IMG/VR virus record: IMGVR_UViG_3300042402_005644
Coordinates: 1-49,580 of that record
DNA from: a virus
DNA length: 49,580 bases
Reading direction: 5' to 3' (one strand)
Shown: in pieces, positions 1 through 49,580 of the stretch
Layout of the letters: every line of letters starts with the position of its first letter
How positions within the stretch are numbered: the stretch's first letter is position 1
Notes under the pieces: model-generated
Seen by the model: only the letters and a program-made list of their open reading frames with translations
What the model was told of the DNA's origin: nothing
Databases searched by the model: none
Position numbers and translations under genes: made by a program

Positions 1-8
1 AAAAAAAA

Positions 9-1034
9 ATGTTTGCAGTTTCATCTTATCGTTCAGTGGGATGCACGTTTTTTGATTGGAGCATTCATTACTTGTCTGGACAAAAAAATTTTTACAGCAT
101 AAAAAATTGTGACTGGGGTAATTTGAGTTCTAATCCTGTGACAAAGATCAATGCTCACGGTCATTTGAAAAATCATCCACGTGGACTTGACAGCACAAAA
201 AAATGCATTGAGCACCTAAAAACTGTACCAGCAATAACTTCATTTTATCCCACGCCACTGACACTTCCTGAGGCTGCACACAGTACGGGTATCACACTCG
301 ACGGCAATACAACTCAACAAGACTTCCAAAAGATTTTCTCTAAACAAAAACAAGATTTTGTTGACACTATACATTACATCGCTGACCAACACATTGATTT
401 AATTTACGTAGATACTGCACCAGAATTAGTGTTATACTTCATTGAAAATCGATCAAGAGAAGGCACTGTCACAAAAATTCCAAACGGACAGACTGTATAC
501 AGTTTAGAACAGATTCAAAAAGATCATCAAGAATTGTTTTTCAAAGACAGCCTGGACACATGGAGTGGCCAAGCACTTACAGAAAAATGGGATGAACGAG
601 AAAGACTTGCGTTGTGCAGCAGACCTTTTGAATTTGATGCGCCAGACATTGCACTTCAAACTCCGCATCTCAAAATTGATTCAAGATCTTTATGGGTCAA
701 CGGTGAGCACTGTGTAAAAAAGTCATTGACCCACTTGGGACTATCACTGGATGAGTCACGCTGGGACCATTGGATAAAAATTTATAAGCAATGGCAACAA
801 CCTCAAATTCAAAACTTAGAATTCGTCTTCAACTACCACAACATCGTGAATGCCATAATAAATGATCTGTGGTTAGAAATAGATCTTACATTTGAACAAG
901 AAGTCGTTATACAACACTGCTTGATTTACCACCATAATCTAAATTTAAAAACATGGAAGCTGGAAAAATTTCCCAACAACACACGATTGTTACACCAGTT
1001 ATTGGAACCCAATATACATCCAATTGTGAAATAG
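9..1034 (+). CDS. Hypothetical protein, paralogue of the protein at 7993-8883
   Basis: Protein of about 341 aa that I cannot assign to a named family. The first ATG is preceded only by an A-run and the window edge, so the true start could lie upstream. The N-terminus (SSYRSVGCTFFDWSIHYLSG) resembles the N-terminus of the 296-aa protein at 7993-8883, where a G-rich turn is followed by an aromatic/Trp helix. The C-termini match better: LEKFPNNTRLLHQLLEP here against LDKFPTNSIQLRELLYP there. Both are preceded by a Trp-rich helix. The N-terminal loop is loosely like a sulfotransferase or P-loop phosphate-binding loop, but this is weak. No signal peptide or membrane segment is visible. It is the only + strand gene before the - strand operon. 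Confidence 0.75.
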   Translation: MFAVSSYRSVGCTFFDWSIHYLSGQKNFYSIKNCDWGNLSSNPVTKINAHGHLKNHPRGLDSTKKCIEHLKTVPAITSFYPTPLTLPEAAHSTGITLDGNTTQQDFQKIFSKQKQDFVDTIHYIADQHIDLIYVDTAPELVLYFIENRSREGTVTKIPNGQTVYSLEQIQKDHQELFFKDSLDTWSGQALTEKWDERERLALCSRPFEFDAPDIALQTPHLKIDSRSLWVNGEHCVKKSLTHLGLSLDESRWDHWIKIYKQWQQPQIQNLEFVFNYHNIVNAIINDLWLEIDLTFEQEVVIQHCLIYHHNLNLKTWKLEKFPNNTRLLHQLLEPNIHPIVK

Positions 1035-1097
1035 TCTACTGCTTAGATCCAGTGGCCAATGTGTTTTGACTTTGATTATTCACAGGCAACTGCTTTG

Positions 1098-1167
1098 AGA
1101 ACTGCTACGCAGTTCTATTGACTTCGCTTTCGCTCGTCAATGACATATAAAACAAACGCGAAGCGTT
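1098..1167. repeat. Three consecutive hairpins
   Basis: AGAACTGC (1098-1105) pairs perfectly with GCAGTTCT (1109-1116) over a 3-nt loop. ATTGAC (1117-1122) pairs with GTCAAT (1136-1141). AACGC (1155-1159) pairs with GCGTT (1163-1167) over a GAA loop. The first two are directly adjacent. The sequences resemble small bacterial palindromic elements more than the coding DNA around them. Confidence 0.7.
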
Positions 1168-1196
1168 AAAGTTATCATCCAGATTAATCGGTCACA

Positions 1197-1217
1197 CTTT
1201 GCCCGCACAGGGCAAAG
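1197..1217. repeat. Perfect 8-bp hairpin
   Basis: CTTTGCCC (1197-1204) pairs with GGGCAAAG (1210-1217) over the 5-nt loop GCACA. On the + strand it is followed by AACTGC and no T-run, so an intrinsic terminator is not supported. On the - strand the stem is followed by TGTGACC, also without a T-run. Confidence 0.7.
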
Positions 1218-1311
1218 AACTGCATCATCCGAGTAGCACAGTCACTAGCATTAGGGTATTTGTCAGAGGCGGTTGTCCGGTACCTCCATCCCAGTCTTTG
1301 TCACAACGGCA

Positions 1312-1363
1312 GTCTATGTTTCACATGCTAGCGTGAAGCATAGACGTGCACGATCACTCGTGC
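1312..1363. repeat. Long 13-bp stem followed by a 6-bp hairpin
   Basis: Bases 1312-1324 (GTCTATGTTTCAC) pair with 1333-1345 (GTGAAGCATAGAC), with one G-T wobble and an 8-nt loop. This is the strongest stem in the region. Directly after it, GCACGA (1348-1353) pairs with TCGTGC (1358-1363) over loop TCAC. A GTC then follows that could pair with the GAC at 1343-1345, so the two stems could be alternative folds. Confidence 0.7.
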
Positions 1364-1526
1364 GTCTTTGGGCCTATAAAATTCTGTTCAAACAGCAAAA
1401 CCGCGGCAGTTTGCGATCGTCGTCCGGTCAAGGATAGTTGCTGAGTGCTCGCTAGCGCGGCGAGGCTTCCACTCCCTGTGATCCGAGATCCAGGTCTAGG
1501 GCACATGAAATTGACCTGTGCAAGTC

Positions 1527-1961
1527 TTAACTGCTTAACCGATTGATTATGTGGCTGCCGTGAACGCGAACTTGAATGTGACCGTTGTAGTAGTCAGTGC
1601 TTTCAAGCACACGTCGGGAAAATTGTTCTCTGGCTTCAATGTAACTGCATTCTGATTTGCTTTTACAATAGTATAGTATCTCTCTGCGAAACTGATCTTT
1701 GCCTAACAGTTCTACGTCTTTTAACAGTTCAGGTGAGCTGCCATAGTAGTCTTGCCAATCTGAATCTACTTTGCTGCAAACTTTGCGTTTTTTCTTGGTG
1801 CCGTTTTTGAGTTTGACTGTGCGTTGAGTGGTGCGAGAGAATTTGGCCAGTTTTTTGCCTATGTATTTGCGATCGTTGGTGACGTTGGTTATGATGTATA
1901 CAAAGCCCACGCAATCTGCCGGGAGAGTTTCCACTGGTTGATTGTTGTATAGCCATGTCAT
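1527..1961 (-). CDS. GIY-YIG nuclease-like protein
   Basis: Protein of 144 aa. The N-terminal third carries a GIY-YIG type core: GFVYIITN (about residues 19-26), then KYIGKK (32-37), with the usual spacing of roughly ten residues. A basic stretch (KLKNGTKKKRKV) and an Arg- and Glu-containing helix (SYIEAREQFSRR) follow, which may hold the catalytic Arg/Glu. Families with this fold cut DNA as homing or repair nucleases, and small stand-alone versions are common in T4-like phages. It is the last gene of the - strand operon, 9 bases downstream of the radical SAM gene, and borders the hairpin region. No DNA-binding module beyond the core is obvious, so homing activity is uncertain. Confidence 0.7.
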   Translation of the reverse strand: MTWLYNNQPVETLPADCVGFVYIITNVTNDRKYIGKKLAKFSRTTQRTVKLKNGTKKKRKVCSKVDSDWQDYYGSSPELLKDVELLGKDQFRREILYYCKSKSECSYIEAREQFSRRVLESTDYYNGHIQVRVHGSHIINRLSS

Positions 1962-1970
1962 GTATCATAC

Positions 1971-3074
1971 TTAGTTTGTTTCCCATCCAACTGCGTAGTT
2001 TTCGTTTACCAAAGCAGTTGAGCATTTTTGAGCACATTCTACCCACGTTTGGTCAGCGTTGGAAAAACCCTGACTACACTTGTTCCACAGTGGATCTTGT
2101 ATGATATCTTCAAAACTGCGATCATGCAGATTCATGCGTGCTCGATACTTTGCAAAAAAACTGTCTGCCCATTGAATGGTTTTGTTGCCGTGTGTGAGAC
2201 TGGTATAAGGAAAACTGGTCCAACTGCATGGAAAAACCACACCTTCGGCATTGACATAGATTCCTCTGTTGCCAATTTCGCACAGTGGGGTCACTGGTTG
2301 GTCTTGATATTGTTTGCTGATTTCAAAGTATTTTTGTTGATTGAGTTTGATGTAATCTGTGTTGTTGATATGTCTGTTGCTGAGATTTACTGTGTGCCTT
2401 TCGTATCTATGACTGCTGCTGATGTGCTCCTGGCGAGGCTCTAACACATCATTGCTGCCACCATATGCGTTGCCATACTTGCTGCCAAACTTGGTGCTTT
2501 TTGTAATCTGTACACTGTCCATGCCCAGAGATTTGGCTTGATCAGCGATGCGGTCAATGTGATCTTGATTGAACTTGAACACAATCATGGCCCAATTGAG
2601 AAATACCGCAGAGTTGTGTTGTCTCACAGTTTGAATACCATTCACAATGCTGCTCCAGTCACTGTTTACTCTATACAGGTTGTTGGATGCATTGTCATAG
2701 CCATCAATGCTGAAGTTGATCACATCGCGATCATTGAGTACTGATGCCAACTGTGCCCACCATGCAGACTTTTTGTGACTGCCATTGGTGATGGTAAAAA
2801 TGTGAATGTCGGGATTAACTGTTTTGATGTATCTACAAATTTCAATATATTCTTTGCAGTAGATTGGATCGCCTACGTCGCCGCACATGGTGACTCTGAG
2901 AACATGATTGCGCAACCGGTCTGGTGTAAAAAACTTTTGGACAAAGTCCAATGTCATGTTTTTGTTCAGCCAGGGTGTGTTTGGGTGTTCAGTTCTGGGG
3001 CATCGTGGGCACCGCAGAGTACAAACAGCACTGGGCTCCAAATGCCAATGATAAAATTGCCAATTTATGCCCAT
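1971..3074 (-). CDS. Radical SAM protein with C-terminal SPASM-like Cys cluster
   Basis: Protein of 367 aa. C18-x3-C22-x2-C25 (in AVCTLRCPRCPR) is the radical SAM [4Fe-4S] motif. MCGDVGDP further on fits the SAM-binding GGE-type strand in modified form. The C-terminus has C265, C283 (in EGVVFPCSW), C333, C347 and C351, a SPASM-like set of Cys for auxiliary iron-sulfur clusters. Families with this layout modify peptides, proteins or sugar-linked substrates by radical chemistry; the substrate here cannot be read. The start ATG overlaps the end of the upstream SDR gene by 10 bases, so the two are probably translated together. It is unlike the other two radical SAM proteins in the window, which carry their extra Cys at the N-terminus. 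Confidence 0.85.
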   Translation of the reverse strand: MGINWQFYHWHLEPSAVCTLRCPRCPRTEHPNTPWLNKNMTLDFVQKFFTPDRLRNHVLRVTMCGDVGDPIYCKEYIEICRYIKTVNPDIHIFTITNGSHKKSAWWAQLASVLNDRDVINFSIDGYDNASNNLYRVNSDWSSIVNGIQTVRQHNSAVFLNWAMIVFKFNQDHIDRIADQAKSLGMDSVQITKSTKFGSKYGNAYGGSNDVLEPRQEHISSSHRYERHTVNLSNRHINNTDYIKLNQQKYFEISKQYQDQPVTPLCEIGNRGIYVNAEGVVFPCSWTSFPYTSLTHGNKTIQWADSFFAKYRARMNLHDRSFEDIIQDPLWNKCSQGFSNADQTWVECAQKCSTALVNENYAVGWETN

Positions 3075-3577
3075 AGGTCCACTCGTTTGATTGTGGGATC
3101 AGCTGCAATGGTTTTAATTTTTTGTGCCAACACCGCAGGATCAAATTTCACACACTGTTGATGAGATATCATGGCAGTGTCTATGGGGCCTGGATTTATG
3201 ATTTTGATATCGCAGCCACAATTCAACAACATGGCGTCCACAGCCTGTTGTAGAGCCTGTTTGTGCAGACGATATGGCCAATAGCCCAGTTCGCCATCTA
3301 GACGTTTGTGAGTGATTGATCGGCTGCCAATGTTGATAATTTGCTTGGTTGATTGATTTTTCCAAGCCTTATAAAAAAACTCCAACACAGATATCTGTGA
3401 AAACTCGTGGTAGGCACAGTTTATTACACAGTCAAAATTCAAAAATTCTGAACCCCAATGGTCAACTTTGGCAATGTCATGGCCAGTGGATTTAGAAACC
3501 AAAGTCACTGCGTGATCATGATAGACTTTGCTCAGACTTTTGGCTAGACCTGTAGATCCTGTGATCAAAATTTTCAT
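3065..3577 (-). CDS. Short-chain dehydrogenase-like protein (second copy, short)
   Basis: Protein of 170 aa with a Rossmann NAD(P)-binding start (KILITGSTGLAKSL), an FDCVINCA strand, IINIGSRS with the catalytic-type Ser, YRLHK as the YxxxK catalytic pair, and NPGPIDTAM, the typical post-catalytic PG motif. It is shorter than a usual SDR (about 250 aa), with little substrate-binding C-terminal region. It is a clear paralogue of the protein at 6523-6978. The gene overlaps gp46 upstream by 4 bases (ATGA) and the radical SAM gene downstream by 10. The likely role is oxidation, reduction or epimerisation of a small or sugar-type substrate that the neighbouring radical SAM enzyme also handles; that link is inferred. 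Confidence 0.82.
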   Translation of the reverse strand: MKILITGSTGLAKSLSKVYHDHAVTLVSKSTGHDIAKVDHWGSEFLNFDCVINCAYHEFSQISVLEFFYKAWKNQSTKQIINIGSRSITHKRLDGELGYWPYRLHKQALQQAVDAMLLNCGCDIKIINPGPIDTAMISHQQCVKFDPAVLAQKIKTIAADPTIKRVDLWA

Positions 3578-5337
3578 ACCATGTCAATGTCAGTGTTGTA
3601 GCTGGTAAAACCATTTTCTTTTACCACTCGTAAAATATTTTCTACTCGACCAGCCAACTCGTCCTTGTGACTCACAAGCCAAATTGATTTGTGACGTTCG
3701 CGACTCATCTTCTTCAATAGTGCTAGGCCGTTTTCCACACCTTGTGTGTCCAAGCCATTGTCCATGAGTTCGTCAATGAACAGCAAGTTGATGGGTTGAT
3801 ACAAACTTTCCCATACATCTCTAAATGCCCATGACATTGACAGTATCAATCTAGTGCGTTCACCACGACTTAAATTGTCAAAGTCCAACTCACGACCCAG
3901 TTCTTCAATGCTCACCGTGAGGTCATTTTGAAACTTTACGGTGTGCGGTAAACCAATGCGATCCAAATAGTGTGTAAGGCGTTGATTGAGATAGCTCAAG
4001 TTTTGATCAATGATTTTCTTGCGCACAAATGAATCTTTTGATGTCAGTAGCTTGAGCAAGAAGTCTTGATGCTCTTGCAGTCGTGTTAGCTCATTTAGCG
4101 TGTCATAGGTCACGGCCTGCAGAGCCTGACACTGCATGTCTGAGATCTGTTCACCGTAGGGGTCAACCTCAGCAGCTCTGGATTCTAGACTCCGTCGCAG
4201 GCTTTCTAGACTGTTGCGATGATTCAGCGCATCTTCCAGTGTGTCGTAAAATACCGTGGGTGCCACTTCCAGCTTGCCTAGCTCTTCCAACTCATTTTCA
4301 TATTCAACAAGTTCATTGCGTTTGTCTTGCCAGGCAGTGTTGGTTTCGGCAAGTTCTGTTAGCTTGGCCGTTTTGATTGCGTCGTGTTGATTGTCATGAA
4401 TGTCTTGACCGCAGGCATGACAGCGATGCGAGGCCAGCATGGCAAGTTCTTGCTCTAACCGGGTTCTGGTTTTTTCCAGTTTGCCAATTTCTGCAGACAG
4501 TAACCGATGATTTTTGTTGCAGTCGTCGATGGATTTTTTGAGTTGATGATAGGATTCGAGATCTCTGTGTGCTTGAACTTCTGAATCAATGTCAATGTGT
4601 TCAAGATCCACAATGGCCTGTGCCACTGTGGCACAGTCCTCGTCGCGTTTTTGAAGCCACAGTGTTTGACGTTTGCGAAGACTTTCAATCTGTTCTTCAA
4701 TACGCTTGTTGGCTTCGTGAACCGCCCGGATACGCATTTCTTCTTGAGAGATAGTCTCTTTGGTTTCACGATTGAGTTCTTTGATGCGATCGGCTCGATC
4801 ACTGAGTTGTGTGATGCCCAGTAGTTGTTCAATGATAGTGCGCTGTTCGTTGGCCTTGAGACTGAGAAAAGCTTGAGTGTATGTATTAAGGCCCACAATG
4901 TGCTGGAACATGTCATGGCTCATGCCAATCACACGCTCAATGGCATCTTGAGTCTCACGACTGTCGCCTTGAGCTTCGTCAGTGGCTGACTGCTCTTGGC
5001 TGTTGACAAAGAAGCGTAACACGTTGGGTTTGCGTCCACGTTCAATCTTGTAATGTGTACCCGCAGATTCAAAATCCAAGCTGACCAACATGTGTTTGGC
5101 ATTGGTTTTGTTTACAAGATTGTCTTTACGAATATTGCTCAAGGCCTGGCCGTATAGAGCATAGCTCAAAGCATTGATAATGGTGGTTTTGCCGGTACCA
5201 TTTCTTGATCCGTCACCGCCCAAGTCTAAGTTTTCGCCCAGTACCAAAGTAAGATCCGTGCGGTCAAAATCAACGCCTTGTGTGGCATTGCCCACACTCA
5301 TGAAGTTTTTGACTGTTAATGTTTTAAAGTGAATCAT
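3574..5337 (-). CDS. gp46: Recombination endonuclease subunit gp46 (SbcC/Rad50-like ATPase)
   Basis: Partner of gp47 in the T4-type complex that resects and processes DNA ends for recombination-dependent replication. Motifs in order: Walker A (SRNGTGKTT, near residue 45), long coiled-coil arms, zinc hook C306-x2-C309 (CHACGQ), ABC signature LSRGERTR, Walker B (INLLFIDELMD) and H-loop (WLVSHKDE). I place the start at ATG 5337 (MIHFKTLTVKNF), giving 587 aa, because the family begins at this strand. A start at 5394 would add 19 residues deep inside the upstream gene. T4 gp46 is 560 aa. The gene overlaps the end of the radical SAM gene by 14 bases. It is separated from gp47 by an inserted SDR and radical SAM pair. 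Confidence 0.95.
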   Translation of the reverse strand: MIHFKTLTVKNFMSVGNATQGVDFDRTDLTLVLGENLDLGGDGSRNGTGKTTIINALSYALYGQALSNIRKDNLVNKTNAKHMLVSLDFESAGTHYKIERGRKPNVLRFFVNSQEQSATDEAQGDSRETQDAIERVIGMSHDMFQHIVGLNTYTQAFLSLKANEQRTIIEQLLGITQLSDRADRIKELNRETKETISQEEMRIRAVHEANKRIEEQIESLRKRQTLWLQKRDEDCATVAQAIVDLEHIDIDSEVQAHRDLESYHQLKKSIDDCNKNHRLLSAEIGKLEKTRTRLEQELAMLASHRCHACGQDIHDNQHDAIKTAKLTELAETNTAWQDKRNELVEYENELEELGKLEVAPTVFYDTLEDALNHRNSLESLRRSLESRAAEVDPYGEQISDMQCQALQAVTYDTLNELTRLQEHQDFLLKLLTSKDSFVRKKIIDQNLSYLNQRLTHYLDRIGLPHTVKFQNDLTVSIEELGRELDFDNLSRGERTRLILSMSWAFRDVWESLYQPINLLFIDELMDNGLDTQGVENGLALLKKMSRERHKSIWLVSHKDELAGRVENILRVVKENGFTSYNTDIDMV

Positions 5338-6526
5338 GTATGTGGTACAACTCTTTGAATAGATGACGACTCTCGGTATTTCTAAAGATGTCAATTTTTT
5401 TTAAGAATTCAATTGTGCCTTTGATGCCGTCACTGCCTGACTGTATTTGAAAACTTGTTTTGAATTTGGGTGCAGAGTGGCTTAAAAAATTATACATTGA
5501 ATCTAGACTTTTGTAAAGCCACCACTGTGGATTGGCATTCTCTAACCTCCGTAAAATTTTATTTTTTAAATCTTGTATGTGTTCAGATGGCAAGTGTAAA
5601 ACACTCAGTGGGGTAGGATCGGTCAAACACTGAACCACAAACATGTTTTCATGAAACCCTTGATCGATTAAAAAATCAAAAGTTTCAAAAATTTCAAACG
5701 GATTTAGAATACACCATACCATGTTAAAATTGATTTGATCTCCCACATATTGTTTAATTGTTAGAGCGTTTTTGACAAATTCGTCCCATTTGCCAGGCCA
5801 CCTCATATATTCAAAATATGCCTCTGTTGATTCAACACTGATGGTCCATTTGACATTTTTAAATTTTTGTAATTGATTAAACACGGGCCCGTGAATGTTG
5901 CTGATGTTGCTGTTGATTCGAATTTCAACATCAGGGTTGACCTTGTAAAGGTGTGTTAACAACTCGTGATTGTCTTTCATCAACAGTGGTTCGCCACCAG
6001 CCAAGTAGACATGTTTCACAGTATCAAGATGATTAAAAATATAGTCTTTTGATAGTTTTAGATTTTGTTCACCAATGGTCCAACGGGTATCGTCCATTAG
6101 AGATGCCCAATGACTGCTCAGATCTGGTCCGCAATACACACAGGCAAAATTACAAGTGTTTCTCCACCTAAGATCTAATACATTGAGTTCAAAGTTTTCT
6201 GGGCTATCAAAAATGTCCATGCTGATGTTTTTGATTGCGACCTTTTTGTACCAAGATCTATTGCTTTGACTAATTTTTGCTGTTGAATTGTTCTCAACTG
6301 AATAGCATGGATTACAACGACGTTGTTTTAACCCGTTGAGCATGTCTGTACGAATAGTTTGATTTACATTATTGTTGACAATCTTGTCAATGGGTGTCTG
6401 ATTAATATCTCCAATGACTTCGCCACTTATAGCACAATTTTTTACATTCCCATTGGGATTGACAAAAACACCAGACCACGGCAGCGCACACAGGCTGGCA
6501 TGATTTAAAAATACATCTTGTTTCAT
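5324..6526 (-). CDS. Radical SAM protein with N-terminal SPASM/twitch-like Cys set
   Basis: Protein of 400 aa. The radical SAM motif is C125-x3-C129-x2-C132 (NTCNFACVYCGP), followed by LAGGEPLL, the GGE SAM-binding motif. An extra Cys set lies before the core: C13 (LCALPWSG), C31 (GNVKNCA) and C71-x2-C74 (RRCNPCY). This resembles a SPASM or twitch auxiliary-cluster domain placed at the N-terminus. The same arrangement, with the same 50 residues between the CxxC pair and the radical SAM motif, occurs in the protein starting at 48301. The substrate is unknown. The start overlaps the upstream SDR stop (ATGA), and the end overlaps the gp46 start. Confidence 0.87.
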   Translation of the reverse strand: MKQDVFLNHASLCALPWSGVFVNPNGNVKNCAISGEVIGDINQTPIDKIVNNNVNQTIRTDMLNGLKQRRCNPCYSVENNSTAKISQSNRSWYKKVAIKNISMDIFDSPENFELNVLDLRWRNTCNFACVYCGPDLSSHWASLMDDTRWTIGEQNLKLSKDYIFNHLDTVKHVYLAGGEPLLMKDNHELLTHLYKVNPDVEIRINSNISNIHGPVFNQLQKFKNVKWTISVESTEAYFEYMRWPGKWDEFVKNALTIKQYVGDQINFNMVWCILNPFEIFETFDFLIDQGFHENMFVVQCLTDPTPLSVLHLPSEHIQDLKNKILRRLENANPQWWLYKSLDSMYNFLSHSAPKFKTSFQIQSGSDGIKGTIEFLKKIDIFRNTESRHLFKELYHIHDSL

Positions 6527-6978
6527 AATTTAAACTCATCTAAACACTGATTAACGTACTCATGCGATCTTGCATGTTGAGGTTCCCACATAATCATCCT
6601 GTACAAGTACAATTTTGATAGGGTCTGATGAGCATGAAAAAGTGCGGTCTTTTGAGTCATGTACTCTAGCAAACCAAGATCTGTCCAAATTGAAGATTGG
6701 TGGATCACTGGAGTTCCTATATTCAAGATTGTTCCTTTGAAATGTGATTTCACCAACCTATATAAAATTTGGCTTTGGGCATAATCAGGTTTGGCACAGT
6801 TTACAAATAAATCAAAATCTTTTGTCTGTTCCAACATCTTGCTAACTTGCGAATAGTCTCTGAGATCATATCCAGATGACAAGCTGTATCCTTGTACTGT
6901 GTAATTATGAGACTCAAGGTAATCTTTAATCTGTGCACCTAATCCAGAAGTGTGTCCGGTAATTGCAGCTTGTCGCAT
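6523..6978 (-). CDS. Short-chain dehydrogenase-like protein (first copy, very short)
   Basis: Protein of 151 aa. The N-terminal TGHTSGLGAQI is the SDR glycine-rich cofactor loop. It is followed by FDLFVNCA, ILNIGTPV and YMTQK (YxxxK). Each of these lines up with the 170-aa SDR at 3065-3577 (FDCVINCA, IINIGSRS, YRLHK), so the two are paralogues. The Ser of the catalytic triad is Thr in the aligned place, and the protein ends soon after the YxxxK helix without a PG motif, so it may be a minimal or degenerate enzyme. The gene starts 4 bases after gp47 and overlaps the radical SAM gene by 4 (ATGA). Confidence 0.78.
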   Translation of the reverse strand: MRQAAITGHTSGLGAQIKDYLESHNYTVQGYSLSSGYDLRDYSQVSKMLEQTKDFDLFVNCAKPDYAQSQILYRLVKSHFKGTILNIGTPVIHQSSIWTDLGLLEYMTQKTALFHAHQTLSKLYLYRMIMWEPQHARSHEYVNQCLDEFKL

Positions 6979-6982
6979 ACGG

Positions 6983-7996
6983 TTATAAGTTCTGATAAAT
7001 CTTCAACAGCAATTTGTTGTCATAGAACTCAGACTCAATGGCAGTGAGCTGATCTGTAACAATTTGATCCACTGATTCAAACTTGACTTCGCCAGGAGCC
7101 ATGTCTTCGTCGACTCCGGCCGACTTGTTGGGTATCAATGCCATTTCACGCAGGCCATACTGATCAACAAATGTTTCTTTGATGAAGTTGGCTTCTTCGT
7201 ATGAGATCTCAATGTCTAAATTAACCCTGACATGCATTCGGGGTCTAAGAAGCGAACCAGCGTTGTCAATAAGGTTGGCGAGTCCGTAGACCCTGTAGGT
7301 CGGTTGATCAGGCCAAGCATGAAACTCAGGCGCTGATCCCCATTCCAATACAGTGAGGCCTCGTTGGTCGTCACCAGCATCTGCATAATTGTGAGGGAAC
7401 GCATTGCCGATGTAGGTAATGTTGTTTTTGGTCTGACGTTTGTGAAAGTGCCCTGTGAATACATGTTCAAACCCCCCAAGATCTTCTCTGCGAACCTCGC
7501 CGTGATCAGGCATCTCTACCATGGCATTCATGAGATAGCCAGGCAACTCAAAGTGCCCAAACATGTATTTGCCACTCATTCGTGCTAGACGCCGATGATC
7601 GTCACCCACAAGCCAAGGAGCAATAACCACATCGCCGCTGTCAAACCAGTCATTGCATATTTCCACACGGGGGAGGTGCCGGGCCCACTCCACGCTTTGT
7701 ATGTCTCTTTTGTCTCGATAATACAGATCATGATTACCAGGAATAAAATAAACTTGTTCAAAGTTATCATTGAGATGCTCCAGCGCCCGGAGACTGTAGT
7801 TCAGTGTGACAATGTTCAAGCTGGCACGGTTGTTGTGCCAATCGCCTAAAAACAAGCAGGTTTCGCAACCCAGTTCGCGAGCTTTTTGGGTTGCCCACTT
7901 GACAAAAGCCAAACAGTCTTCGTTGTGTAGCTGACTGTTTGACTTGAGCCCAAAATGTATGTCAGTGAAGATTGCGGCTTTTTTAAATAGATTCAT
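6983..7996 (-). CDS. gp47: Recombination endonuclease subunit gp47 (SbcD/Mre11-like)
   Basis: Calcineurin-type metallophosphoesterase of 337 aa (T4 gp47 is 339). Metal-binding motifs in order: D12-I-H14 (FTDIHFG), G51-D52 (LGDWHNN), GNHD (residues 87-90) and a late GHFH (FTGHFHKRQ). It pairs with gp46 as the nuclease of the T4 recombination complex. The start overlaps the end of the upstream unknown gene (7993) by 4 bases. In this phage the 46 and 47 genes stay in one operon but are split by an SDR and a radical SAM gene. Confidence 0.95.
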   Translation of the reverse strand: MNLFKKAAIFTDIHFGLKSNSQLHNEDCLAFVKWATQKARELGCETCLFLGDWHNNRASLNIVTLNYSLRALEHLNDNFEQVYFIPGNHDLYYRDKRDIQSVEWARHLPRVEICNDWFDSGDVVIAPWLVGDDHRRLARMSGKYMFGHFELPGYLMNAMVEMPDHGEVRREDLGGFEHVFTGHFHKRQTKNNITYIGNAFPHNYADAGDDQRGLTVLEWGSAPEFHAWPDQPTYRVYGLANLIDNAGSLLRPRMHVRVNLDIEISYEEANFIKETFVDQYGLREMALIPNKSAGVDEDMAPGEVKFESVDQIVTDQLTAIESEFYDNKLLLKIYQNL

Positions 7997-8883
7997 ACAG
8001 GATATAGTAGTTCTCTCAATTGTATACTATTAGTAGGGAACTTGTCAAGGCCATCACACCGTATTTCAAATCCTTGATTTCTCAATTGCCACTGCACCCA
8101 AACTTCGCTTATGAACGGCAACTCATCCCATGTATAATCTTGATCTCCCATTACCGCAGCGGTAATTGTTTTACATAGTTGATCTTGTGTTAGGTATTTT
8201 TGTAAACTGATATTTGTAGAATGGTATTCCAATAACTCATCTATAGATCGAGAGTAAGTTAAGTTGCAATGTTTGCCTATTGTTTGTAATGTGTTTTTGA
8301 AATCGTAGAGCAAGTCGCAGACTAATACCGTACAACATTTGCGGTTACTCCATGTTGAGGGATGGTACCACTCAACTTGATCGAACCATGCTGGCATCAA
8401 ATAATAACTTAAAAATTCTCTACGGATCCAAACTGGAATATTGGATATGTCGGTACTTCGATCAACTGGCCAATTCTCATAAATTTTGTTTGGATCTATA
8501 GAAGTAAAAAACTGAACAGTCCACCAGTCAGTCCAAATTTTTGAATAATAATTATTTAGACATAACAGTATGGAGTTAGGATCTGGATACACATAAATTG
8601 CAAAATTTACAGATTGGCAAACTTGATTTAGTACAATTGATAATGAGTCACTTTGTTGAGACTTGGGATGAAATCTAACAAACTTTTTGTTATTGTTTGA
8701 GTTGATGTATGCATTCCAATTGACAAACGAACCTAGATGGTTGCCTTTGAATGCATGACTGTTGCCAACACGAGTAAACGGAGAGCATATGGAATCTGTA
8801 GAAGATAGTGTAGTCAAGCACCATTCAAGATAGGTACCATATGCTCCAGCATTAAAAACAATTGGTATTGTGTCAATAATCAT
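7993..8883 (-). CDS. Hypothetical protein, paralogue of the protein at 9-1034
   Basis: Protein of 296 aa of unknown function. It starts MIIDTIPIVFNAGAYGTYLE, a strand followed by a small-residue turn and a Trp-containing helix. The C-terminus (LDKFPTNSIQLRELLYP, preceded by a Trp-rich helix) matches that of the protein at 9-1034. Internal Trp/Tyr density is high. The N-terminal turn could be a degenerate P-loop of the sulfotransferase kind, but no second nucleotide-binding motif is clear. It lies between gp55 (11-base overlap) and gp47 (4-base overlap), so it is co-expressed with transcription and recombination genes. Confidence 0.75.
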   Translation of the reverse strand: MIIDTIPIVFNAGAYGTYLEWCLTTLSSTDSICSPFTRVGNSHAFKGNHLGSFVNWNAYINSNNNKKFVRFHPKSQQSDSLSIVLNQVCQSVNFAIYVYPDPNSILLCLNNYYSKIWTDWWTVQFFTSIDPNKIYENWPVDRSTDISNIPVWIRREFLSYYLMPAWFDQVEWYHPSTWSNRKCCTVLVCDLLYDFKNTLQTIGKHCNLTYSRSIDELLEYHSTNISLQKYLTQDQLCKTITAAVMGDQDYTWDELPFISEVWVQWQLRNQGFEIRCDGLDKFPTNSIQLRELLYPV

Positions 8884-9772
8884 CTAAACTAGATATAACT
8901 GGGCCACTCATTGCTGCCATGCCTGCTTTGCCAGAATTCTGTCTAGTCCATGATGGGTTTAAGCCATTCATTTCAAGAATGTCATCTCTGATGTTCTGAT
9001 TTTTCTTTTCAATGTTGAGAATTCGAGTAAAGCTGTTAGTAATCGCAGCCGTGTAATAAGCAAACGGGTTCTGACTCTTGGACTCATCGAACTGCAAGCC
9101 AATTTGAGATAGCTGCAATAGAGCTTGGCCGCGCATTTCTTCATTGTAAGTGTATCCACGCCAGTTGCTCCTTGTGGCATAACGTTCGCACAGTTTCATA
9201 AACATCATGGCCAGTTTGCGAGTCATGGTGCCGTGATCTTTTGAAAACTCGCCTGTGGCCAAATCACCTCGCCAATGACTGCGACCCACAATGTAAGGTT
9301 TCTTTTCGTCGTCTATTCGGTAGTGTTCAAAGGGCGGAAAGTTTACTCGCACATGATTGAGATCCAACACAGGTTCTTCGATCAAGTCGGCCAGTGGATC
9401 TTCGGTCACATCTTCTAGTTCGAATATGTCTTCCAACTTGCGTTTTTTCATCTCTGCTTTGGTGGGTTTTTTTGGTGCTCGGGGAATGTGGTCCCAGGCT
9501 GTGATTCTAAACACAATGTCTGTGTTGGCAATTTTTTTTGGATCAACTATTTCGCCAGTTTCTCTTTTGATACGGTCTGCGCGATTGCGTCGAGCTTCGG
9601 CAATGGTACGCTGATTGATGCGATCCAGTGAAGGCAAAATCATATCAAATTGATGATCTAGATCGCGATCACGAAACCAACAGTATGAATTTTTGCTGAG
9701 ATGTATTTCTTTGAGAATGTCGCGATTGTTAAGGTAGTTGACCTTGGGTGCTGTTTTTGTTAGTAGAGTCAT
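8873..9772 (-). CDS. gp55: Late-transcription sigma factor gp55
   Basis: The C-terminal half has the conserved core of T4-type gp55: SNWRGYTYNEEMRGQALLQL, then QNPFAYYTAAITNSFTRILN and IEKKNQNIRDDILE, corresponding to sigma region 2. These proteins replace host sigma70 and direct RNA polymerase to TATAAATA promoters, two of which occur in this window. I place the start at ATG 9772 (299 aa). A TTG at 9790 would give six more residues but lies within a few bases of the predicted transcript start, whereas a GGAG (9784-9787) precedes the ATG. T4 gp55 is 185 aa, so this one carries an extra charged N-terminal part (residues about 60-160). It is the first gene of the - strand operon. Confidence 0.93.
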   Translation of the reverse strand: MTLLTKTAPKVNYLNNRDILKEIHLSKNSYCWFRDRDLDHQFDMILPSLDRINQRTIAEARRNRADRIKRETGEIVDPKKIANTDIVFRITAWDHIPRAPKKPTKAEMKKRKLEDIFELEDVTEDPLADLIEEPVLDLNHVRVNFPPFEHYRIDDEKKPYIVGRSHWRGDLATGEFSKDHGTMTRKLAMMFMKLCERYATRSNWRGYTYNEEMRGQALLQLSQIGLQFDESKSQNPFAYYTAAITNSFTRILNIEKKNQNIRDDILEMNGLNPSWTRQNSGKAGMAAMSGPVISSLDDY

Positions 9773-9800
9773 GAGTGACTGTGTCTCCAATTGTGTACTT

Positions 9801-9828
9801 ATTGTAGCACAAACCCCACAGTTGTCAA
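9801..9828 (-). promoter_or_regulatory. Sigma70-type promoter for the gp55 operon
   Basis: Read on the - strand: a perfect -35 TTGACA (complement of 9823-9828), a 16-base spacer ending in TGC, then TACAAT (complement of 9801-9806). That is an extended -10 with one mismatch to TATAAT. Transcription would start near 9794, leaving a leader of about 22 bases with GGAG before the ATG at 9772. It should work with unmodified host polymerase, as expected for an early or middle operon, and it points away from the structural genes. Confidence 0.75.
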
Positions 9829-9859
9829 CCTTTTCTTAAACTAAGCCTATTATTTTTTT

Positions 9860-9867
9860 GGTAAATA
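9860..9867 (+). promoter_or_regulatory. Possible weak late promoter
   Basis: GGTAAATA differs from TATAAATA at its first two bases and follows a T-run. It sits only 17 bases before the ATG at 9885, so the transcript would begin close to the AGGAG ribosome site (9873-9877). A divergent promoter is expected here because the strand of transcription switches, but this match is poor. Confidence 0.25.
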
Positions 9868-9884
9868 CTGTTAGGAGTCCTCTG

Positions 9885-12800
9885 ATGGCAACAACTGGCA
9901 ATGCTTCTGCTCAAAACAACGTGGTCACTGCGGCTGAATATCAAGCCGCAGCAGATGAAATCACAGCTATATTGGCTGCTCAACGAGCCGAACGAGCACC
10001 TATAGAAGCCCAACAAGAACTGCTGAGAAATCGACAAGAATTGCTGATTGCAAGACGACAGTCAGCATTGAATACATTGCAAGCTGCTGAAGCAGCCCCT
10101 AGTGAAACTGCTTTTCTTGAAGCATCAAGAACAGCCTATGCTCGCGCTACAGGTGAAGTTGAGGCAGTTAATTTTGCCATTCAACAGAATAGATCTGTGT
10201 TGGGGCAAAGCCTGCAAGCCAGTGCTGAATTACAAGATCAACGAACCAATCTTGAAGTCAAGGCAGATTTTGCAGAACGCAGCCCACCTAATTTAAATTC
10301 ACTCACACCTCCAGCCACAGCAGCGCCTAATCAGGCAGCCACTTATGTGGCTCCTCCGCCACCACCAATTAGACCAGACGTGTCACCGCAGTTGTTGTCC
10401 AATGAAGAGCTGCTGCAAATATATCCAGAAACTGATCCACAAGAAATAGGCGCCATAAGAGGCACAACCATAATCACTGACGAAGCTCGGAGAATCATGA
10501 GCGATCCAGCCATGATTCAACAACAATTGGCCGAAAATGCAGCCGCAGTGTCACCAGTGCCGCCTACTACCAGCACCAGAGCCTTGTCAAACGAAGAAAC
10601 CACTCGTTTGTTTCAGGAAATAGACAATCCTCCAGCAGCAGCCAACAATCGAACCACAGGAGCTGAATATCAGGCAGCCGCAGATGAAATCACTGCCATA
10701 ATCAATGCTCAACGAGCAGAACGAGCACCCATAGAAGCTCAACAAGAACAACTGCAAAATAGACGAGAAATACTGATAGCTAGACAACGATCAGCATTGA
10801 ATACATTGCAAGCAGCCGAAGCGGCCCCTAGTGAAACTGCTTTTCTTGAACAGTCAAGAACAGCCTATGCCAGAGCCACAGGTGAAGTTGAGGCAACCAA
10901 TTTTGCCATTCAACAAAACCGATCGGTGTTGGCTCAGAGTCGTCAGTCCACAGCAGAATTGCAAGATCAACGCAATAATCTTGAAGTCAAAGCAGATTTT
11001 GCTGACCGTAGTCCTCCCAACTTAAATTCACTCACACCGCCGGCTACCACTGAGCCTGGACAGCCAGCTACCTATGTGGCACCACCTGCGCCACCAATTC
11101 CTCCTGTGGTAGCCGCTGAGTCACAAATTGAAAGTCCAACCGAAACTATTGCCGCAAGTGCTCAAAACAATCAGCTGACCAAAGCTGAGTACCAAGCTGC
11201 TGCTGATGAAGTATTTGAAATTCAGACAGCAGCCAGAGCTACTTCAGCTCAGTTAGCTGATCAAGTCAGCCAAAATCAATCTGCTTACACAGCAGCAGAC
11301 AACCAAGCCACAGCTTTGCGACGTGAGTATCTAGCTGCTGAAGCAGCAGGCGCCAGCAGCACTGAATTGGCTTCACTAGCAGCCGACTATGAAGCTCAAA
11401 TTGAATTGACCACTCAATTAGGGCAACAGCTCAATCAAAGTGAATCAGCACTGGCTACCAACCAAGCGTATCGTCAAAGCCTAGCCACACAAGAAAGTTA
11501 TTTGTCACAGCAAGCTAGCCAAGCAGCAGCAGGTCCGCCAGGATTGAATTCTGTGCCTGGTCCGGGTACTGAAGTACCAGATCAATCAGTGTCCTCAGTA
11601 ACTGAAGCACAGTTGCCAGTGGCTCGTTCGTTTTCAGCACAGGCCACTGAAACAATTACTCCTGCTGATCCGCAACCTTCGGGTCTAAATAATGTTACCA
11701 CAGCAGCAGAGTATCAAGCCGCAGCCGATGAAGTTTTTGAAATTCAATCTGCTGCCAGGGCCACTTCGGCTCAACTGGCTGATCAAGTCAGCCAAAATCA
11801 AGCCGCTTACACAGCAGCAGACAGTAGAGCCACGCAACTGAGGCGAGAATATCTAGCTGCTGAAGCAGCAGGTGCCAGCAGCACTGAATTGGCTTCACTG
11901 GCTGCCGACTATGAAGCTCAAATTGAATTGACCACTCAGCTAGGTCAGCAACTTGACCAAAGTGAATCAGCTTTGGCTGCTAACCAAGCATATCGTCAAA
12001 GTTTGTCAGAGCAAGAAAATTATTTGGCTCTACAGGCCAGCCGAGCAGCAGCAGGTCCACCAGGTTTGAATTCCGTTCCTGGTCCAGGAACTGAAGTTCC
12101 AGATCAATCAGTGTCGGCTGTGACAGAACAACCGCCAGCGGCACCACTTACTTTTAGTTCACAAGATGTATCTGGCAGTGATGACGAAGCACTGGCAGCT
12201 TTTGAAAACGCTCAATTGGCTGCCCAAGAAGGTGCAGCATTTGCTGAACCAACTCCTGTGCCTGCATCAGGTGATGATGCATTGCAAGCCATTCAAGATG
12301 CAGAAGACGCTGTGTTGGCCGCACAAGAAGGATTGGCATTTCCACCTGTTGAGAATCCCGAAGCAGTGCTAGCTTCAGGAGACGAGGCTCTGCAAGCTGC
12401 TGAAGATGCAGAATTGGCTGCCTTGGCTAGAGAAGAAGGCATTGCGTTTGCTGAGCCATTGGATGTGCCAGCTTCAGGAGACGAGGCTCTGCAAGCTGCT
12501 GAAGATGCAGAATTGGCTGCCTTGGCTAGAGAAGAAGGCATTGCGTTTGCTGAGCCATTGGATGTGCCAGCTTCGGGTGACGAGGCTCTGCAAGCTGCTG
12601 AAGATGCAGAATTGGCTGCACAAGAAGGATTGGGATTTCCGCCTATTGAAAATCCTGCACCAGTGGGCGGTGATGATGCACTACAAGCCATACAAGATGC
12701 TGAAGCTGCTGCGTTGGCCAGAGAAGAAGGCATTGCGTTCCAGGATCCATTGCCAGTAGCCATTCAAGATGCTGAACTTGCTGCCATCCAACAAGCCGAA

Positions 12801-13766
12801 GGTCAGGCTATTTTTGGGCCAGCACCTGTCACTGGCGATCCAGCCTATGGCGGTGCCACAACTGACGAACAAGCAGCCATTAACCAAGCCATCACAGGCT
12901 CAGCTGCAAATTCAGCCACAGCAGCAAAAACTGCCAATGCTCAGAGACAGAGCACGTTGCAAAGCAGAAAAAATCAACCTGCTGCGGCTGATTGGCGAGT
13001 GCGGCTGCAACTGGCCCCAGGCGCCAATTATTTGTATGCAGCTTCAGACAAAGAATCTCGAGGCATATTGGCACCATTGTATGACACTGACGGTGTGATA
13101 TTCCCCTATACGCCCAGCATTGAAACTGGCTATAAAGCCAAATACGCTACCTATGACCTCATACACTCAAACTATCGTGGATACTTTTATCAAGGCAGCA
13201 GTGTGGACGAAATACAGATCAAAGGCACATTCACTGCGCAAGACACTCGCGAAGCACAGTATCTGCTGGCAGTGATTCATTTCTTTAGATCTGTGACCAA
13301 AATGTTTTACGGTCAGGATTCTCAGGCTGGCACACCGCCGCCGTTAGTGTACCTCAGTGGTCTGGGTCAGTATCAGTTCAACAATCATCCCTGTGTGGTA
13401 GCCATGTTTAACTACAGTCTACCCACTGATGTTGACTATATACGAGCTGATGGATTCAATAACATTGGTCTCAATTTGGAAAATAGACGCAGCCTGGGCA
13501 GTGGACCTGCACCGGGTGGAGCAGTGGGCACAATTCAACGTCTTTTGACCAATGGACTCAGCAAAGGTGCAGAGAAGAAACCCCCGGTACCTGGTCCTGT
13601 GACTCAAAATGTCACAAATCAAAATTCAATCAACAGCACCTACGTACCTACCAAAATGGAAATCACTGTATCTTTGTACCCCATACAAACACGCAATCAA
13701 GTCAGTCAACAATTTAGTTTGTCTGGCTTTGCTCAAGGTCGCCTGCTGCAAGGAGGATTCTGGTAA
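9885..13766 (+). CDS. Repeat-rich baseplate protein with conserved C-terminal gp48/gp54-like domain
   Basis: 1293 aa from ATG 9885, with AGGAG at 9873-9877; a TTG at 9858 is less likely. Residues about 16-165, 258-405, 433-575 and 607-750 are four copies of a roughly 145-aa Ala/Gln-rich helical repeat. Each starts AEYQAAADE and ends in a Pro-rich linker containing PP(N/G)LNS(L/V). Residues about 763-980 hold seven copies of a 33-residue acidic repeat (ASGDEALQAAEDAELAALAR type). The C-terminal 250 aa (from DWRVRLQLAPGANYLY) form the conserved globular part, with FTAQDTREAQYLLAVIHFF and a closing strand. By its layout this is similar to a tail-tube cap or initiator protein (gp48/gp54), but the identity with either is not proven. 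It heads the baseplate block and runs into gp53 (TAATG). Confidence 0.8.
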   Translation: MATTGNASAQNNVVTAAEYQAAADEITAILAAQRAERAPIEAQQELLRNRQELLIARRQSALNTLQAAEAAPSETAFLEASRTAYARATGEVEAVNFAIQQNRSVLGQSLQASAELQDQRTNLEVKADFAERSPPNLNSLTPPATAAPNQAATYVAPPPPPIRPDVSPQLLSNEELLQIYPETDPQEIGAIRGTTIITDEARRIMSDPAMIQQQLAENAAAVSPVPPTTSTRALSNEETTRLFQEIDNPPAAANNRTTGAEYQAAADEITAIINAQRAERAPIEAQQEQLQNRREILIARQRSALNTLQAAEAAPSETAFLEQSRTAYARATGEVEATNFAIQQNRSVLAQSRQSTAELQDQRNNLEVKADFADRSPPNLNSLTPPATTEPGQPATYVAPPAPPIPPVVAAESQIESPTETIAASAQNNQLTKAEYQAAADEVFEIQTAARATSAQLADQVSQNQSAYTAADNQATALRREYLAAEAAGASSTELASLAADYEAQIELTTQLGQQLNQSESALATNQAYRQSLATQESYLSQQASQAAAGPPGLNSVPGPGTEVPDQSVSSVTEAQLPVARSFSAQATETITPADPQPSGLNNVTTAAEYQAAADEVFEIQSAARATSAQLADQVSQNQAAYTAADSRATQLRREYLAAEAAGASSTELASLAADYEAQIELTTQLGQQLDQSESALAANQAYRQSLSEQENYLALQASRAAAGPPGLNSVPGPGTEVPDQSVSAVTEQPPAAPLTFSSQDVSGSDDEALAAFENAQLAAQEGAAFAEPTPVPASGDDALQAIQDAEDAVLAAQEGLAFPPVENPEAVLASGDEALQAAEDAELAALAREEGIAFAEPLDVPASGDEALQAAEDAELAALAREEGIAFAEPLDVPASGDEALQAAEDAELAAQEGLGFPPIENPAPVGGDDALQAIQDAEAAALAREEGIAFQDPLPVAIQDAELAAIQQAEGQAIFGPAPVTGDPAYGGATTDEQAAINQAITGSAANSATAAKTANAQRQSTLQSRKNQPAAADWRVRLQLAPGANYLYAASDKESRGILAPLYDTDGVIFPYTPSIETGYKAKYATYDLIHSNYRGYFYQGSSVDEIQIKGTFTAQDTREAQYLLAVIHFFRSVTKMFYGQDSQAGTPPPLVYLSGLGQYQFNNHPCVVAMFNYSLPTDVDYIRADGFNNIGLNLENRRSLGSGPAPGGAVGTIQRLLTNGLSKGAEKKPPVPGPVTQNVTNQNSINSTYVPTKMEITVSLYPIQTRNQVSQQFSLSGFAQGRLLQGGFW
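12372..12620 (+). repeat. 99-bp direct repeat, 2.5 copies
   Basis: Copies at 12372-12470 and 12471-12569 appear identical by eye, and a third partial copy runs to about 12620 with a few changes at its start. The unit encodes 33 residues (ASGDEALQAA...). More diverged copies flank it on both sides. Near-identical neighbouring copies suggest recent duplication or gene conversion. Confidence 0.85.
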
Positions 13767-14068
13767 TGACTGCTATCTATACCAGTACTAGTCCGTACTA
13801 CCAAACCAACTTTACGCAATTTTATCTGGATGTCATGGTCAATAGGGCCATACCCAAAGAAAGCGATGACACACTATGGGTAGTGACACAGACTTACCAA
13901 TACCGTCCTGACATGTTGGCCTTTGACCTTTATGGAGATGCAGGTCTCTGGTGGGTATTCTATCAGCGCAATCCCAATACTCTCACCGCGCCACCGCTGG
14001 ATTTTGCTCCAGGTGTCAGAATCTATCTGCCCAAAGAGTCTACTCTCAGATCAGTATTGGGGTTTTAA
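13766..14068 (+). CDS. gp53: Baseplate wedge subunit gp53
   Basis: Protein of 100 aa with the gp53 core: TQTYQYRPDMLAFDLYGDAG, LWWVFYQRNP and a closing FAPGVRIYLPK strand of LysM-like type. In T4, gp53 joins neighbouring baseplate wedges. T4 gp53 is 196 aa, so this is a short form that keeps the core only. The ATG shares its A with the stop of the upstream gene (TAATG), and CAAGGAGG at 13749-13756 is a near-perfect ribosome site. Confidence 0.88.
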   Translation: MTAIYTSTSPYYQTNFTQFYLDVMVNRAIPKESDDTLWVVTQTYQYRPDMLAFDLYGDAGLWWVFYQRNPNTLTAPPLDFAPGVRIYLPKESTLRSVLGF

Positions 14069-14071
14069 TCC

Positions 14072-17000
14072 ATGGCATTGACCGTAGCTCAAGTCGAAGC
14101 TGAAATTGCTGCTGTTCGAGAATCTATTCGAATTCTTCAACGCGACATCGCTGACATTGGTCGTGAACAAGTTGAGTTAGCTGACCGAATAAGAGCAGTG
14201 ACCAGCCTAGGCCCTCCATATACTGTTGCTCAAACTGAATCGCTGACCAATTTACGAGCGTCGCGACGCCGGTTGCAAGATGAGTTAGCATCTTCAGAAT
14301 CACAACTTCAGACTTATCAACAACAACTGCAAGGATTAAATCTTGACCTGCGTAATGCTCAGGCCATAGCAGCAGCACAGTCACAGCCCACTGAGCCACC
14401 AGCACCACAAACAGCCGCAGTGGATGCACAAAGTGCTGCTCCCACTGGGCCCACTGCTGTACCGCCTCAGGTAGCACAGCCTGCCACTGGTCAGGTCACA
14501 GCCGCGCCACCGGTGACTCCGCCAACCAATGCTGAAGTACCATCAACTTTGAACGCTGGCGGTGGTGATCAAGGAACTGACCCGCCAGTCAAAACTCTTG
14601 CACAAACACAAGCCACCAGCGATGCCAGTGTAGATGCCAATGGCAACAACATTGGTTTGCCGCTGAGAGACCAAACTGGTGCTGTGGGACAGATTCGCCG
14701 TAATCCTGAAACTGGCGAACTCTATGATTCAGGTGCTGCTCCACCACCTACCAGTCCTGGCATAGGTGCGCAAGACGATGCCACAGGTGTGGACGAAGCT
14801 GTGGCTCGCAATGCCAGAGACGACGCTGATCGAGCCTATGGCGGTGCATCTGCGGATGAGTACACTGCAATCAATGCTGCCATTTCTTCTCAAAACACCA
14901 CCACAGGATCAATCAACACCACTGGCGACAACCTAAGAATTATTCCTCAGCCCAACATTTTAGACAGATTTTCCAGCTATACCTATCGTGCAAGTTGGTA
15001 CATTATGACGCCAGATCAGTATAGGCAACTGGTGGTCAGTAAGAAAAAACAAGTCAATGGTTACATGTTGTTGATGCAAAGTGGCGGCGCTCCTCCAAAC
15101 ACCGGTGGTGCTCGTGGTGCCAGTGCTCAGTCTACCACTGCCAGTGGTACTGCTGCTATACCTGGAGCCAACGAAGCTGACGCTGGCCGCAATCCATTTT
15201 TTCCAGACGACTTTTACTTTGATTCCATCACAGTGGAAAATTTGCTGATTGGCGCGGGCAGTCGTGCAGCGCACTCTGTGGCCGATTTGAAATTCACTGT
15301 GGTAGAGCCTGCCAACATCACTTTGCTGGACCGTCTTTATGAAGCTGTTCAAGACTTCATGCCAGCCAGCGGTCAAAAACGCAACATCAACTACACTGCG
15401 GTGACCTATCTCATGGTCATAAGATTTTATGGCTACGACGAAAACGGCAACTTGGTGACCAACATCGGCGCACCAGACAAAACAGGCAAGTCAGATCCCA
15501 ATGCTGTGATTGAAAAGTTCATACCTTTCAAAATAGGTCAGTGCAATTGGGGCATCAACAACAGCTTGGTGACCTACAGTTTTGAAGCCAAACCACCAGG
15601 TCTGATCCTGGCAGCAGGCACCCGTAGAGGAACCATACCCTACGATATACAACTCACAGCCAAAAGTATTGGCGAATTGCTGGGCGGTGAAGCACAGTTT
15701 GCATCAGGTACAGCGCCTGCCAATGCTCCCGGAGCCAGCACCACTGCCACCGATGACGGCAGTTTTGATCGATTGGAAGCTGCCAGGCTTGGTCGCCAGA
15801 GCGCCGGTACTGCGCCACCAGCTCCGCCCAATGCCAATGCTGCGCCTACCAAGAAAACACTGGCACAAGGATTGATGGGCGCTATGAATGCGTTTCAACA
15901 AGAGTTGGTCAAAAATGGCACCTATGAGTTTGCAGATACCTACAAAATTGTGTTTGCGTCAGGTGGCCCCGGTGGCGGTGGACAGGCCATTGAAAAAGCC
16001 AAACTGATCCCACCGGGCACAGTGGTTGACAAAAAGAATCTACCCACAGCAGGTCCAGCAACCAGCAGTGCGCAGTCGGCAGAAATGTCAAAAATTGCAG
16101 CCGACGTCACTGGTAGAAATTATTCTATCACAGCTGGTATGCAAATTGTGCAGGCCATTGATTTGGCCGTACGCAACAGTGAGTATATCTATGCCCAGCA
16201 ACTGAAATATTTTGCCAACGACAACAATGACAACACTGCTGACGAACAGACCAAAGATGGCACTGGCAAAGACGTCACTTGGTACAACATCACTTTTGAA
16301 GCAGTGCCCAAACCAGATCAGTATGATACCAAACGCAATGACTATGCCTATGACATTACTTTTGTAATCAACACATACACACCAATGAACTTTGCCAGCA
16401 ACTTTTTCCCAATCAACAAGTTCAAAGGCCTGCACAAAAAATACGATTATTGGTTTACTGGCAAAAACACTGCTGTGTTAGAATATCAAGAAACTTTAAA
16501 CAACTTATACAATCTCACAATCAGTGGATCAGCAGACCAAAAAAGTTTGGCGCAGCGCCAAACAGTTACCAGCAGCATGAGAGATCAACCATTTTACAGC
16601 TATCAATCGGCCAGTACTGAAAGTCGTCAAGGTGTGTCAGGCAAAGAAAACGAACCAGGCAGTAACTTGGCCGAATACCTGTATGATCCTGTGGGCCTGG
16701 CCGACAGCAGGTTAAAAATTGTAGGTGATCCTGCATGGCTGCAACAAGGCAGTTTCTCCACAGGCATTGATCCTGCCAACTTTCAATTCAATGCATTCAT
16801 GCCCGATGGAACCATTAACTTTGATGCTAGAGACATCATGTTTGAAATAGCTTGGCAACGACCTCAAGACTTTGATATCAACACAGGCCTAGCAGATCCT
16901 TATGCCAGAAGCACTCGTCGCGAACCCATACAGAGCAGAGTATACACTGCCAAAAAAGTCACCAGTGAATTCAGCAAAGGCAGTTTCACTCAATACTTAG

Positions 17001-17521
17001 AAGGCAAACTGTATTTCTTTATGAAGCCCAATGCCACAAACAAAGCAGCGTCAGCTCCCATGCCCAACACAGCTTCGGCCAGCGCAGAGCGTGCGTCAGA
17101 CACAGTGGCCGACGGCAGTTTTGATAGACTGGAAGCAGCTCGTTTGGCTCAGCGTCCTGCACCTGATGCAAACTTACGAGGCCGTTTGGGAGACACAGCC
17201 GCTGCTGCTGCTGGAGCAGCCGTAAACGGTGCAGTGCCAGTGACTCCTGTGACTGCAGGCATAGGCAGCGGTAGTCCTGGAGTGTTCAATGCAGCACCAC
17301 CAGGGCCCAAAGACACAGTGCAACCGTCGCCACCACCTTCGGCACCAACATCGGGTACTGGACAGAGTCTTGATGTGGCCGACCCATTTGTGCCACCGGG
17401 CTCGTTGGTCAGTGACACCACGGATACCAGTTTCAATAGACTAGAAGCAGCTAGATTGAGTAGACAGTCACCAGTTGAAGCTGTGGTCAGTACACCGCAA
17501 GACATTGTGAGAGATTATTAA
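14072..17521 (+). CDS. Virion structural protein, baseplate-associated (1149 aa)
   Basis: Residues 1-110 are a predicted coiled coil, then a Pro/Ala/Thr-rich linker. The globular part starts near residue 296 (NILDRFSSYTYRASWYIMTP). It includes DDFYFDSITVENLLIGAG, FTVVEPANITLLDRLYEAV and, later, FPINKFKGLHKKYDYWFTGK. These elements recur in large structural proteins of marine myoviruses, as far as I recall. Three copies of SF(D/N)RLEAARL lie in linkers at residues 564, 1016 and 1120. A YGGASADEYTAINAAI motif at residue 256 matches one in the upstream repeat-rich protein. Position between gp53 and gp5 suggests a hub or hub-proximal role, but I cannot name a T4 counterpart. Confidence 0.8.
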   Translation: MALTVAQVEAEIAAVRESIRILQRDIADIGREQVELADRIRAVTSLGPPYTVAQTESLTNLRASRRRLQDELASSESQLQTYQQQLQGLNLDLRNAQAIAAAQSQPTEPPAPQTAAVDAQSAAPTGPTAVPPQVAQPATGQVTAAPPVTPPTNAEVPSTLNAGGGDQGTDPPVKTLAQTQATSDASVDANGNNIGLPLRDQTGAVGQIRRNPETGELYDSGAAPPPTSPGIGAQDDATGVDEAVARNARDDADRAYGGASADEYTAINAAISSQNTTTGSINTTGDNLRIIPQPNILDRFSSYTYRASWYIMTPDQYRQLVVSKKKQVNGYMLLMQSGGAPPNTGGARGASAQSTTASGTAAIPGANEADAGRNPFFPDDFYFDSITVENLLIGAGSRAAHSVADLKFTVVEPANITLLDRLYEAVQDFMPASGQKRNINYTAVTYLMVIRFYGYDENGNLVTNIGAPDKTGKSDPNAVIEKFIPFKIGQCNWGINNSLVTYSFEAKPPGLILAAGTRRGTIPYDIQLTAKSIGELLGGEAQFASGTAPANAPGASTTATDDGSFDRLEAARLGRQSAGTAPPAPPNANAAPTKKTLAQGLMGAMNAFQQELVKNGTYEFADTYKIVFASGGPGGGGQAIEKAKLIPPGTVVDKKNLPTAGPATSSAQSAEMSKIAADVTGRNYSITAGMQIVQAIDLAVRNSEYIYAQQLKYFANDNNDNTADEQTKDGTGKDVTWYNITFEAVPKPDQYDTKRNDYAYDITFVINTYTPMNFASNFFPINKFKGLHKKYDYWFTGKNTAVLEYQETLNNLYNLTISGSADQKSLAQRQTVTSSMRDQPFYSYQSASTESRQGVSGKENEPGSNLAEYLYDPVGLADSRLKIVGDPAWLQQGSFSTGIDPANFQFNAFMPDGTINFDARDIMFEIAWQRPQDFDINTGLADPYARSTRREPIQSRVYTAKKVTSEFSKGSFTQYLEGKLYFFMKPNATNKAASAPMPNTASASAERASDTVADGSFDRLEAARLAQRPAPDANLRGRLGDTAAAAAGAAVNGAVPVTPVTAGIGSGSPGVFNAAPPGPKDTVQPSPPPSAPTSGTGQSLDVADPFVPPGSLVSDTTDTSFNRLEAARLSRQSPVEAVVSTPQDIVRDY

Positions 17522-17529
17522 GGACTAAC

Positions 17530-19038
17530 ATGGCACTAGACGTACAACGCAGTAGAGGACGCCCAACAAACTACAAGTTTGATCGTGGTGGCGTGCCTGC
17601 AGAGTTTGGACCATTCTATGGCATTGTGAAAAATACCACAGACTCCAATCGTTCTGGGCGTATACAGGTTTACATTGAAGCATTTGCCGGCGGCGACGAA
17701 GACGATCCAAAAAAATGGACCACTGTGAGTTACATGCCTCAGTTTTTTGGTGCTACACCATACAATCCACCCAAAGAAGGCATAGGCACTTACATTGATG
17801 GCAATGCCAACAGCTATGGCATGTGGTTCACTCCGCCTGATGTGGGCATCACAGTGATCTGTGTGTTTGTCAACGGCGATCGCAGTCAGGGTTTTTACAT
17901 TGGAGTAGCGCCTGACCAGAGTTTAGGCCATATGGTACCAGCCGTTGGTGCCAGCACTGCTTATGTCACTGAGAATGAAAACCAAGGCACTTATTTTGGT
18001 GGTGCTGTGCGCCTGCCTGTGGTAGAAATAAACACCAACAACACAGCTCTAGAAAATTCTGGACGCTTTTTTGACAAACCTAAACCAGTGCACAGTGTGG
18101 TAGCTCAAACCATGTTCCGGCAAGGCCTGGTCAAAGATCCTGAGCGTGGACCCATTGGCAGCAGCAGTCAACGTGAGTCGCCCAGTGCAGTGTATGGTAT
18201 ATCAACCCCAGGTGCACCTGTGTATCAAGGTGGAATCAAACCAGGAGAAATACAGAGCAAAATTGATGACGGCAGTTTGAAGCCACAGGATTTGAAAGTT
18301 ATTGGCCGTGTGGGCGGCCATACCATGGTCATGGACGACGGCGACGCCAACGGCAACAACCGACTGTTTAGATTTAGAACCACAGCAGGTCACCAAATCA
18401 CCATGAGTGACACTGGCAACTTTTTTTACATCATACATGCCAATGGCCTGGCATGGTTTGAGTTAGGCGGCGAAGGCACACTGGATGTGTATGCTACCAA
18501 CAGTATCAATTTGCGCACCCAAGGTGATATCAATCTGCATGCTGACCGCGACATCAATATGTTTGCTGGACGCAATGTCAGTGTCAAAGCCATGCAAGAT
18601 ATCAAATTGCAAGCTCAAGAAGATCTCACTGTCAAAGCTCAACGCAATCTTGTGGCCTACAGCAAAAGTTACATTGGCATCAAAAGTGACGGCACACTGG
18701 CTTTGCAAAGTGTAAATGGTGGATCGTGGAGTGGCGGCAGTGCCATTGTGATGGAAGCTGGAGGTATTGATCTCAATGGTCCAGCAGCAGCCACAGTGGA
18801 AGAACCCAACAACATAACCAAAACTATCATGGACGACACAGAATTTGACACCAGCAAAGGATGGCAAACTGTGCCAGATGGTTTGGAAAGCATTGTGTCC
18901 CGGGCACCCACGCATGAGCCTTATCCTTACCATAACCGTGGTGTTGATGTCAAAGTCAAACTGGAAGAAGGTCCACCGACTCCACCGCCAGGAGCCATAC
19001 CAGTGCCAGCTGGTGTAGAACTTACAAGAACACAATGA
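17530..19038 (+). CDS. gp5: Baseplate hub spike protein, gp5-like, without lysozyme domain
   Basis: 502 aa. The N-terminal part (FGPFYGIVKNTTDSNRSGRI to about residue 130) is the gp5/VgrG-type OB-fold, with GMWFTPPDVGITVICVFVNG typical of this domain. A middle region (GHTMVMDDGD, FRFRTTAGHQITMSD) leads into a repeating beta-helix stretch (INLRTQGDINLHADRDINMF, with further copies), as in the trimeric spike. T4 gp5 (575 aa) carries a lysozyme domain between these parts; none is visible here. TAAGGA lies just before the ATG. The stop overlaps the next gene (ATGA). Confidence 0.88.
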   Translation: MALDVQRSRGRPTNYKFDRGGVPAEFGPFYGIVKNTTDSNRSGRIQVYIEAFAGGDEDDPKKWTTVSYMPQFFGATPYNPPKEGIGTYIDGNANSYGMWFTPPDVGITVICVFVNGDRSQGFYIGVAPDQSLGHMVPAVGASTAYVTENENQGTYFGGAVRLPVVEINTNNTALENSGRFFDKPKPVHSVVAQTMFRQGLVKDPERGPIGSSSQRESPSAVYGISTPGAPVYQGGIKPGEIQSKIDDGSLKPQDLKVIGRVGGHTMVMDDGDANGNNRLFRFRTTAGHQITMSDTGNFFYIIHANGLAWFELGGEGTLDVYATNSINLRTQGDINLHADRDINMFAGRNVSVKAMQDIKLQAQEDLTVKAQRNLVAYSKSYIGIKSDGTLALQSVNGGSWSGGSAIVMEAGGIDLNGPAAATVEEPNNITKTIMDDTEFDTSKGWQTVPDGLESIVSRAPTHEPYPYHNRGVDVKVKLEEGPPTPPPGAIPVPAGVELTRTQ

Positions 19039-20762
19039 GCTCATACAGTTTTCAATTCAATGGCCAGACATTTCAAGTCAAAGTGCCACAAGGTGTCACA
19101 GAAGAACAAGCACAGGCCTTGTTCAAACAGCAGGCTGACACAGGCAGTTTGGTTGGATTCAACGTGGGAGAATCTCTCAGCGCTGCCACACAGGCCGCAG
19201 CAGGTCTGCCAGGTGCTGCGGCACAGCTCAGTCAAGGTGCAGCTGGGGCTTTGGGTGCACTGGGCGCAGGTACCAATTTAAATTCGATCACTGCTGGCCT
19301 GGGTGCAGCCGCCGGCGCAGTAAAAGGTCAAATATCTTCTGCACTCACCGGCGGAGCAGCAGCATTAAACAGTTTGACCACTGGTGCTGGAGCCATTGGT
19401 GGAGGATTGGGCCAAGGACTAGGTAGCCTTACCAGCTCAATTACCAGCGCAGTGGGCAGCATTGGCAGCGCAGCAGGAGTCATAGGTGGATTGACCAGTG
19501 GGGCAAGTGGTGCTCTGGGTAGCCTGGGCACCGCAGCAACTGCTGCCACAGGAGCTTTGTCAACTATTTCATCGCTGACTGGGCTGGCTGGAGGTTCTGC
19601 ATTGACAGGAGCGCTCACAGGCGCAGCAGGAGCAGTAGGCAGTTTGGCCAGCACAGCAGCCAAAACCATGCAAGGAGCCATTGGCGCTGCTGCTACCAAC
19701 GGCATCAATGTAGCAGACTTTGCCAAACAAATACCTGCACTGGGAGCCATTGGCGGTCTCAGTGCTGCTGACGTCACAGGCACTCTGGCTCAGGCCAGCA
19801 AGTTGGTAGGCCAAGGTGCCAGTACCATAAGCAATGCACTGGGCGTGGGCAAGTTTGGGTTTGATGCTCCGCAGTTGGAAAAAGCTGGACTTGTCAAACC
19901 TGGTACAGCAGCAGCATTTTTGGCTCAGGGCAACAATGACCTAGTGTCTGTGCTGAAAAGTCCCACAGTGTGGACTGGCAAAGAAGGTGTCAAAAGTTTA
20001 AATGGCCTATTGACCAACACTGGCTTGCAGGACAAAGTACAACAAGATCTTATGAAAACTGGTCTGGATGGTCTCAAGTCAGTGGGAATTCCCACTGACA
20101 AGTTCAGTCCACAGGCTCTCAGTGGCCTGGCCACCAATGCTGCCAAGAGTGTAACCGACACTGTGAGCTGGGCCAAGAATGCTCCAGGTCTGCCAGCAGA
20201 AGTCAAAGACCAATTCAATGCTGCTGCTACCAATGGAGCATTTGCAGTGAACTTCACACAGACCAAAGTTGATCCGCCAGTATTGCAAGAAACCAAGCCA
20301 GAACCAGCAGCCAACACAGTCAACGCTGAAACACAAAACGCTGCGGCCAGTAGAGTGGTTGGCAACGACAAGGTGCCGCCTGTTAGTGCCGCTGACAGCA
20401 GTTTTGCCACTGCACAAGAAAAAGTACAAGCGTTCTTAGATGTGGTCAACAATACATTTTCAGCGTTTCAAGCAGTCGTGCCCAAAATTGATGCTCTGGA
20501 ACAAAGCACATCAGTTACACAAGAACAGATTGATGCAATCAATGCCGAAGTTGCACCAGCTAGAGCTGTGTACAATTCCAGAGCCACAGCCATACAAAAA
20601 GAAGCTGTGGATGCTGTCAATGCGCTGCCAGATTCTGCTGGAAAGAAACGCTTGCAGGCTGCGATTGAACGTATTCAACAGCGCATAATTCCTGCCTTGG
20701 TTGAATACGTGAAAATATTCAAACAAAGGCTCAAGGACTTGGCCGCCAAAATTTCCACATAA
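19035..20762 (+). CDS. Ala/Gly-rich virion structural protein
   Basis: 575 aa. The N-terminal 40 residues form a small domain (YSFQFNGQTFQVKVPQGVTE, then ALFKQQADTGSLVGF). Residues about 45-235 are Gly/Ala/Ser-rich with a repeating GA(A/I)GxLG pattern, which could form a flexible or glycine-rich helical rod. The C-terminal 120 residues are a coiled coil ending in a basic helix. It has no enzyme motif. It overlaps the spike gene by 4 bases and is followed by gp25, so it is very likely a baseplate or tail component; its exact role is unknown. Confidence 0.75.
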   Translation: MSSYSFQFNGQTFQVKVPQGVTEEQAQALFKQQADTGSLVGFNVGESLSAATQAAAGLPGAAAQLSQGAAGALGALGAGTNLNSITAGLGAAAGAVKGQISSALTGGAAALNSLTTGAGAIGGGLGQGLGSLTSSITSAVGSIGSAAGVIGGLTSGASGALGSLGTAATAATGALSTISSLTGLAGGSALTGALTGAAGAVGSLASTAAKTMQGAIGAAATNGINVADFAKQIPALGAIGGLSAADVTGTLAQASKLVGQGASTISNALGVGKFGFDAPQLEKAGLVKPGTAAAFLAQGNNDLVSVLKSPTVWTGKEGVKSLNGLLTNTGLQDKVQQDLMKTGLDGLKSVGIPTDKFSPQALSGLATNAAKSVTDTVSWAKNAPGLPAEVKDQFNAAATNGAFAVNFTQTKVDPPVLQETKPEPAANTVNAETQNAAASRVVGNDKVPPVSAADSSFATAQEKVQAFLDVVNNTFSAFQAVVPKIDALEQSTSVTQEQIDAINAEVAPARAVYNSRATAIQKEAVDAVNALPDSAGKKRLQAAIERIQQRIIPALVEYVKIFKQRLKDLAAKIST

Positions 20763-20770
20763 ATATTGGC

Positions 20771-21145
20771 ATGACTACTTTCATTGGTTTCAACACCCAA
20801 AATCAATTCAAAAAATTCACGCTCACTGATTTTGAATTGGTCAAACGTGACCTCTTGAATGCATTTAACATACGGCAAGGTCAACTGCCAGGACGCCCTG
20901 GCTACGGGACCATTCTATGGAACTACCTGTTTGAAAATCAATTAGACGTCACACAACAAGGCATCATCAACGAAATCCAGCGAGTGGCCGGAGGCGATCC
21001 TAGAATATTTGTCAGCAACATCAATGTGTATCCAGAAGAGAATGGCATGTTGATTGAACTGGAACTTCAGACCGTGGGCGGCCAGAACGCTGAAATCTTA
21101 AACATATTTTTCAATCAAAACTCACGCAGTGCCAGCTATGTATAA
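20771..21145 (+). CDS. gp25: Baseplate wedge subunit gp25
   Basis: 124 aa (T4 gp25 is 132). It has the gp25/lysozyme-like wedge fold signature: FELVKRDLLNAFNIRQGQLP, then PGYGTILWNYLFENQ and INEIQRVAGGDPR. Gp25 forms part of the sheath initiator at the inner baseplate and contacts gp6 and gp53, both present here. The gene starts 8 bases after the previous stop with only a weak ribosome site. Confidence 0.93.
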   Translation: MTTFIGFNTQNQFKKFTLTDFELVKRDLLNAFNIRQGQLPGRPGYGTILWNYLFENQLDVTQQGIINEIQRVAGGDPRIFVSNINVYPEENGMLIELELQTVGGQNAEILNIFFNQNSRSASYV

Positions 21146-21164
21146 CTGAGCCGTTTTTGATTCA

Positions 21165-21172
21165 TATAAATA
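21165..21172 (+). promoter_or_regulatory. T4-type late promoter before gp6
   Basis: An exact TATAAATA, the sequence read by gp55-containing polymerase, lies 27 bases before the gp6 ATG (21200). The start of transcription would fall near 21179, and AAGG before the ATG serves as ribosome site. It lies in the short gap after gp25. Confidence 0.82.
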
Positions 21173-21199
21173 ACAAACAACGGCATAAGGTTACAGTCC

Positions 21200-24100
21200 A
21201 TGGCAAAGACCACAAGACAAACAGCAATTTTTGGTGTTGAAGACTGGAAACAGATCTATCAAACCTATCGTGAAGCAGACTTTCAAAGCTACGACTTTGA
21301 GACTCTGCGCAAAAGTTTTGTGGATTATCTGCGTTTGTACTATCCTGAAACTTTCAATGACTACATTGAATCGTCAGAGTACATTGCATTATTGGATGTG
21401 ATTGCATTCATGGGCCAGGCCCTGGCCTTTCGCACTGATTTAAACACAAGAGAAAATTATTTAGACACAGCTGAACGTAGAGATTCAGTGGTGCGTCTGG
21501 CCAACCTTGTGAGCTACACTGCCAAACGCAACAGTGCTGCTGAAGGCCTGCTCAAAGTTTTCAATGTCACAACCACTGAAGATGTGGTAGACTACAATGG
21601 CGTAAACTTGGCCAACACAACCATCAACTGGGCTGACCCTACCAATGCTGATTGGCTGGAACAGTGGACAGCCATTATCAATGCAGCTCTGATTGACAGT
21701 CAAAAAGTTGGCCGTCCTTCAAATCGACAAAACATTTTGGGCGTAGAGACCAGTGAATACGGCATTAATCTTGTGCCTGGATTCTTGCCAGTGATTCCTT
21801 ACACTGCCACTGTAGACGGTGTCAACATGCCATTTGAAGCTGTCACTGCCACCAGTGTGGGTCGTGACTATGTGTACGAACCCAGCCCGCGAGCCAACAG
21901 TGTGTTTAACATACTGTATCGCAACGATCGTCTGGGTTTTCAATCTGCCAACAATGGCTATTTCTTTTTGTTCAAACAAGGAACTCTACAGAATCAAGAC
22001 TTCAATCTTGCTGAACGTTTGGCCAACCGCACTGTTAACATCAATATCGAAGGGGTAAACAACACAGACCGTTGGTTGTATCAGTTAGACAACGTGGGCA
22101 ACGTTGCTAGAGAGTGGATTTACACTGAAAATATCTATGCCGCGGCTGCTGAACAAACGCCTGAATTGAGGCCAATTTACTCGGTGACCAGCCGTACCAA
22201 CGATCAAATCACCATGGTGTTTGGTGATGGGGTGTTCTCTGAGATTCCAGTGGGCATCTTCCGTGCCTATGTGCGTGCATCCAATGGCCTGCAATACATT
22301 ATCAATCCTGCAGAAATGCAGAGTGTGGTGTTACCAGTGAGCTACATTGATCGCAATGGCAATCTGCAAACCATTACATTCACTTGTGGTATTACTCAGC
22401 CTGTGAGCAATGCACAGGCTCGTGAAAGCATTGATGCAATCAAACAACGTGCACCAGCTCGTTATTACACGCAGAACCGCATGGTCAACGGCGAAGATTA
22501 CAATCTTTTTCCGTTTACTTTATACAACTCTATTATCAAAAGCAAAGCACTAAATCGTGCTTCAATTGGTACCAGTCGTTACCTAGATCTGGTTGACAAC
22601 ACTGGCAAGTATTCGTCAACCAATACTTTCAGTAGCGATGGCGCTATCTGGCGCAACGAAATCCTGCCAACATTTTTGTTTACCTGGGACAATCGTAACG
22701 AGATTGCTGATGTGATCACCAATCGTGTGCAACCTGGAGTATTAGAAGCCACGTTCAAGCAATTCTACTACGCTAATTTTCCCCGAATCAATGTCAACAC
22801 TGGCAGCACTGCGCTCAGCACTTGGAATCAAAGCACTACACTGGCCAACGAAACCACAGGATTTTTTAAAAATGCCGCAGGGTCGCCAGTGATGTTGGGC
22901 ACATTCAGCAGCACAGCATTTGAATACGTAGTGCCAGGTTCGTTGATCAAATTCATTGCTCCTACCATCAACGGTCAACCCTACTACTTTGATGCCAACA
23001 ATCGTCTGCGTCCTGGATTGCCCACAAGACCAGAAGACCATTTGGAAATCTGGGCCAGTCCTACTCGCATTGTAGGTGACGGCACCAACGGCGGGCAAGG
23101 TAATTTTTCTTCTGGACAAGGTCCAGTGACGTTAAACAATTTTGTGCCCACTGGTGCTGTGGTGGACACTGTGATTCCTGTGTTAATTACCGATCTGCCT
23201 TTGAACATACAAGAGCAAATGGCTCAACAGATACTGCTGTTTAGAAATTTTGGGCTTGGCTATGACAACGATGGCTCAGTGCCCACCAGCGGTGGTGCTG
23301 GCACATGGTATGTGATTACCAGTACCAATCTGGATGCCAACGCTGATTGGAGTCAAACCAATGCTGGCAATACTTCAGGAGCCAATCTTGACGCTTCGTG
23401 GCTGATACAGTTTGTGGTATCAGACAATGTGTACACAGTGACCAGCCGTGGCCTAGCCTACTATTTTGGCTCTGTGTTACAAACTAGATTTTTCTTCTAT
23501 GGCAATGAAAAAATTTATGATAGCCGCACTGGCACCACTATTCAAGATTTTGTGAATGTACTAGCAGTCAATACCCGTCCTGACAGTAGCTTGCCATTGC
23601 CTGGAGACATTTTTACTACCATCATTGATCAACCAGTGGAAAGTGACGGCTACGTTGACGATTTTCAAGTGTTGATCAGCTATCGTGACAATGACAACGA
23701 CGGCATACCCGACAATCCTGATTTCTTTAATGAGATTGTTGCTCCGTCAGTGAACTCCAATCTCAAACTGGTGTTTTTCCAGCAAACTGTGGACTTTGAC
23801 AATCTGCAACGTTATCTGTTGGTAGAACCTGGCGTGGTAAACAGTGACTACGCCACACTGAACGACATTGAATTGGTCAAGTTTCAGTATTCGCCTGGAC
23901 AAATGTTTTATGCCTACAGTCAACAAGTGTTTTATAGATTGAACATCAGCGCCACTGGCGTGCGTTCATTGACTGCTGAATCAGGATGGATTGCAAGAAC
24001 TGGCCGTCAAGCTTTGTATTTTCAGTACAGACACAATTCGCCACTGACCAACAGAATTGACCCAGGCACTACAAACATCATTGACCTTTATGTGGTCACC

Positions 24101-24646
24101 AGAGCCTATTACACTGCATATCAAAACTGGTTGCGTGATACCACTGGCACGGTGGTACAACCTTTGCCGCCTACCATTGACGAACTCAACACTGCTTATC
24201 AACAACTGCAAGATTACAAAATGCTCAGTGACAACATTGTGTTAAACTCTGTACAATTCAAACCGTTGTTTGGTCCCAAAGCTGCCAAAACACTTCAGGC
24301 CACAATCAAAGTAATTCGTGCGCAAAATTCTGTGGCCAGCGTTAGCGAAATCAAAAGCTCTGTGTTGGCAGCTATGAATGATTATTTCAGCATTGACAAA
24401 TGGAATTTTGGCGACACGTTTTATTTCTCAGAGTTGGCTGCATACCTGCACAGATATCTAGGCAGCATCATCAGTTCTGTGGTATTGGTTCCATTGGATA
24501 CTCAAAAGAGTTTTGGAGATCTGTACGAAATTCGTGCTGAGCCCAATGAAATTTTTGCCAATGGTGCGACCATTGACAACATTGTGGTAATTGATGCATT
24601 GACCAGTACCAATTTGCGTACGGCCCCAGGCAGTGGAGTAATTTGA
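21200..24646 (+). CDS. gp6: Baseplate wedge subunit gp6
   Basis: 1148 aa. The N-terminal 130 residues carry the gp6 signature: DFETLRKSFVDYLRLYYPET, SSEYIALLDVIAFMGQALAF, RTDLNTRENYLDTAERRDS and VVRLANLVSYTAKRN. Gp6 dimers form the continuous inner ring of the baseplate. T4 gp6 is 660 aa; the extra length here lies in the middle and C-terminal parts. Residues 830-841 read DNDNDGIPDNPD, a calcium-loop type sequence. The stop overlaps the ATG of the giant gene (TGATG). A late promoter precedes the gene. Confidence 0.93.
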   Translation: MAKTTRQTAIFGVEDWKQIYQTYREADFQSYDFETLRKSFVDYLRLYYPETFNDYIESSEYIALLDVIAFMGQALAFRTDLNTRENYLDTAERRDSVVRLANLVSYTAKRNSAAEGLLKVFNVTTTEDVVDYNGVNLANTTINWADPTNADWLEQWTAIINAALIDSQKVGRPSNRQNILGVETSEYGINLVPGFLPVIPYTATVDGVNMPFEAVTATSVGRDYVYEPSPRANSVFNILYRNDRLGFQSANNGYFFLFKQGTLQNQDFNLAERLANRTVNINIEGVNNTDRWLYQLDNVGNVAREWIYTENIYAAAAEQTPELRPIYSVTSRTNDQITMVFGDGVFSEIPVGIFRAYVRASNGLQYIINPAEMQSVVLPVSYIDRNGNLQTITFTCGITQPVSNAQARESIDAIKQRAPARYYTQNRMVNGEDYNLFPFTLYNSIIKSKALNRASIGTSRYLDLVDNTGKYSSTNTFSSDGAIWRNEILPTFLFTWDNRNEIADVITNRVQPGVLEATFKQFYYANFPRINVNTGSTALSTWNQSTTLANETTGFFKNAAGSPVMLGTFSSTAFEYVVPGSLIKFIAPTINGQPYYFDANNRLRPGLPTRPEDHLEIWASPTRIVGDGTNGGQGNFSSGQGPVTLNNFVPTGAVVDTVIPVLITDLPLNIQEQMAQQILLFRNFGLGYDNDGSVPTSGGAGTWYVITSTNLDANADWSQTNAGNTSGANLDASWLIQFVVSDNVYTVTSRGLAYYFGSVLQTRFFFYGNEKIYDSRTGTTIQDFVNVLAVNTRPDSSLPLPGDIFTTIIDQPVESDGYVDDFQVLISYRDNDNDGIPDNPDFFNEIVAPSVNSNLKLVFFQQTVDFDNLQRYLLVEPGVVNSDYATLNDIELVKFQYSPGQMFYAYSQQVFYRLNISATGVRSLTAESGWIARTGRQALYFQYRHNSPLTNRIDPGTTNIIDLYVVTRAYYTAYQNWLRDTTGTVVQPLPPTIDELNTAYQQLQDYKMLSDNIVLNSVQFKPLFGPKAAKTLQATIKVIRAQNSVASVSEIKSSVLAAMNDYFSIDKWNFGDTFYFSELAAYLHRYLGSIISSVVLVPLDTQKSFGDLYEIRAEPNEIFANGATIDNIVVIDALTSTNLRTAPGSGVI
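23687..23722 (+). other. Calcium-loop-like motif in gp6
   Basis: Codons 830-841 of gp6 give DNDNDGIPDNPD, an Asp/Asn-Gly pattern like the calcium loops of thrombospondin type 3 repeats. It suggests that divalent ions could stabilise the wedge in seawater. Only one copy is present. Confidence 0.55.
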
Positions 24647-27600
24647 TGGCAAAAATTCGTAGTGTAGATTTTCTTCCTGAAATTTTTCAAACTGATGCCA
24701 ACAAGCAATTTCTGGCCGCTACCCTGGACCAGTTGATCCAAGAACCCAGCTTTAAAAAGACTCAAGGCTTTATTGGACGCACGGTGGGCCCAGGCGTCAA
24801 TCCCAATGAAAAGTATGTGATTGAGCCAGACAAAACTCGTGTCGACTACCAGTTAGAACCAGGTATTATCAGCCTTGATCCTGACGACACTGGCATGATA
24901 AAAAATGCCATAACTTATCCTGGCATCAATAGTGCGCTGGAATTTCAAGGTGCACCAAGCAACCAACCTGATCGTAGATACGTTAGCCAATACTATACTT
25001 GGGATCCATTTGTGGATTTTGATAGTTTTGTTAACTTCAGTCAGTACTATTGGTTGGCCAACGGGCCTGATGTGGTAGATGTATCAGCAACAGAAATTCC
25101 TGCCAGCCAAAATTTTGTAGTGACCAGAGCCAACGGTGTTTACACTTTCAGCGGAACCACAGGCAACAATCCCACACTGAGTTTGCTGCGCGGCGGCAAC
25201 TACAGTTTTCAGGTAGCACAAAATGCCGTAGAAACCATCAACTTTAGAGTTGAAAATCAAGGCACAGGTGCTTACCTAATAGATCAACAGCCAAATCCAA
25301 CGCTGACTCTGATAAGAGGCAATACCTATGTGTTTTCTCTTAACCGAATAGCTGCTTTTCCTTTTTGGATCAAAACAGTACCTTCCACAGGAACCACTGA
25401 TCAATACAACAATGGAGTTCAGCGCAACGGAGCCATTGACGGCGTTGTTACTTTTACTGTGCCACAAGATGCTCCAAACGTTCTGTACTATTCATGTCAA
25501 ACTCAGAGTCTCATGAATGGCACAATCAATGTCGTTGACGGCACACCAGGCACTGGATCACAATTCTGGATTCAAACTGATCCTGGCATCAACGGCAAGA
25601 ATCCAACCACACCCAACATCAGCTCTCGTGAAGTATTGGGAGTAGTCAACAACGGCACTGACCTCGGCACAGTGACCTTCAATGTGCCTTTGCAAAATGC
25701 ACAAGATTTTTATTACAATTTGCCTTTGTTGGACGGCGGCACAGTAGATTTGATCACTGATTTGAAATTCAACCAAATCAACAACATCAATCTTGCAGAG
25801 TTTTTAGAACAATACGGCGGCATTGACGGCATTACGTCTTTGAATGGGCGAACGTTGGTGTTTACCAACCGAGACCCAGGAGTTGAGTTTGGTGGATGGG
25901 TCGACGAATCTGTGTTTGATCCCATGGTCGACAATGACACCCAAGAAGGATTGCCTGGCACATATGACAGTCAACCTTTTGCATTGTCTACTCCAGTGCC
26001 TGTAGACCATTACTACAATGTGTGGCGTATTAGCTATGTGGACAACGGATCTGGTGTATATTTGTCTCTAGCCAGTGTGCAGACCATCAATGTTCTTGAC
26101 AAGTTTTCTATCTTGTATGGCGAACAATACAGCAACACACAATGGTACAAACAAGAGTCAGGATTTTTGTCACAGATACCATTGCTCACAGCAGGGCTAA
26201 ACAACCTGTGGTATCAAGACAGCACTGATCCAGAAATTTTTGGATTGATCAAACTATTAGATCCAGTAGACAATCAAATAATTGAAATCAATGATATCTT
26301 AGGTAAAAAAACTTACACCAGTCCCAATGGCATAGTGTTTACCAATGGTCTCAAAGTTCGGTTTACTGGTTCAGTGATTCCAAGAAGCTATGCCAGTGGG
26401 TCTACCACAGTGTCGTGCATCAGCACCGCAGCTGGATTGAATTTGATCAGCTGTGACACAACTCAGAATCTTATTCCTGGCCAACAAATTGAATTTTTTG
26501 GCACAGTGTTTGGTGGTTTGTCTGCTGACACCACTTACTATGTACGCACTGTGTTCAGCAGCACACAGTTTACAGTCTCCACAGTGAAAGATGGTCCTGC
26601 TGTTTTGTTGACTTCGGCGTTTGGTTCAATGACTGCTGTGGCTAGCCAGGATCCTCAGTATTATGTCAGCGGAGTGGGTTCAGCAATCAAGTTATTGCCA
26701 GTGTCAGATTACATCACACCTGAAGTCTACGACACTGAAGCCACTTTGTTGGGCAATATCGATTATTTGACCATTGACAGAGACAGTGCCAGTCTCAATG
26801 CCTGGAGTCGCAGCAATCGTTGGTTCCATATTGATGTACTCACAGCTACTAGCCAATACAACGAAACACCGCTGGTGTTAAACAACGAACTGCGAGGCAA
26901 ACGTCCAATCTTGCAATTCCGCGGTGGCCTACGACTGTATGACATGGGCACTGCCAGCAAAGCTCCTATAAACGTCATTGACTTTACAGAAACAGATGCA
27001 TTGAGCAACATTGAAGGCAGCACTGGATACACGACCAACAACTATACTTTTGTTGACGGCAGCAGAGTGGTGTTTGCTGCCGACGAAGATCCCAATGTTC
27101 GTAACAAAATTTACGTGGTCAATTTTATATCACCTGACTCTTCAATTTTGACTGCTGCTGCAGATTTGCAGTTTGGGTTGACTTATACTATTGTGAGTCT
27201 TGGTAACACTGACTGGAATGCGGTAGCTGGTACAACAGGTGTCACTTATGCAGTGGGCAACAGTATCACTGTGGATCAGTCTGGGTCTGGCACCGGCACT
27301 GCAAACTTTTCTCAACCCATTATCAATCTCACAGTGGCTGGTGATGGCATAGTTGAAATTGACAACTGTGCAGTGTGTGTCAGCGGCAATCAAGTTGGCA
27401 AGAGTTTTTGGTATGATGGTATAAATTGGTTGGCTGCACAACAGAAGCTGTCTGTGCAACAGGCACCACTGTTTGATGTGTTTGACAATCAAGGTATCAG
27501 TTTGTCCAACCGCACCCGCTACCCTAGTTCTACGTTTTTTGGTACCAAATTGTTGAGTTATGCACAAGGTACAGGTCCTGCTGATCCTGTGCTCAATCTT

Positions 27601-30600
27601 GACTTAAAATACCTTACAATCAACAATGTAGGCGACATTGTTTTTGACAACAACCTCTATGCTGATACATTTGTGTATGTGGTAGACAATGTCAGTGTGA
27701 CAAAACCAATCAGCAATGGTTATGTATTTGAATACTCGACTCGCTCTGATTACCAGCGTCAGTTAGGATGGCAAACTGCTGTAGTGCCCAGTGTGATGCG
27801 TCAGCAATTCAAATTTGTCTATGCTGGTGCACCACTGAAACTGGATGTAGCAGTGTTGCCCGATACTACCACTGTGATTCCAAGTGTACAAGTTTTTGTA
27901 GGATCACGTTTTCAAGACCCCAACACCTACACAGTGACCACAACTGACACAACCACGGTGATTCAATTCACCACACCACCAGTGATTGGAGAAGTAATTG
28001 AAGTAGCTGTGCTCAGTGATCAGCAAAGTCAAGTAGCATTTTATCAAGTGCCTGTTAATTTAGAAAAAAATCCGCTGAACAACAATAGTGATTTTTTTAC
28101 ACTGGGAACTATTCGCACACATTACGAAACTATTTGTCAAAATTTAACCACATTGACTGGTTCTATCAACGGTGCCAACAACACTAGAGATCTAGGCAAT
28201 ATCATACCCTACGGTGAAAATATTCTGCAACAAAGTTCTCCTTTGACTCTGGCTGGATACTTCATGCGGTCAGAGCAGTACAATATTTTTGCTGCATTGG
28301 AATTCAACAGCAGAGAATACCAAAAGTTCAAAGGTCAAATGTTGGAAGCAGTGACCAGGCAACTAATTCAAGAACAGCCTATCAGTGTTGTATTGGACAC
28401 AGCCATTGCTGACATTACACTGGGCAAGATTGACACCACTCCATTTTACTGGAGTGATATGTTGCCAGCAACGTCGTTGTTTTCAACTTTGACTTACACT
28501 GTGAGTTTCATCACCACAAACTCATTTGATACCAATCAGGTTTACAGTTACACTTCTGCCAATTATCAAGGCATGAACGTGTATCTAAACGATGTCATAC
28601 TCACACGCGGAGTTGACTATGAAGTTGCCACCAACGGACCTCGTATCACTGTGCTGGTGGACTTAACTGTTGGCGATGTCATTACCATCAATGAGTACAC
28701 AGAAACATACGGTACCTTTGTGCCCAACACCCCAACCAAGTTGGGATGTTATCCAGCTTGGCGACCAAGTATTCTAGAAGTCAAAACCAGCACTGGAGTG
28801 CAAATGGTGATACAAGGCCACGATGGCAGTCAAACACCGTTGTTTGGCGACATCCGGGACGATGTGCTACTGGAATTTGAAACTAGAATCTACAACAATC
28901 TCAAATTGGATGGCAATCCTGTGCCTCTAACCATCACTGATGTGTTGCCAGGCCAGTTCAGAAACACAGGATACAGTTACTCAGAAATCAATCAAATTTT
29001 AAGTACCAATCTGTTGGCCTATGTGGGCTATAACAAATTGAACTACAACAGTCAAAACTTTGACAACAACAACGCCTTTACATGGAATTATAGTGCATCC
29101 ACCAACCGACTGAACAACGAAAACTTGCTGGGTGCCTGGCGCGGCATTTATAGATATTTCTACGACACCCAACAACCACAAGAAACTCCGTGGGAAATGT
29201 TGGGATTTACAATCAAGCCTGAATGGTGGGATATTACCTATGGCGTAGGGCCTTATACTGCTGAAAATTTAGTTTTGTGGGATGACATCGCTGCTGGTTA
29301 CATTGCAGACCCTGTCAATCCAAGATTTGATTACAAATATGCTCGCCCAGCATCGTTTGGGTCATCGCAGGAACCTCCACGAGGCGGTGCCTGGGAAACC
29401 AGTCAGTGGGGCACCGGGCCATATCCACAACTTCAGCCAATAATTCCCACTGATTCTCTAGGTCAACTTTTGCCACCCATTAACACTGTGGTTGGTACTT
29501 TTGATGATCAACAAGTGCAAAAAAATTGGATCGCTGGTGACGGCGGCCCAGTTGAAGCATCGTGGTGGAACAGCAGTGATTATCCTTTTGCGGTGATGCG
29601 ATTATTGGCATTGACTAGAACAGCACAGTTCTTTGCATTGTTTGCTGATAGAGATTTGTATCGTTTTAGAGACGAATTTGGTCAGTACCTTTACAACGAC
29701 CGTTATCGTTTGAATGCCAATGACATTACAGTCTACGGCGACGGGGTCAGTAAAGCCAGCTACATCAACTGGATTGTTGACTTTAACCGTGTGTCAGGAC
29801 AAAACAGCACCCAAGCCTTAGAAGCTGACTTGTCAAACATTGATGTCAGGCTGTGTTACAGAATGGCTTCGTTCTCTGATAAACAGTACATCAAGCTGTA
29901 CACAGAAAAGTCCAGCCCCAACAGTACCAATACTTCGCTGTTGATACCTGATAACAGTTATGATCTCTTATTGTACAAAAATCAACCATTTGATCGCAGT
30001 GTGTACAGTTCTGTGGTAATTCAGGTTGTTGAAGATGGGTGGGCAGTTTATGGTTATTCAACTGCCAGACCTTACTTTTCAATTTTGAACAGTGTACCTG
30101 TGGGACAGTTTCAGACATTTTCAGTGGCTGGGACCACTATTCAAGTGCCCACTGCTTACACTCAAACAGTCACTCAAGTGCCCTACGGATTTACGTTTAC
30201 AACACAATCTGCAGTGGCTGACTTTTTGTTAAGCTACGGACAATTGCTGACTCAACAAGGATTCAACTTTGACGATCTAACCAATGGATATGTGTTAGAT
30301 TGGAAACAAATGGTCTATGAATTTTTGTACTGGACTCAGCAAGGATGGGGTGTGGGGTCGCTGATAAATCTCAACCCGCTGGCTTCCAAGACCACTGTGA
30401 TCAAGCCTCAGGCTGTGGTTGACGATATCAAAGCACAGACAGCCGAACACTATCTATTGGACCAAAACAAACAAGACATGCCAGTGCGCAACTTAAACAT
30501 TGTGCGTTTAGGTAACTCTTTTACCATTGAACCTTTGACCAATCAAAGTTTGAGTTTTGTAGACATCAGATACACCAGCTACGAAAGCATGATCGTGTTG

Positions 30601-33600
30601 AACAATGTGAGCTTGTTTGGCGATCTTATCTATGAACCCACTACAGGAGCCCGTCAAAGTCGCTTGTTTTTGGTTGCAGCCACATCAACCAACTGGGACG
30701 GCAGTGTCAACGCCCCTGGATTTATTCTAAATCAAGATAACATTGAAGAATGGTCAGGAGTCAAGACTTATACCAAAGGCACCATTGTCAAATACAAAGG
30801 ATCATACTGGAGCGCAGCCACTATTGTACAGCCCAGTACCACTTTCAATTACAGTGACTGGAATCAAAGTGACTATACACTGATTCAGCAAGGCCTGTTG
30901 CCTAACTTGGCCAACAAAGCTGATCAGCTGATCAATAGCTATAACATCAATTCAGCCAATCTAGAAGTTGACAATGACTTGTTGAGCTATGGATTAATTG
31001 GATATCGTCCGAGACAGTACCTCACAGCGTTGAATCTTGATGACGTCAGCCAACTAAATGTGTACCGACAGTTTATTGGAACCAAAGGCACACTTCAAAG
31101 TGTTGACTTGTTGGGTCGAGCTGACCTCAATAAAGAAGTGGCCGACTACACTGTATATGAAAACTGGGCACTACAACGCAGTGTCTATGGTGCCAATGCC
31201 AATCGTAGTTTTATCGATCTTAGACTCAATGCCAGCTTGCTAGACAGTAATCCTTCAGTGGTGCAAGTCATTGAGCCAGGACAACTTACAGATGCAGATC
31301 AACCTATTTTGATCAATGATGTATGGAACAGCAGTTTTCCAGTGACCACCACTGATATTTTGCCTACCACTACTACATCTATCACAGACGTTGCTTTGCC
31401 CACTGCTGGTTATGTGAATCTTGACGACGCAGATATCACTGTGTTTGATATCAATGACCCCACTAGCCTCAGTGCAAATTTGAATTCTATCATAGTAGGC
31501 ACCAGCATATGGGTGGCCAAAGTCAATGATTATGACTGGAATATCTATCGTGTGCAGCCAGTGAACAGCACCATTGGCCATGTTTGCGACAATCTCAACA
31601 ACACAAGCTTGGTCAAATTCAATGGACAGCATGGTCTAAAAGCTGGCGACAAATTGATCATAAGATTTTTTGATGAAGAAGTCAACGGAATCTATCAAGT
31701 GCTCACAGTGCCAAATATCACCACAGTGACTATAGCATTTAGTTTCACAGGCGATCGCACAGTGGTCAATGGCACAGGTATTGGATTTTCTTTGCAAACC
31801 ATGCGTGTGGCCCAAGCCAGCGATGTTTTGTCATTGCCTTATTCCAAACAAATACTGCCAGGGTCTGAAGTTTGGGTTGATAACAACGGCCAGGATCAAT
31901 GGCAAGTGCTTAAGAAACAGAATCCATTTGCAAATCGCACTACATTGTCTCCAGTGATTCTTGATGCCGGCGAACAGTATGGCGCTAGTGTGGCACAAGC
32001 TCTCAATAGACTTGCATTGTTTGTTGGCAGTCCACGTTATGGCTTTGCCACAGGCACAGCCGTTGGCGGCATCTACGTATATCTAAAAAACGATTCAGAT
32101 CAATACACCCCAATCAGCCCATTGTTGGGCTCTGATGCTATATTGACTTTGGCAACCACTGGTGTGCGTGGCTATGGCAACGCTGTGGACATTGGCAATC
32201 AAACATGGGCAGTGGGTGGCGCCAGTGCCAGTCTTGGACCAGCAGCAGCAGGAGCGCCAGCCAACAATGGTTATGCTGTAGTATCTTGGCGAAACCCTCA
32301 AGGTGGCGCCTTGGGCACCAATCCTTGGCAGCAAACGCAGGTGTTGATATTGCCGGGTACAACCAATACCACCACACCAGGTGCTGGCGAATTTGGTTAC
32401 AGTGTGGTCATGAGCACTGATGAACGTTGGATGTATGTGTCTGCCCCAGGATTGAACTATGTTTACGCATATGGTCAGATTCCTTGGCAAGATCAGAATG
32501 TTACATTCATTGCTAATGGCACTACGAGTTCTGTAGACATTTCGGCAGATATTCAAATCAACAACGCCAATCAAATCACTGTTACACAAGACGGTAGAGT
32601 GTTGACACTGACCACAGATTACACTGTGGGAGGTGGTTTTAACACTGTGACTTTTGTCACACCGCCGGCTGCTGGTGAAAAAGTTGTGATATTTAGAAAT
32701 TACATCAAAGGTTACACTGCTGCAGGCACAACATACAATGTCAGTAATTTTATCTACACAGTGAATGCTGCGTCAGTGAGCGCCAAACTTGATTCTTTTT
32801 ATGTCACAGTAGATGGCGTACATCAAAGGCCAGTCATTGACTACACTTTCAGTGCAGGTAATTTAGTGTTCTACAGTGCTCCTACAGCAGGAGCGTCTGT
32901 TGTGATCACCGCGCAAAATTATTACACATTGGCTGGCTCAATCACAGCAGCAGCATTAGGCGCCACCGACAGATTTGGACACAGTATTTCTTGCTCTACT
33001 GATGGTAGACAACTCATTGTTGGCTGTCGAAACGCCACAGTTAACGGACAAACTGAAGCCGGCAGTGTTTACGTATTTGACCGCAATGTGCAAAAATTTA
33101 TTGTGACCAATGCTTCCGTAGACACTTACACAGTGAGAGGCACCGTGACTGCACCTGTTTCAGTGTTGTTAAACAATGTATTTTTGACCAACGAAGTTGA
33201 TGGCATTGTTGGTGCTCCAGGCACTTTCTCTGTGAGCGGTAATAACATCACTCTCAATGACAGCCTTTCAGTGGGAGATGTTATCGAAGTTGAAATCAAT
33301 CAATTTGTACAGCAGCAACAAATCTCGCAACACACAGTGGCAGAATTTAGCAATTATGGTCAAGCAGTTGATCTGTGTCCATACAATTGCAGCTTGTATG
33401 TGGGCGCACCACAATCCAGCGTTGGCGTTTGGAAAGGTGGCATAGTTGAACGCACTGTGAACGTGGCCAGAAGCTATGGGTCTATCACTGCCACGGTGGC
33501 CAATCCTGTGCTGACAGTGGGAGATACTATTCGGATTAACAATGTGGATTGTGTGGTACCTGCGGCAACTAGCACTGTGACCAGTCTGCAAGGCCTGGCC

Positions 33601-36600
33601 AACGCTATCACTGCCAATGCTCCCAACGCCACTGCCACAGTGAGCACAGACGGATACCTAACCATTAACACTACCAATTTGGCCGCAGCAGCCACAGGCA
33701 ATTTGCTTCAAATCGCACCTGGTAGTACAATAACCACAACTGGCATCTATGCTCAATTGGGATTCAAAGCTTTTGAATTTACTCAAACTATTCAAAGTCC
33801 CATACCCACAGAGTTGTCAGCGTTTGGCGCTAGTCTGGCCATCAACGACACCGCACTGAATCTTGTGGTTGGTTCACCGCAAGGCAGTTTGTATTTGCCC
33901 AATACATTTGACTATGACTCTGTTACGCAGAAAGTCAAAACTACTTTTGATGGTAACTCTACTACATTCTTCAGTCCAGTGACTCAAAGTGGGGTAGTCT
34001 ATACCTATGATTATCTGCCCAGCTCATTAAACACATTGGCCACGCCAGGTAATTTTGTATTTGGACAACAAGTATCGACCAATGTGGTCAGTGCTTTGGA
34101 TCAATATGGCACTGCTGTGAGTTACAGTTCTGGGGTGTTAGTGGCCACTGCACCTGGCGAAGACTTTGGAGATAGCACTGCGGCCTATGGTGCTGCATTG
34201 ATCTTTGAAAACCCCACACAAGGACCAGCTTGGTCAGTTCAGTATCAACAACGCCCAGTGGTCGATGTTAGATTACTGACCAGTGCATACATTTACGATT
34301 CTATTACATCAGCCAAAACAGAATTCTTTGACTTTTTCAATCCGCTGCAAGGCAAAGTGCTGGGTGTAGCACAACAAAATCTTGATTACATTGGCGCTGT
34401 TGATCCTGCTGGTTACAACATTGGTGCAGTCAACAACAGAGGCACGGCTTGGGGTCAACAACACATTGGAGAAATGTGGTGGGACATCAGCACTGTGCGA
34501 TTTATTGATCCCAATCAAGACAACATCACTTACGCTAGCCGTCGCTGGGGACAAGTATTCCCTGGATCAAGAGTAGATGTCTATCAATGGGTAGGCAGTG
34601 CTGTACCACCTGCATCATATGCTGGCCCAGGGGTTCCTTACAATGTCAACAGTTATGTGATCAATACCAGTTTGACTGAAGAAGGAATTTTTGCTACAGA
34701 ATATTTCTTTTGGGTCAGAGGTATTACTGAAACCAGCACTGCTCGGGGCAAAACACTAAGCGCTGCCACAGTGGCCAGTTATATCCAAGATCCAAGAGCC
34801 AGCGGCATTGCGTACATCGCACCAATTTCTTCTAGCACTGTGGCCATTTACAACAGCAATGAATATATTGTGGCCGCAGACAGTATATTGAGTATTGAAT
34901 TTGATCAAGAATACACTTCGGCCAATGTGCATGCTGAATATGAATTGATAGCTGAAGGCAGACCTGATGCATTCTTGAGCGACAATCTTTATCGCAAACT
35001 GCAAGACAGTTTTTGCGGAGTGGATACCAATGGAGCCAAAGTTCCTGATATCAACTTACCGCCAGCTCAACGGTATGGTATTCAATTCCGTCCAAGACAG
35101 AGCATGTTTGTAAACAGATTCTTGGCCTTGAAGAATTATATTCAGCGAGTAAACTCAGTATTCAAACTGTATCCGATATCAGAAAATCGCAGTTTTAATC
35201 TGTTGAACAGTGCTGATCCTTTGCCGCCAGAAACATCAATTGTGCCAGCAGGAGAGTTTCAAATTGGTGAAACATACACCATTGTCACTGTGGGAACCAC
35301 GGATTTTGTGGCCATTGGTGCGGCCAGTAACACTGTGGGTGTGAGCTTTGTGGCCACTGGTCCAGGCTCAGGCAATGGTGCTGCATCGGTGGTAAATTGG
35401 AATCTGCAAGTGGCCAACCTGGAAATTTTAAGTTATCAAAATCTCCACACAGTGCCCGTGGGCTACAAATACCTTGTCACAGTTGACAGCAGCAATAGAG
35501 GTTTATGGACCATTTACACAGTGAAAGCCGGACCTGTATTGGGCGAAAGACAGTTGCAACTTACCAAAGTACAAAACTACAACACCAAAGATTATTGGAG
35601 CTACATCAACTGGTACATGCCAGGCTACAACAGTAGTTCAAAAATCATTGCTGAAGTGCCAAACTTTGCAGCTCTGGCCACTATCACAGTCACTGCTGGA
35701 TCTTCGGTCAAAGTCACGGCCAATGCTCAAGGCAAATTTGAAATATACTTGAGAACTGATACCAGGTGGGAAAGAGTGGGACTTCAAGATGGTACCATTG
35801 AAATTTCCGCAGATATTTACGATTACGAACAAGGCAAATTTGGCTTTGACGTTGAAGTATTTGATGCACAGTATTTTGACCAAGAACCAGTGATTGAAAC
35901 TAGAAAAATCATACAGGCCATCAACCAGGAGTTGTTGATAGGCGATTTGTTGATTGAGCGCAATCGCGCTTTGATTTTGATGTTCAATTTTATTCTTACT
36001 GAACTGCAAGCACCAGAATGGTTGGTCAAAACCAGTTTGATAGACGTTGATCACAAAATTCGTGAACTAGTACCATTCCAAAATTACATCAGAGACAATC
36101 AAGAATTTGTTAGCGATTATATTCAAGAAGTCAAACCTTATCATGTGCAAGTCAAAGAATTTAATCTCACTTACAACGGGCAAGATTTGTTCCTTGGTAG
36201 TCTAACTGATTTTGATGTGCCTGCGTTTTACAACACTGATCTAGAAGTACCACAATTTGTGAGTCCTGTGTTATTGCCTTACACTCAGAGCACAGCCCAA
36301 AGCAGCAACAACCTCAGCAATACACCAGCCAACGCTACTATTTGGACTCAATGGCCATACAGTCAATGGTTTACAAACTATACCATGTTTGTGGATACAA
36401 TCAGCGTGATTGACCCAGGAGCTGGCTATGTGATAGCCCCTGTTGTAACAATTCAGGCTGCACCAGGCGATACTACAGGTGCAGGTGCTGAAGCTGTGGC
36501 CACAATCAATGCTCAAGGCAGAGTCAGCAGTATAACTGTTACTGATCCTGGATCAGGATACACATTGACTCCATTGATTATCATTGACGGCGGCAATCCT

Positions 36601-39600
36601 GGCGGGGCCACTGCCTATGCTCGTTTGGAAAACAGTTTGGTACGCAGTTTCCGCACAGTAATCAAATACGATCGTTATCAGTACAATACATCTGTGCAGA
36701 CCTGGAACGAAGACGGCACTTATGACAACGGCACATTGGTTAGATACGACAACAGAGTATGGCAAGCCAACAGCGCCGACGGCAGCAGTGCTGTAATTGG
36801 ACCCACCTTCAACATAGAAGATTGGACATTGGTTGATATAGCCACACTCAGTGGTGTAAACCGCACCATGGGTTTCTATACACCCACTGTAAATGAACCA
36901 GGCCTTGATCTGGCATTGTTGATAGATGGCACAAGGTATCCAGGTGTGCAAGTTTGGGGTGATTACTTCTTGGGTAGTTCTGATGTGCTGACCATTACAT
37001 GCACTGCTACCAGCTCTTTGAACAATGCAATCACTTGCAATCAAACTTTGCGACTGGAAGCAGGGTCGCCTATTAGATTTTACGGATCAGTGTTTGGTGG
37101 TGTGGTAGCAGGACAAGTTTACTTTGTGAGTGAAGTTATCAGCGGCACAGAGTTCTCAATCAGCACTGTGTTCAACGGACTCAATGTTGATCTAACCACT
37201 GCCACAGGCACCATGGTTGGCTATATCACTGAGCCATTGGATGCTGTGTATGCCAGCAGTTTTACTGATCAATTCTTGGGCACTAGACCCACAGATATCA
37301 ATGTATCTGGCGGAGAATTTATTGGACCCTATGAGGGTCATGCTCCTGAAGAATTGGTAAATGGATCAGAATACGACACCATGGACTTCAGGGTCTATAC
37401 TGCACCGGGCGGTGACTGGACCAATCGTGGACACGGCTTCCAAATTGGCACTGTAAATTATGTGTACGACCCTGTAATTTCTACCTACAGCTGGAGCAAT
37501 GTGGTAGATATTCCCACTGAAATCATTGTTTACAATTTGACCACTGGCCTAGGCCTAACACCTGGCATAGATTATACCGTGGATTGGGCAGCAGAGACCA
37601 TCAGTGTTGTTTCAGGGGTGACAGTAAACAATGTCATTGGTATATCTGTTTATGAAATTGGCGGCGGCAACCAGTTGTATCGTGACACTTACACTGGTCA
37701 GCAAGCCAATGACCCAGTGATTGTGCCGATCAATGCTGATTTGATCAACAGTGTGCCAACTTTTGTCAATGGGCAATATTTGTCAGGTGTGACATGGTCA
37801 GCTTATGTCGATTCTGTGCCCTGGGATATCAGCAGCAGTTATGCCAAACAAGATATTGTAGAAGACTCGGGCACCTATTACAGAGCATTGAGATCTGTGC
37901 CACCAGGCATTTTGTTGACCAATCTAACCTATTGGTCGGTTTATGTGCCTGCCACACAAACACTGGTCAACTTTAACACTGTGTTTGATCCAGCTGACCG
38001 GATCACTTTGGCAGTATTGGCCACAGAAATTCCTCAGTATAGCTGGAGTACTCCACAGACTCAGTACATTGTTGCTTCTCAACAACAAGCCCTGAATCAA
38101 ACACTGCCATTGGACAACAGCCTACAGGGCACAAACCCAGCCAACCTCATTGTGACTCGCAATGGTGTGAGACTGCGGCCGGCTGAAGGCATTGAATGGA
38201 TTGGTGACGATAGCTCTGTGAGTTTTGGTTTGCCTCAACGTGGTGGATACAGCCAGGCATTGATCAACTCTGGCACTGATATCTCTGTGTGGCTAAATGG
38301 ACAATTGCAGGTTCAAAACTTTGGAGCCATAACAGGTGACTATTATGTAACCAACTACGATGGATCCAACACGCCAGGCATGCAAGTGGTATTCTTTGAT
38401 ACACCACCCGCAGGGTCAAGAATCTTGATATCAGTGAGTACCCTGTCAGATTATTTTGTCAATGTGACCAATAATTCGTTGCAGATCACACCAGTGTTTA
38501 ATGCTGGTGACATTTTCAGTATCACCACATTCAATGACACTGCACAGCAAAACATTGTGACTTTGCTGTTCCAAGGGCCAGTGACCACAGGTATTACATT
38601 GAACGAACCATTTGACAGCACACCATTTGATGCTGCAACAGTCAATAACACACCTGGTAGCTTTGACTACACTGTGGGATCAGCCACTGAAGTAAACGAC
38701 TTTGATTTGGGACGCACAGGCGTAGAGGCCAGCAGGTTGTGGGTAACCTTGAACGGATACCGACTGACTGAAGGTCAAGACTACACTGTGGAAGGTCAGT
38801 ATTTGATTTTGTCAACTGGCGTGATATCCAATGCTCAAACTTTGGTAGTGACAGAATTTGCTGAAAGTGTGGTGCCTGAAGTCATGGAATTTAGAATATT
38901 CCAAGACATGCGAGGTATTCAGACCACTTACAGAATGACACCTAGAACCAGCACAGTTCTGGTACAACCTTTGAGTCAGACTGCTGACATTATCTATGTT
39001 GAGGATGCTGGCAATCTCAGTGCACCAAACTTACAAAACGGATTCTTTGGAGTGATAACCATCAATGGCGAACGTATTTTGTACAGAGATATTGACGTCA
39101 TTGCCAACACTGTGTCTGGACTACAACGTGGCACAGCAGGTACAGCAGCAGATTCACATCCTGATGGTGCCATAGTGTATGACATGGGCATTGGCAATGC
39201 CATGTGGCAGCAAGACCAAAACTATGTGTTACAGACCACCACGGTAGCTAACGGCTCAACCACAGTGTTCACTGCCAGCAACATTGAGATACTGAGTGGT
39301 CAAACTACAGATTTCTTTGCCCGCAGCGTGGAAGTGTATGTGGCAGGCACACAAGCTAGACCTGGCGCCAGCGTGACCACAGTGGCCAATGGAGACTCAG
39401 TGACCATTGGATACATGGGCAATACAGACTGGTATGCCATGGGCTTGCCCACTACAGTGTTTCCTGCCATTGGTGTTGTGTTTACAGCCACAGGTGCTGG
39501 CACAGGCACAGGGTTGGTCAGCGACACAGCAGCCAGCTATTACTATGCTGTTACTGGCAACACTCCAGCTCAAGTTACCTTCTTTACTGCTGACAACTTG

Positions 39601-39744
39601 CCGGCTCCTGCTGATGGAGTTGAAGTTACTATTCTGCAACGTCGTGGTGTAACTTGGTATGCACCTGGTGTGGGCACACCCAGTAACGGTGAGCCTTTGC
39701 AGCTGACTGATACTACACAAGCACTGTTTTTACAAGGTAAATAA
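24646..39744 (+). CDS. Giant virion structural protein (5032 aa)
   Basis: A single open frame of 5032 codons from ATG 24646 (overlapping the gp6 stop). The N-terminus (DFLPEIFQTDANKQFLAATL, then DQLIQEPSFKKTQGFIGRTV) is the kind that starts very large tail proteins in marine phages, as far as I recall. Parts in order: two cupredoxin-like units (about 170-300); a YTIVSLGNTDW module (842) that recurs near 3540 and 4910; an FGGL-type beta module (590-665) that recurs at 4117-4190; Trp-rich structural domains; carbohydrate-binding-like repeats near 2036, 4020 and 4393; seven FG-GAP-type blades (2445-3160) with inserted beta-sandwich modules; paired GxGY repeats (about 3920-3985). It follows gp6 where T4 has gp7-gp11, so it may replace several wedge, pin or fibre proteins. 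No protease motif was recognised. Confidence 0.85.
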   Translation: MAKIRSVDFLPEIFQTDANKQFLAATLDQLIQEPSFKKTQGFIGRTVGPGVNPNEKYVIEPDKTRVDYQLEPGIISLDPDDTGMIKNAITYPGINSALEFQGAPSNQPDRRYVSQYYTWDPFVDFDSFVNFSQYYWLANGPDVVDVSATEIPASQNFVVTRANGVYTFSGTTGNNPTLSLLRGGNYSFQVAQNAVETINFRVENQGTGAYLIDQQPNPTLTLIRGNTYVFSLNRIAAFPFWIKTVPSTGTTDQYNNGVQRNGAIDGVVTFTVPQDAPNVLYYSCQTQSLMNGTINVVDGTPGTGSQFWIQTDPGINGKNPTTPNISSREVLGVVNNGTDLGTVTFNVPLQNAQDFYYNLPLLDGGTVDLITDLKFNQINNINLAEFLEQYGGIDGITSLNGRTLVFTNRDPGVEFGGWVDESVFDPMVDNDTQEGLPGTYDSQPFALSTPVPVDHYYNVWRISYVDNGSGVYLSLASVQTINVLDKFSILYGEQYSNTQWYKQESGFLSQIPLLTAGLNNLWYQDSTDPEIFGLIKLLDPVDNQIIEINDILGKKTYTSPNGIVFTNGLKVRFTGSVIPRSYASGSTTVSCISTAAGLNLISCDTTQNLIPGQQIEFFGTVFGGLSADTTYYVRTVFSSTQFTVSTVKDGPAVLLTSAFGSMTAVASQDPQYYVSGVGSAIKLLPVSDYITPEVYDTEATLLGNIDYLTIDRDSASLNAWSRSNRWFHIDVLTATSQYNETPLVLNNELRGKRPILQFRGGLRLYDMGTASKAPINVIDFTETDALSNIEGSTGYTTNNYTFVDGSRVVFAADEDPNVRNKIYVVNFISPDSSILTAAADLQFGLTYTIVSLGNTDWNAVAGTTGVTYAVGNSITVDQSGSGTGTANFSQPIINLTVAGDGIVEIDNCAVCVSGNQVGKSFWYDGINWLAAQQKLSVQQAPLFDVFDNQGISLSNRTRYPSSTFFGTKLLSYAQGTGPADPVLNLDLKYLTINNVGDIVFDNNLYADTFVYVVDNVSVTKPISNGYVFEYSTRSDYQRQLGWQTAVVPSVMRQQFKFVYAGAPLKLDVAVLPDTTTVIPSVQVFVGSRFQDPNTYTVTTTDTTTVIQFTTPPVIGEVIEVAVLSDQQSQVAFYQVPVNLEKNPLNNNSDFFTLGTIRTHYETICQNLTTLTGSINGANNTRDLGNIIPYGENILQQSSPLTLAGYFMRSEQYNIFAALEFNSREYQKFKGQMLEAVTRQLIQEQPISVVLDTAIADITLGKIDTTPFYWSDMLPATSLFSTLTYTVSFITTNSFDTNQVYSYTSANYQGMNVYLNDVILTRGVDYEVATNGPRITVLVDLTVGDVITINEYTETYGTFVPNTPTKLGCYPAWRPSILEVKTSTGVQMVIQGHDGSQTPLFGDIRDDVLLEFETRIYNNLKLDGNPVPLTITDVLPGQFRNTGYSYSEINQILSTNLLAYVGYNKLNYNSQNFDNNNAFTWNYSASTNRLNNENLLGAWRGIYRYFYDTQQPQETPWEMLGFTIKPEWWDITYGVGPYTAENLVLWDDIAAGYIADPVNPRFDYKYARPASFGSSQEPPRGGAWETSQWGTGPYPQLQPIIPTDSLGQLLPPINTVVGTFDDQQVQKNWIAGDGGPVEASWWNSSDYPFAVMRLLALTRTAQFFALFADRDLYRFRDEFGQYLYNDRYRLNANDITVYGDGVSKASYINWIVDFNRVSGQNSTQALEADLSNIDVRLCYRMASFSDKQYIKLYTEKSSPNSTNTSLLIPDNSYDLLLYKNQPFDRSVYSSVVIQVVEDGWAVYGYSTARPYFSILNSVPVGQFQTFSVAGTTIQVPTAYTQTVTQVPYGFTFTTQSAVADFLLSYGQLLTQQGFNFDDLTNGYVLDWKQMVYEFLYWTQQGWGVGSLINLNPLASKTTVIKPQAVVDDIKAQTAEHYLLDQNKQDMPVRNLNIVRLGNSFTIEPLTNQSLSFVDIRYTSYESMIVLNNVSLFGDLIYEPTTGARQSRLFLVAATSTNWDGSVNAPGFILNQDNIEEWSGVKTYTKGTIVKYKGSYWSAATIVQPSTTFNYSDWNQSDYTLIQQGLLPNLANKADQLINSYNINSANLEVDNDLLSYGLIGYRPRQYLTALNLDDVSQLNVYRQFIGTKGTLQSVDLLGRADLNKEVADYTVYENWALQRSVYGANANRSFIDLRLNASLLDSNPSVVQVIEPGQLTDADQPILINDVWNSSFPVTTTDILPTTTTSITDVALPTAGYVNLDDADITVFDINDPTSLSANLNSIIVGTSIWVAKVNDYDWNIYRVQPVNSTIGHVCDNLNNTSLVKFNGQHGLKAGDKLIIRFFDEEVNGIYQVLTVPNITTVTIAFSFTGDRTVVNGTGIGFSLQTMRVAQASDVLSLPYSKQILPGSEVWVDNNGQDQWQVLKKQNPFANRTTLSPVILDAGEQYGASVAQALNRLALFVGSPRYGFATGTAVGGIYVYLKNDSDQYTPISPLLGSDAILTLATTGVRGYGNAVDIGNQTWAVGGASASLGPAAAGAPANNGYAVVSWRNPQGGALGTNPWQQTQVLILPGTTNTTTPGAGEFGYSVVMSTDERWMYVSAPGLNYVYAYGQIPWQDQNVTFIANGTTSSVDISADIQINNANQITVTQDGRVLTLTTDYTVGGGFNTVTFVTPPAAGEKVVIFRNYIKGYTAAGTTYNVSNFIYTVNAASVSAKLDSFYVTVDGVHQRPVIDYTFSAGNLVFYSAPTAGASVVITAQNYYTLAGSITAAALGATDRFGHSISCSTDGRQLIVGCRNATVNGQTEAGSVYVFDRNVQKFIVTNASVDTYTVRGTVTAPVSVLLNNVFLTNEVDGIVGAPGTFSVSGNNITLNDSLSVGDVIEVEINQFVQQQQISQHTVAEFSNYGQAVDLCPYNCSLYVGAPQSSVGVWKGGIVERTVNVARSYGSITATVANPVLTVGDTIRINNVDCVVPAATSTVTSLQGLANAITANAPNATATVSTDGYLTINTTNLAAAATGNLLQIAPGSTITTTGIYAQLGFKAFEFTQTIQSPIPTELSAFGASLAINDTALNLVVGSPQGSLYLPNTFDYDSVTQKVKTTFDGNSTTFFSPVTQSGVVYTYDYLPSSLNTLATPGNFVFGQQVSTNVVSALDQYGTAVSYSSGVLVATAPGEDFGDSTAAYGAALIFENPTQGPAWSVQYQQRPVVDVRLLTSAYIYDSITSAKTEFFDFFNPLQGKVLGVAQQNLDYIGAVDPAGYNIGAVNNRGTAWGQQHIGEMWWDISTVRFIDPNQDNITYASRRWGQVFPGSRVDVYQWVGSAVPPASYAGPGVPYNVNSYVINTSLTEEGIFATEYFFWVRGITETSTARGKTLSAATVASYIQDPRASGIAYIAPISSSTVAIYNSNEYIVAADSILSIEFDQEYTSANVHAEYELIAEGRPDAFLSDNLYRKLQDSFCGVDTNGAKVPDINLPPAQRYGIQFRPRQSMFVNRFLALKNYIQRVNSVFKLYPISENRSFNLLNSADPLPPETSIVPAGEFQIGETYTIVTVGTTDFVAIGAASNTVGVSFVATGPGSGNGAASVVNWNLQVANLEILSYQNLHTVPVGYKYLVTVDSSNRGLWTIYTVKAGPVLGERQLQLTKVQNYNTKDYWSYINWYMPGYNSSSKIIAEVPNFAALATITVTAGSSVKVTANAQGKFEIYLRTDTRWERVGLQDGTIEISADIYDYEQGKFGFDVEVFDAQYFDQEPVIETRKIIQAINQELLIGDLLIERNRALILMFNFILTELQAPEWLVKTSLIDVDHKIRELVPFQNYIRDNQEFVSDYIQEVKPYHVQVKEFNLTYNGQDLFLGSLTDFDVPAFYNTDLEVPQFVSPVLLPYTQSTAQSSNNLSNTPANATIWTQWPYSQWFTNYTMFVDTISVIDPGAGYVIAPVVTIQAAPGDTTGAGAEAVATINAQGRVSSITVTDPGSGYTLTPLIIIDGGNPGGATAYARLENSLVRSFRTVIKYDRYQYNTSVQTWNEDGTYDNGTLVRYDNRVWQANSADGSSAVIGPTFNIEDWTLVDIATLSGVNRTMGFYTPTVNEPGLDLALLIDGTRYPGVQVWGDYFLGSSDVLTITCTATSSLNNAITCNQTLRLEAGSPIRFYGSVFGGVVAGQVYFVSEVISGTEFSISTVFNGLNVDLTTATGTMVGYITEPLDAVYASSFTDQFLGTRPTDINVSGGEFIGPYEGHAPEELVNGSEYDTMDFRVYTAPGGDWTNRGHGFQIGTVNYVYDPVISTYSWSNVVDIPTEIIVYNLTTGLGLTPGIDYTVDWAAETISVVSGVTVNNVIGISVYEIGGGNQLYRDTYTGQQANDPVIVPINADLINSVPTFVNGQYLSGVTWSAYVDSVPWDISSSYAKQDIVEDSGTYYRALRSVPPGILLTNLTYWSVYVPATQTLVNFNTVFDPADRITLAVLATEIPQYSWSTPQTQYIVASQQQALNQTLPLDNSLQGTNPANLIVTRNGVRLRPAEGIEWIGDDSSVSFGLPQRGGYSQALINSGTDISVWLNGQLQVQNFGAITGDYYVTNYDGSNTPGMQVVFFDTPPAGSRILISVSTLSDYFVNVTNNSLQITPVFNAGDIFSITTFNDTAQQNIVTLLFQGPVTTGITLNEPFDSTPFDAATVNNTPGSFDYTVGSATEVNDFDLGRTGVEASRLWVTLNGYRLTEGQDYTVEGQYLILSTGVISNAQTLVVTEFAESVVPEVMEFRIFQDMRGIQTTYRMTPRTSTVLVQPLSQTADIIYVEDAGNLSAPNLQNGFFGVITINGERILYRDIDVIANTVSGLQRGTAGTAADSHPDGAIVYDMGIGNAMWQQDQNYVLQTTTVANGSTTVFTASNIEILSGQTTDFFARSVEVYVAGTQARPGASVTTVANGDSVTIGYMGNTDWYAMGLPTTVFPAIGVVFTATGAGTGTGLVSDTAASYYYAVTGNTPAQVTFFTADNLPAPADGVEVTILQRRGVTWYAPGVGTPSNGEPLQLTDTTQALFLQGK
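25168..25536 (+). other. Cupredoxin-like domain pair in the giant protein
   Basis: NPTLSLLRGGNYSFQV (from residue 175) and NPTLTLIRGNTYVFSL (from 217) begin two related strands. The second continues to FPFWIKT and YYSCQTQSLMNGTINV, the closing strand of a plastocyanin-like fold. The Cys (284) and Met (290) positions of a copper site are kept. The two His positions are Phe 238 and Gln 287, so copper binding is doubtful. Confidence 0.6.
31978..34200 (+). other. Seven FG-GAP-type blades in the giant protein
   Basis: Seven (Y/F)Gx(S/A)(V/I/L) motifs, most followed by a strand ending in VG(S/A)P or similar, occur at residues 2445, 2510, 2583, 2777, 2904, 3060 and 3154 (for example YGASVAQALNRLALFVGSP and FGASLAINDTALNLVVGSP). 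Seven such repeats fit one integrin-type beta-propeller. Spacings vary from 65 to 194 residues because other beta modules are inserted between blades. Confidence 0.6.
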
Positions 39745-39750
39745 TACATC

Positions 39751-39906
39751 ATGTTGAATTCACAGCCAAAGCAACCCGAAACACTCAAAGTTGAGCCCAA
39801 AACTCAACCTCGCAGACCCAACGAACAAGGATCCTTTGATGTACAAGCCCATGTGCGTATTTTTGATCCACAAACCAAGCAAGTCTATGTGGAGGGCAGA
39901 GCATGA
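39751..39906 (+). CDS. Small protein (51 aa) related to the N-terminus of the next gene
   Basis: ATG 39751 to TGA 39904-39906 gives 51 residues: a Pro/Lys/Gln-rich start, then GSFDVQAHVRIFDPQTKQVY. The second half aligns with the N-terminus of the downstream 208-aa protein (KIEGYVKIFDPNSGEVL). Its stop overlaps the next ATG (ATGA), so translation is likely coupled. It could be a real small virion protein or a remnant of a duplicated gene. There is no strong ribosome site, and the gene sits 6 bases after the giant gene. Confidence 0.6.
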   Translation: MLNSQPKQPETLKVEPKTQPRRPNEQGSFDVQAHVRIFDPQTKQVYVEGRA

Positions 39907-40529
39907 TTATTCAACCAGGACTGGCCAAAATTGAAGGCTATGTCAAAATTTTTGACCCTAATTCTGGGGAAGTGTTGATAGATAAAAAAAATGCCATACA
40001 TTACGAAAACATTTCTATTGCCATGGCACAGAGTCTCAGCAATCGTCTAGATCCCAATGGCAGTAGATTGGGTGTGATTTATGAAATGGCCTTTGGCAAC
40101 GGCGGCAGTTCTGTGGATCCCACAGGCGTGATCACTTATTTGCCACCCAACACACTGGGCCAAAACGCCGACCTCTACAACGAAACTTATGCCAAAGTTG
40201 TGGATGATAATTCCGCAGCTGACACAGACCCAATCAACAACAAAATGACTGTGCTTCACACCGCAGGCACAGTGTACACAGATATTTTGGTCACATGCTT
40301 GCTGGACTACGGCGAACCCCCAGGCCAGCAGGTGTTTGACAACAGCACCAATTTTAACGGTGAATTTGTGTTTGACGAATTGGGATTAAAAACATGGAAC
40401 GGCAGTGCATCTGATCTGCGCTTGATCACACATGTAATATTTCACCCAGTGCAAAAAAGTTTGAATCGACAAATACAGATTGATTACACACTGCGTATCC
40501 AAACGCTGAGCAACATCAATGCTGTATAA
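39903..40529 (+). CDS. Virion structural protein (208 aa)
   Basis: No enzyme motif. Features are VKIFDPNSGEVLIDKKNAIH, EMAFGNGGSSVDPTG, a TYAKVVDDNSA segment, and FDELGLKTW followed by ITHVIFHPVQKSLNRQIQID. The set matches a conserved tail-associated protein of marine T4-like phages as I remember it, without a T4 counterpart. It overlaps the 51-aa gene by 4 bases. The next gene's late promoter overlaps its stop codon. Confidence 0.75.
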   Translation: MIIQPGLAKIEGYVKIFDPNSGEVLIDKKNAIHYENISIAMAQSLSNRLDPNGSRLGVIYEMAFGNGGSSVDPTGVITYLPPNTLGQNADLYNETYAKVVDDNSAADTDPINNKMTVLHTAGTVYTDILVTCLLDYGEPPGQQVFDNSTNFNGEFVFDELGLKTWNGSASDLRLITHVIFHPVQKSLNRQIQIDYTLRIQTLSNINAV

Positions 40530-40532
40530 ATA
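40525..40532 (+). promoter_or_regulatory. T4-type late promoter before the fibre gene
   Basis: An exact TATAAATA that includes the TAA stop of the upstream gene, 28 bases before the ATG at 40561. Transcription would start near 40539, and AAGGA (40551-40555) is the ribosome site. Its spacing to the start codon is nearly the same as at gp6. Confidence 0.82.
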
Positions 40533-40560
40533 TAGCAGCATTTAGGAATCAAGGACTAAC

Positions 40561-42312
40561 ATGGCATATACCATTAATCTAACAAACGGATCTGTTTTTG
40601 CAGTTATCCCAGACGGCACCGTAAACACGTCAAGCAGCATGACGTTGATTGGTAAGAACTATGCCGGCTACGGTCAATTCCTCAACGACAACCTAATTCA
40701 CTTATTGGAAAATGCAGCCAATACCACAGCACCACCATCGCCGCTGACAGGACAACTATGGTGGGACAGCACCAATACCTTGCTCAAAGTATACTCTGGC
40801 ACAGGCGGGTGGAAAGTTATCACAGGTGCCACAGCTTCGGCCACGCAGCCCACGCCCAATATTCAAGGCGATCTATGGTACGACAGCACCAATCAGCAGC
40901 TCAAAGTATGTTCAGTGGCTGGCAATCCAGGCACATTCATTGTGGTTGGCCCAGCTTACTCCAGTGCTCAAGGCACAAGTGGAGCTATTCCACTCAGTAT
41001 CAACGATACCGGTGCTACACCACACATTGTAACTGGCCTCTATGCCAACAACAGTTTGGTGGCAATTGTTAGTCCTGATGCTAACTTTACTCCTGTATCG
41101 CCATTTAGCACTGCTTTTCCTACAATCTTCCGTGGTACCACAGTATGGAACACAGGTGTCAACGCTGGCAACATTGCTGGCGCCAGCAACGTGACCATCA
41201 CGTCAGCAGGCACTACCACAGCCACCGTATCTTCCACTGGCTTGTTTGTGACAGGTGTAACGTCGGCATCTGGCAATATCACTGGCGCAAATTTAGTCAC
41301 TGGTGGATTGATCACAGCTACTGGTAATATCACTGGCGCAAACTTAGTCACTGGTGGTTTGGCCACAGTGACTGGTAATGTTGCTGCAGGAAACATTTTA
41401 ACAGGTGGTCTAATCAGTGCTACAGGCAATATCACTGGTGGCAACGTCATGGGCGGTGCCAATGTCAATGCCACAACACACACAGGTACCACAGTTTCAG
41501 TGACAGGCAATGTCACTGCTGGCAATGTGCTCACTGGCGGATTGATCAGTGCCACAGGCAATGTCACTGCTGGTAACTTGATTTCATTGGGTGCTGTGTC
41601 TGCCACGGGCAATTTGTCGGCAGCAGGTAATGTAGCAGGAACTTTTTTCTTGGGCAATGGTGCGCTGTTGACAGGTTTAAGCCTGGGCGTTACTGTTACC
41701 AAATTTACCAATGGCAGTTCAGAAGGCAATGCTGGCACACCCGGCGGCAACATCAATTTCAATGTGGGCGGTGTGGCCAATGTCATGGTGTTGACAACCA
41801 CTGGCGCGGTGGTCAGTGGTGTCAGCACACCCAGTATAACCAAAACAGGTACCAATGCTGTAGGCAACATTGGCAGCGCCAGCAGCTATTTTGAGCGAGT
41901 TTTTGCCACTGCTACCACAGCGCTGTATGCTGACGTTGCTGAACGTTTTGAAGCTGATGAACTGTTGCAACCTGGCACAGTGGTTGAGCTGGGCGGCACC
42001 AAAGAAATCACTCGTGCTCAACAGGATCTTAGCGAAAAAGTTTTTGGTGTTATAAGTACAAAACCAGCCTATACCATGAATGGTGCTGCTGGTGAAGATG
42101 ATACACATCCGCCAGTGGCCATGACCGGTCGTGTGCCAGTTCAGGTAGTTGGTGTCATACACAAAGGCGATAGATTGGTGTCAGCAGGGTCTGGTTCTGC
42201 CCGTGCAGCCAAACCTGGTGAGGCCACTGCTTTCAATGTTATTGGGCGAGCTTTGGTTGACAAACTTACCCCAGAACCAGGTACAATAGAAGCCATTGTG
42301 ACCATAAAATAA
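40561..42312 (+). CDS. Tail-fibre-type protein with 17-residue repeats
   Basis: 583 aa. The N-terminal 130 residues (MTLIGKNYAGYGQFLNDNLI, TGQLWWDST and QGDLWYDST) form the attachment-type domain seen in marine phage fibre proteins. Residues about 238-370 are a repeat of period 17 (GNITGANLVTGGLITAT), suited to a trimeric beta fold. The C-terminal 150 residues (ALYADVAERFEADELLQPGT, VFGVISTKPAY, GRVPVQVVG) form a compact beta domain. It is likely a fibre or fibre-linked structural protein. It has its own late promoter. Confidence 0.8.
   Translation: MAYTINLTNGSVFAVIPDGTVNTSSSMTLIGKNYAGYGQFLNDNLIHLLENAANTTAPPSPLTGQLWWDSTNTLLKVYSGTGGWKVITGATASATQPTPNIQGDLWYDSTNQQLKVCSVAGNPGTFIVVGPAYSSAQGTSGAIPLSINDTGATPHIVTGLYANNSLVAIVSPDANFTPVSPFSTAFPTIFRGTTVWNTGVNAGNIAGASNVTITSAGTTTATVSSTGLFVTGVTSASGNITGANLVTGGLITATGNITGANLVTGGLATVTGNVAAGNILTGGLISATGNITGGNVMGGANVNATTHTGTTVSVTGNVTAGNVLTGGLISATGNVTAGNLISLGAVSATGNLSAAGNVAGTFFLGNGALLTGLSLGVTVTKFTNGSSEGNAGTPGGNINFNVGGVANVMVLTTTGAVVSGVSTPSITKTGTNAVGNIGSASSYFERVFATATTALYADVAERFEADELLQPGTVVELGGTKEITRAQQDLSEKVFGVISTKPAYTMNGAAGEDDTHPPVAMTGRVPVQVVGVIHKGDRLVSAGSGSARAAKPGEATAFNVIGRALVDKLTPEPGTIEAIVTIK
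41272..41660 (+). repeat. 51-bp tandem repeat in the fibre gene
   Basis: The GGCAAT/GGTAAT unit start recurs at 41272, 41323, 41374, 41425, 41506, 41557 and 41608. Six steps are listed: five of 51 bp and one of 81 bp. The first two units share long identical stretches; later ones diverge. Unit length equals 17 codons, so copy changes keep the frame. Confidence 0.88.
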
Positions 42313-42324
42313 CCAGGAACAACG

Positions 42325-43320
42325 ATGTCATACGTAAGTGGTGGATTAATTGAAGCAGCAGACTACAATGGCTTTGTCAACAACAATGTCAACAATGTCA
42401 ATCAAGTTTGGAGCACAGGAACAGGGGATTTGGGTTGGGGGCAGACTGCACTGTCCAGCGTATCTGTGGGCGCAGTGGTCACAGCCACCAATTGGGCCAG
42501 TTTGGTCAATACCTTGTCGTCCATGGGCAGTCAAACAGGAACCACTATAACCTCTAGAACAGCACCTGTCACTGGCAATTTGATCCAAGTGCTGGCCAAT
42601 ATCAATACGGATATTACCAACATCAAAACCATTCGTGGCAATGCAGTGTCATCAGGCACCACCAGCAGCACATTCACTGGTAGCACTTCCAAAACCACTA
42701 CTACAGGCACTGGTAATACTGCCTGGACAATTACATTCACACACACAGTGACTTTTCCCAGTGCTGATCAAGCTAGATATTTTTGGAATGCTGGAGGTCT
42801 TGTACGATTGGATATGAGTAAAACTTCTACGGGTCTTGACAGCGATCCTGACTGGAACACATTCATAGGTACCATAGGTACGCTGTACTTAAGCGGCAGA
42901 GTCAACAGTGCCGCACAGACCATTGCTGGTACTCCATACACTGGATTTACCAGAGTAGGCGGTTCAGGCACACCAAGCCCTAATCTCAGTACCACTGGAT
43001 GGTACAGTCTCACCGGCGGTGCTGCTGCCACAACTATGTGGCGACTGACCAATACCAACGCTCCATATACCAATGACAACGTAACTATCACTGCTGCGGT
43101 CAATGCAGCGAGAACAACTTTGACTCTAGTGACCACTTGGAACGCTGGGGCCAGAACTGGAGCAGGACAAAATACACAGATTTCTGGCGGCACAGCCACC
43201 AATTCACCGTTTTCTACCTTTGGAACAGCACCAACTGTGTTGTGCAGATTTATACCGCCTAGCACCACTTTTTTGACCAACAGTTGGGGCACACCAACTG
43301 TGTCGGCCACTGTGGCCTAA
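42325..43320 (+). CDS. Virion structural or fibre-like protein (331 aa)
   Basis: Thr/Ser/Gly-rich protein with no enzyme motif. The N-terminus (YVSGGLIEAADYNGFVNNNV) and a later region (VTFPSADQARYFWNAGGLVR) match a structural family common in marine myoviruses, as I recall. The rest alternates short beta strands rich in T and N. A ribosome site (CAGGAA) lies 10 bases before the ATG. No T4 counterpart is recognised. It closes the structural block; a new promoter follows. Confidence 0.72.
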   Translation: MSYVSGGLIEAADYNGFVNNNVNNVNQVWSTGTGDLGWGQTALSSVSVGAVVTATNWASLVNTLSSMGSQTGTTITSRTAPVTGNLIQVLANINTDITNIKTIRGNAVSSGTTSSTFTGSTSKTTTTGTGNTAWTITFTHTVTFPSADQARYFWNAGGLVRLDMSKTSTGLDSDPDWNTFIGTIGTLYLSGRVNSAAQTIAGTPYTGFTRVGGSGTPSPNLSTTGWYSLTGGAAATTMWRLTNTNAPYTNDNVTITAAVNAARTTLTLVTTWNAGARTGAGQNTQISGGTATNSPFSTFGTAPTVLCRFIPPSTTFLTNSWGTPTVSATVA

Positions 43321-43340
43321 AAATTTACCGTCTAAATCTC

Positions 43341-43369
43341 TAGACAATTACCAAGTTGTCTGTTAAAAT
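43341..43369 (+). promoter_or_regulatory. Sigma70-type promoter with overlapping inverted repeat
   Basis: TAGACA (43341-43346) is one mismatch from a -35. It is followed by a 17-base spacer and TGTTAAAAT, an extended -10 (TAAAAT at 43364-43369). An inverted repeat, AGACAA (43342-43347) with TTGTCT (43356-43361) over 8 bases, overlaps the -35 and spacer and could be an operator. The transcript would begin near 43376, the A of the next gene's ATG. Confidence 0.5.
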
Positions 43370-43375
43370 ACCACT

Positions 43376-43681
43376 ATGAATCCTGACGATCTTGTGGCAC
43401 ATGTGCGTGCTCGTTTTGACCACGCCTCTGCCAAAAAACTTCTAAAAGAAAAATACGAAGCCCGAATGATTTTTGCACATGCCGGTGGTATGTGGCGTGC
43501 TGGTCCTGAGCTGCAGACTACACTGTTGACTTGCCCGGATTCCTCTGCGGTAATTTTGGATCTGTATCAAAATCCAATAAAAATCAACACCAAGGAACTG
43601 TATGCCATAAGTCAACAACGTTGGCAAGAACAAATGACAGCTTGGTTGATTGAATACGAACAAGCACAACAAAAGCGATGA
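43376..43681 (+). CDS. Small conserved-type protein, possibly leaderless
   Basis: 101 aa, mostly helical and basic at its N-terminus (KKLLKEKYEARMIFAHAGGM), with a central WRAGPELQTTLLTC stretch. I do not recognise a function. No Shine-Dalgarno sequence precedes the ATG, and the promoter in front of it would start transcription at or within a base or two of the ATG. It overlaps the following glycosyltransferase-like gene by 4 bases (ATGA) and opens the distal operon. Confidence 0.75.
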   Translation: MNPDDLVAHVRARFDHASAKKLLKEKYEARMIFAHAGGMWRAGPELQTTLLTCPDSSAVILDLYQNPIKINTKELYAISQQRWQEQMTAWLIEYEQAQQKR

Positions 43682-44529
43682 CCACCGGCGCTGTAATTTT
43701 TGCCTTTGACAATGAAGCCACAGACTACTTGGCCATGGCTGCTTGGTCTGCTCAACGGATACGACGATTTCTGGATCTGCCCACAGCAGTGATCACTGAT
43801 AATCCCAGTCGAGCCCAAGAACTCAACAGCTTTGACATGGTGATATCGGCTCCAGCACAGACTGGAGGACATCGTTGGTTTGATGATTACCAACAAACAG
43901 TGTCATGGCACAATGCTGCCCGTACAGATGCCTATGCTCTCAGTCCTTGGGATCGCACATTGGTGCTGGATGCTGATTACGTGGTCAACTCAGCTGATCT
44001 TGGCAACCTTATTGATTCCAACACTGACTTTTTGTGTTTTAGAAACGCATACGACATTGCCGATCCCGACGCAGCGTTTCATCGAGGCTTTGGGCGTTTG
44101 CAAATGCCAATGTACTGGGCCACAGTGATGTGGTTTAGACGATCTACTGTGACTGATTGGATTTTTCAATCCATGAACATGATCAAAAATCATTGGCAGC
44201 ATTACAGAGACTTGTATCATATCTATGAAACCAATTATCGCAACGATTATGCCTTGAGCATTGCATTGGCTCTGGTCAATGGTAGCACACCACATGTGGC
44301 AGCCATTCCTTGGTCTATGGCCAGTGTGCTGCCAGATCAAAGACTTAGTGTCACTGCTGACCAAGACATTGAAATTTGGAACATAGAGTACACAGACAAC
44401 AATACCAAACGTCGCACAGTGTCTGTGTTTGGCATGGATTTTCATGCCATGGGCAAACGAGATTTAGGAGACATCATTGCAGGCAGAGCAAGGTTATTTG
44501 ATACTGGCCGTCAATCAAGCCAACTGTGA
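43678..44529 (+). CDS. Glycosyltransferase-like protein (GT-A, DxD)
   Basis: 283 aa. It begins with a Rossmann-like strand (GAVIFAFDNEATDYLAMAAW) and has LVLDADYVV, where D-x-D is the metal-nucleotide-sugar motif of GT-A transferases. The order of strands and the later GSTPHVAAIPWSMAS loop fit a GT8-type protein, but the donor and acceptor sugars cannot be read. It could glycosylate virion proteins or host surface glycans. Its end overlaps the next gene by 53 bases. Confidence 0.75.
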   Translation: MTTGAVIFAFDNEATDYLAMAAWSAQRIRRFLDLPTAVITDNPSRAQELNSFDMVISAPAQTGGHRWFDDYQQTVSWHNAARTDAYALSPWDRTLVLDADYVVNSADLGNLIDSNTDFLCFRNAYDIADPDAAFHRGFGRLQMPMYWATVMWFRRSTVTDWIFQSMNMIKNHWQHYRDLYHIYETNYRNDYALSIALALVNGSTPHVAAIPWSMASVLPDQRLSVTADQDIEIWNIEYTDNNTKRRTVSVFGMDFHAMGKRDLGDIIAGRARLFDTGRQSSQL

Positions 44530-45241
44530 CTATGTAACACTGGCTCGCAGATTAGCTGGTAGCATTAGACAATGGCATCCGCATGCGTTGGTGGCTTTGA
44601 TGAGCACCAGCCCTGAGCGTTATGATGAATTCACGCATCACGTCACAGTGGCACCATCAGACGTAGGTGAAAACCCTTATGCCATTGACCCAAAAATTTT
44701 TTACTACACTCCGTTTAGAGAGACCATCAAACTCGAAGCCGACATGATAATGGCCAGTGAGTGTGACCATTGGTGGCAAATGTTTAGACACAGAGACATA
44801 GTGGTGTCCACTGGCTGCAGAACATGGCTAGACCAGCCCAGCATTGCACGAGACTACAGAAAAATTTTTGATATCAATGATCTACCAGACGTTTACAATG
44901 CCATTACCTATTGGCGCCGAAGCCTCACAGCTAAAAAATTCTTTGATCTGGCTCAAGACATTTTTGATCGTTGGGAAATCTACTCAAGAACCATTCGTTT
45001 TGCTGAGTCGCAACCGTCCACGGATGTGGTCTATGCCATGGCAGCCAAAATCATTGGCAGTGATCTGGTCACCATGCCCTTTGCTAGCTATCCAAAAATT
45101 GTACACATGAAAGCAGCTCATGCTGGCACTCAGAGACAAAATTGGTGTGAAGATCTAGTTTGGGAAACAGATCCTTTGAGGATACAAACGGTTGCTCAAT
45201 GGGGCGCTTTTCATTACAATAACAAAGATTGGAAACCGTGA
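44477..45241 (+). CDS. Glycosyltransferase-like protein
   Basis: 254 aa from a TTG at 44477, supported by AGGAG (44466-44470) six bases before it. A second TTG at 44498 is the alternative. The N-terminal strand YLILAVNQANCDYVTLARRL resembles that of the preceding transferase, so they may be related. KLEADMIM takes the place of the DxD strand. Later parts (WRRSLTAKKFFDLAQDIFDRW, PKIVHMKAAHAG) fit an acceptor domain. The stop codon shares its A with the next ATG. Confidence 0.7.
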   Translation: MQAEQGYLILAVNQANCDYVTLARRLAGSIRQWHPHALVALMSTSPERYDEFTHHVTVAPSDVGENPYAIDPKIFYYTPFRETIKLEADMIMASECDHWWQMFRHRDIVVSTGCRTWLDQPSIARDYRKIFDINDLPDVYNAITYWRRSLTAKKFFDLAQDIFDRWEIYSRTIRFAESQPSTDVVYAMAAKIIGSDLVTMPFASYPKIVHMKAAHAGTQRQNWCEDLVWETDPLRIQTVAQWGAFHYNNKDWKP

Positions 45242-45573
45242 TGAACGAACAAGAGTTTTGGAAAATACTGATGGATGTGCCCCCGCCACAGCCTGTGTTT
45301 TTTAGACTGTACTACAATCAAGATGGATCTCCACTGCACTATACCATGGAAGATTTGCCTGGCAACTGGGTAGAGATTGATCGAGAAACTTATGTTGCGG
45401 CTGATCCTTGGGTAAAAGTCGTAGATGGCAAAATCAAAAAACTCAACAGACTGTCAGTGCAAAAGCTTGTGCTCAGCAATCAAGGTACCAGCTGCCATCC
45501 CAACAATGTGGCAGTGATAGACGCCAGCAGCAACACCACTTGGAGTAAACAAATTTATGGCTTCGAAGATTGA
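45241..45573 (+). CDS. Hypothetical protein (110 aa)
   Basis: Start at ATG 45241, which shares the A of the upstream TGA; an in-frame TTG at 45229 would add four residues. It begins MNEQEFWKILMDVPPPQPVF and contains YYNQDGSPLHYTMEDLPGNW and WVKVVDGKIKKL, a small beta protein. I do not recognise a function. The gene lies between glycosyltransferase-like genes and overlaps the next by 17 bases, so it may act with them. Confidence 0.72.
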   Translation: MNEQEFWKILMDVPPPQPVFFRLYYNQDGSPLHYTMEDLPGNWVEIDRETYVAADPWVKVVDGKIKKLNRLSVQKLVLSNQGTSCHPNNVAVIDASSNTTWSKQIYGFED

Positions 45574-46483
45574 CATTGCAGATTTAGACTGCATTTATCT
45601 AACCTATGATGAACCTCAACGTGAAGAATTTTGGGTTAAAATTAAGAACATGGTGCCTTGGGCCCGACGGGTGGACGGTGTTAAAGGCAGCGATGCGGCT
45701 CACAAAGCGGCGGCCATGGCGTCGAGTACGGATAGATTCATTCTCATCGATGGCGACAACCTCCCCGACCCGGCGTTTTTTAATCAGACACTTGTTTTTC
45801 CTAGCAAAGAATATGAGAGTGCTGTGTTCCGGTGGCGGGCACGTAATCATATCAATGGCTTGATGTATGGCAATGGCGGCCTGAGTTCATGGACTCGAGA
45901 GTTTGTAGAAAACATGCGCACGCACGAAGCCACTGACGGGCGTGCAGAAACTGAAGTTGAATTCTGTTTTGATCCCTTGTATTGGCCCATGTATGACTGT
46001 TATTCAACTACCTATCCCAATGGATCACCGTTTCAGGCCTGGCGAGCAGGATTCCGTGAAGGAGTCAAAATGTGCTTGCAGCGCGGCCGTCGGCCCACCA
46101 TGGAAGAATTCAAAAATCAAGTGCTGAGAAATCTTGATCACTTGACCATATGGCACAACATAGGTGCAGATGCAGAAAACGGTGAATGGGCCATGGCTGG
46201 AGCACGTCAGGGCACATACATGACCATGCTTACCAACTGGAATCATCGTCAGGTTCAAGACTTTGATGCATTGGCTGAACTGTGGCTCACAGTCAAAGAC
46301 AGCGAACCTAGAATCTTGAGCAACAGACTGGGTCCTGAACTGGCTGCACAGTTGGATTTGCCTGTGGCCATCCTGGAAGCCGAACAGTCAGCATTTTTCA
46401 AATATCACTACAGATCCAATTGGCACAATCGCGGAGTAATGGTCAGAGAAATTGATGTGATAAGGCAGCAAGAAGGATGGTAA
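45557..46483 (+). CDS. Glycosyltransferase-like protein (GT-A fold)
   Basis: 308 aa. RVDGVKGSDAAHKAAA and RFILIDGDNLPDP contain the strand and DxD element (IDGDN) of a GT-A transferase of the GT2 kind. YGNGGLSSWTREFVENM and FDPLYWPMYDCYSTTYPNGS follow as the acceptor-side region. Sugar and acceptor are unknown. It overlaps the genes on both sides (17 and 7 bases), which puts it in the same operon. Confidence 0.74.
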   Translation: MASKIDIADLDCIYLTYDEPQREEFWVKIKNMVPWARRVDGVKGSDAAHKAAAMASSTDRFILIDGDNLPDPAFFNQTLVFPSKEYESAVFRWRARNHINGLMYGNGGLSSWTREFVENMRTHEATDGRAETEVEFCFDPLYWPMYDCYSTTYPNGSPFQAWRAGFREGVKMCLQRGRRPTMEEFKNQVLRNLDHLTIWHNIGADAENGEWAMAGARQGTYMTMLTNWNHRQVQDFDALAELWLTVKDSEPRILSNRLGPELAAQLDLPVAILEAEQSAFFKYHYRSNWHNRGVMVREIDVIRQQEGW

Positions 46484-47334
46484 ATCTTGACCATTTTTCC
46501 ATAGTTGACACCGGGCACAGCACTCGCAATGCAACAAAAAGTTGGTGTCCGTTTAACTTTGTAGGGCAAGACAGCAACACACTGGTGGTCACTGTGGGAG
46601 ACAGCTGGACCTGGGGCTGTGACATGACTCCCGACGACAATGAAGATCATCGCTTGAAACACCATTATGGTAGAACAATCGCCGATCATCTAGCAGCAGA
46701 CTGGCTCAATCTTGGCCAAGGTGGCGCAGGAAATTTTTGGATCTGTGACAAAGTCAAAGAACTTGCTCTAGTGATTCCTACTTGGGACTACAAAAAAATC
46801 TATGTTATATGTACGTTCACTGAAATAGGCAGAGCAATTAACTCCAGACAAGATATAGATTTTTACAATTTTTTTCAAACACAATCGCTGGATCAGTTGC
46901 TGCCTTGGTTAAATGACCTCTGTGTAGAACGCATTACTGGATCTTTGTCACAGTGTGTTAATGTGCAGTTGGTCATTGGCACAAACTTTGTAGATTGGAC
47001 AGGCGCCACCTATGATTTTTTAATCAAACCCTGTTGGGTTGAACTATTGAGCAGACAGTGTGGTATAGACCATGATCACCAGTGCCATGTGGTTTCTAGC
47101 TGGGTGTTTGACGAATTTAGTCAACTTTCTGAGTTAACCAAAGACTCAGTTGAGTTCAAAAATTTATTGCATTCCTGGTTGGATGCAGCCATTGACCGAG
47201 CTAATTTGATTAGAAAAATTCCAGCAATCACTCGCACACTGTCTCCAGCGACTGGAGCCATGCTCACCGGCCACCCAAATGCTGCTGGGCACAAAGTCTG
47301 GGCTGAAGCTATTTTATCGCACCTTGGTACCTGA
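46477..47334 (+). CDS. SGNH hydrolase-like protein
   Basis: 285 aa. TVGDSWTWG (block I, nucleophile Ser), LGQGGAGN (block II Gly), VIGTNFVDW (possible block III) and LTGHPNAAGH (block V His) occur in the usual order. Enzymes of this type remove acyl groups from lipids or sugars. The Asp that normally lies three residues before the block V His is Leu here, so the triad is incomplete and a Ser-His dyad or loss of activity is possible. The ATG overlaps the previous stop by 7 bases. Confidence 0.72.
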   Translation: MVNLDHFSIVDTGHSTRNATKSWCPFNFVGQDSNTLVVTVGDSWTWGCDMTPDDNEDHRLKHHYGRTIADHLAADWLNLGQGGAGNFWICDKVKELALVIPTWDYKKIYVICTFTEIGRAINSRQDIDFYNFFQTQSLDQLLPWLNDLCVERITGSLSQCVNVQLVIGTNFVDWTGATYDFLIKPCWVELLSRQCGIDHDHQCHVVSSWVFDEFSQLSELTKDSVEFKNLLHSWLDAAIDRANLIRKIPAITRTLSPATGAMLTGHPNAAGHKVWAEAILSHLGT

Positions 47335-47335
47335 C

Positions 47336-48304
47336 ATGATAAATGTTGTCACCAGTCACTGCCACATCTGGGAGCCTCAGGAAGTGGCCATGGAGGTAAT
47401 CAAGGCCATGTTGACCACAGGTCGTGCTGAAATCTACATGAACAACGAAGGACCCTGTGCTGACAGTGTAGGGCTGTATCGAATACTGGACAGTATTACT
47501 GAAAAGTTTGAGTTTGACAAAAAACAAATTTGTATTATCACACACAATCGAGAAGAAAATCATCCAGAGTACACTGTAATTAAAAAACCCAATTTTTGGG
47601 CACGACAAACTGTTTTGACCAGCTATCAAAACGGATTCAAGCCCAAAGACTTTGCTGGTCAAAAAAATATCAATAAAAATTTATTTGGTTGCCTGTACAA
47701 TATTCCCAGTTGGGATAGATTGTGTTTGACCAGCTTTATAAGATACCGCACAAACAAATCCAGCTTACTGGCATGCAATCCTACCTGGGAACCGTTTAGG
47801 CCCAATTCTGTGTATCTTAACACAGTGACTGATTTTTGCAGTACAGAATTTGCAAACATCGCTCGACTGCTAATAGATGGCATAGATCCATTGCCAGGGC
47901 ATCCCGGTGGCAAACCCAAAGCAGAAGAACAAACCATGGTACTGAAATTTTACAATGATTTTTTTGTAGACATTGTGGCTGAAACTTATACCAATGGATT
48001 GACTTTTTTCCCCACTGAAAAAACTTTTCGTCCCATGTACGCCCACACACCATTTGTTGTGTTTGGACCTCAGGGATTTCTCAGCACATTGAAATCTGAC
48101 TTTGGATTTCAAACTTTTGATGCTTGGTGGGATGAATCTTATGATCAGTACCAAAATTACCAGCGCATTGAAATGATTTACAAAGTCATTGAATGGTTGG
48201 ACCAATGCAGCAGCAGTGATCTTGAGACCATGTACCAGCAAATGCAGTCAGTGCTGGCACACAATTGTCAACAGTTACAAAAAATTGCAGGTGTAAATCT
48301 ATGA
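47336..48304 (+). CDS. Glycosyltransferase-like protein with TEKTxRP motif
   Basis: 322 aa from ATG 47336, one base after the previous stop; an earlier start at 47279 would overlap that gene. The C-terminal half holds LTFFPTEKTFRPMYAHTPFV, VVFGPQGFLSTLKSDFGFQT and FDAWWDESYD. That pattern of E-K-T then P-F-V then G-F-L-x-x-L resembles the donor-binding region of GT10 (fucosyltransferase) and related marine phage proteins. The assignment is tentative. It overlaps the radical SAM gene by 4 bases (ATGA). Confidence 0.68.
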   Translation: MINVVTSHCHIWEPQEVAMEVIKAMLTTGRAEIYMNNEGPCADSVGLYRILDSITEKFEFDKKQICIITHNREENHPEYTVIKKPNFWARQTVLTSYQNGFKPKDFAGQKNINKNLFGCLYNIPSWDRLCLTSFIRYRTNKSSLLACNPTWEPFRPNSVYLNTVTDFCSTEFANIARLLIDGIDPLPGHPGGKPKAEEQTMVLKFYNDFFVDIVAETYTNGLTFFPTEKTFRPMYAHTPFVVFGPQGFLSTLKSDFGFQTFDAWWDESYDQYQNYQRIEMIYKVIEWLDQCSSSDLETMYQQMQSVLAHNCQQLQKIAGVNL

Positions 48305-49580
48305 ATCCTGGTGATGAATCAGTGGACAACAAAAGCAAATTTCTCAACTCAGCAGAGCAGATGCAAGCTCAACTGGGGCCTGGTCTTTGTTTGGCCAAAT
48401 GGAAGCAGGTCAGTTTACACCTGCCTACTGGGTTGAACAACAGTTGTTATCATCCGCCACTGCATAAAATAGCATTGACGGATATTGAAAACAATCCTGC
48501 TGGGCTGCATAACACTGCCTACAAGAAACAGCAACGACAAATCATGCTGCGCAACGAACGTCCCTCTGAATGTCAATATTGTTGGAACATGGAGGATCAA
48601 GGCAAGCTTTCAGACCGACACTACAGATCAGGAGAGCCTTGGGCTGCTGTAGACTTTGAAAAAATTCGCAATGCAACAGGAACAGAAGATGACGTTACTC
48701 CCAGTTACGTGGAAGTCAATTTCAACAATGCTTGTAACCTTAAGTGCAGTTATTGCTCTCCCCAGTTTAGCTCTAGCTGGGCCGACGAAATTAACCGTCA
48801 TGGCGCTTATGCTACTGCCACACCACATAATGCTCCTGAACATTTTACAGGGACTAGACGTGTTATTCCCGCTAGGGAACACAATCCCTATGTTGAAGCA
48901 TTTTGGCAGTGGTGGCCGCAGCTTTACCCTGAGCTCACACACTTTAGAATGACTGGCGGCGAGCCACTCATGGATCGCAACACCTACAGAGTGTTTGATT
49001 ATGTGTTGGAGAATCCTAGTCCCAAGCTGCACCTATGTGTGACCAGCAACTTTTCAGTGGATGAAAAGTCATGGCAACGCTACAAAGGCTATGTCAAAAA
49101 TCTGTGCCAGGCCGGGCGACTGGAACATTTCATGCAGTATGTTAGCCTGGATGGCTGGGGCGCACAGGCCGAGTACATGCGGCATGGCATGGATTTTGAG
49201 CTGGTGTGGGACCGTGTAAATCAGTTTCTTGAAGAGATTCCTTACTACAATAGTCTTACATTTATTGTGACCATGAACAACCTTTCTGTGGTCAGTTTAG
49301 AAAAATTATTTGCTGGCATATTGGAACTAAGGAAAAAATATAGCAAAACCTATCAGCGTGTTTGGTTCGACACTCCGGTGCTGAGAGAACCTGCGTGGCA
49401 GAGTCTGCAGATCTTGCCCGAAAGTTATGCCATGCGACTGGAATATGTGTGGACCTGGATGATTCGTCAGCAAGAGCAGCCTGATGATCCTTTTCATGGA
49501 TTCAAAGATTACGAAATAGCTCGTTTGGATCGAGACATAGCCTGGATGCGATCAGCACACAGTCAAGATCACAGTGCTGC
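48301..49580 (+). CDS. Radical SAM protein with N-terminal SPASM/twitch-like Cys set (3' end outside window)
   Basis: The frame is open from ATG 48301 to the window edge (over 426 codons), so the protein is incomplete. C145-x3-C149-x2-C152 (NACNLKCSYCSP) is the radical SAM motif, with MTGGEPLM as GGE motif. Before it are C30, C49 and C91-x2-C94 (ECQYCW), as in the protein at 5324-6526. The gap of 50 residues between CxxC and the radical SAM motif is identical. The substrate is unknown; the operon suggests a sugar- or peptide-linked target. Confidence 0.85.
   Translation, partial: MNPGDESVDNKSKFLNSAEQMQAQLGPGLCLAKWKQVSLHLPTGLNNSCYHPPLHKIALTDIENNPAGLHNTAYKKQQRQIMLRNERPSECQYCWNMEDQGKLSDRHYRSGEPWAAVDFEKIRNATGTEDDVTPSYVEVNFNNACNLKCSYCSPQFSSSWADEINRHGAYATATPHNAPEHFTGTRRVIPAREHNPYVEAFWQWWPQLYPELTHFRMTGGEPLMDRNTYRVFDYVLENPSPKLHLCVTSNFSVDEKSWQRYKGYVKNLCQAGRLEHFMQYVSLDGWGAQAEYMRHGMDFELVWDRVNQFLEEIPYYNSLTFIVTMNNLSVVSLEKLFAGILELRKKYSKTYQRVWFDTPVLREPAWQSLQILPESYAMRLEYVWTWMIRQQEQPDDPFHGFKDYEIARLDRDIAWMRSAHSQDHSA

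Follow-up and report, generated by a model that had tools for sequence, protein, structure and literature searches.

A 5032-residue virion protein in the probable gp7 slot of the baseplate wedge of a RaK2/PA5oct-type jumbo phage

What does a single 15-kb gene lying directly behind gp6 in a viral tail gene cluster encode, and does its product stand in for one T4 wedge protein or for several? The stretch of DNA analysed here (the window) is a complete virus record of 49,580 bases (49.6 kb), i.e. a fragment of a larger genome. A sequence-only reading of it had described an unbroken frame immediately after gp6 and had proposed that the product replaces gp7 to gp11. The frame was borne out: the ORF at 24643-39744 (+) is open throughout, with no internal stops, and encodes 5032 aa plus a stop when counted from the ATG at 24646. 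The gp6 stop overlaps this start codon (...TTTGATGGC...), and GGAG stands seven bases 5′ of the ATG. Loci fetched from IMG/VR contained 89 complete homologues with 70 distinct lengths (median of all 89, 4911 aa), and 85 of them are single intact frames of 4208-5341 aa. The other four are short; two of these (L037 and L120) look like contig errors, since the remainder of the protein is encoded in a different frame. Because 85 of 89 complete homologues are intact in this size range, the gene is genuine and its length typical; chance is excluded and the frame is no assembly accident. At 110 Da per residue, each chain has a mass of about 0.55 MDa. The family is common in metagenomes, with at least 600 match rows in one scan.

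The gene order gp25-gp6-giant in the window (20771-39744, Table 1) is that of gp25-gp6-gp7 in cyanophages, and in T4, where the order is gp6-gp7-gp8, the place directly after gp6 is that of gp7. The gp6 assignment comes from profile matches (phrog_10646, E 9e-276; phrog_219, E 2e-24; hhalign to T4 gp6, 98.6%). This gp6 is nearly twice as long as that of T4 and the match between them is mainly N-terminal, so the presumed wedge partner is enlarged as well. We found gp6 directly upstream of the giant gene in 232 of 233 loci and gp25 present in 231, and the giant also directly follows gp6 in RaK2, CBB, PA5oct and Atu_ph07. The exception is SCTP-2, where the giant homologue does not adjoin gp6, which sits about 90 kb off. 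A 3096-aa protein (L005 8609-17899) precedes the SCTP-2 homologue; of all isolates examined, only this one shows the linkage clearly broken. Two long virion proteins that flank gp53 in the window are candidates for unrecognised wedge or fibre proteins. The PA5oct gene at the position of the 583-aa protein is annotated 'T4-like gp10', a label that profile comparison did not reproduce.

Table 1. Features of the window, in window positions; aa numbers refer to the giant protein unless a protein length is given.
Feature	Position	Strand	Remarks
SegE-type GIY-YIG homing endonuclease	1527-1961	-	PF19835 E 7e-34
Radical SAM protein	1971-3074	-	
Radical SAM protein	5324-6526	-	
Virion protein, 1302 aa	9858-13766	+	phrog_12050
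gp53-like wedge subunit	13766-14068	+	phrog_7145; hhalign to T4 gp53 89%
Virion protein, 1149 aa	14072-17521	+	phrog_11190
gp25 (sheath initiator)	20771-21145	+	PF04965 E 8e-7, below its cut-off; phrog_43
gp6 wedge protein, 1148 aa	21200-24646	+	T4 gp6: 660 aa
Giant virion protein, 5032 aa	24646-39744	+	PHROG 10938; proposed gp7-slot wedge protein
Conserved N-terminal block, aa 1-150	24646-25095	+	SVDFLPEIFQTDANKQFLAATLDQL...; shared with PA5oct, Atu_ph07, SCTP-2, CBB, RaK2
Cupredoxin/YHYH-like accessory domain, aa 196-298	25231-25539	+	phrog_677 positions 304-410
Best-conserved family block, aa 1118-2030	27997-30735	+	mostly confident AlphaFold model
CBM5/12 (chitin-binding type) fold, aa 2031-2079	30736-30882	+	Pfam PF02839 weak; VIA Z 8.1
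gp7-like segment with invariant KG, aa 2084-2200	30895-31245	+	KGT codons 31084-31092; hhalign 74-78%
FG-GAP type repeats, aa 2445-3200	31978-34245	+	PF14312 E 4e-6
Second conserved block, aa 3187-3860	34204-36225	+	EVKPYHVQ motif at end
Second CBM5/12-like stretch, aa 4020-4045	36703-36780	+	PF02839 E 0.002, below cut-off
Beta domain (ITINGERILY...), aa 4767-4849	38944-39192	+	hhalign 93.5%
208-aa protein	39903-40529	+	phrog_11259; after giant in 75 of 79 loci
583-aa fibre/adaptor-like protein	40561-42312	+	
Gene with weak GDSL lipase/acylhydrolase similarity	46477-47334	+	E 0.0055, below cut-off
Radical SAM protein	48265-49578	+	

The protein belongs to an already catalogued family without an assigned role. 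Both of its halves match PHROG 10938 (E 3e-191 for the first, 8e-64 for the second), most of the protein is covered, and sister giants match it too. This entry (3324 positions) is labelled 'virion structural protein' and filed under 'head and packaging', which is probably a misplacement, since the genes around the family form a baseplate cluster. Its members include RaK2 ORF070, CBB_236, PA5oct gp355 and Atu_ph07 gp180, and phAPEC6 gp245 can be added by position and size. The central block was matched by 60 isolate records, among them RaK2, CBB, GAP32, 121Q, PA5oct, Atu_ph07 and SCTP-2; these are jumbo phages of 287-490 kb, except for two short partial records. Like the window protein, PHROG 10938 members are encoded after gp6, and they share its N-terminus and the blocks at aa 1118-2250 and 3187-3860. 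The window protein differs from them in its FG-GAP region, its C-terminal beta domains and its greater length (5032 versus 3326-4449 aa; RaK2 3326, CBB 3340, Vibrio 2.275.O 3771, SCTP-2 3807, PA5oct 3857 and Atu_ph07 4449 aa among the isolate homologues). Several members have been detected in virions by mass spectrometry: CBB_236 with 21 peptides and 7.7% coverage (PMC5259590), and phAPEC6 gp245 (381.9 kDa), listed right after the baseplate wedge protein gp244, with 17 peptides (PMC7247149). An ESI-MS/MS note in its sequence record marks PA5oct gp355 as a virion protein. By analogy with these three relatives, the window protein is expected to be a virion protein as well. None of the members is given a wedge role in the records examined.

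Gene position carries most of the case for gp7, and the sequence signal is suggestive, not proof. In cyanophages, gp25 and gp6 are likewise followed by a giant gene (phrog_2885), with products of 4307 aa in P-TIM68 (gp086), 6395 aa in S-RIM8, 7022 aa in S-MbCM6 and 7312 aa in P-SSM4, the last annotated gp7. The first 300 residues of the P-TIM68 protein match the core of T4 gp7 around an FYSxKG motif (96%, E 4e-9), and the cyanophage protein is therefore a real gp7 relative. We then compared overlapping segments of the giant-family alignment with T4-type and cyanophage gp7 profiles by hhalign. Most segments stayed below 4%, as did all of them against T4-type gp7 alone. Apart from the beta domain near the C-terminus (93.5% against the cyanophage profile), an accessory or mobile domain that cyanophage gp7 carries as an insertion close to its own N-terminus, gp7-like matches were confined to aa 2118-2178, which aligned with the N-terminus of cyanophage gp7, KGT on KGT (74-78%). 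With deeper alignments the match dropped to 59% against cyanophage gp7 and 25% against a joint T4/cyanophage profile, yet its score of 27.5 was not equalled in 200 column shuffles (best shuffle, 20.2); it spans ~55 residues and is too weak to pass a database search. The conserved FIxxKGT near aa 2147 aligns with the sole gp7 segment detectable between T4 and cyanophages, and its KG pair does not vary in CBB, RaK2, PA5oct, Atu_ph07 and SCTP-2 or among 79 aligned relatives with identities as low as 42%.

The T4 gp7 profile (phrog_964) had no match in the relatives of the giant. It reaches P-SSM4 gp7 solely through 28 residues around the KGT motif, and it thus defines the T4 branch and not all gp7. 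When the KGT region of 26 members was scanned against Pfam and PHROG, only phrog_10938 matched convincingly; the Foldseek and VIA lists for the model that includes this region contained no gp7 chain. The best local alignment placed residues 8-32 of the giant on the T4 gp7 helical region 12-38, without significance; aa 1-150 are a candidate core-bundle helix. As a bridge we tried P2 gpI, the P2 counterpart of gp7. It scored 0.3% against the same gp7 profile, lower than the giant, and failed in this role because the P2 relatives used are nearly identical.

The protein resembles the cyanophage giants in its position, its huge length, the inserts that separate the N-terminal block from the KGT segment and the accessory beta domains. 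It differs from them in that the likeness is limited to the KGT segment and mobile accessory domains; moreover, KGT lies at about aa 200-700 in cyanophage gp7, and cyanophages keep a separate gp9 and more wedge genes downstream. With T4 gp7 (1032 aa) it shares the place directly after gp6 and a putative KGT-type segment, whereas there is no significant whole-profile match, domains V and VI and the first 640 aa of T4 gp7 were not found in it, and T4 encodes gp8-gp11 separately. Wide variation in size is known among gp7 orthologues, XM1 gp17 having 242 aa (PMC10457771). We consider it probable that the gene comes from a jumbo myovirus with RaK2/CBB, PA5oct and Atu_ph07 as relatives, and that its product is a greatly enlarged baseplate-wedge protein in the gp7 slot.

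We next looked at the domains of the giant and at its predicted structure. AlphaFold models of aa 1121-2320 (mean pLDDT 75, pTM 0.67) and aa 3187-3900 (mean pLDDT 78, pTM 0.54) both show mixed alpha/beta domains. Neither had a Foldseek match in the PDB with E < 0.001. Large-scale fold matches of aa 1118-2030 were confined to its own family, and no credible PDB match was seen for the second block. Only the CBM5/12 fold stood above background among the PDB matches of the two blocks (rmsd 1.3 over 45 residues against a phage Milano baseplate chain in VIA); this fold also occurs in a tail fibre chain of phage 7-7-1. The KGT region was modelled with pLDDT 30-50, a result that would fit a region able to fold only together with gp6. 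In BFVD, the significant matches with informative names came from Atu_ph07 or uncultured phages, consistent with these belonging to the giant family, and several others were unnamed. The fold of the central block is matched by a 750-aa viral protein (A0A2Z5HGI1; TM 0.72 by target length), which may represent the family in a shortened or split version. The FG-GAP repeats probably form a beta-propeller with inserts. The domain at aa 196-298, a putative cupredoxin fold, is common to the C-terminal part of cyanophage gp9 and to cyanophage tail fibres. Matches to the head closure and hub profiles phrog_460 and phrog_1922 at aa 3913-4021 fall on GYxxxP repeats and on the second CBM region; we read them as mobile accessory domains and set them aside. 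The description of a single huge virion protein that combines modules of other tail proteins thus holds, with FG-GAP, CBM5/12, cupredoxin-like and other beta domains.

Does the chain also do the work of gp8, gp10 and gp11? No gene for gp7, gp8, gp9, gp10 or gp11 was found in the window, in agreement with the sequence-only reading, which had seen none before the fibre genes. Since the window is merely a 49.6-kb fragment, absence was tested in ten longer relatives of 287-490 kb. There the gp7, gp8 and gp11 profiles gave nothing convincing, and the gp6 profile, our positive control, was found in nine. This pattern, together with a chain five times the length of T4 gp7 and rich in beta domains, would suit a fused or functionally consolidated outer wedge that performs the tasks of gp7, gp8, gp10 and gp11 together. 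Against this, no segment of the giant resembled gp8-gp11, either by profile comparison (every segment at or below 11%) or in the fold lists. Phage-Gp8 (PF09215) had no Pfam or hhalign match in the giant and none in the ten relatives; T4_gp9_10_N (PF07880) and GP11 (PF08677) likewise had no match in the giant by either method. Elsewhere in the relatives' genomes, gp9/gp10-like N-termini appeared in six of ten, all below cut-off, and GP11 had one sub-threshold match in one. Further virion proteins are encoded after the giant and in the interval from gp53 to gp5. The phrog_677 match falls on the C-terminal domain of the gp9 family, whereas T4 gp9 corresponds to the N-terminal part of that family (3-112), and the link to gp9 is a shared accessory domain only. 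Residues 1-299 reached 100% against cyanophage gp9 in hhalign, but we discarded this result as circular: giant-family sequences had entered the gp9 alignment, for which the coverage limit was set low. Profiles this distant may fail without the protein being absent, and the missing gp8 and gp11 fit loss or unrelated substitutes as well as fusion. Segment-wise structure prediction with Foldseek, suggested earlier as a check, yielded folded blocks and did not bring up gp7, gp8, gp10 or gp11 in the PDB or VIA lists, an absence that is not evidence of different folds. The proposed replacement of gp7-gp11 thus keeps its gp7 part, through gene position and a weak but above-chance KGT match, and is not supported for gp8-gp11. 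We regard a consolidated wedge as unlikely, and equally doubtful is its strongest form, a ~0.55 MDa chain per wedge that replaces gp7, gp8, gp10 and gp11 covalently and supplies everything outside gp6, gp25 and gp53. If it were true, propeller and carbohydrate-binding folds would be used within the wedge itself.

About as improbable is a role for the giant as a fibre, whisker or outer-ring protein that simply happens to follow gp6, the true gp7 being another, unrecognised virion gene such as that of the 1149-aa or 1302-aa protein. The missing T4 gp7 profile match and the fibre-type accessory domains would allow this, and CBB and phAPEC6 bear whiskers of unassigned origin (PMC5259590, PMC7247149). 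It is opposed by the near-perfect linkage to gp6, the KGT signal and the well-folded models of the conserved core; the 1149-aa and 1302-aa proteins have no gp7 match, although their profiles are thin (one sequence for the 1302-aa protein). Of the two roles foreseen earlier, much of the outer baseplate or a very long fibre, part of the outer wedge is very probable, and a very long fibre seems unlikely for the conserved part because the AlphaFold models show globular alpha/beta domains. T4-like phages process head proteins, and a polypeptide cut at maturation would leave separate gp7-, gp8- or gp10-like products in the mature virion. The low peptide coverage in relatives, such as that of CBB, leaves room for such cleavage, but mass spectrometry of phAPEC6 gives a single product, its size taken from the gene model and not from gel position (PMC7247149), and we think cleavage very improbable.

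With a greatly enlarged gp7 as the preferred reading, we propose that a short gp7-like core, the N-terminal helix and the KGT segment, would bind the gp6 dimer in the manner of T4 gp7 and phage XM1 gp17. The outer baseplate would be built from the very large insertions, which are rich in beta structure and comprise FG-GAP repeats, CBM5/12 folds, a cupredoxin-like domain and others; fibres might dock onto them. With six copies in each virion, ~3.3 MDa would be added; this copy number, like gp6 binding, outer location and fibre docking, is a prediction. The trend towards a giant gp7 was already known, and what is likely new here is the functional placement of the jumbo-phage family in the wedge. 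One of the longest genes in these phages, from a family that occurs in isolates of several jumbo-phage groups and in metagenomes, thereby gains a likely role. By this comparison, gp7 seems to have grown several-fold both in T4-type cyanophages and in RaK2/PA5oct-type jumbo phages, and its position would be one at which baseplates expand.

Several other genes of the window were recorded (Table 1). Three radical SAM proteins, two of them with SPASM domains, flank the tail cluster and stand among SbcC-like and metallophosphoesterase genes; radical SAM genes also lie downstream of the giant in Atu_ph07. A homing endonuclease gene is present near one end, and the gene with GDSL similarity is otherwise without assignment.
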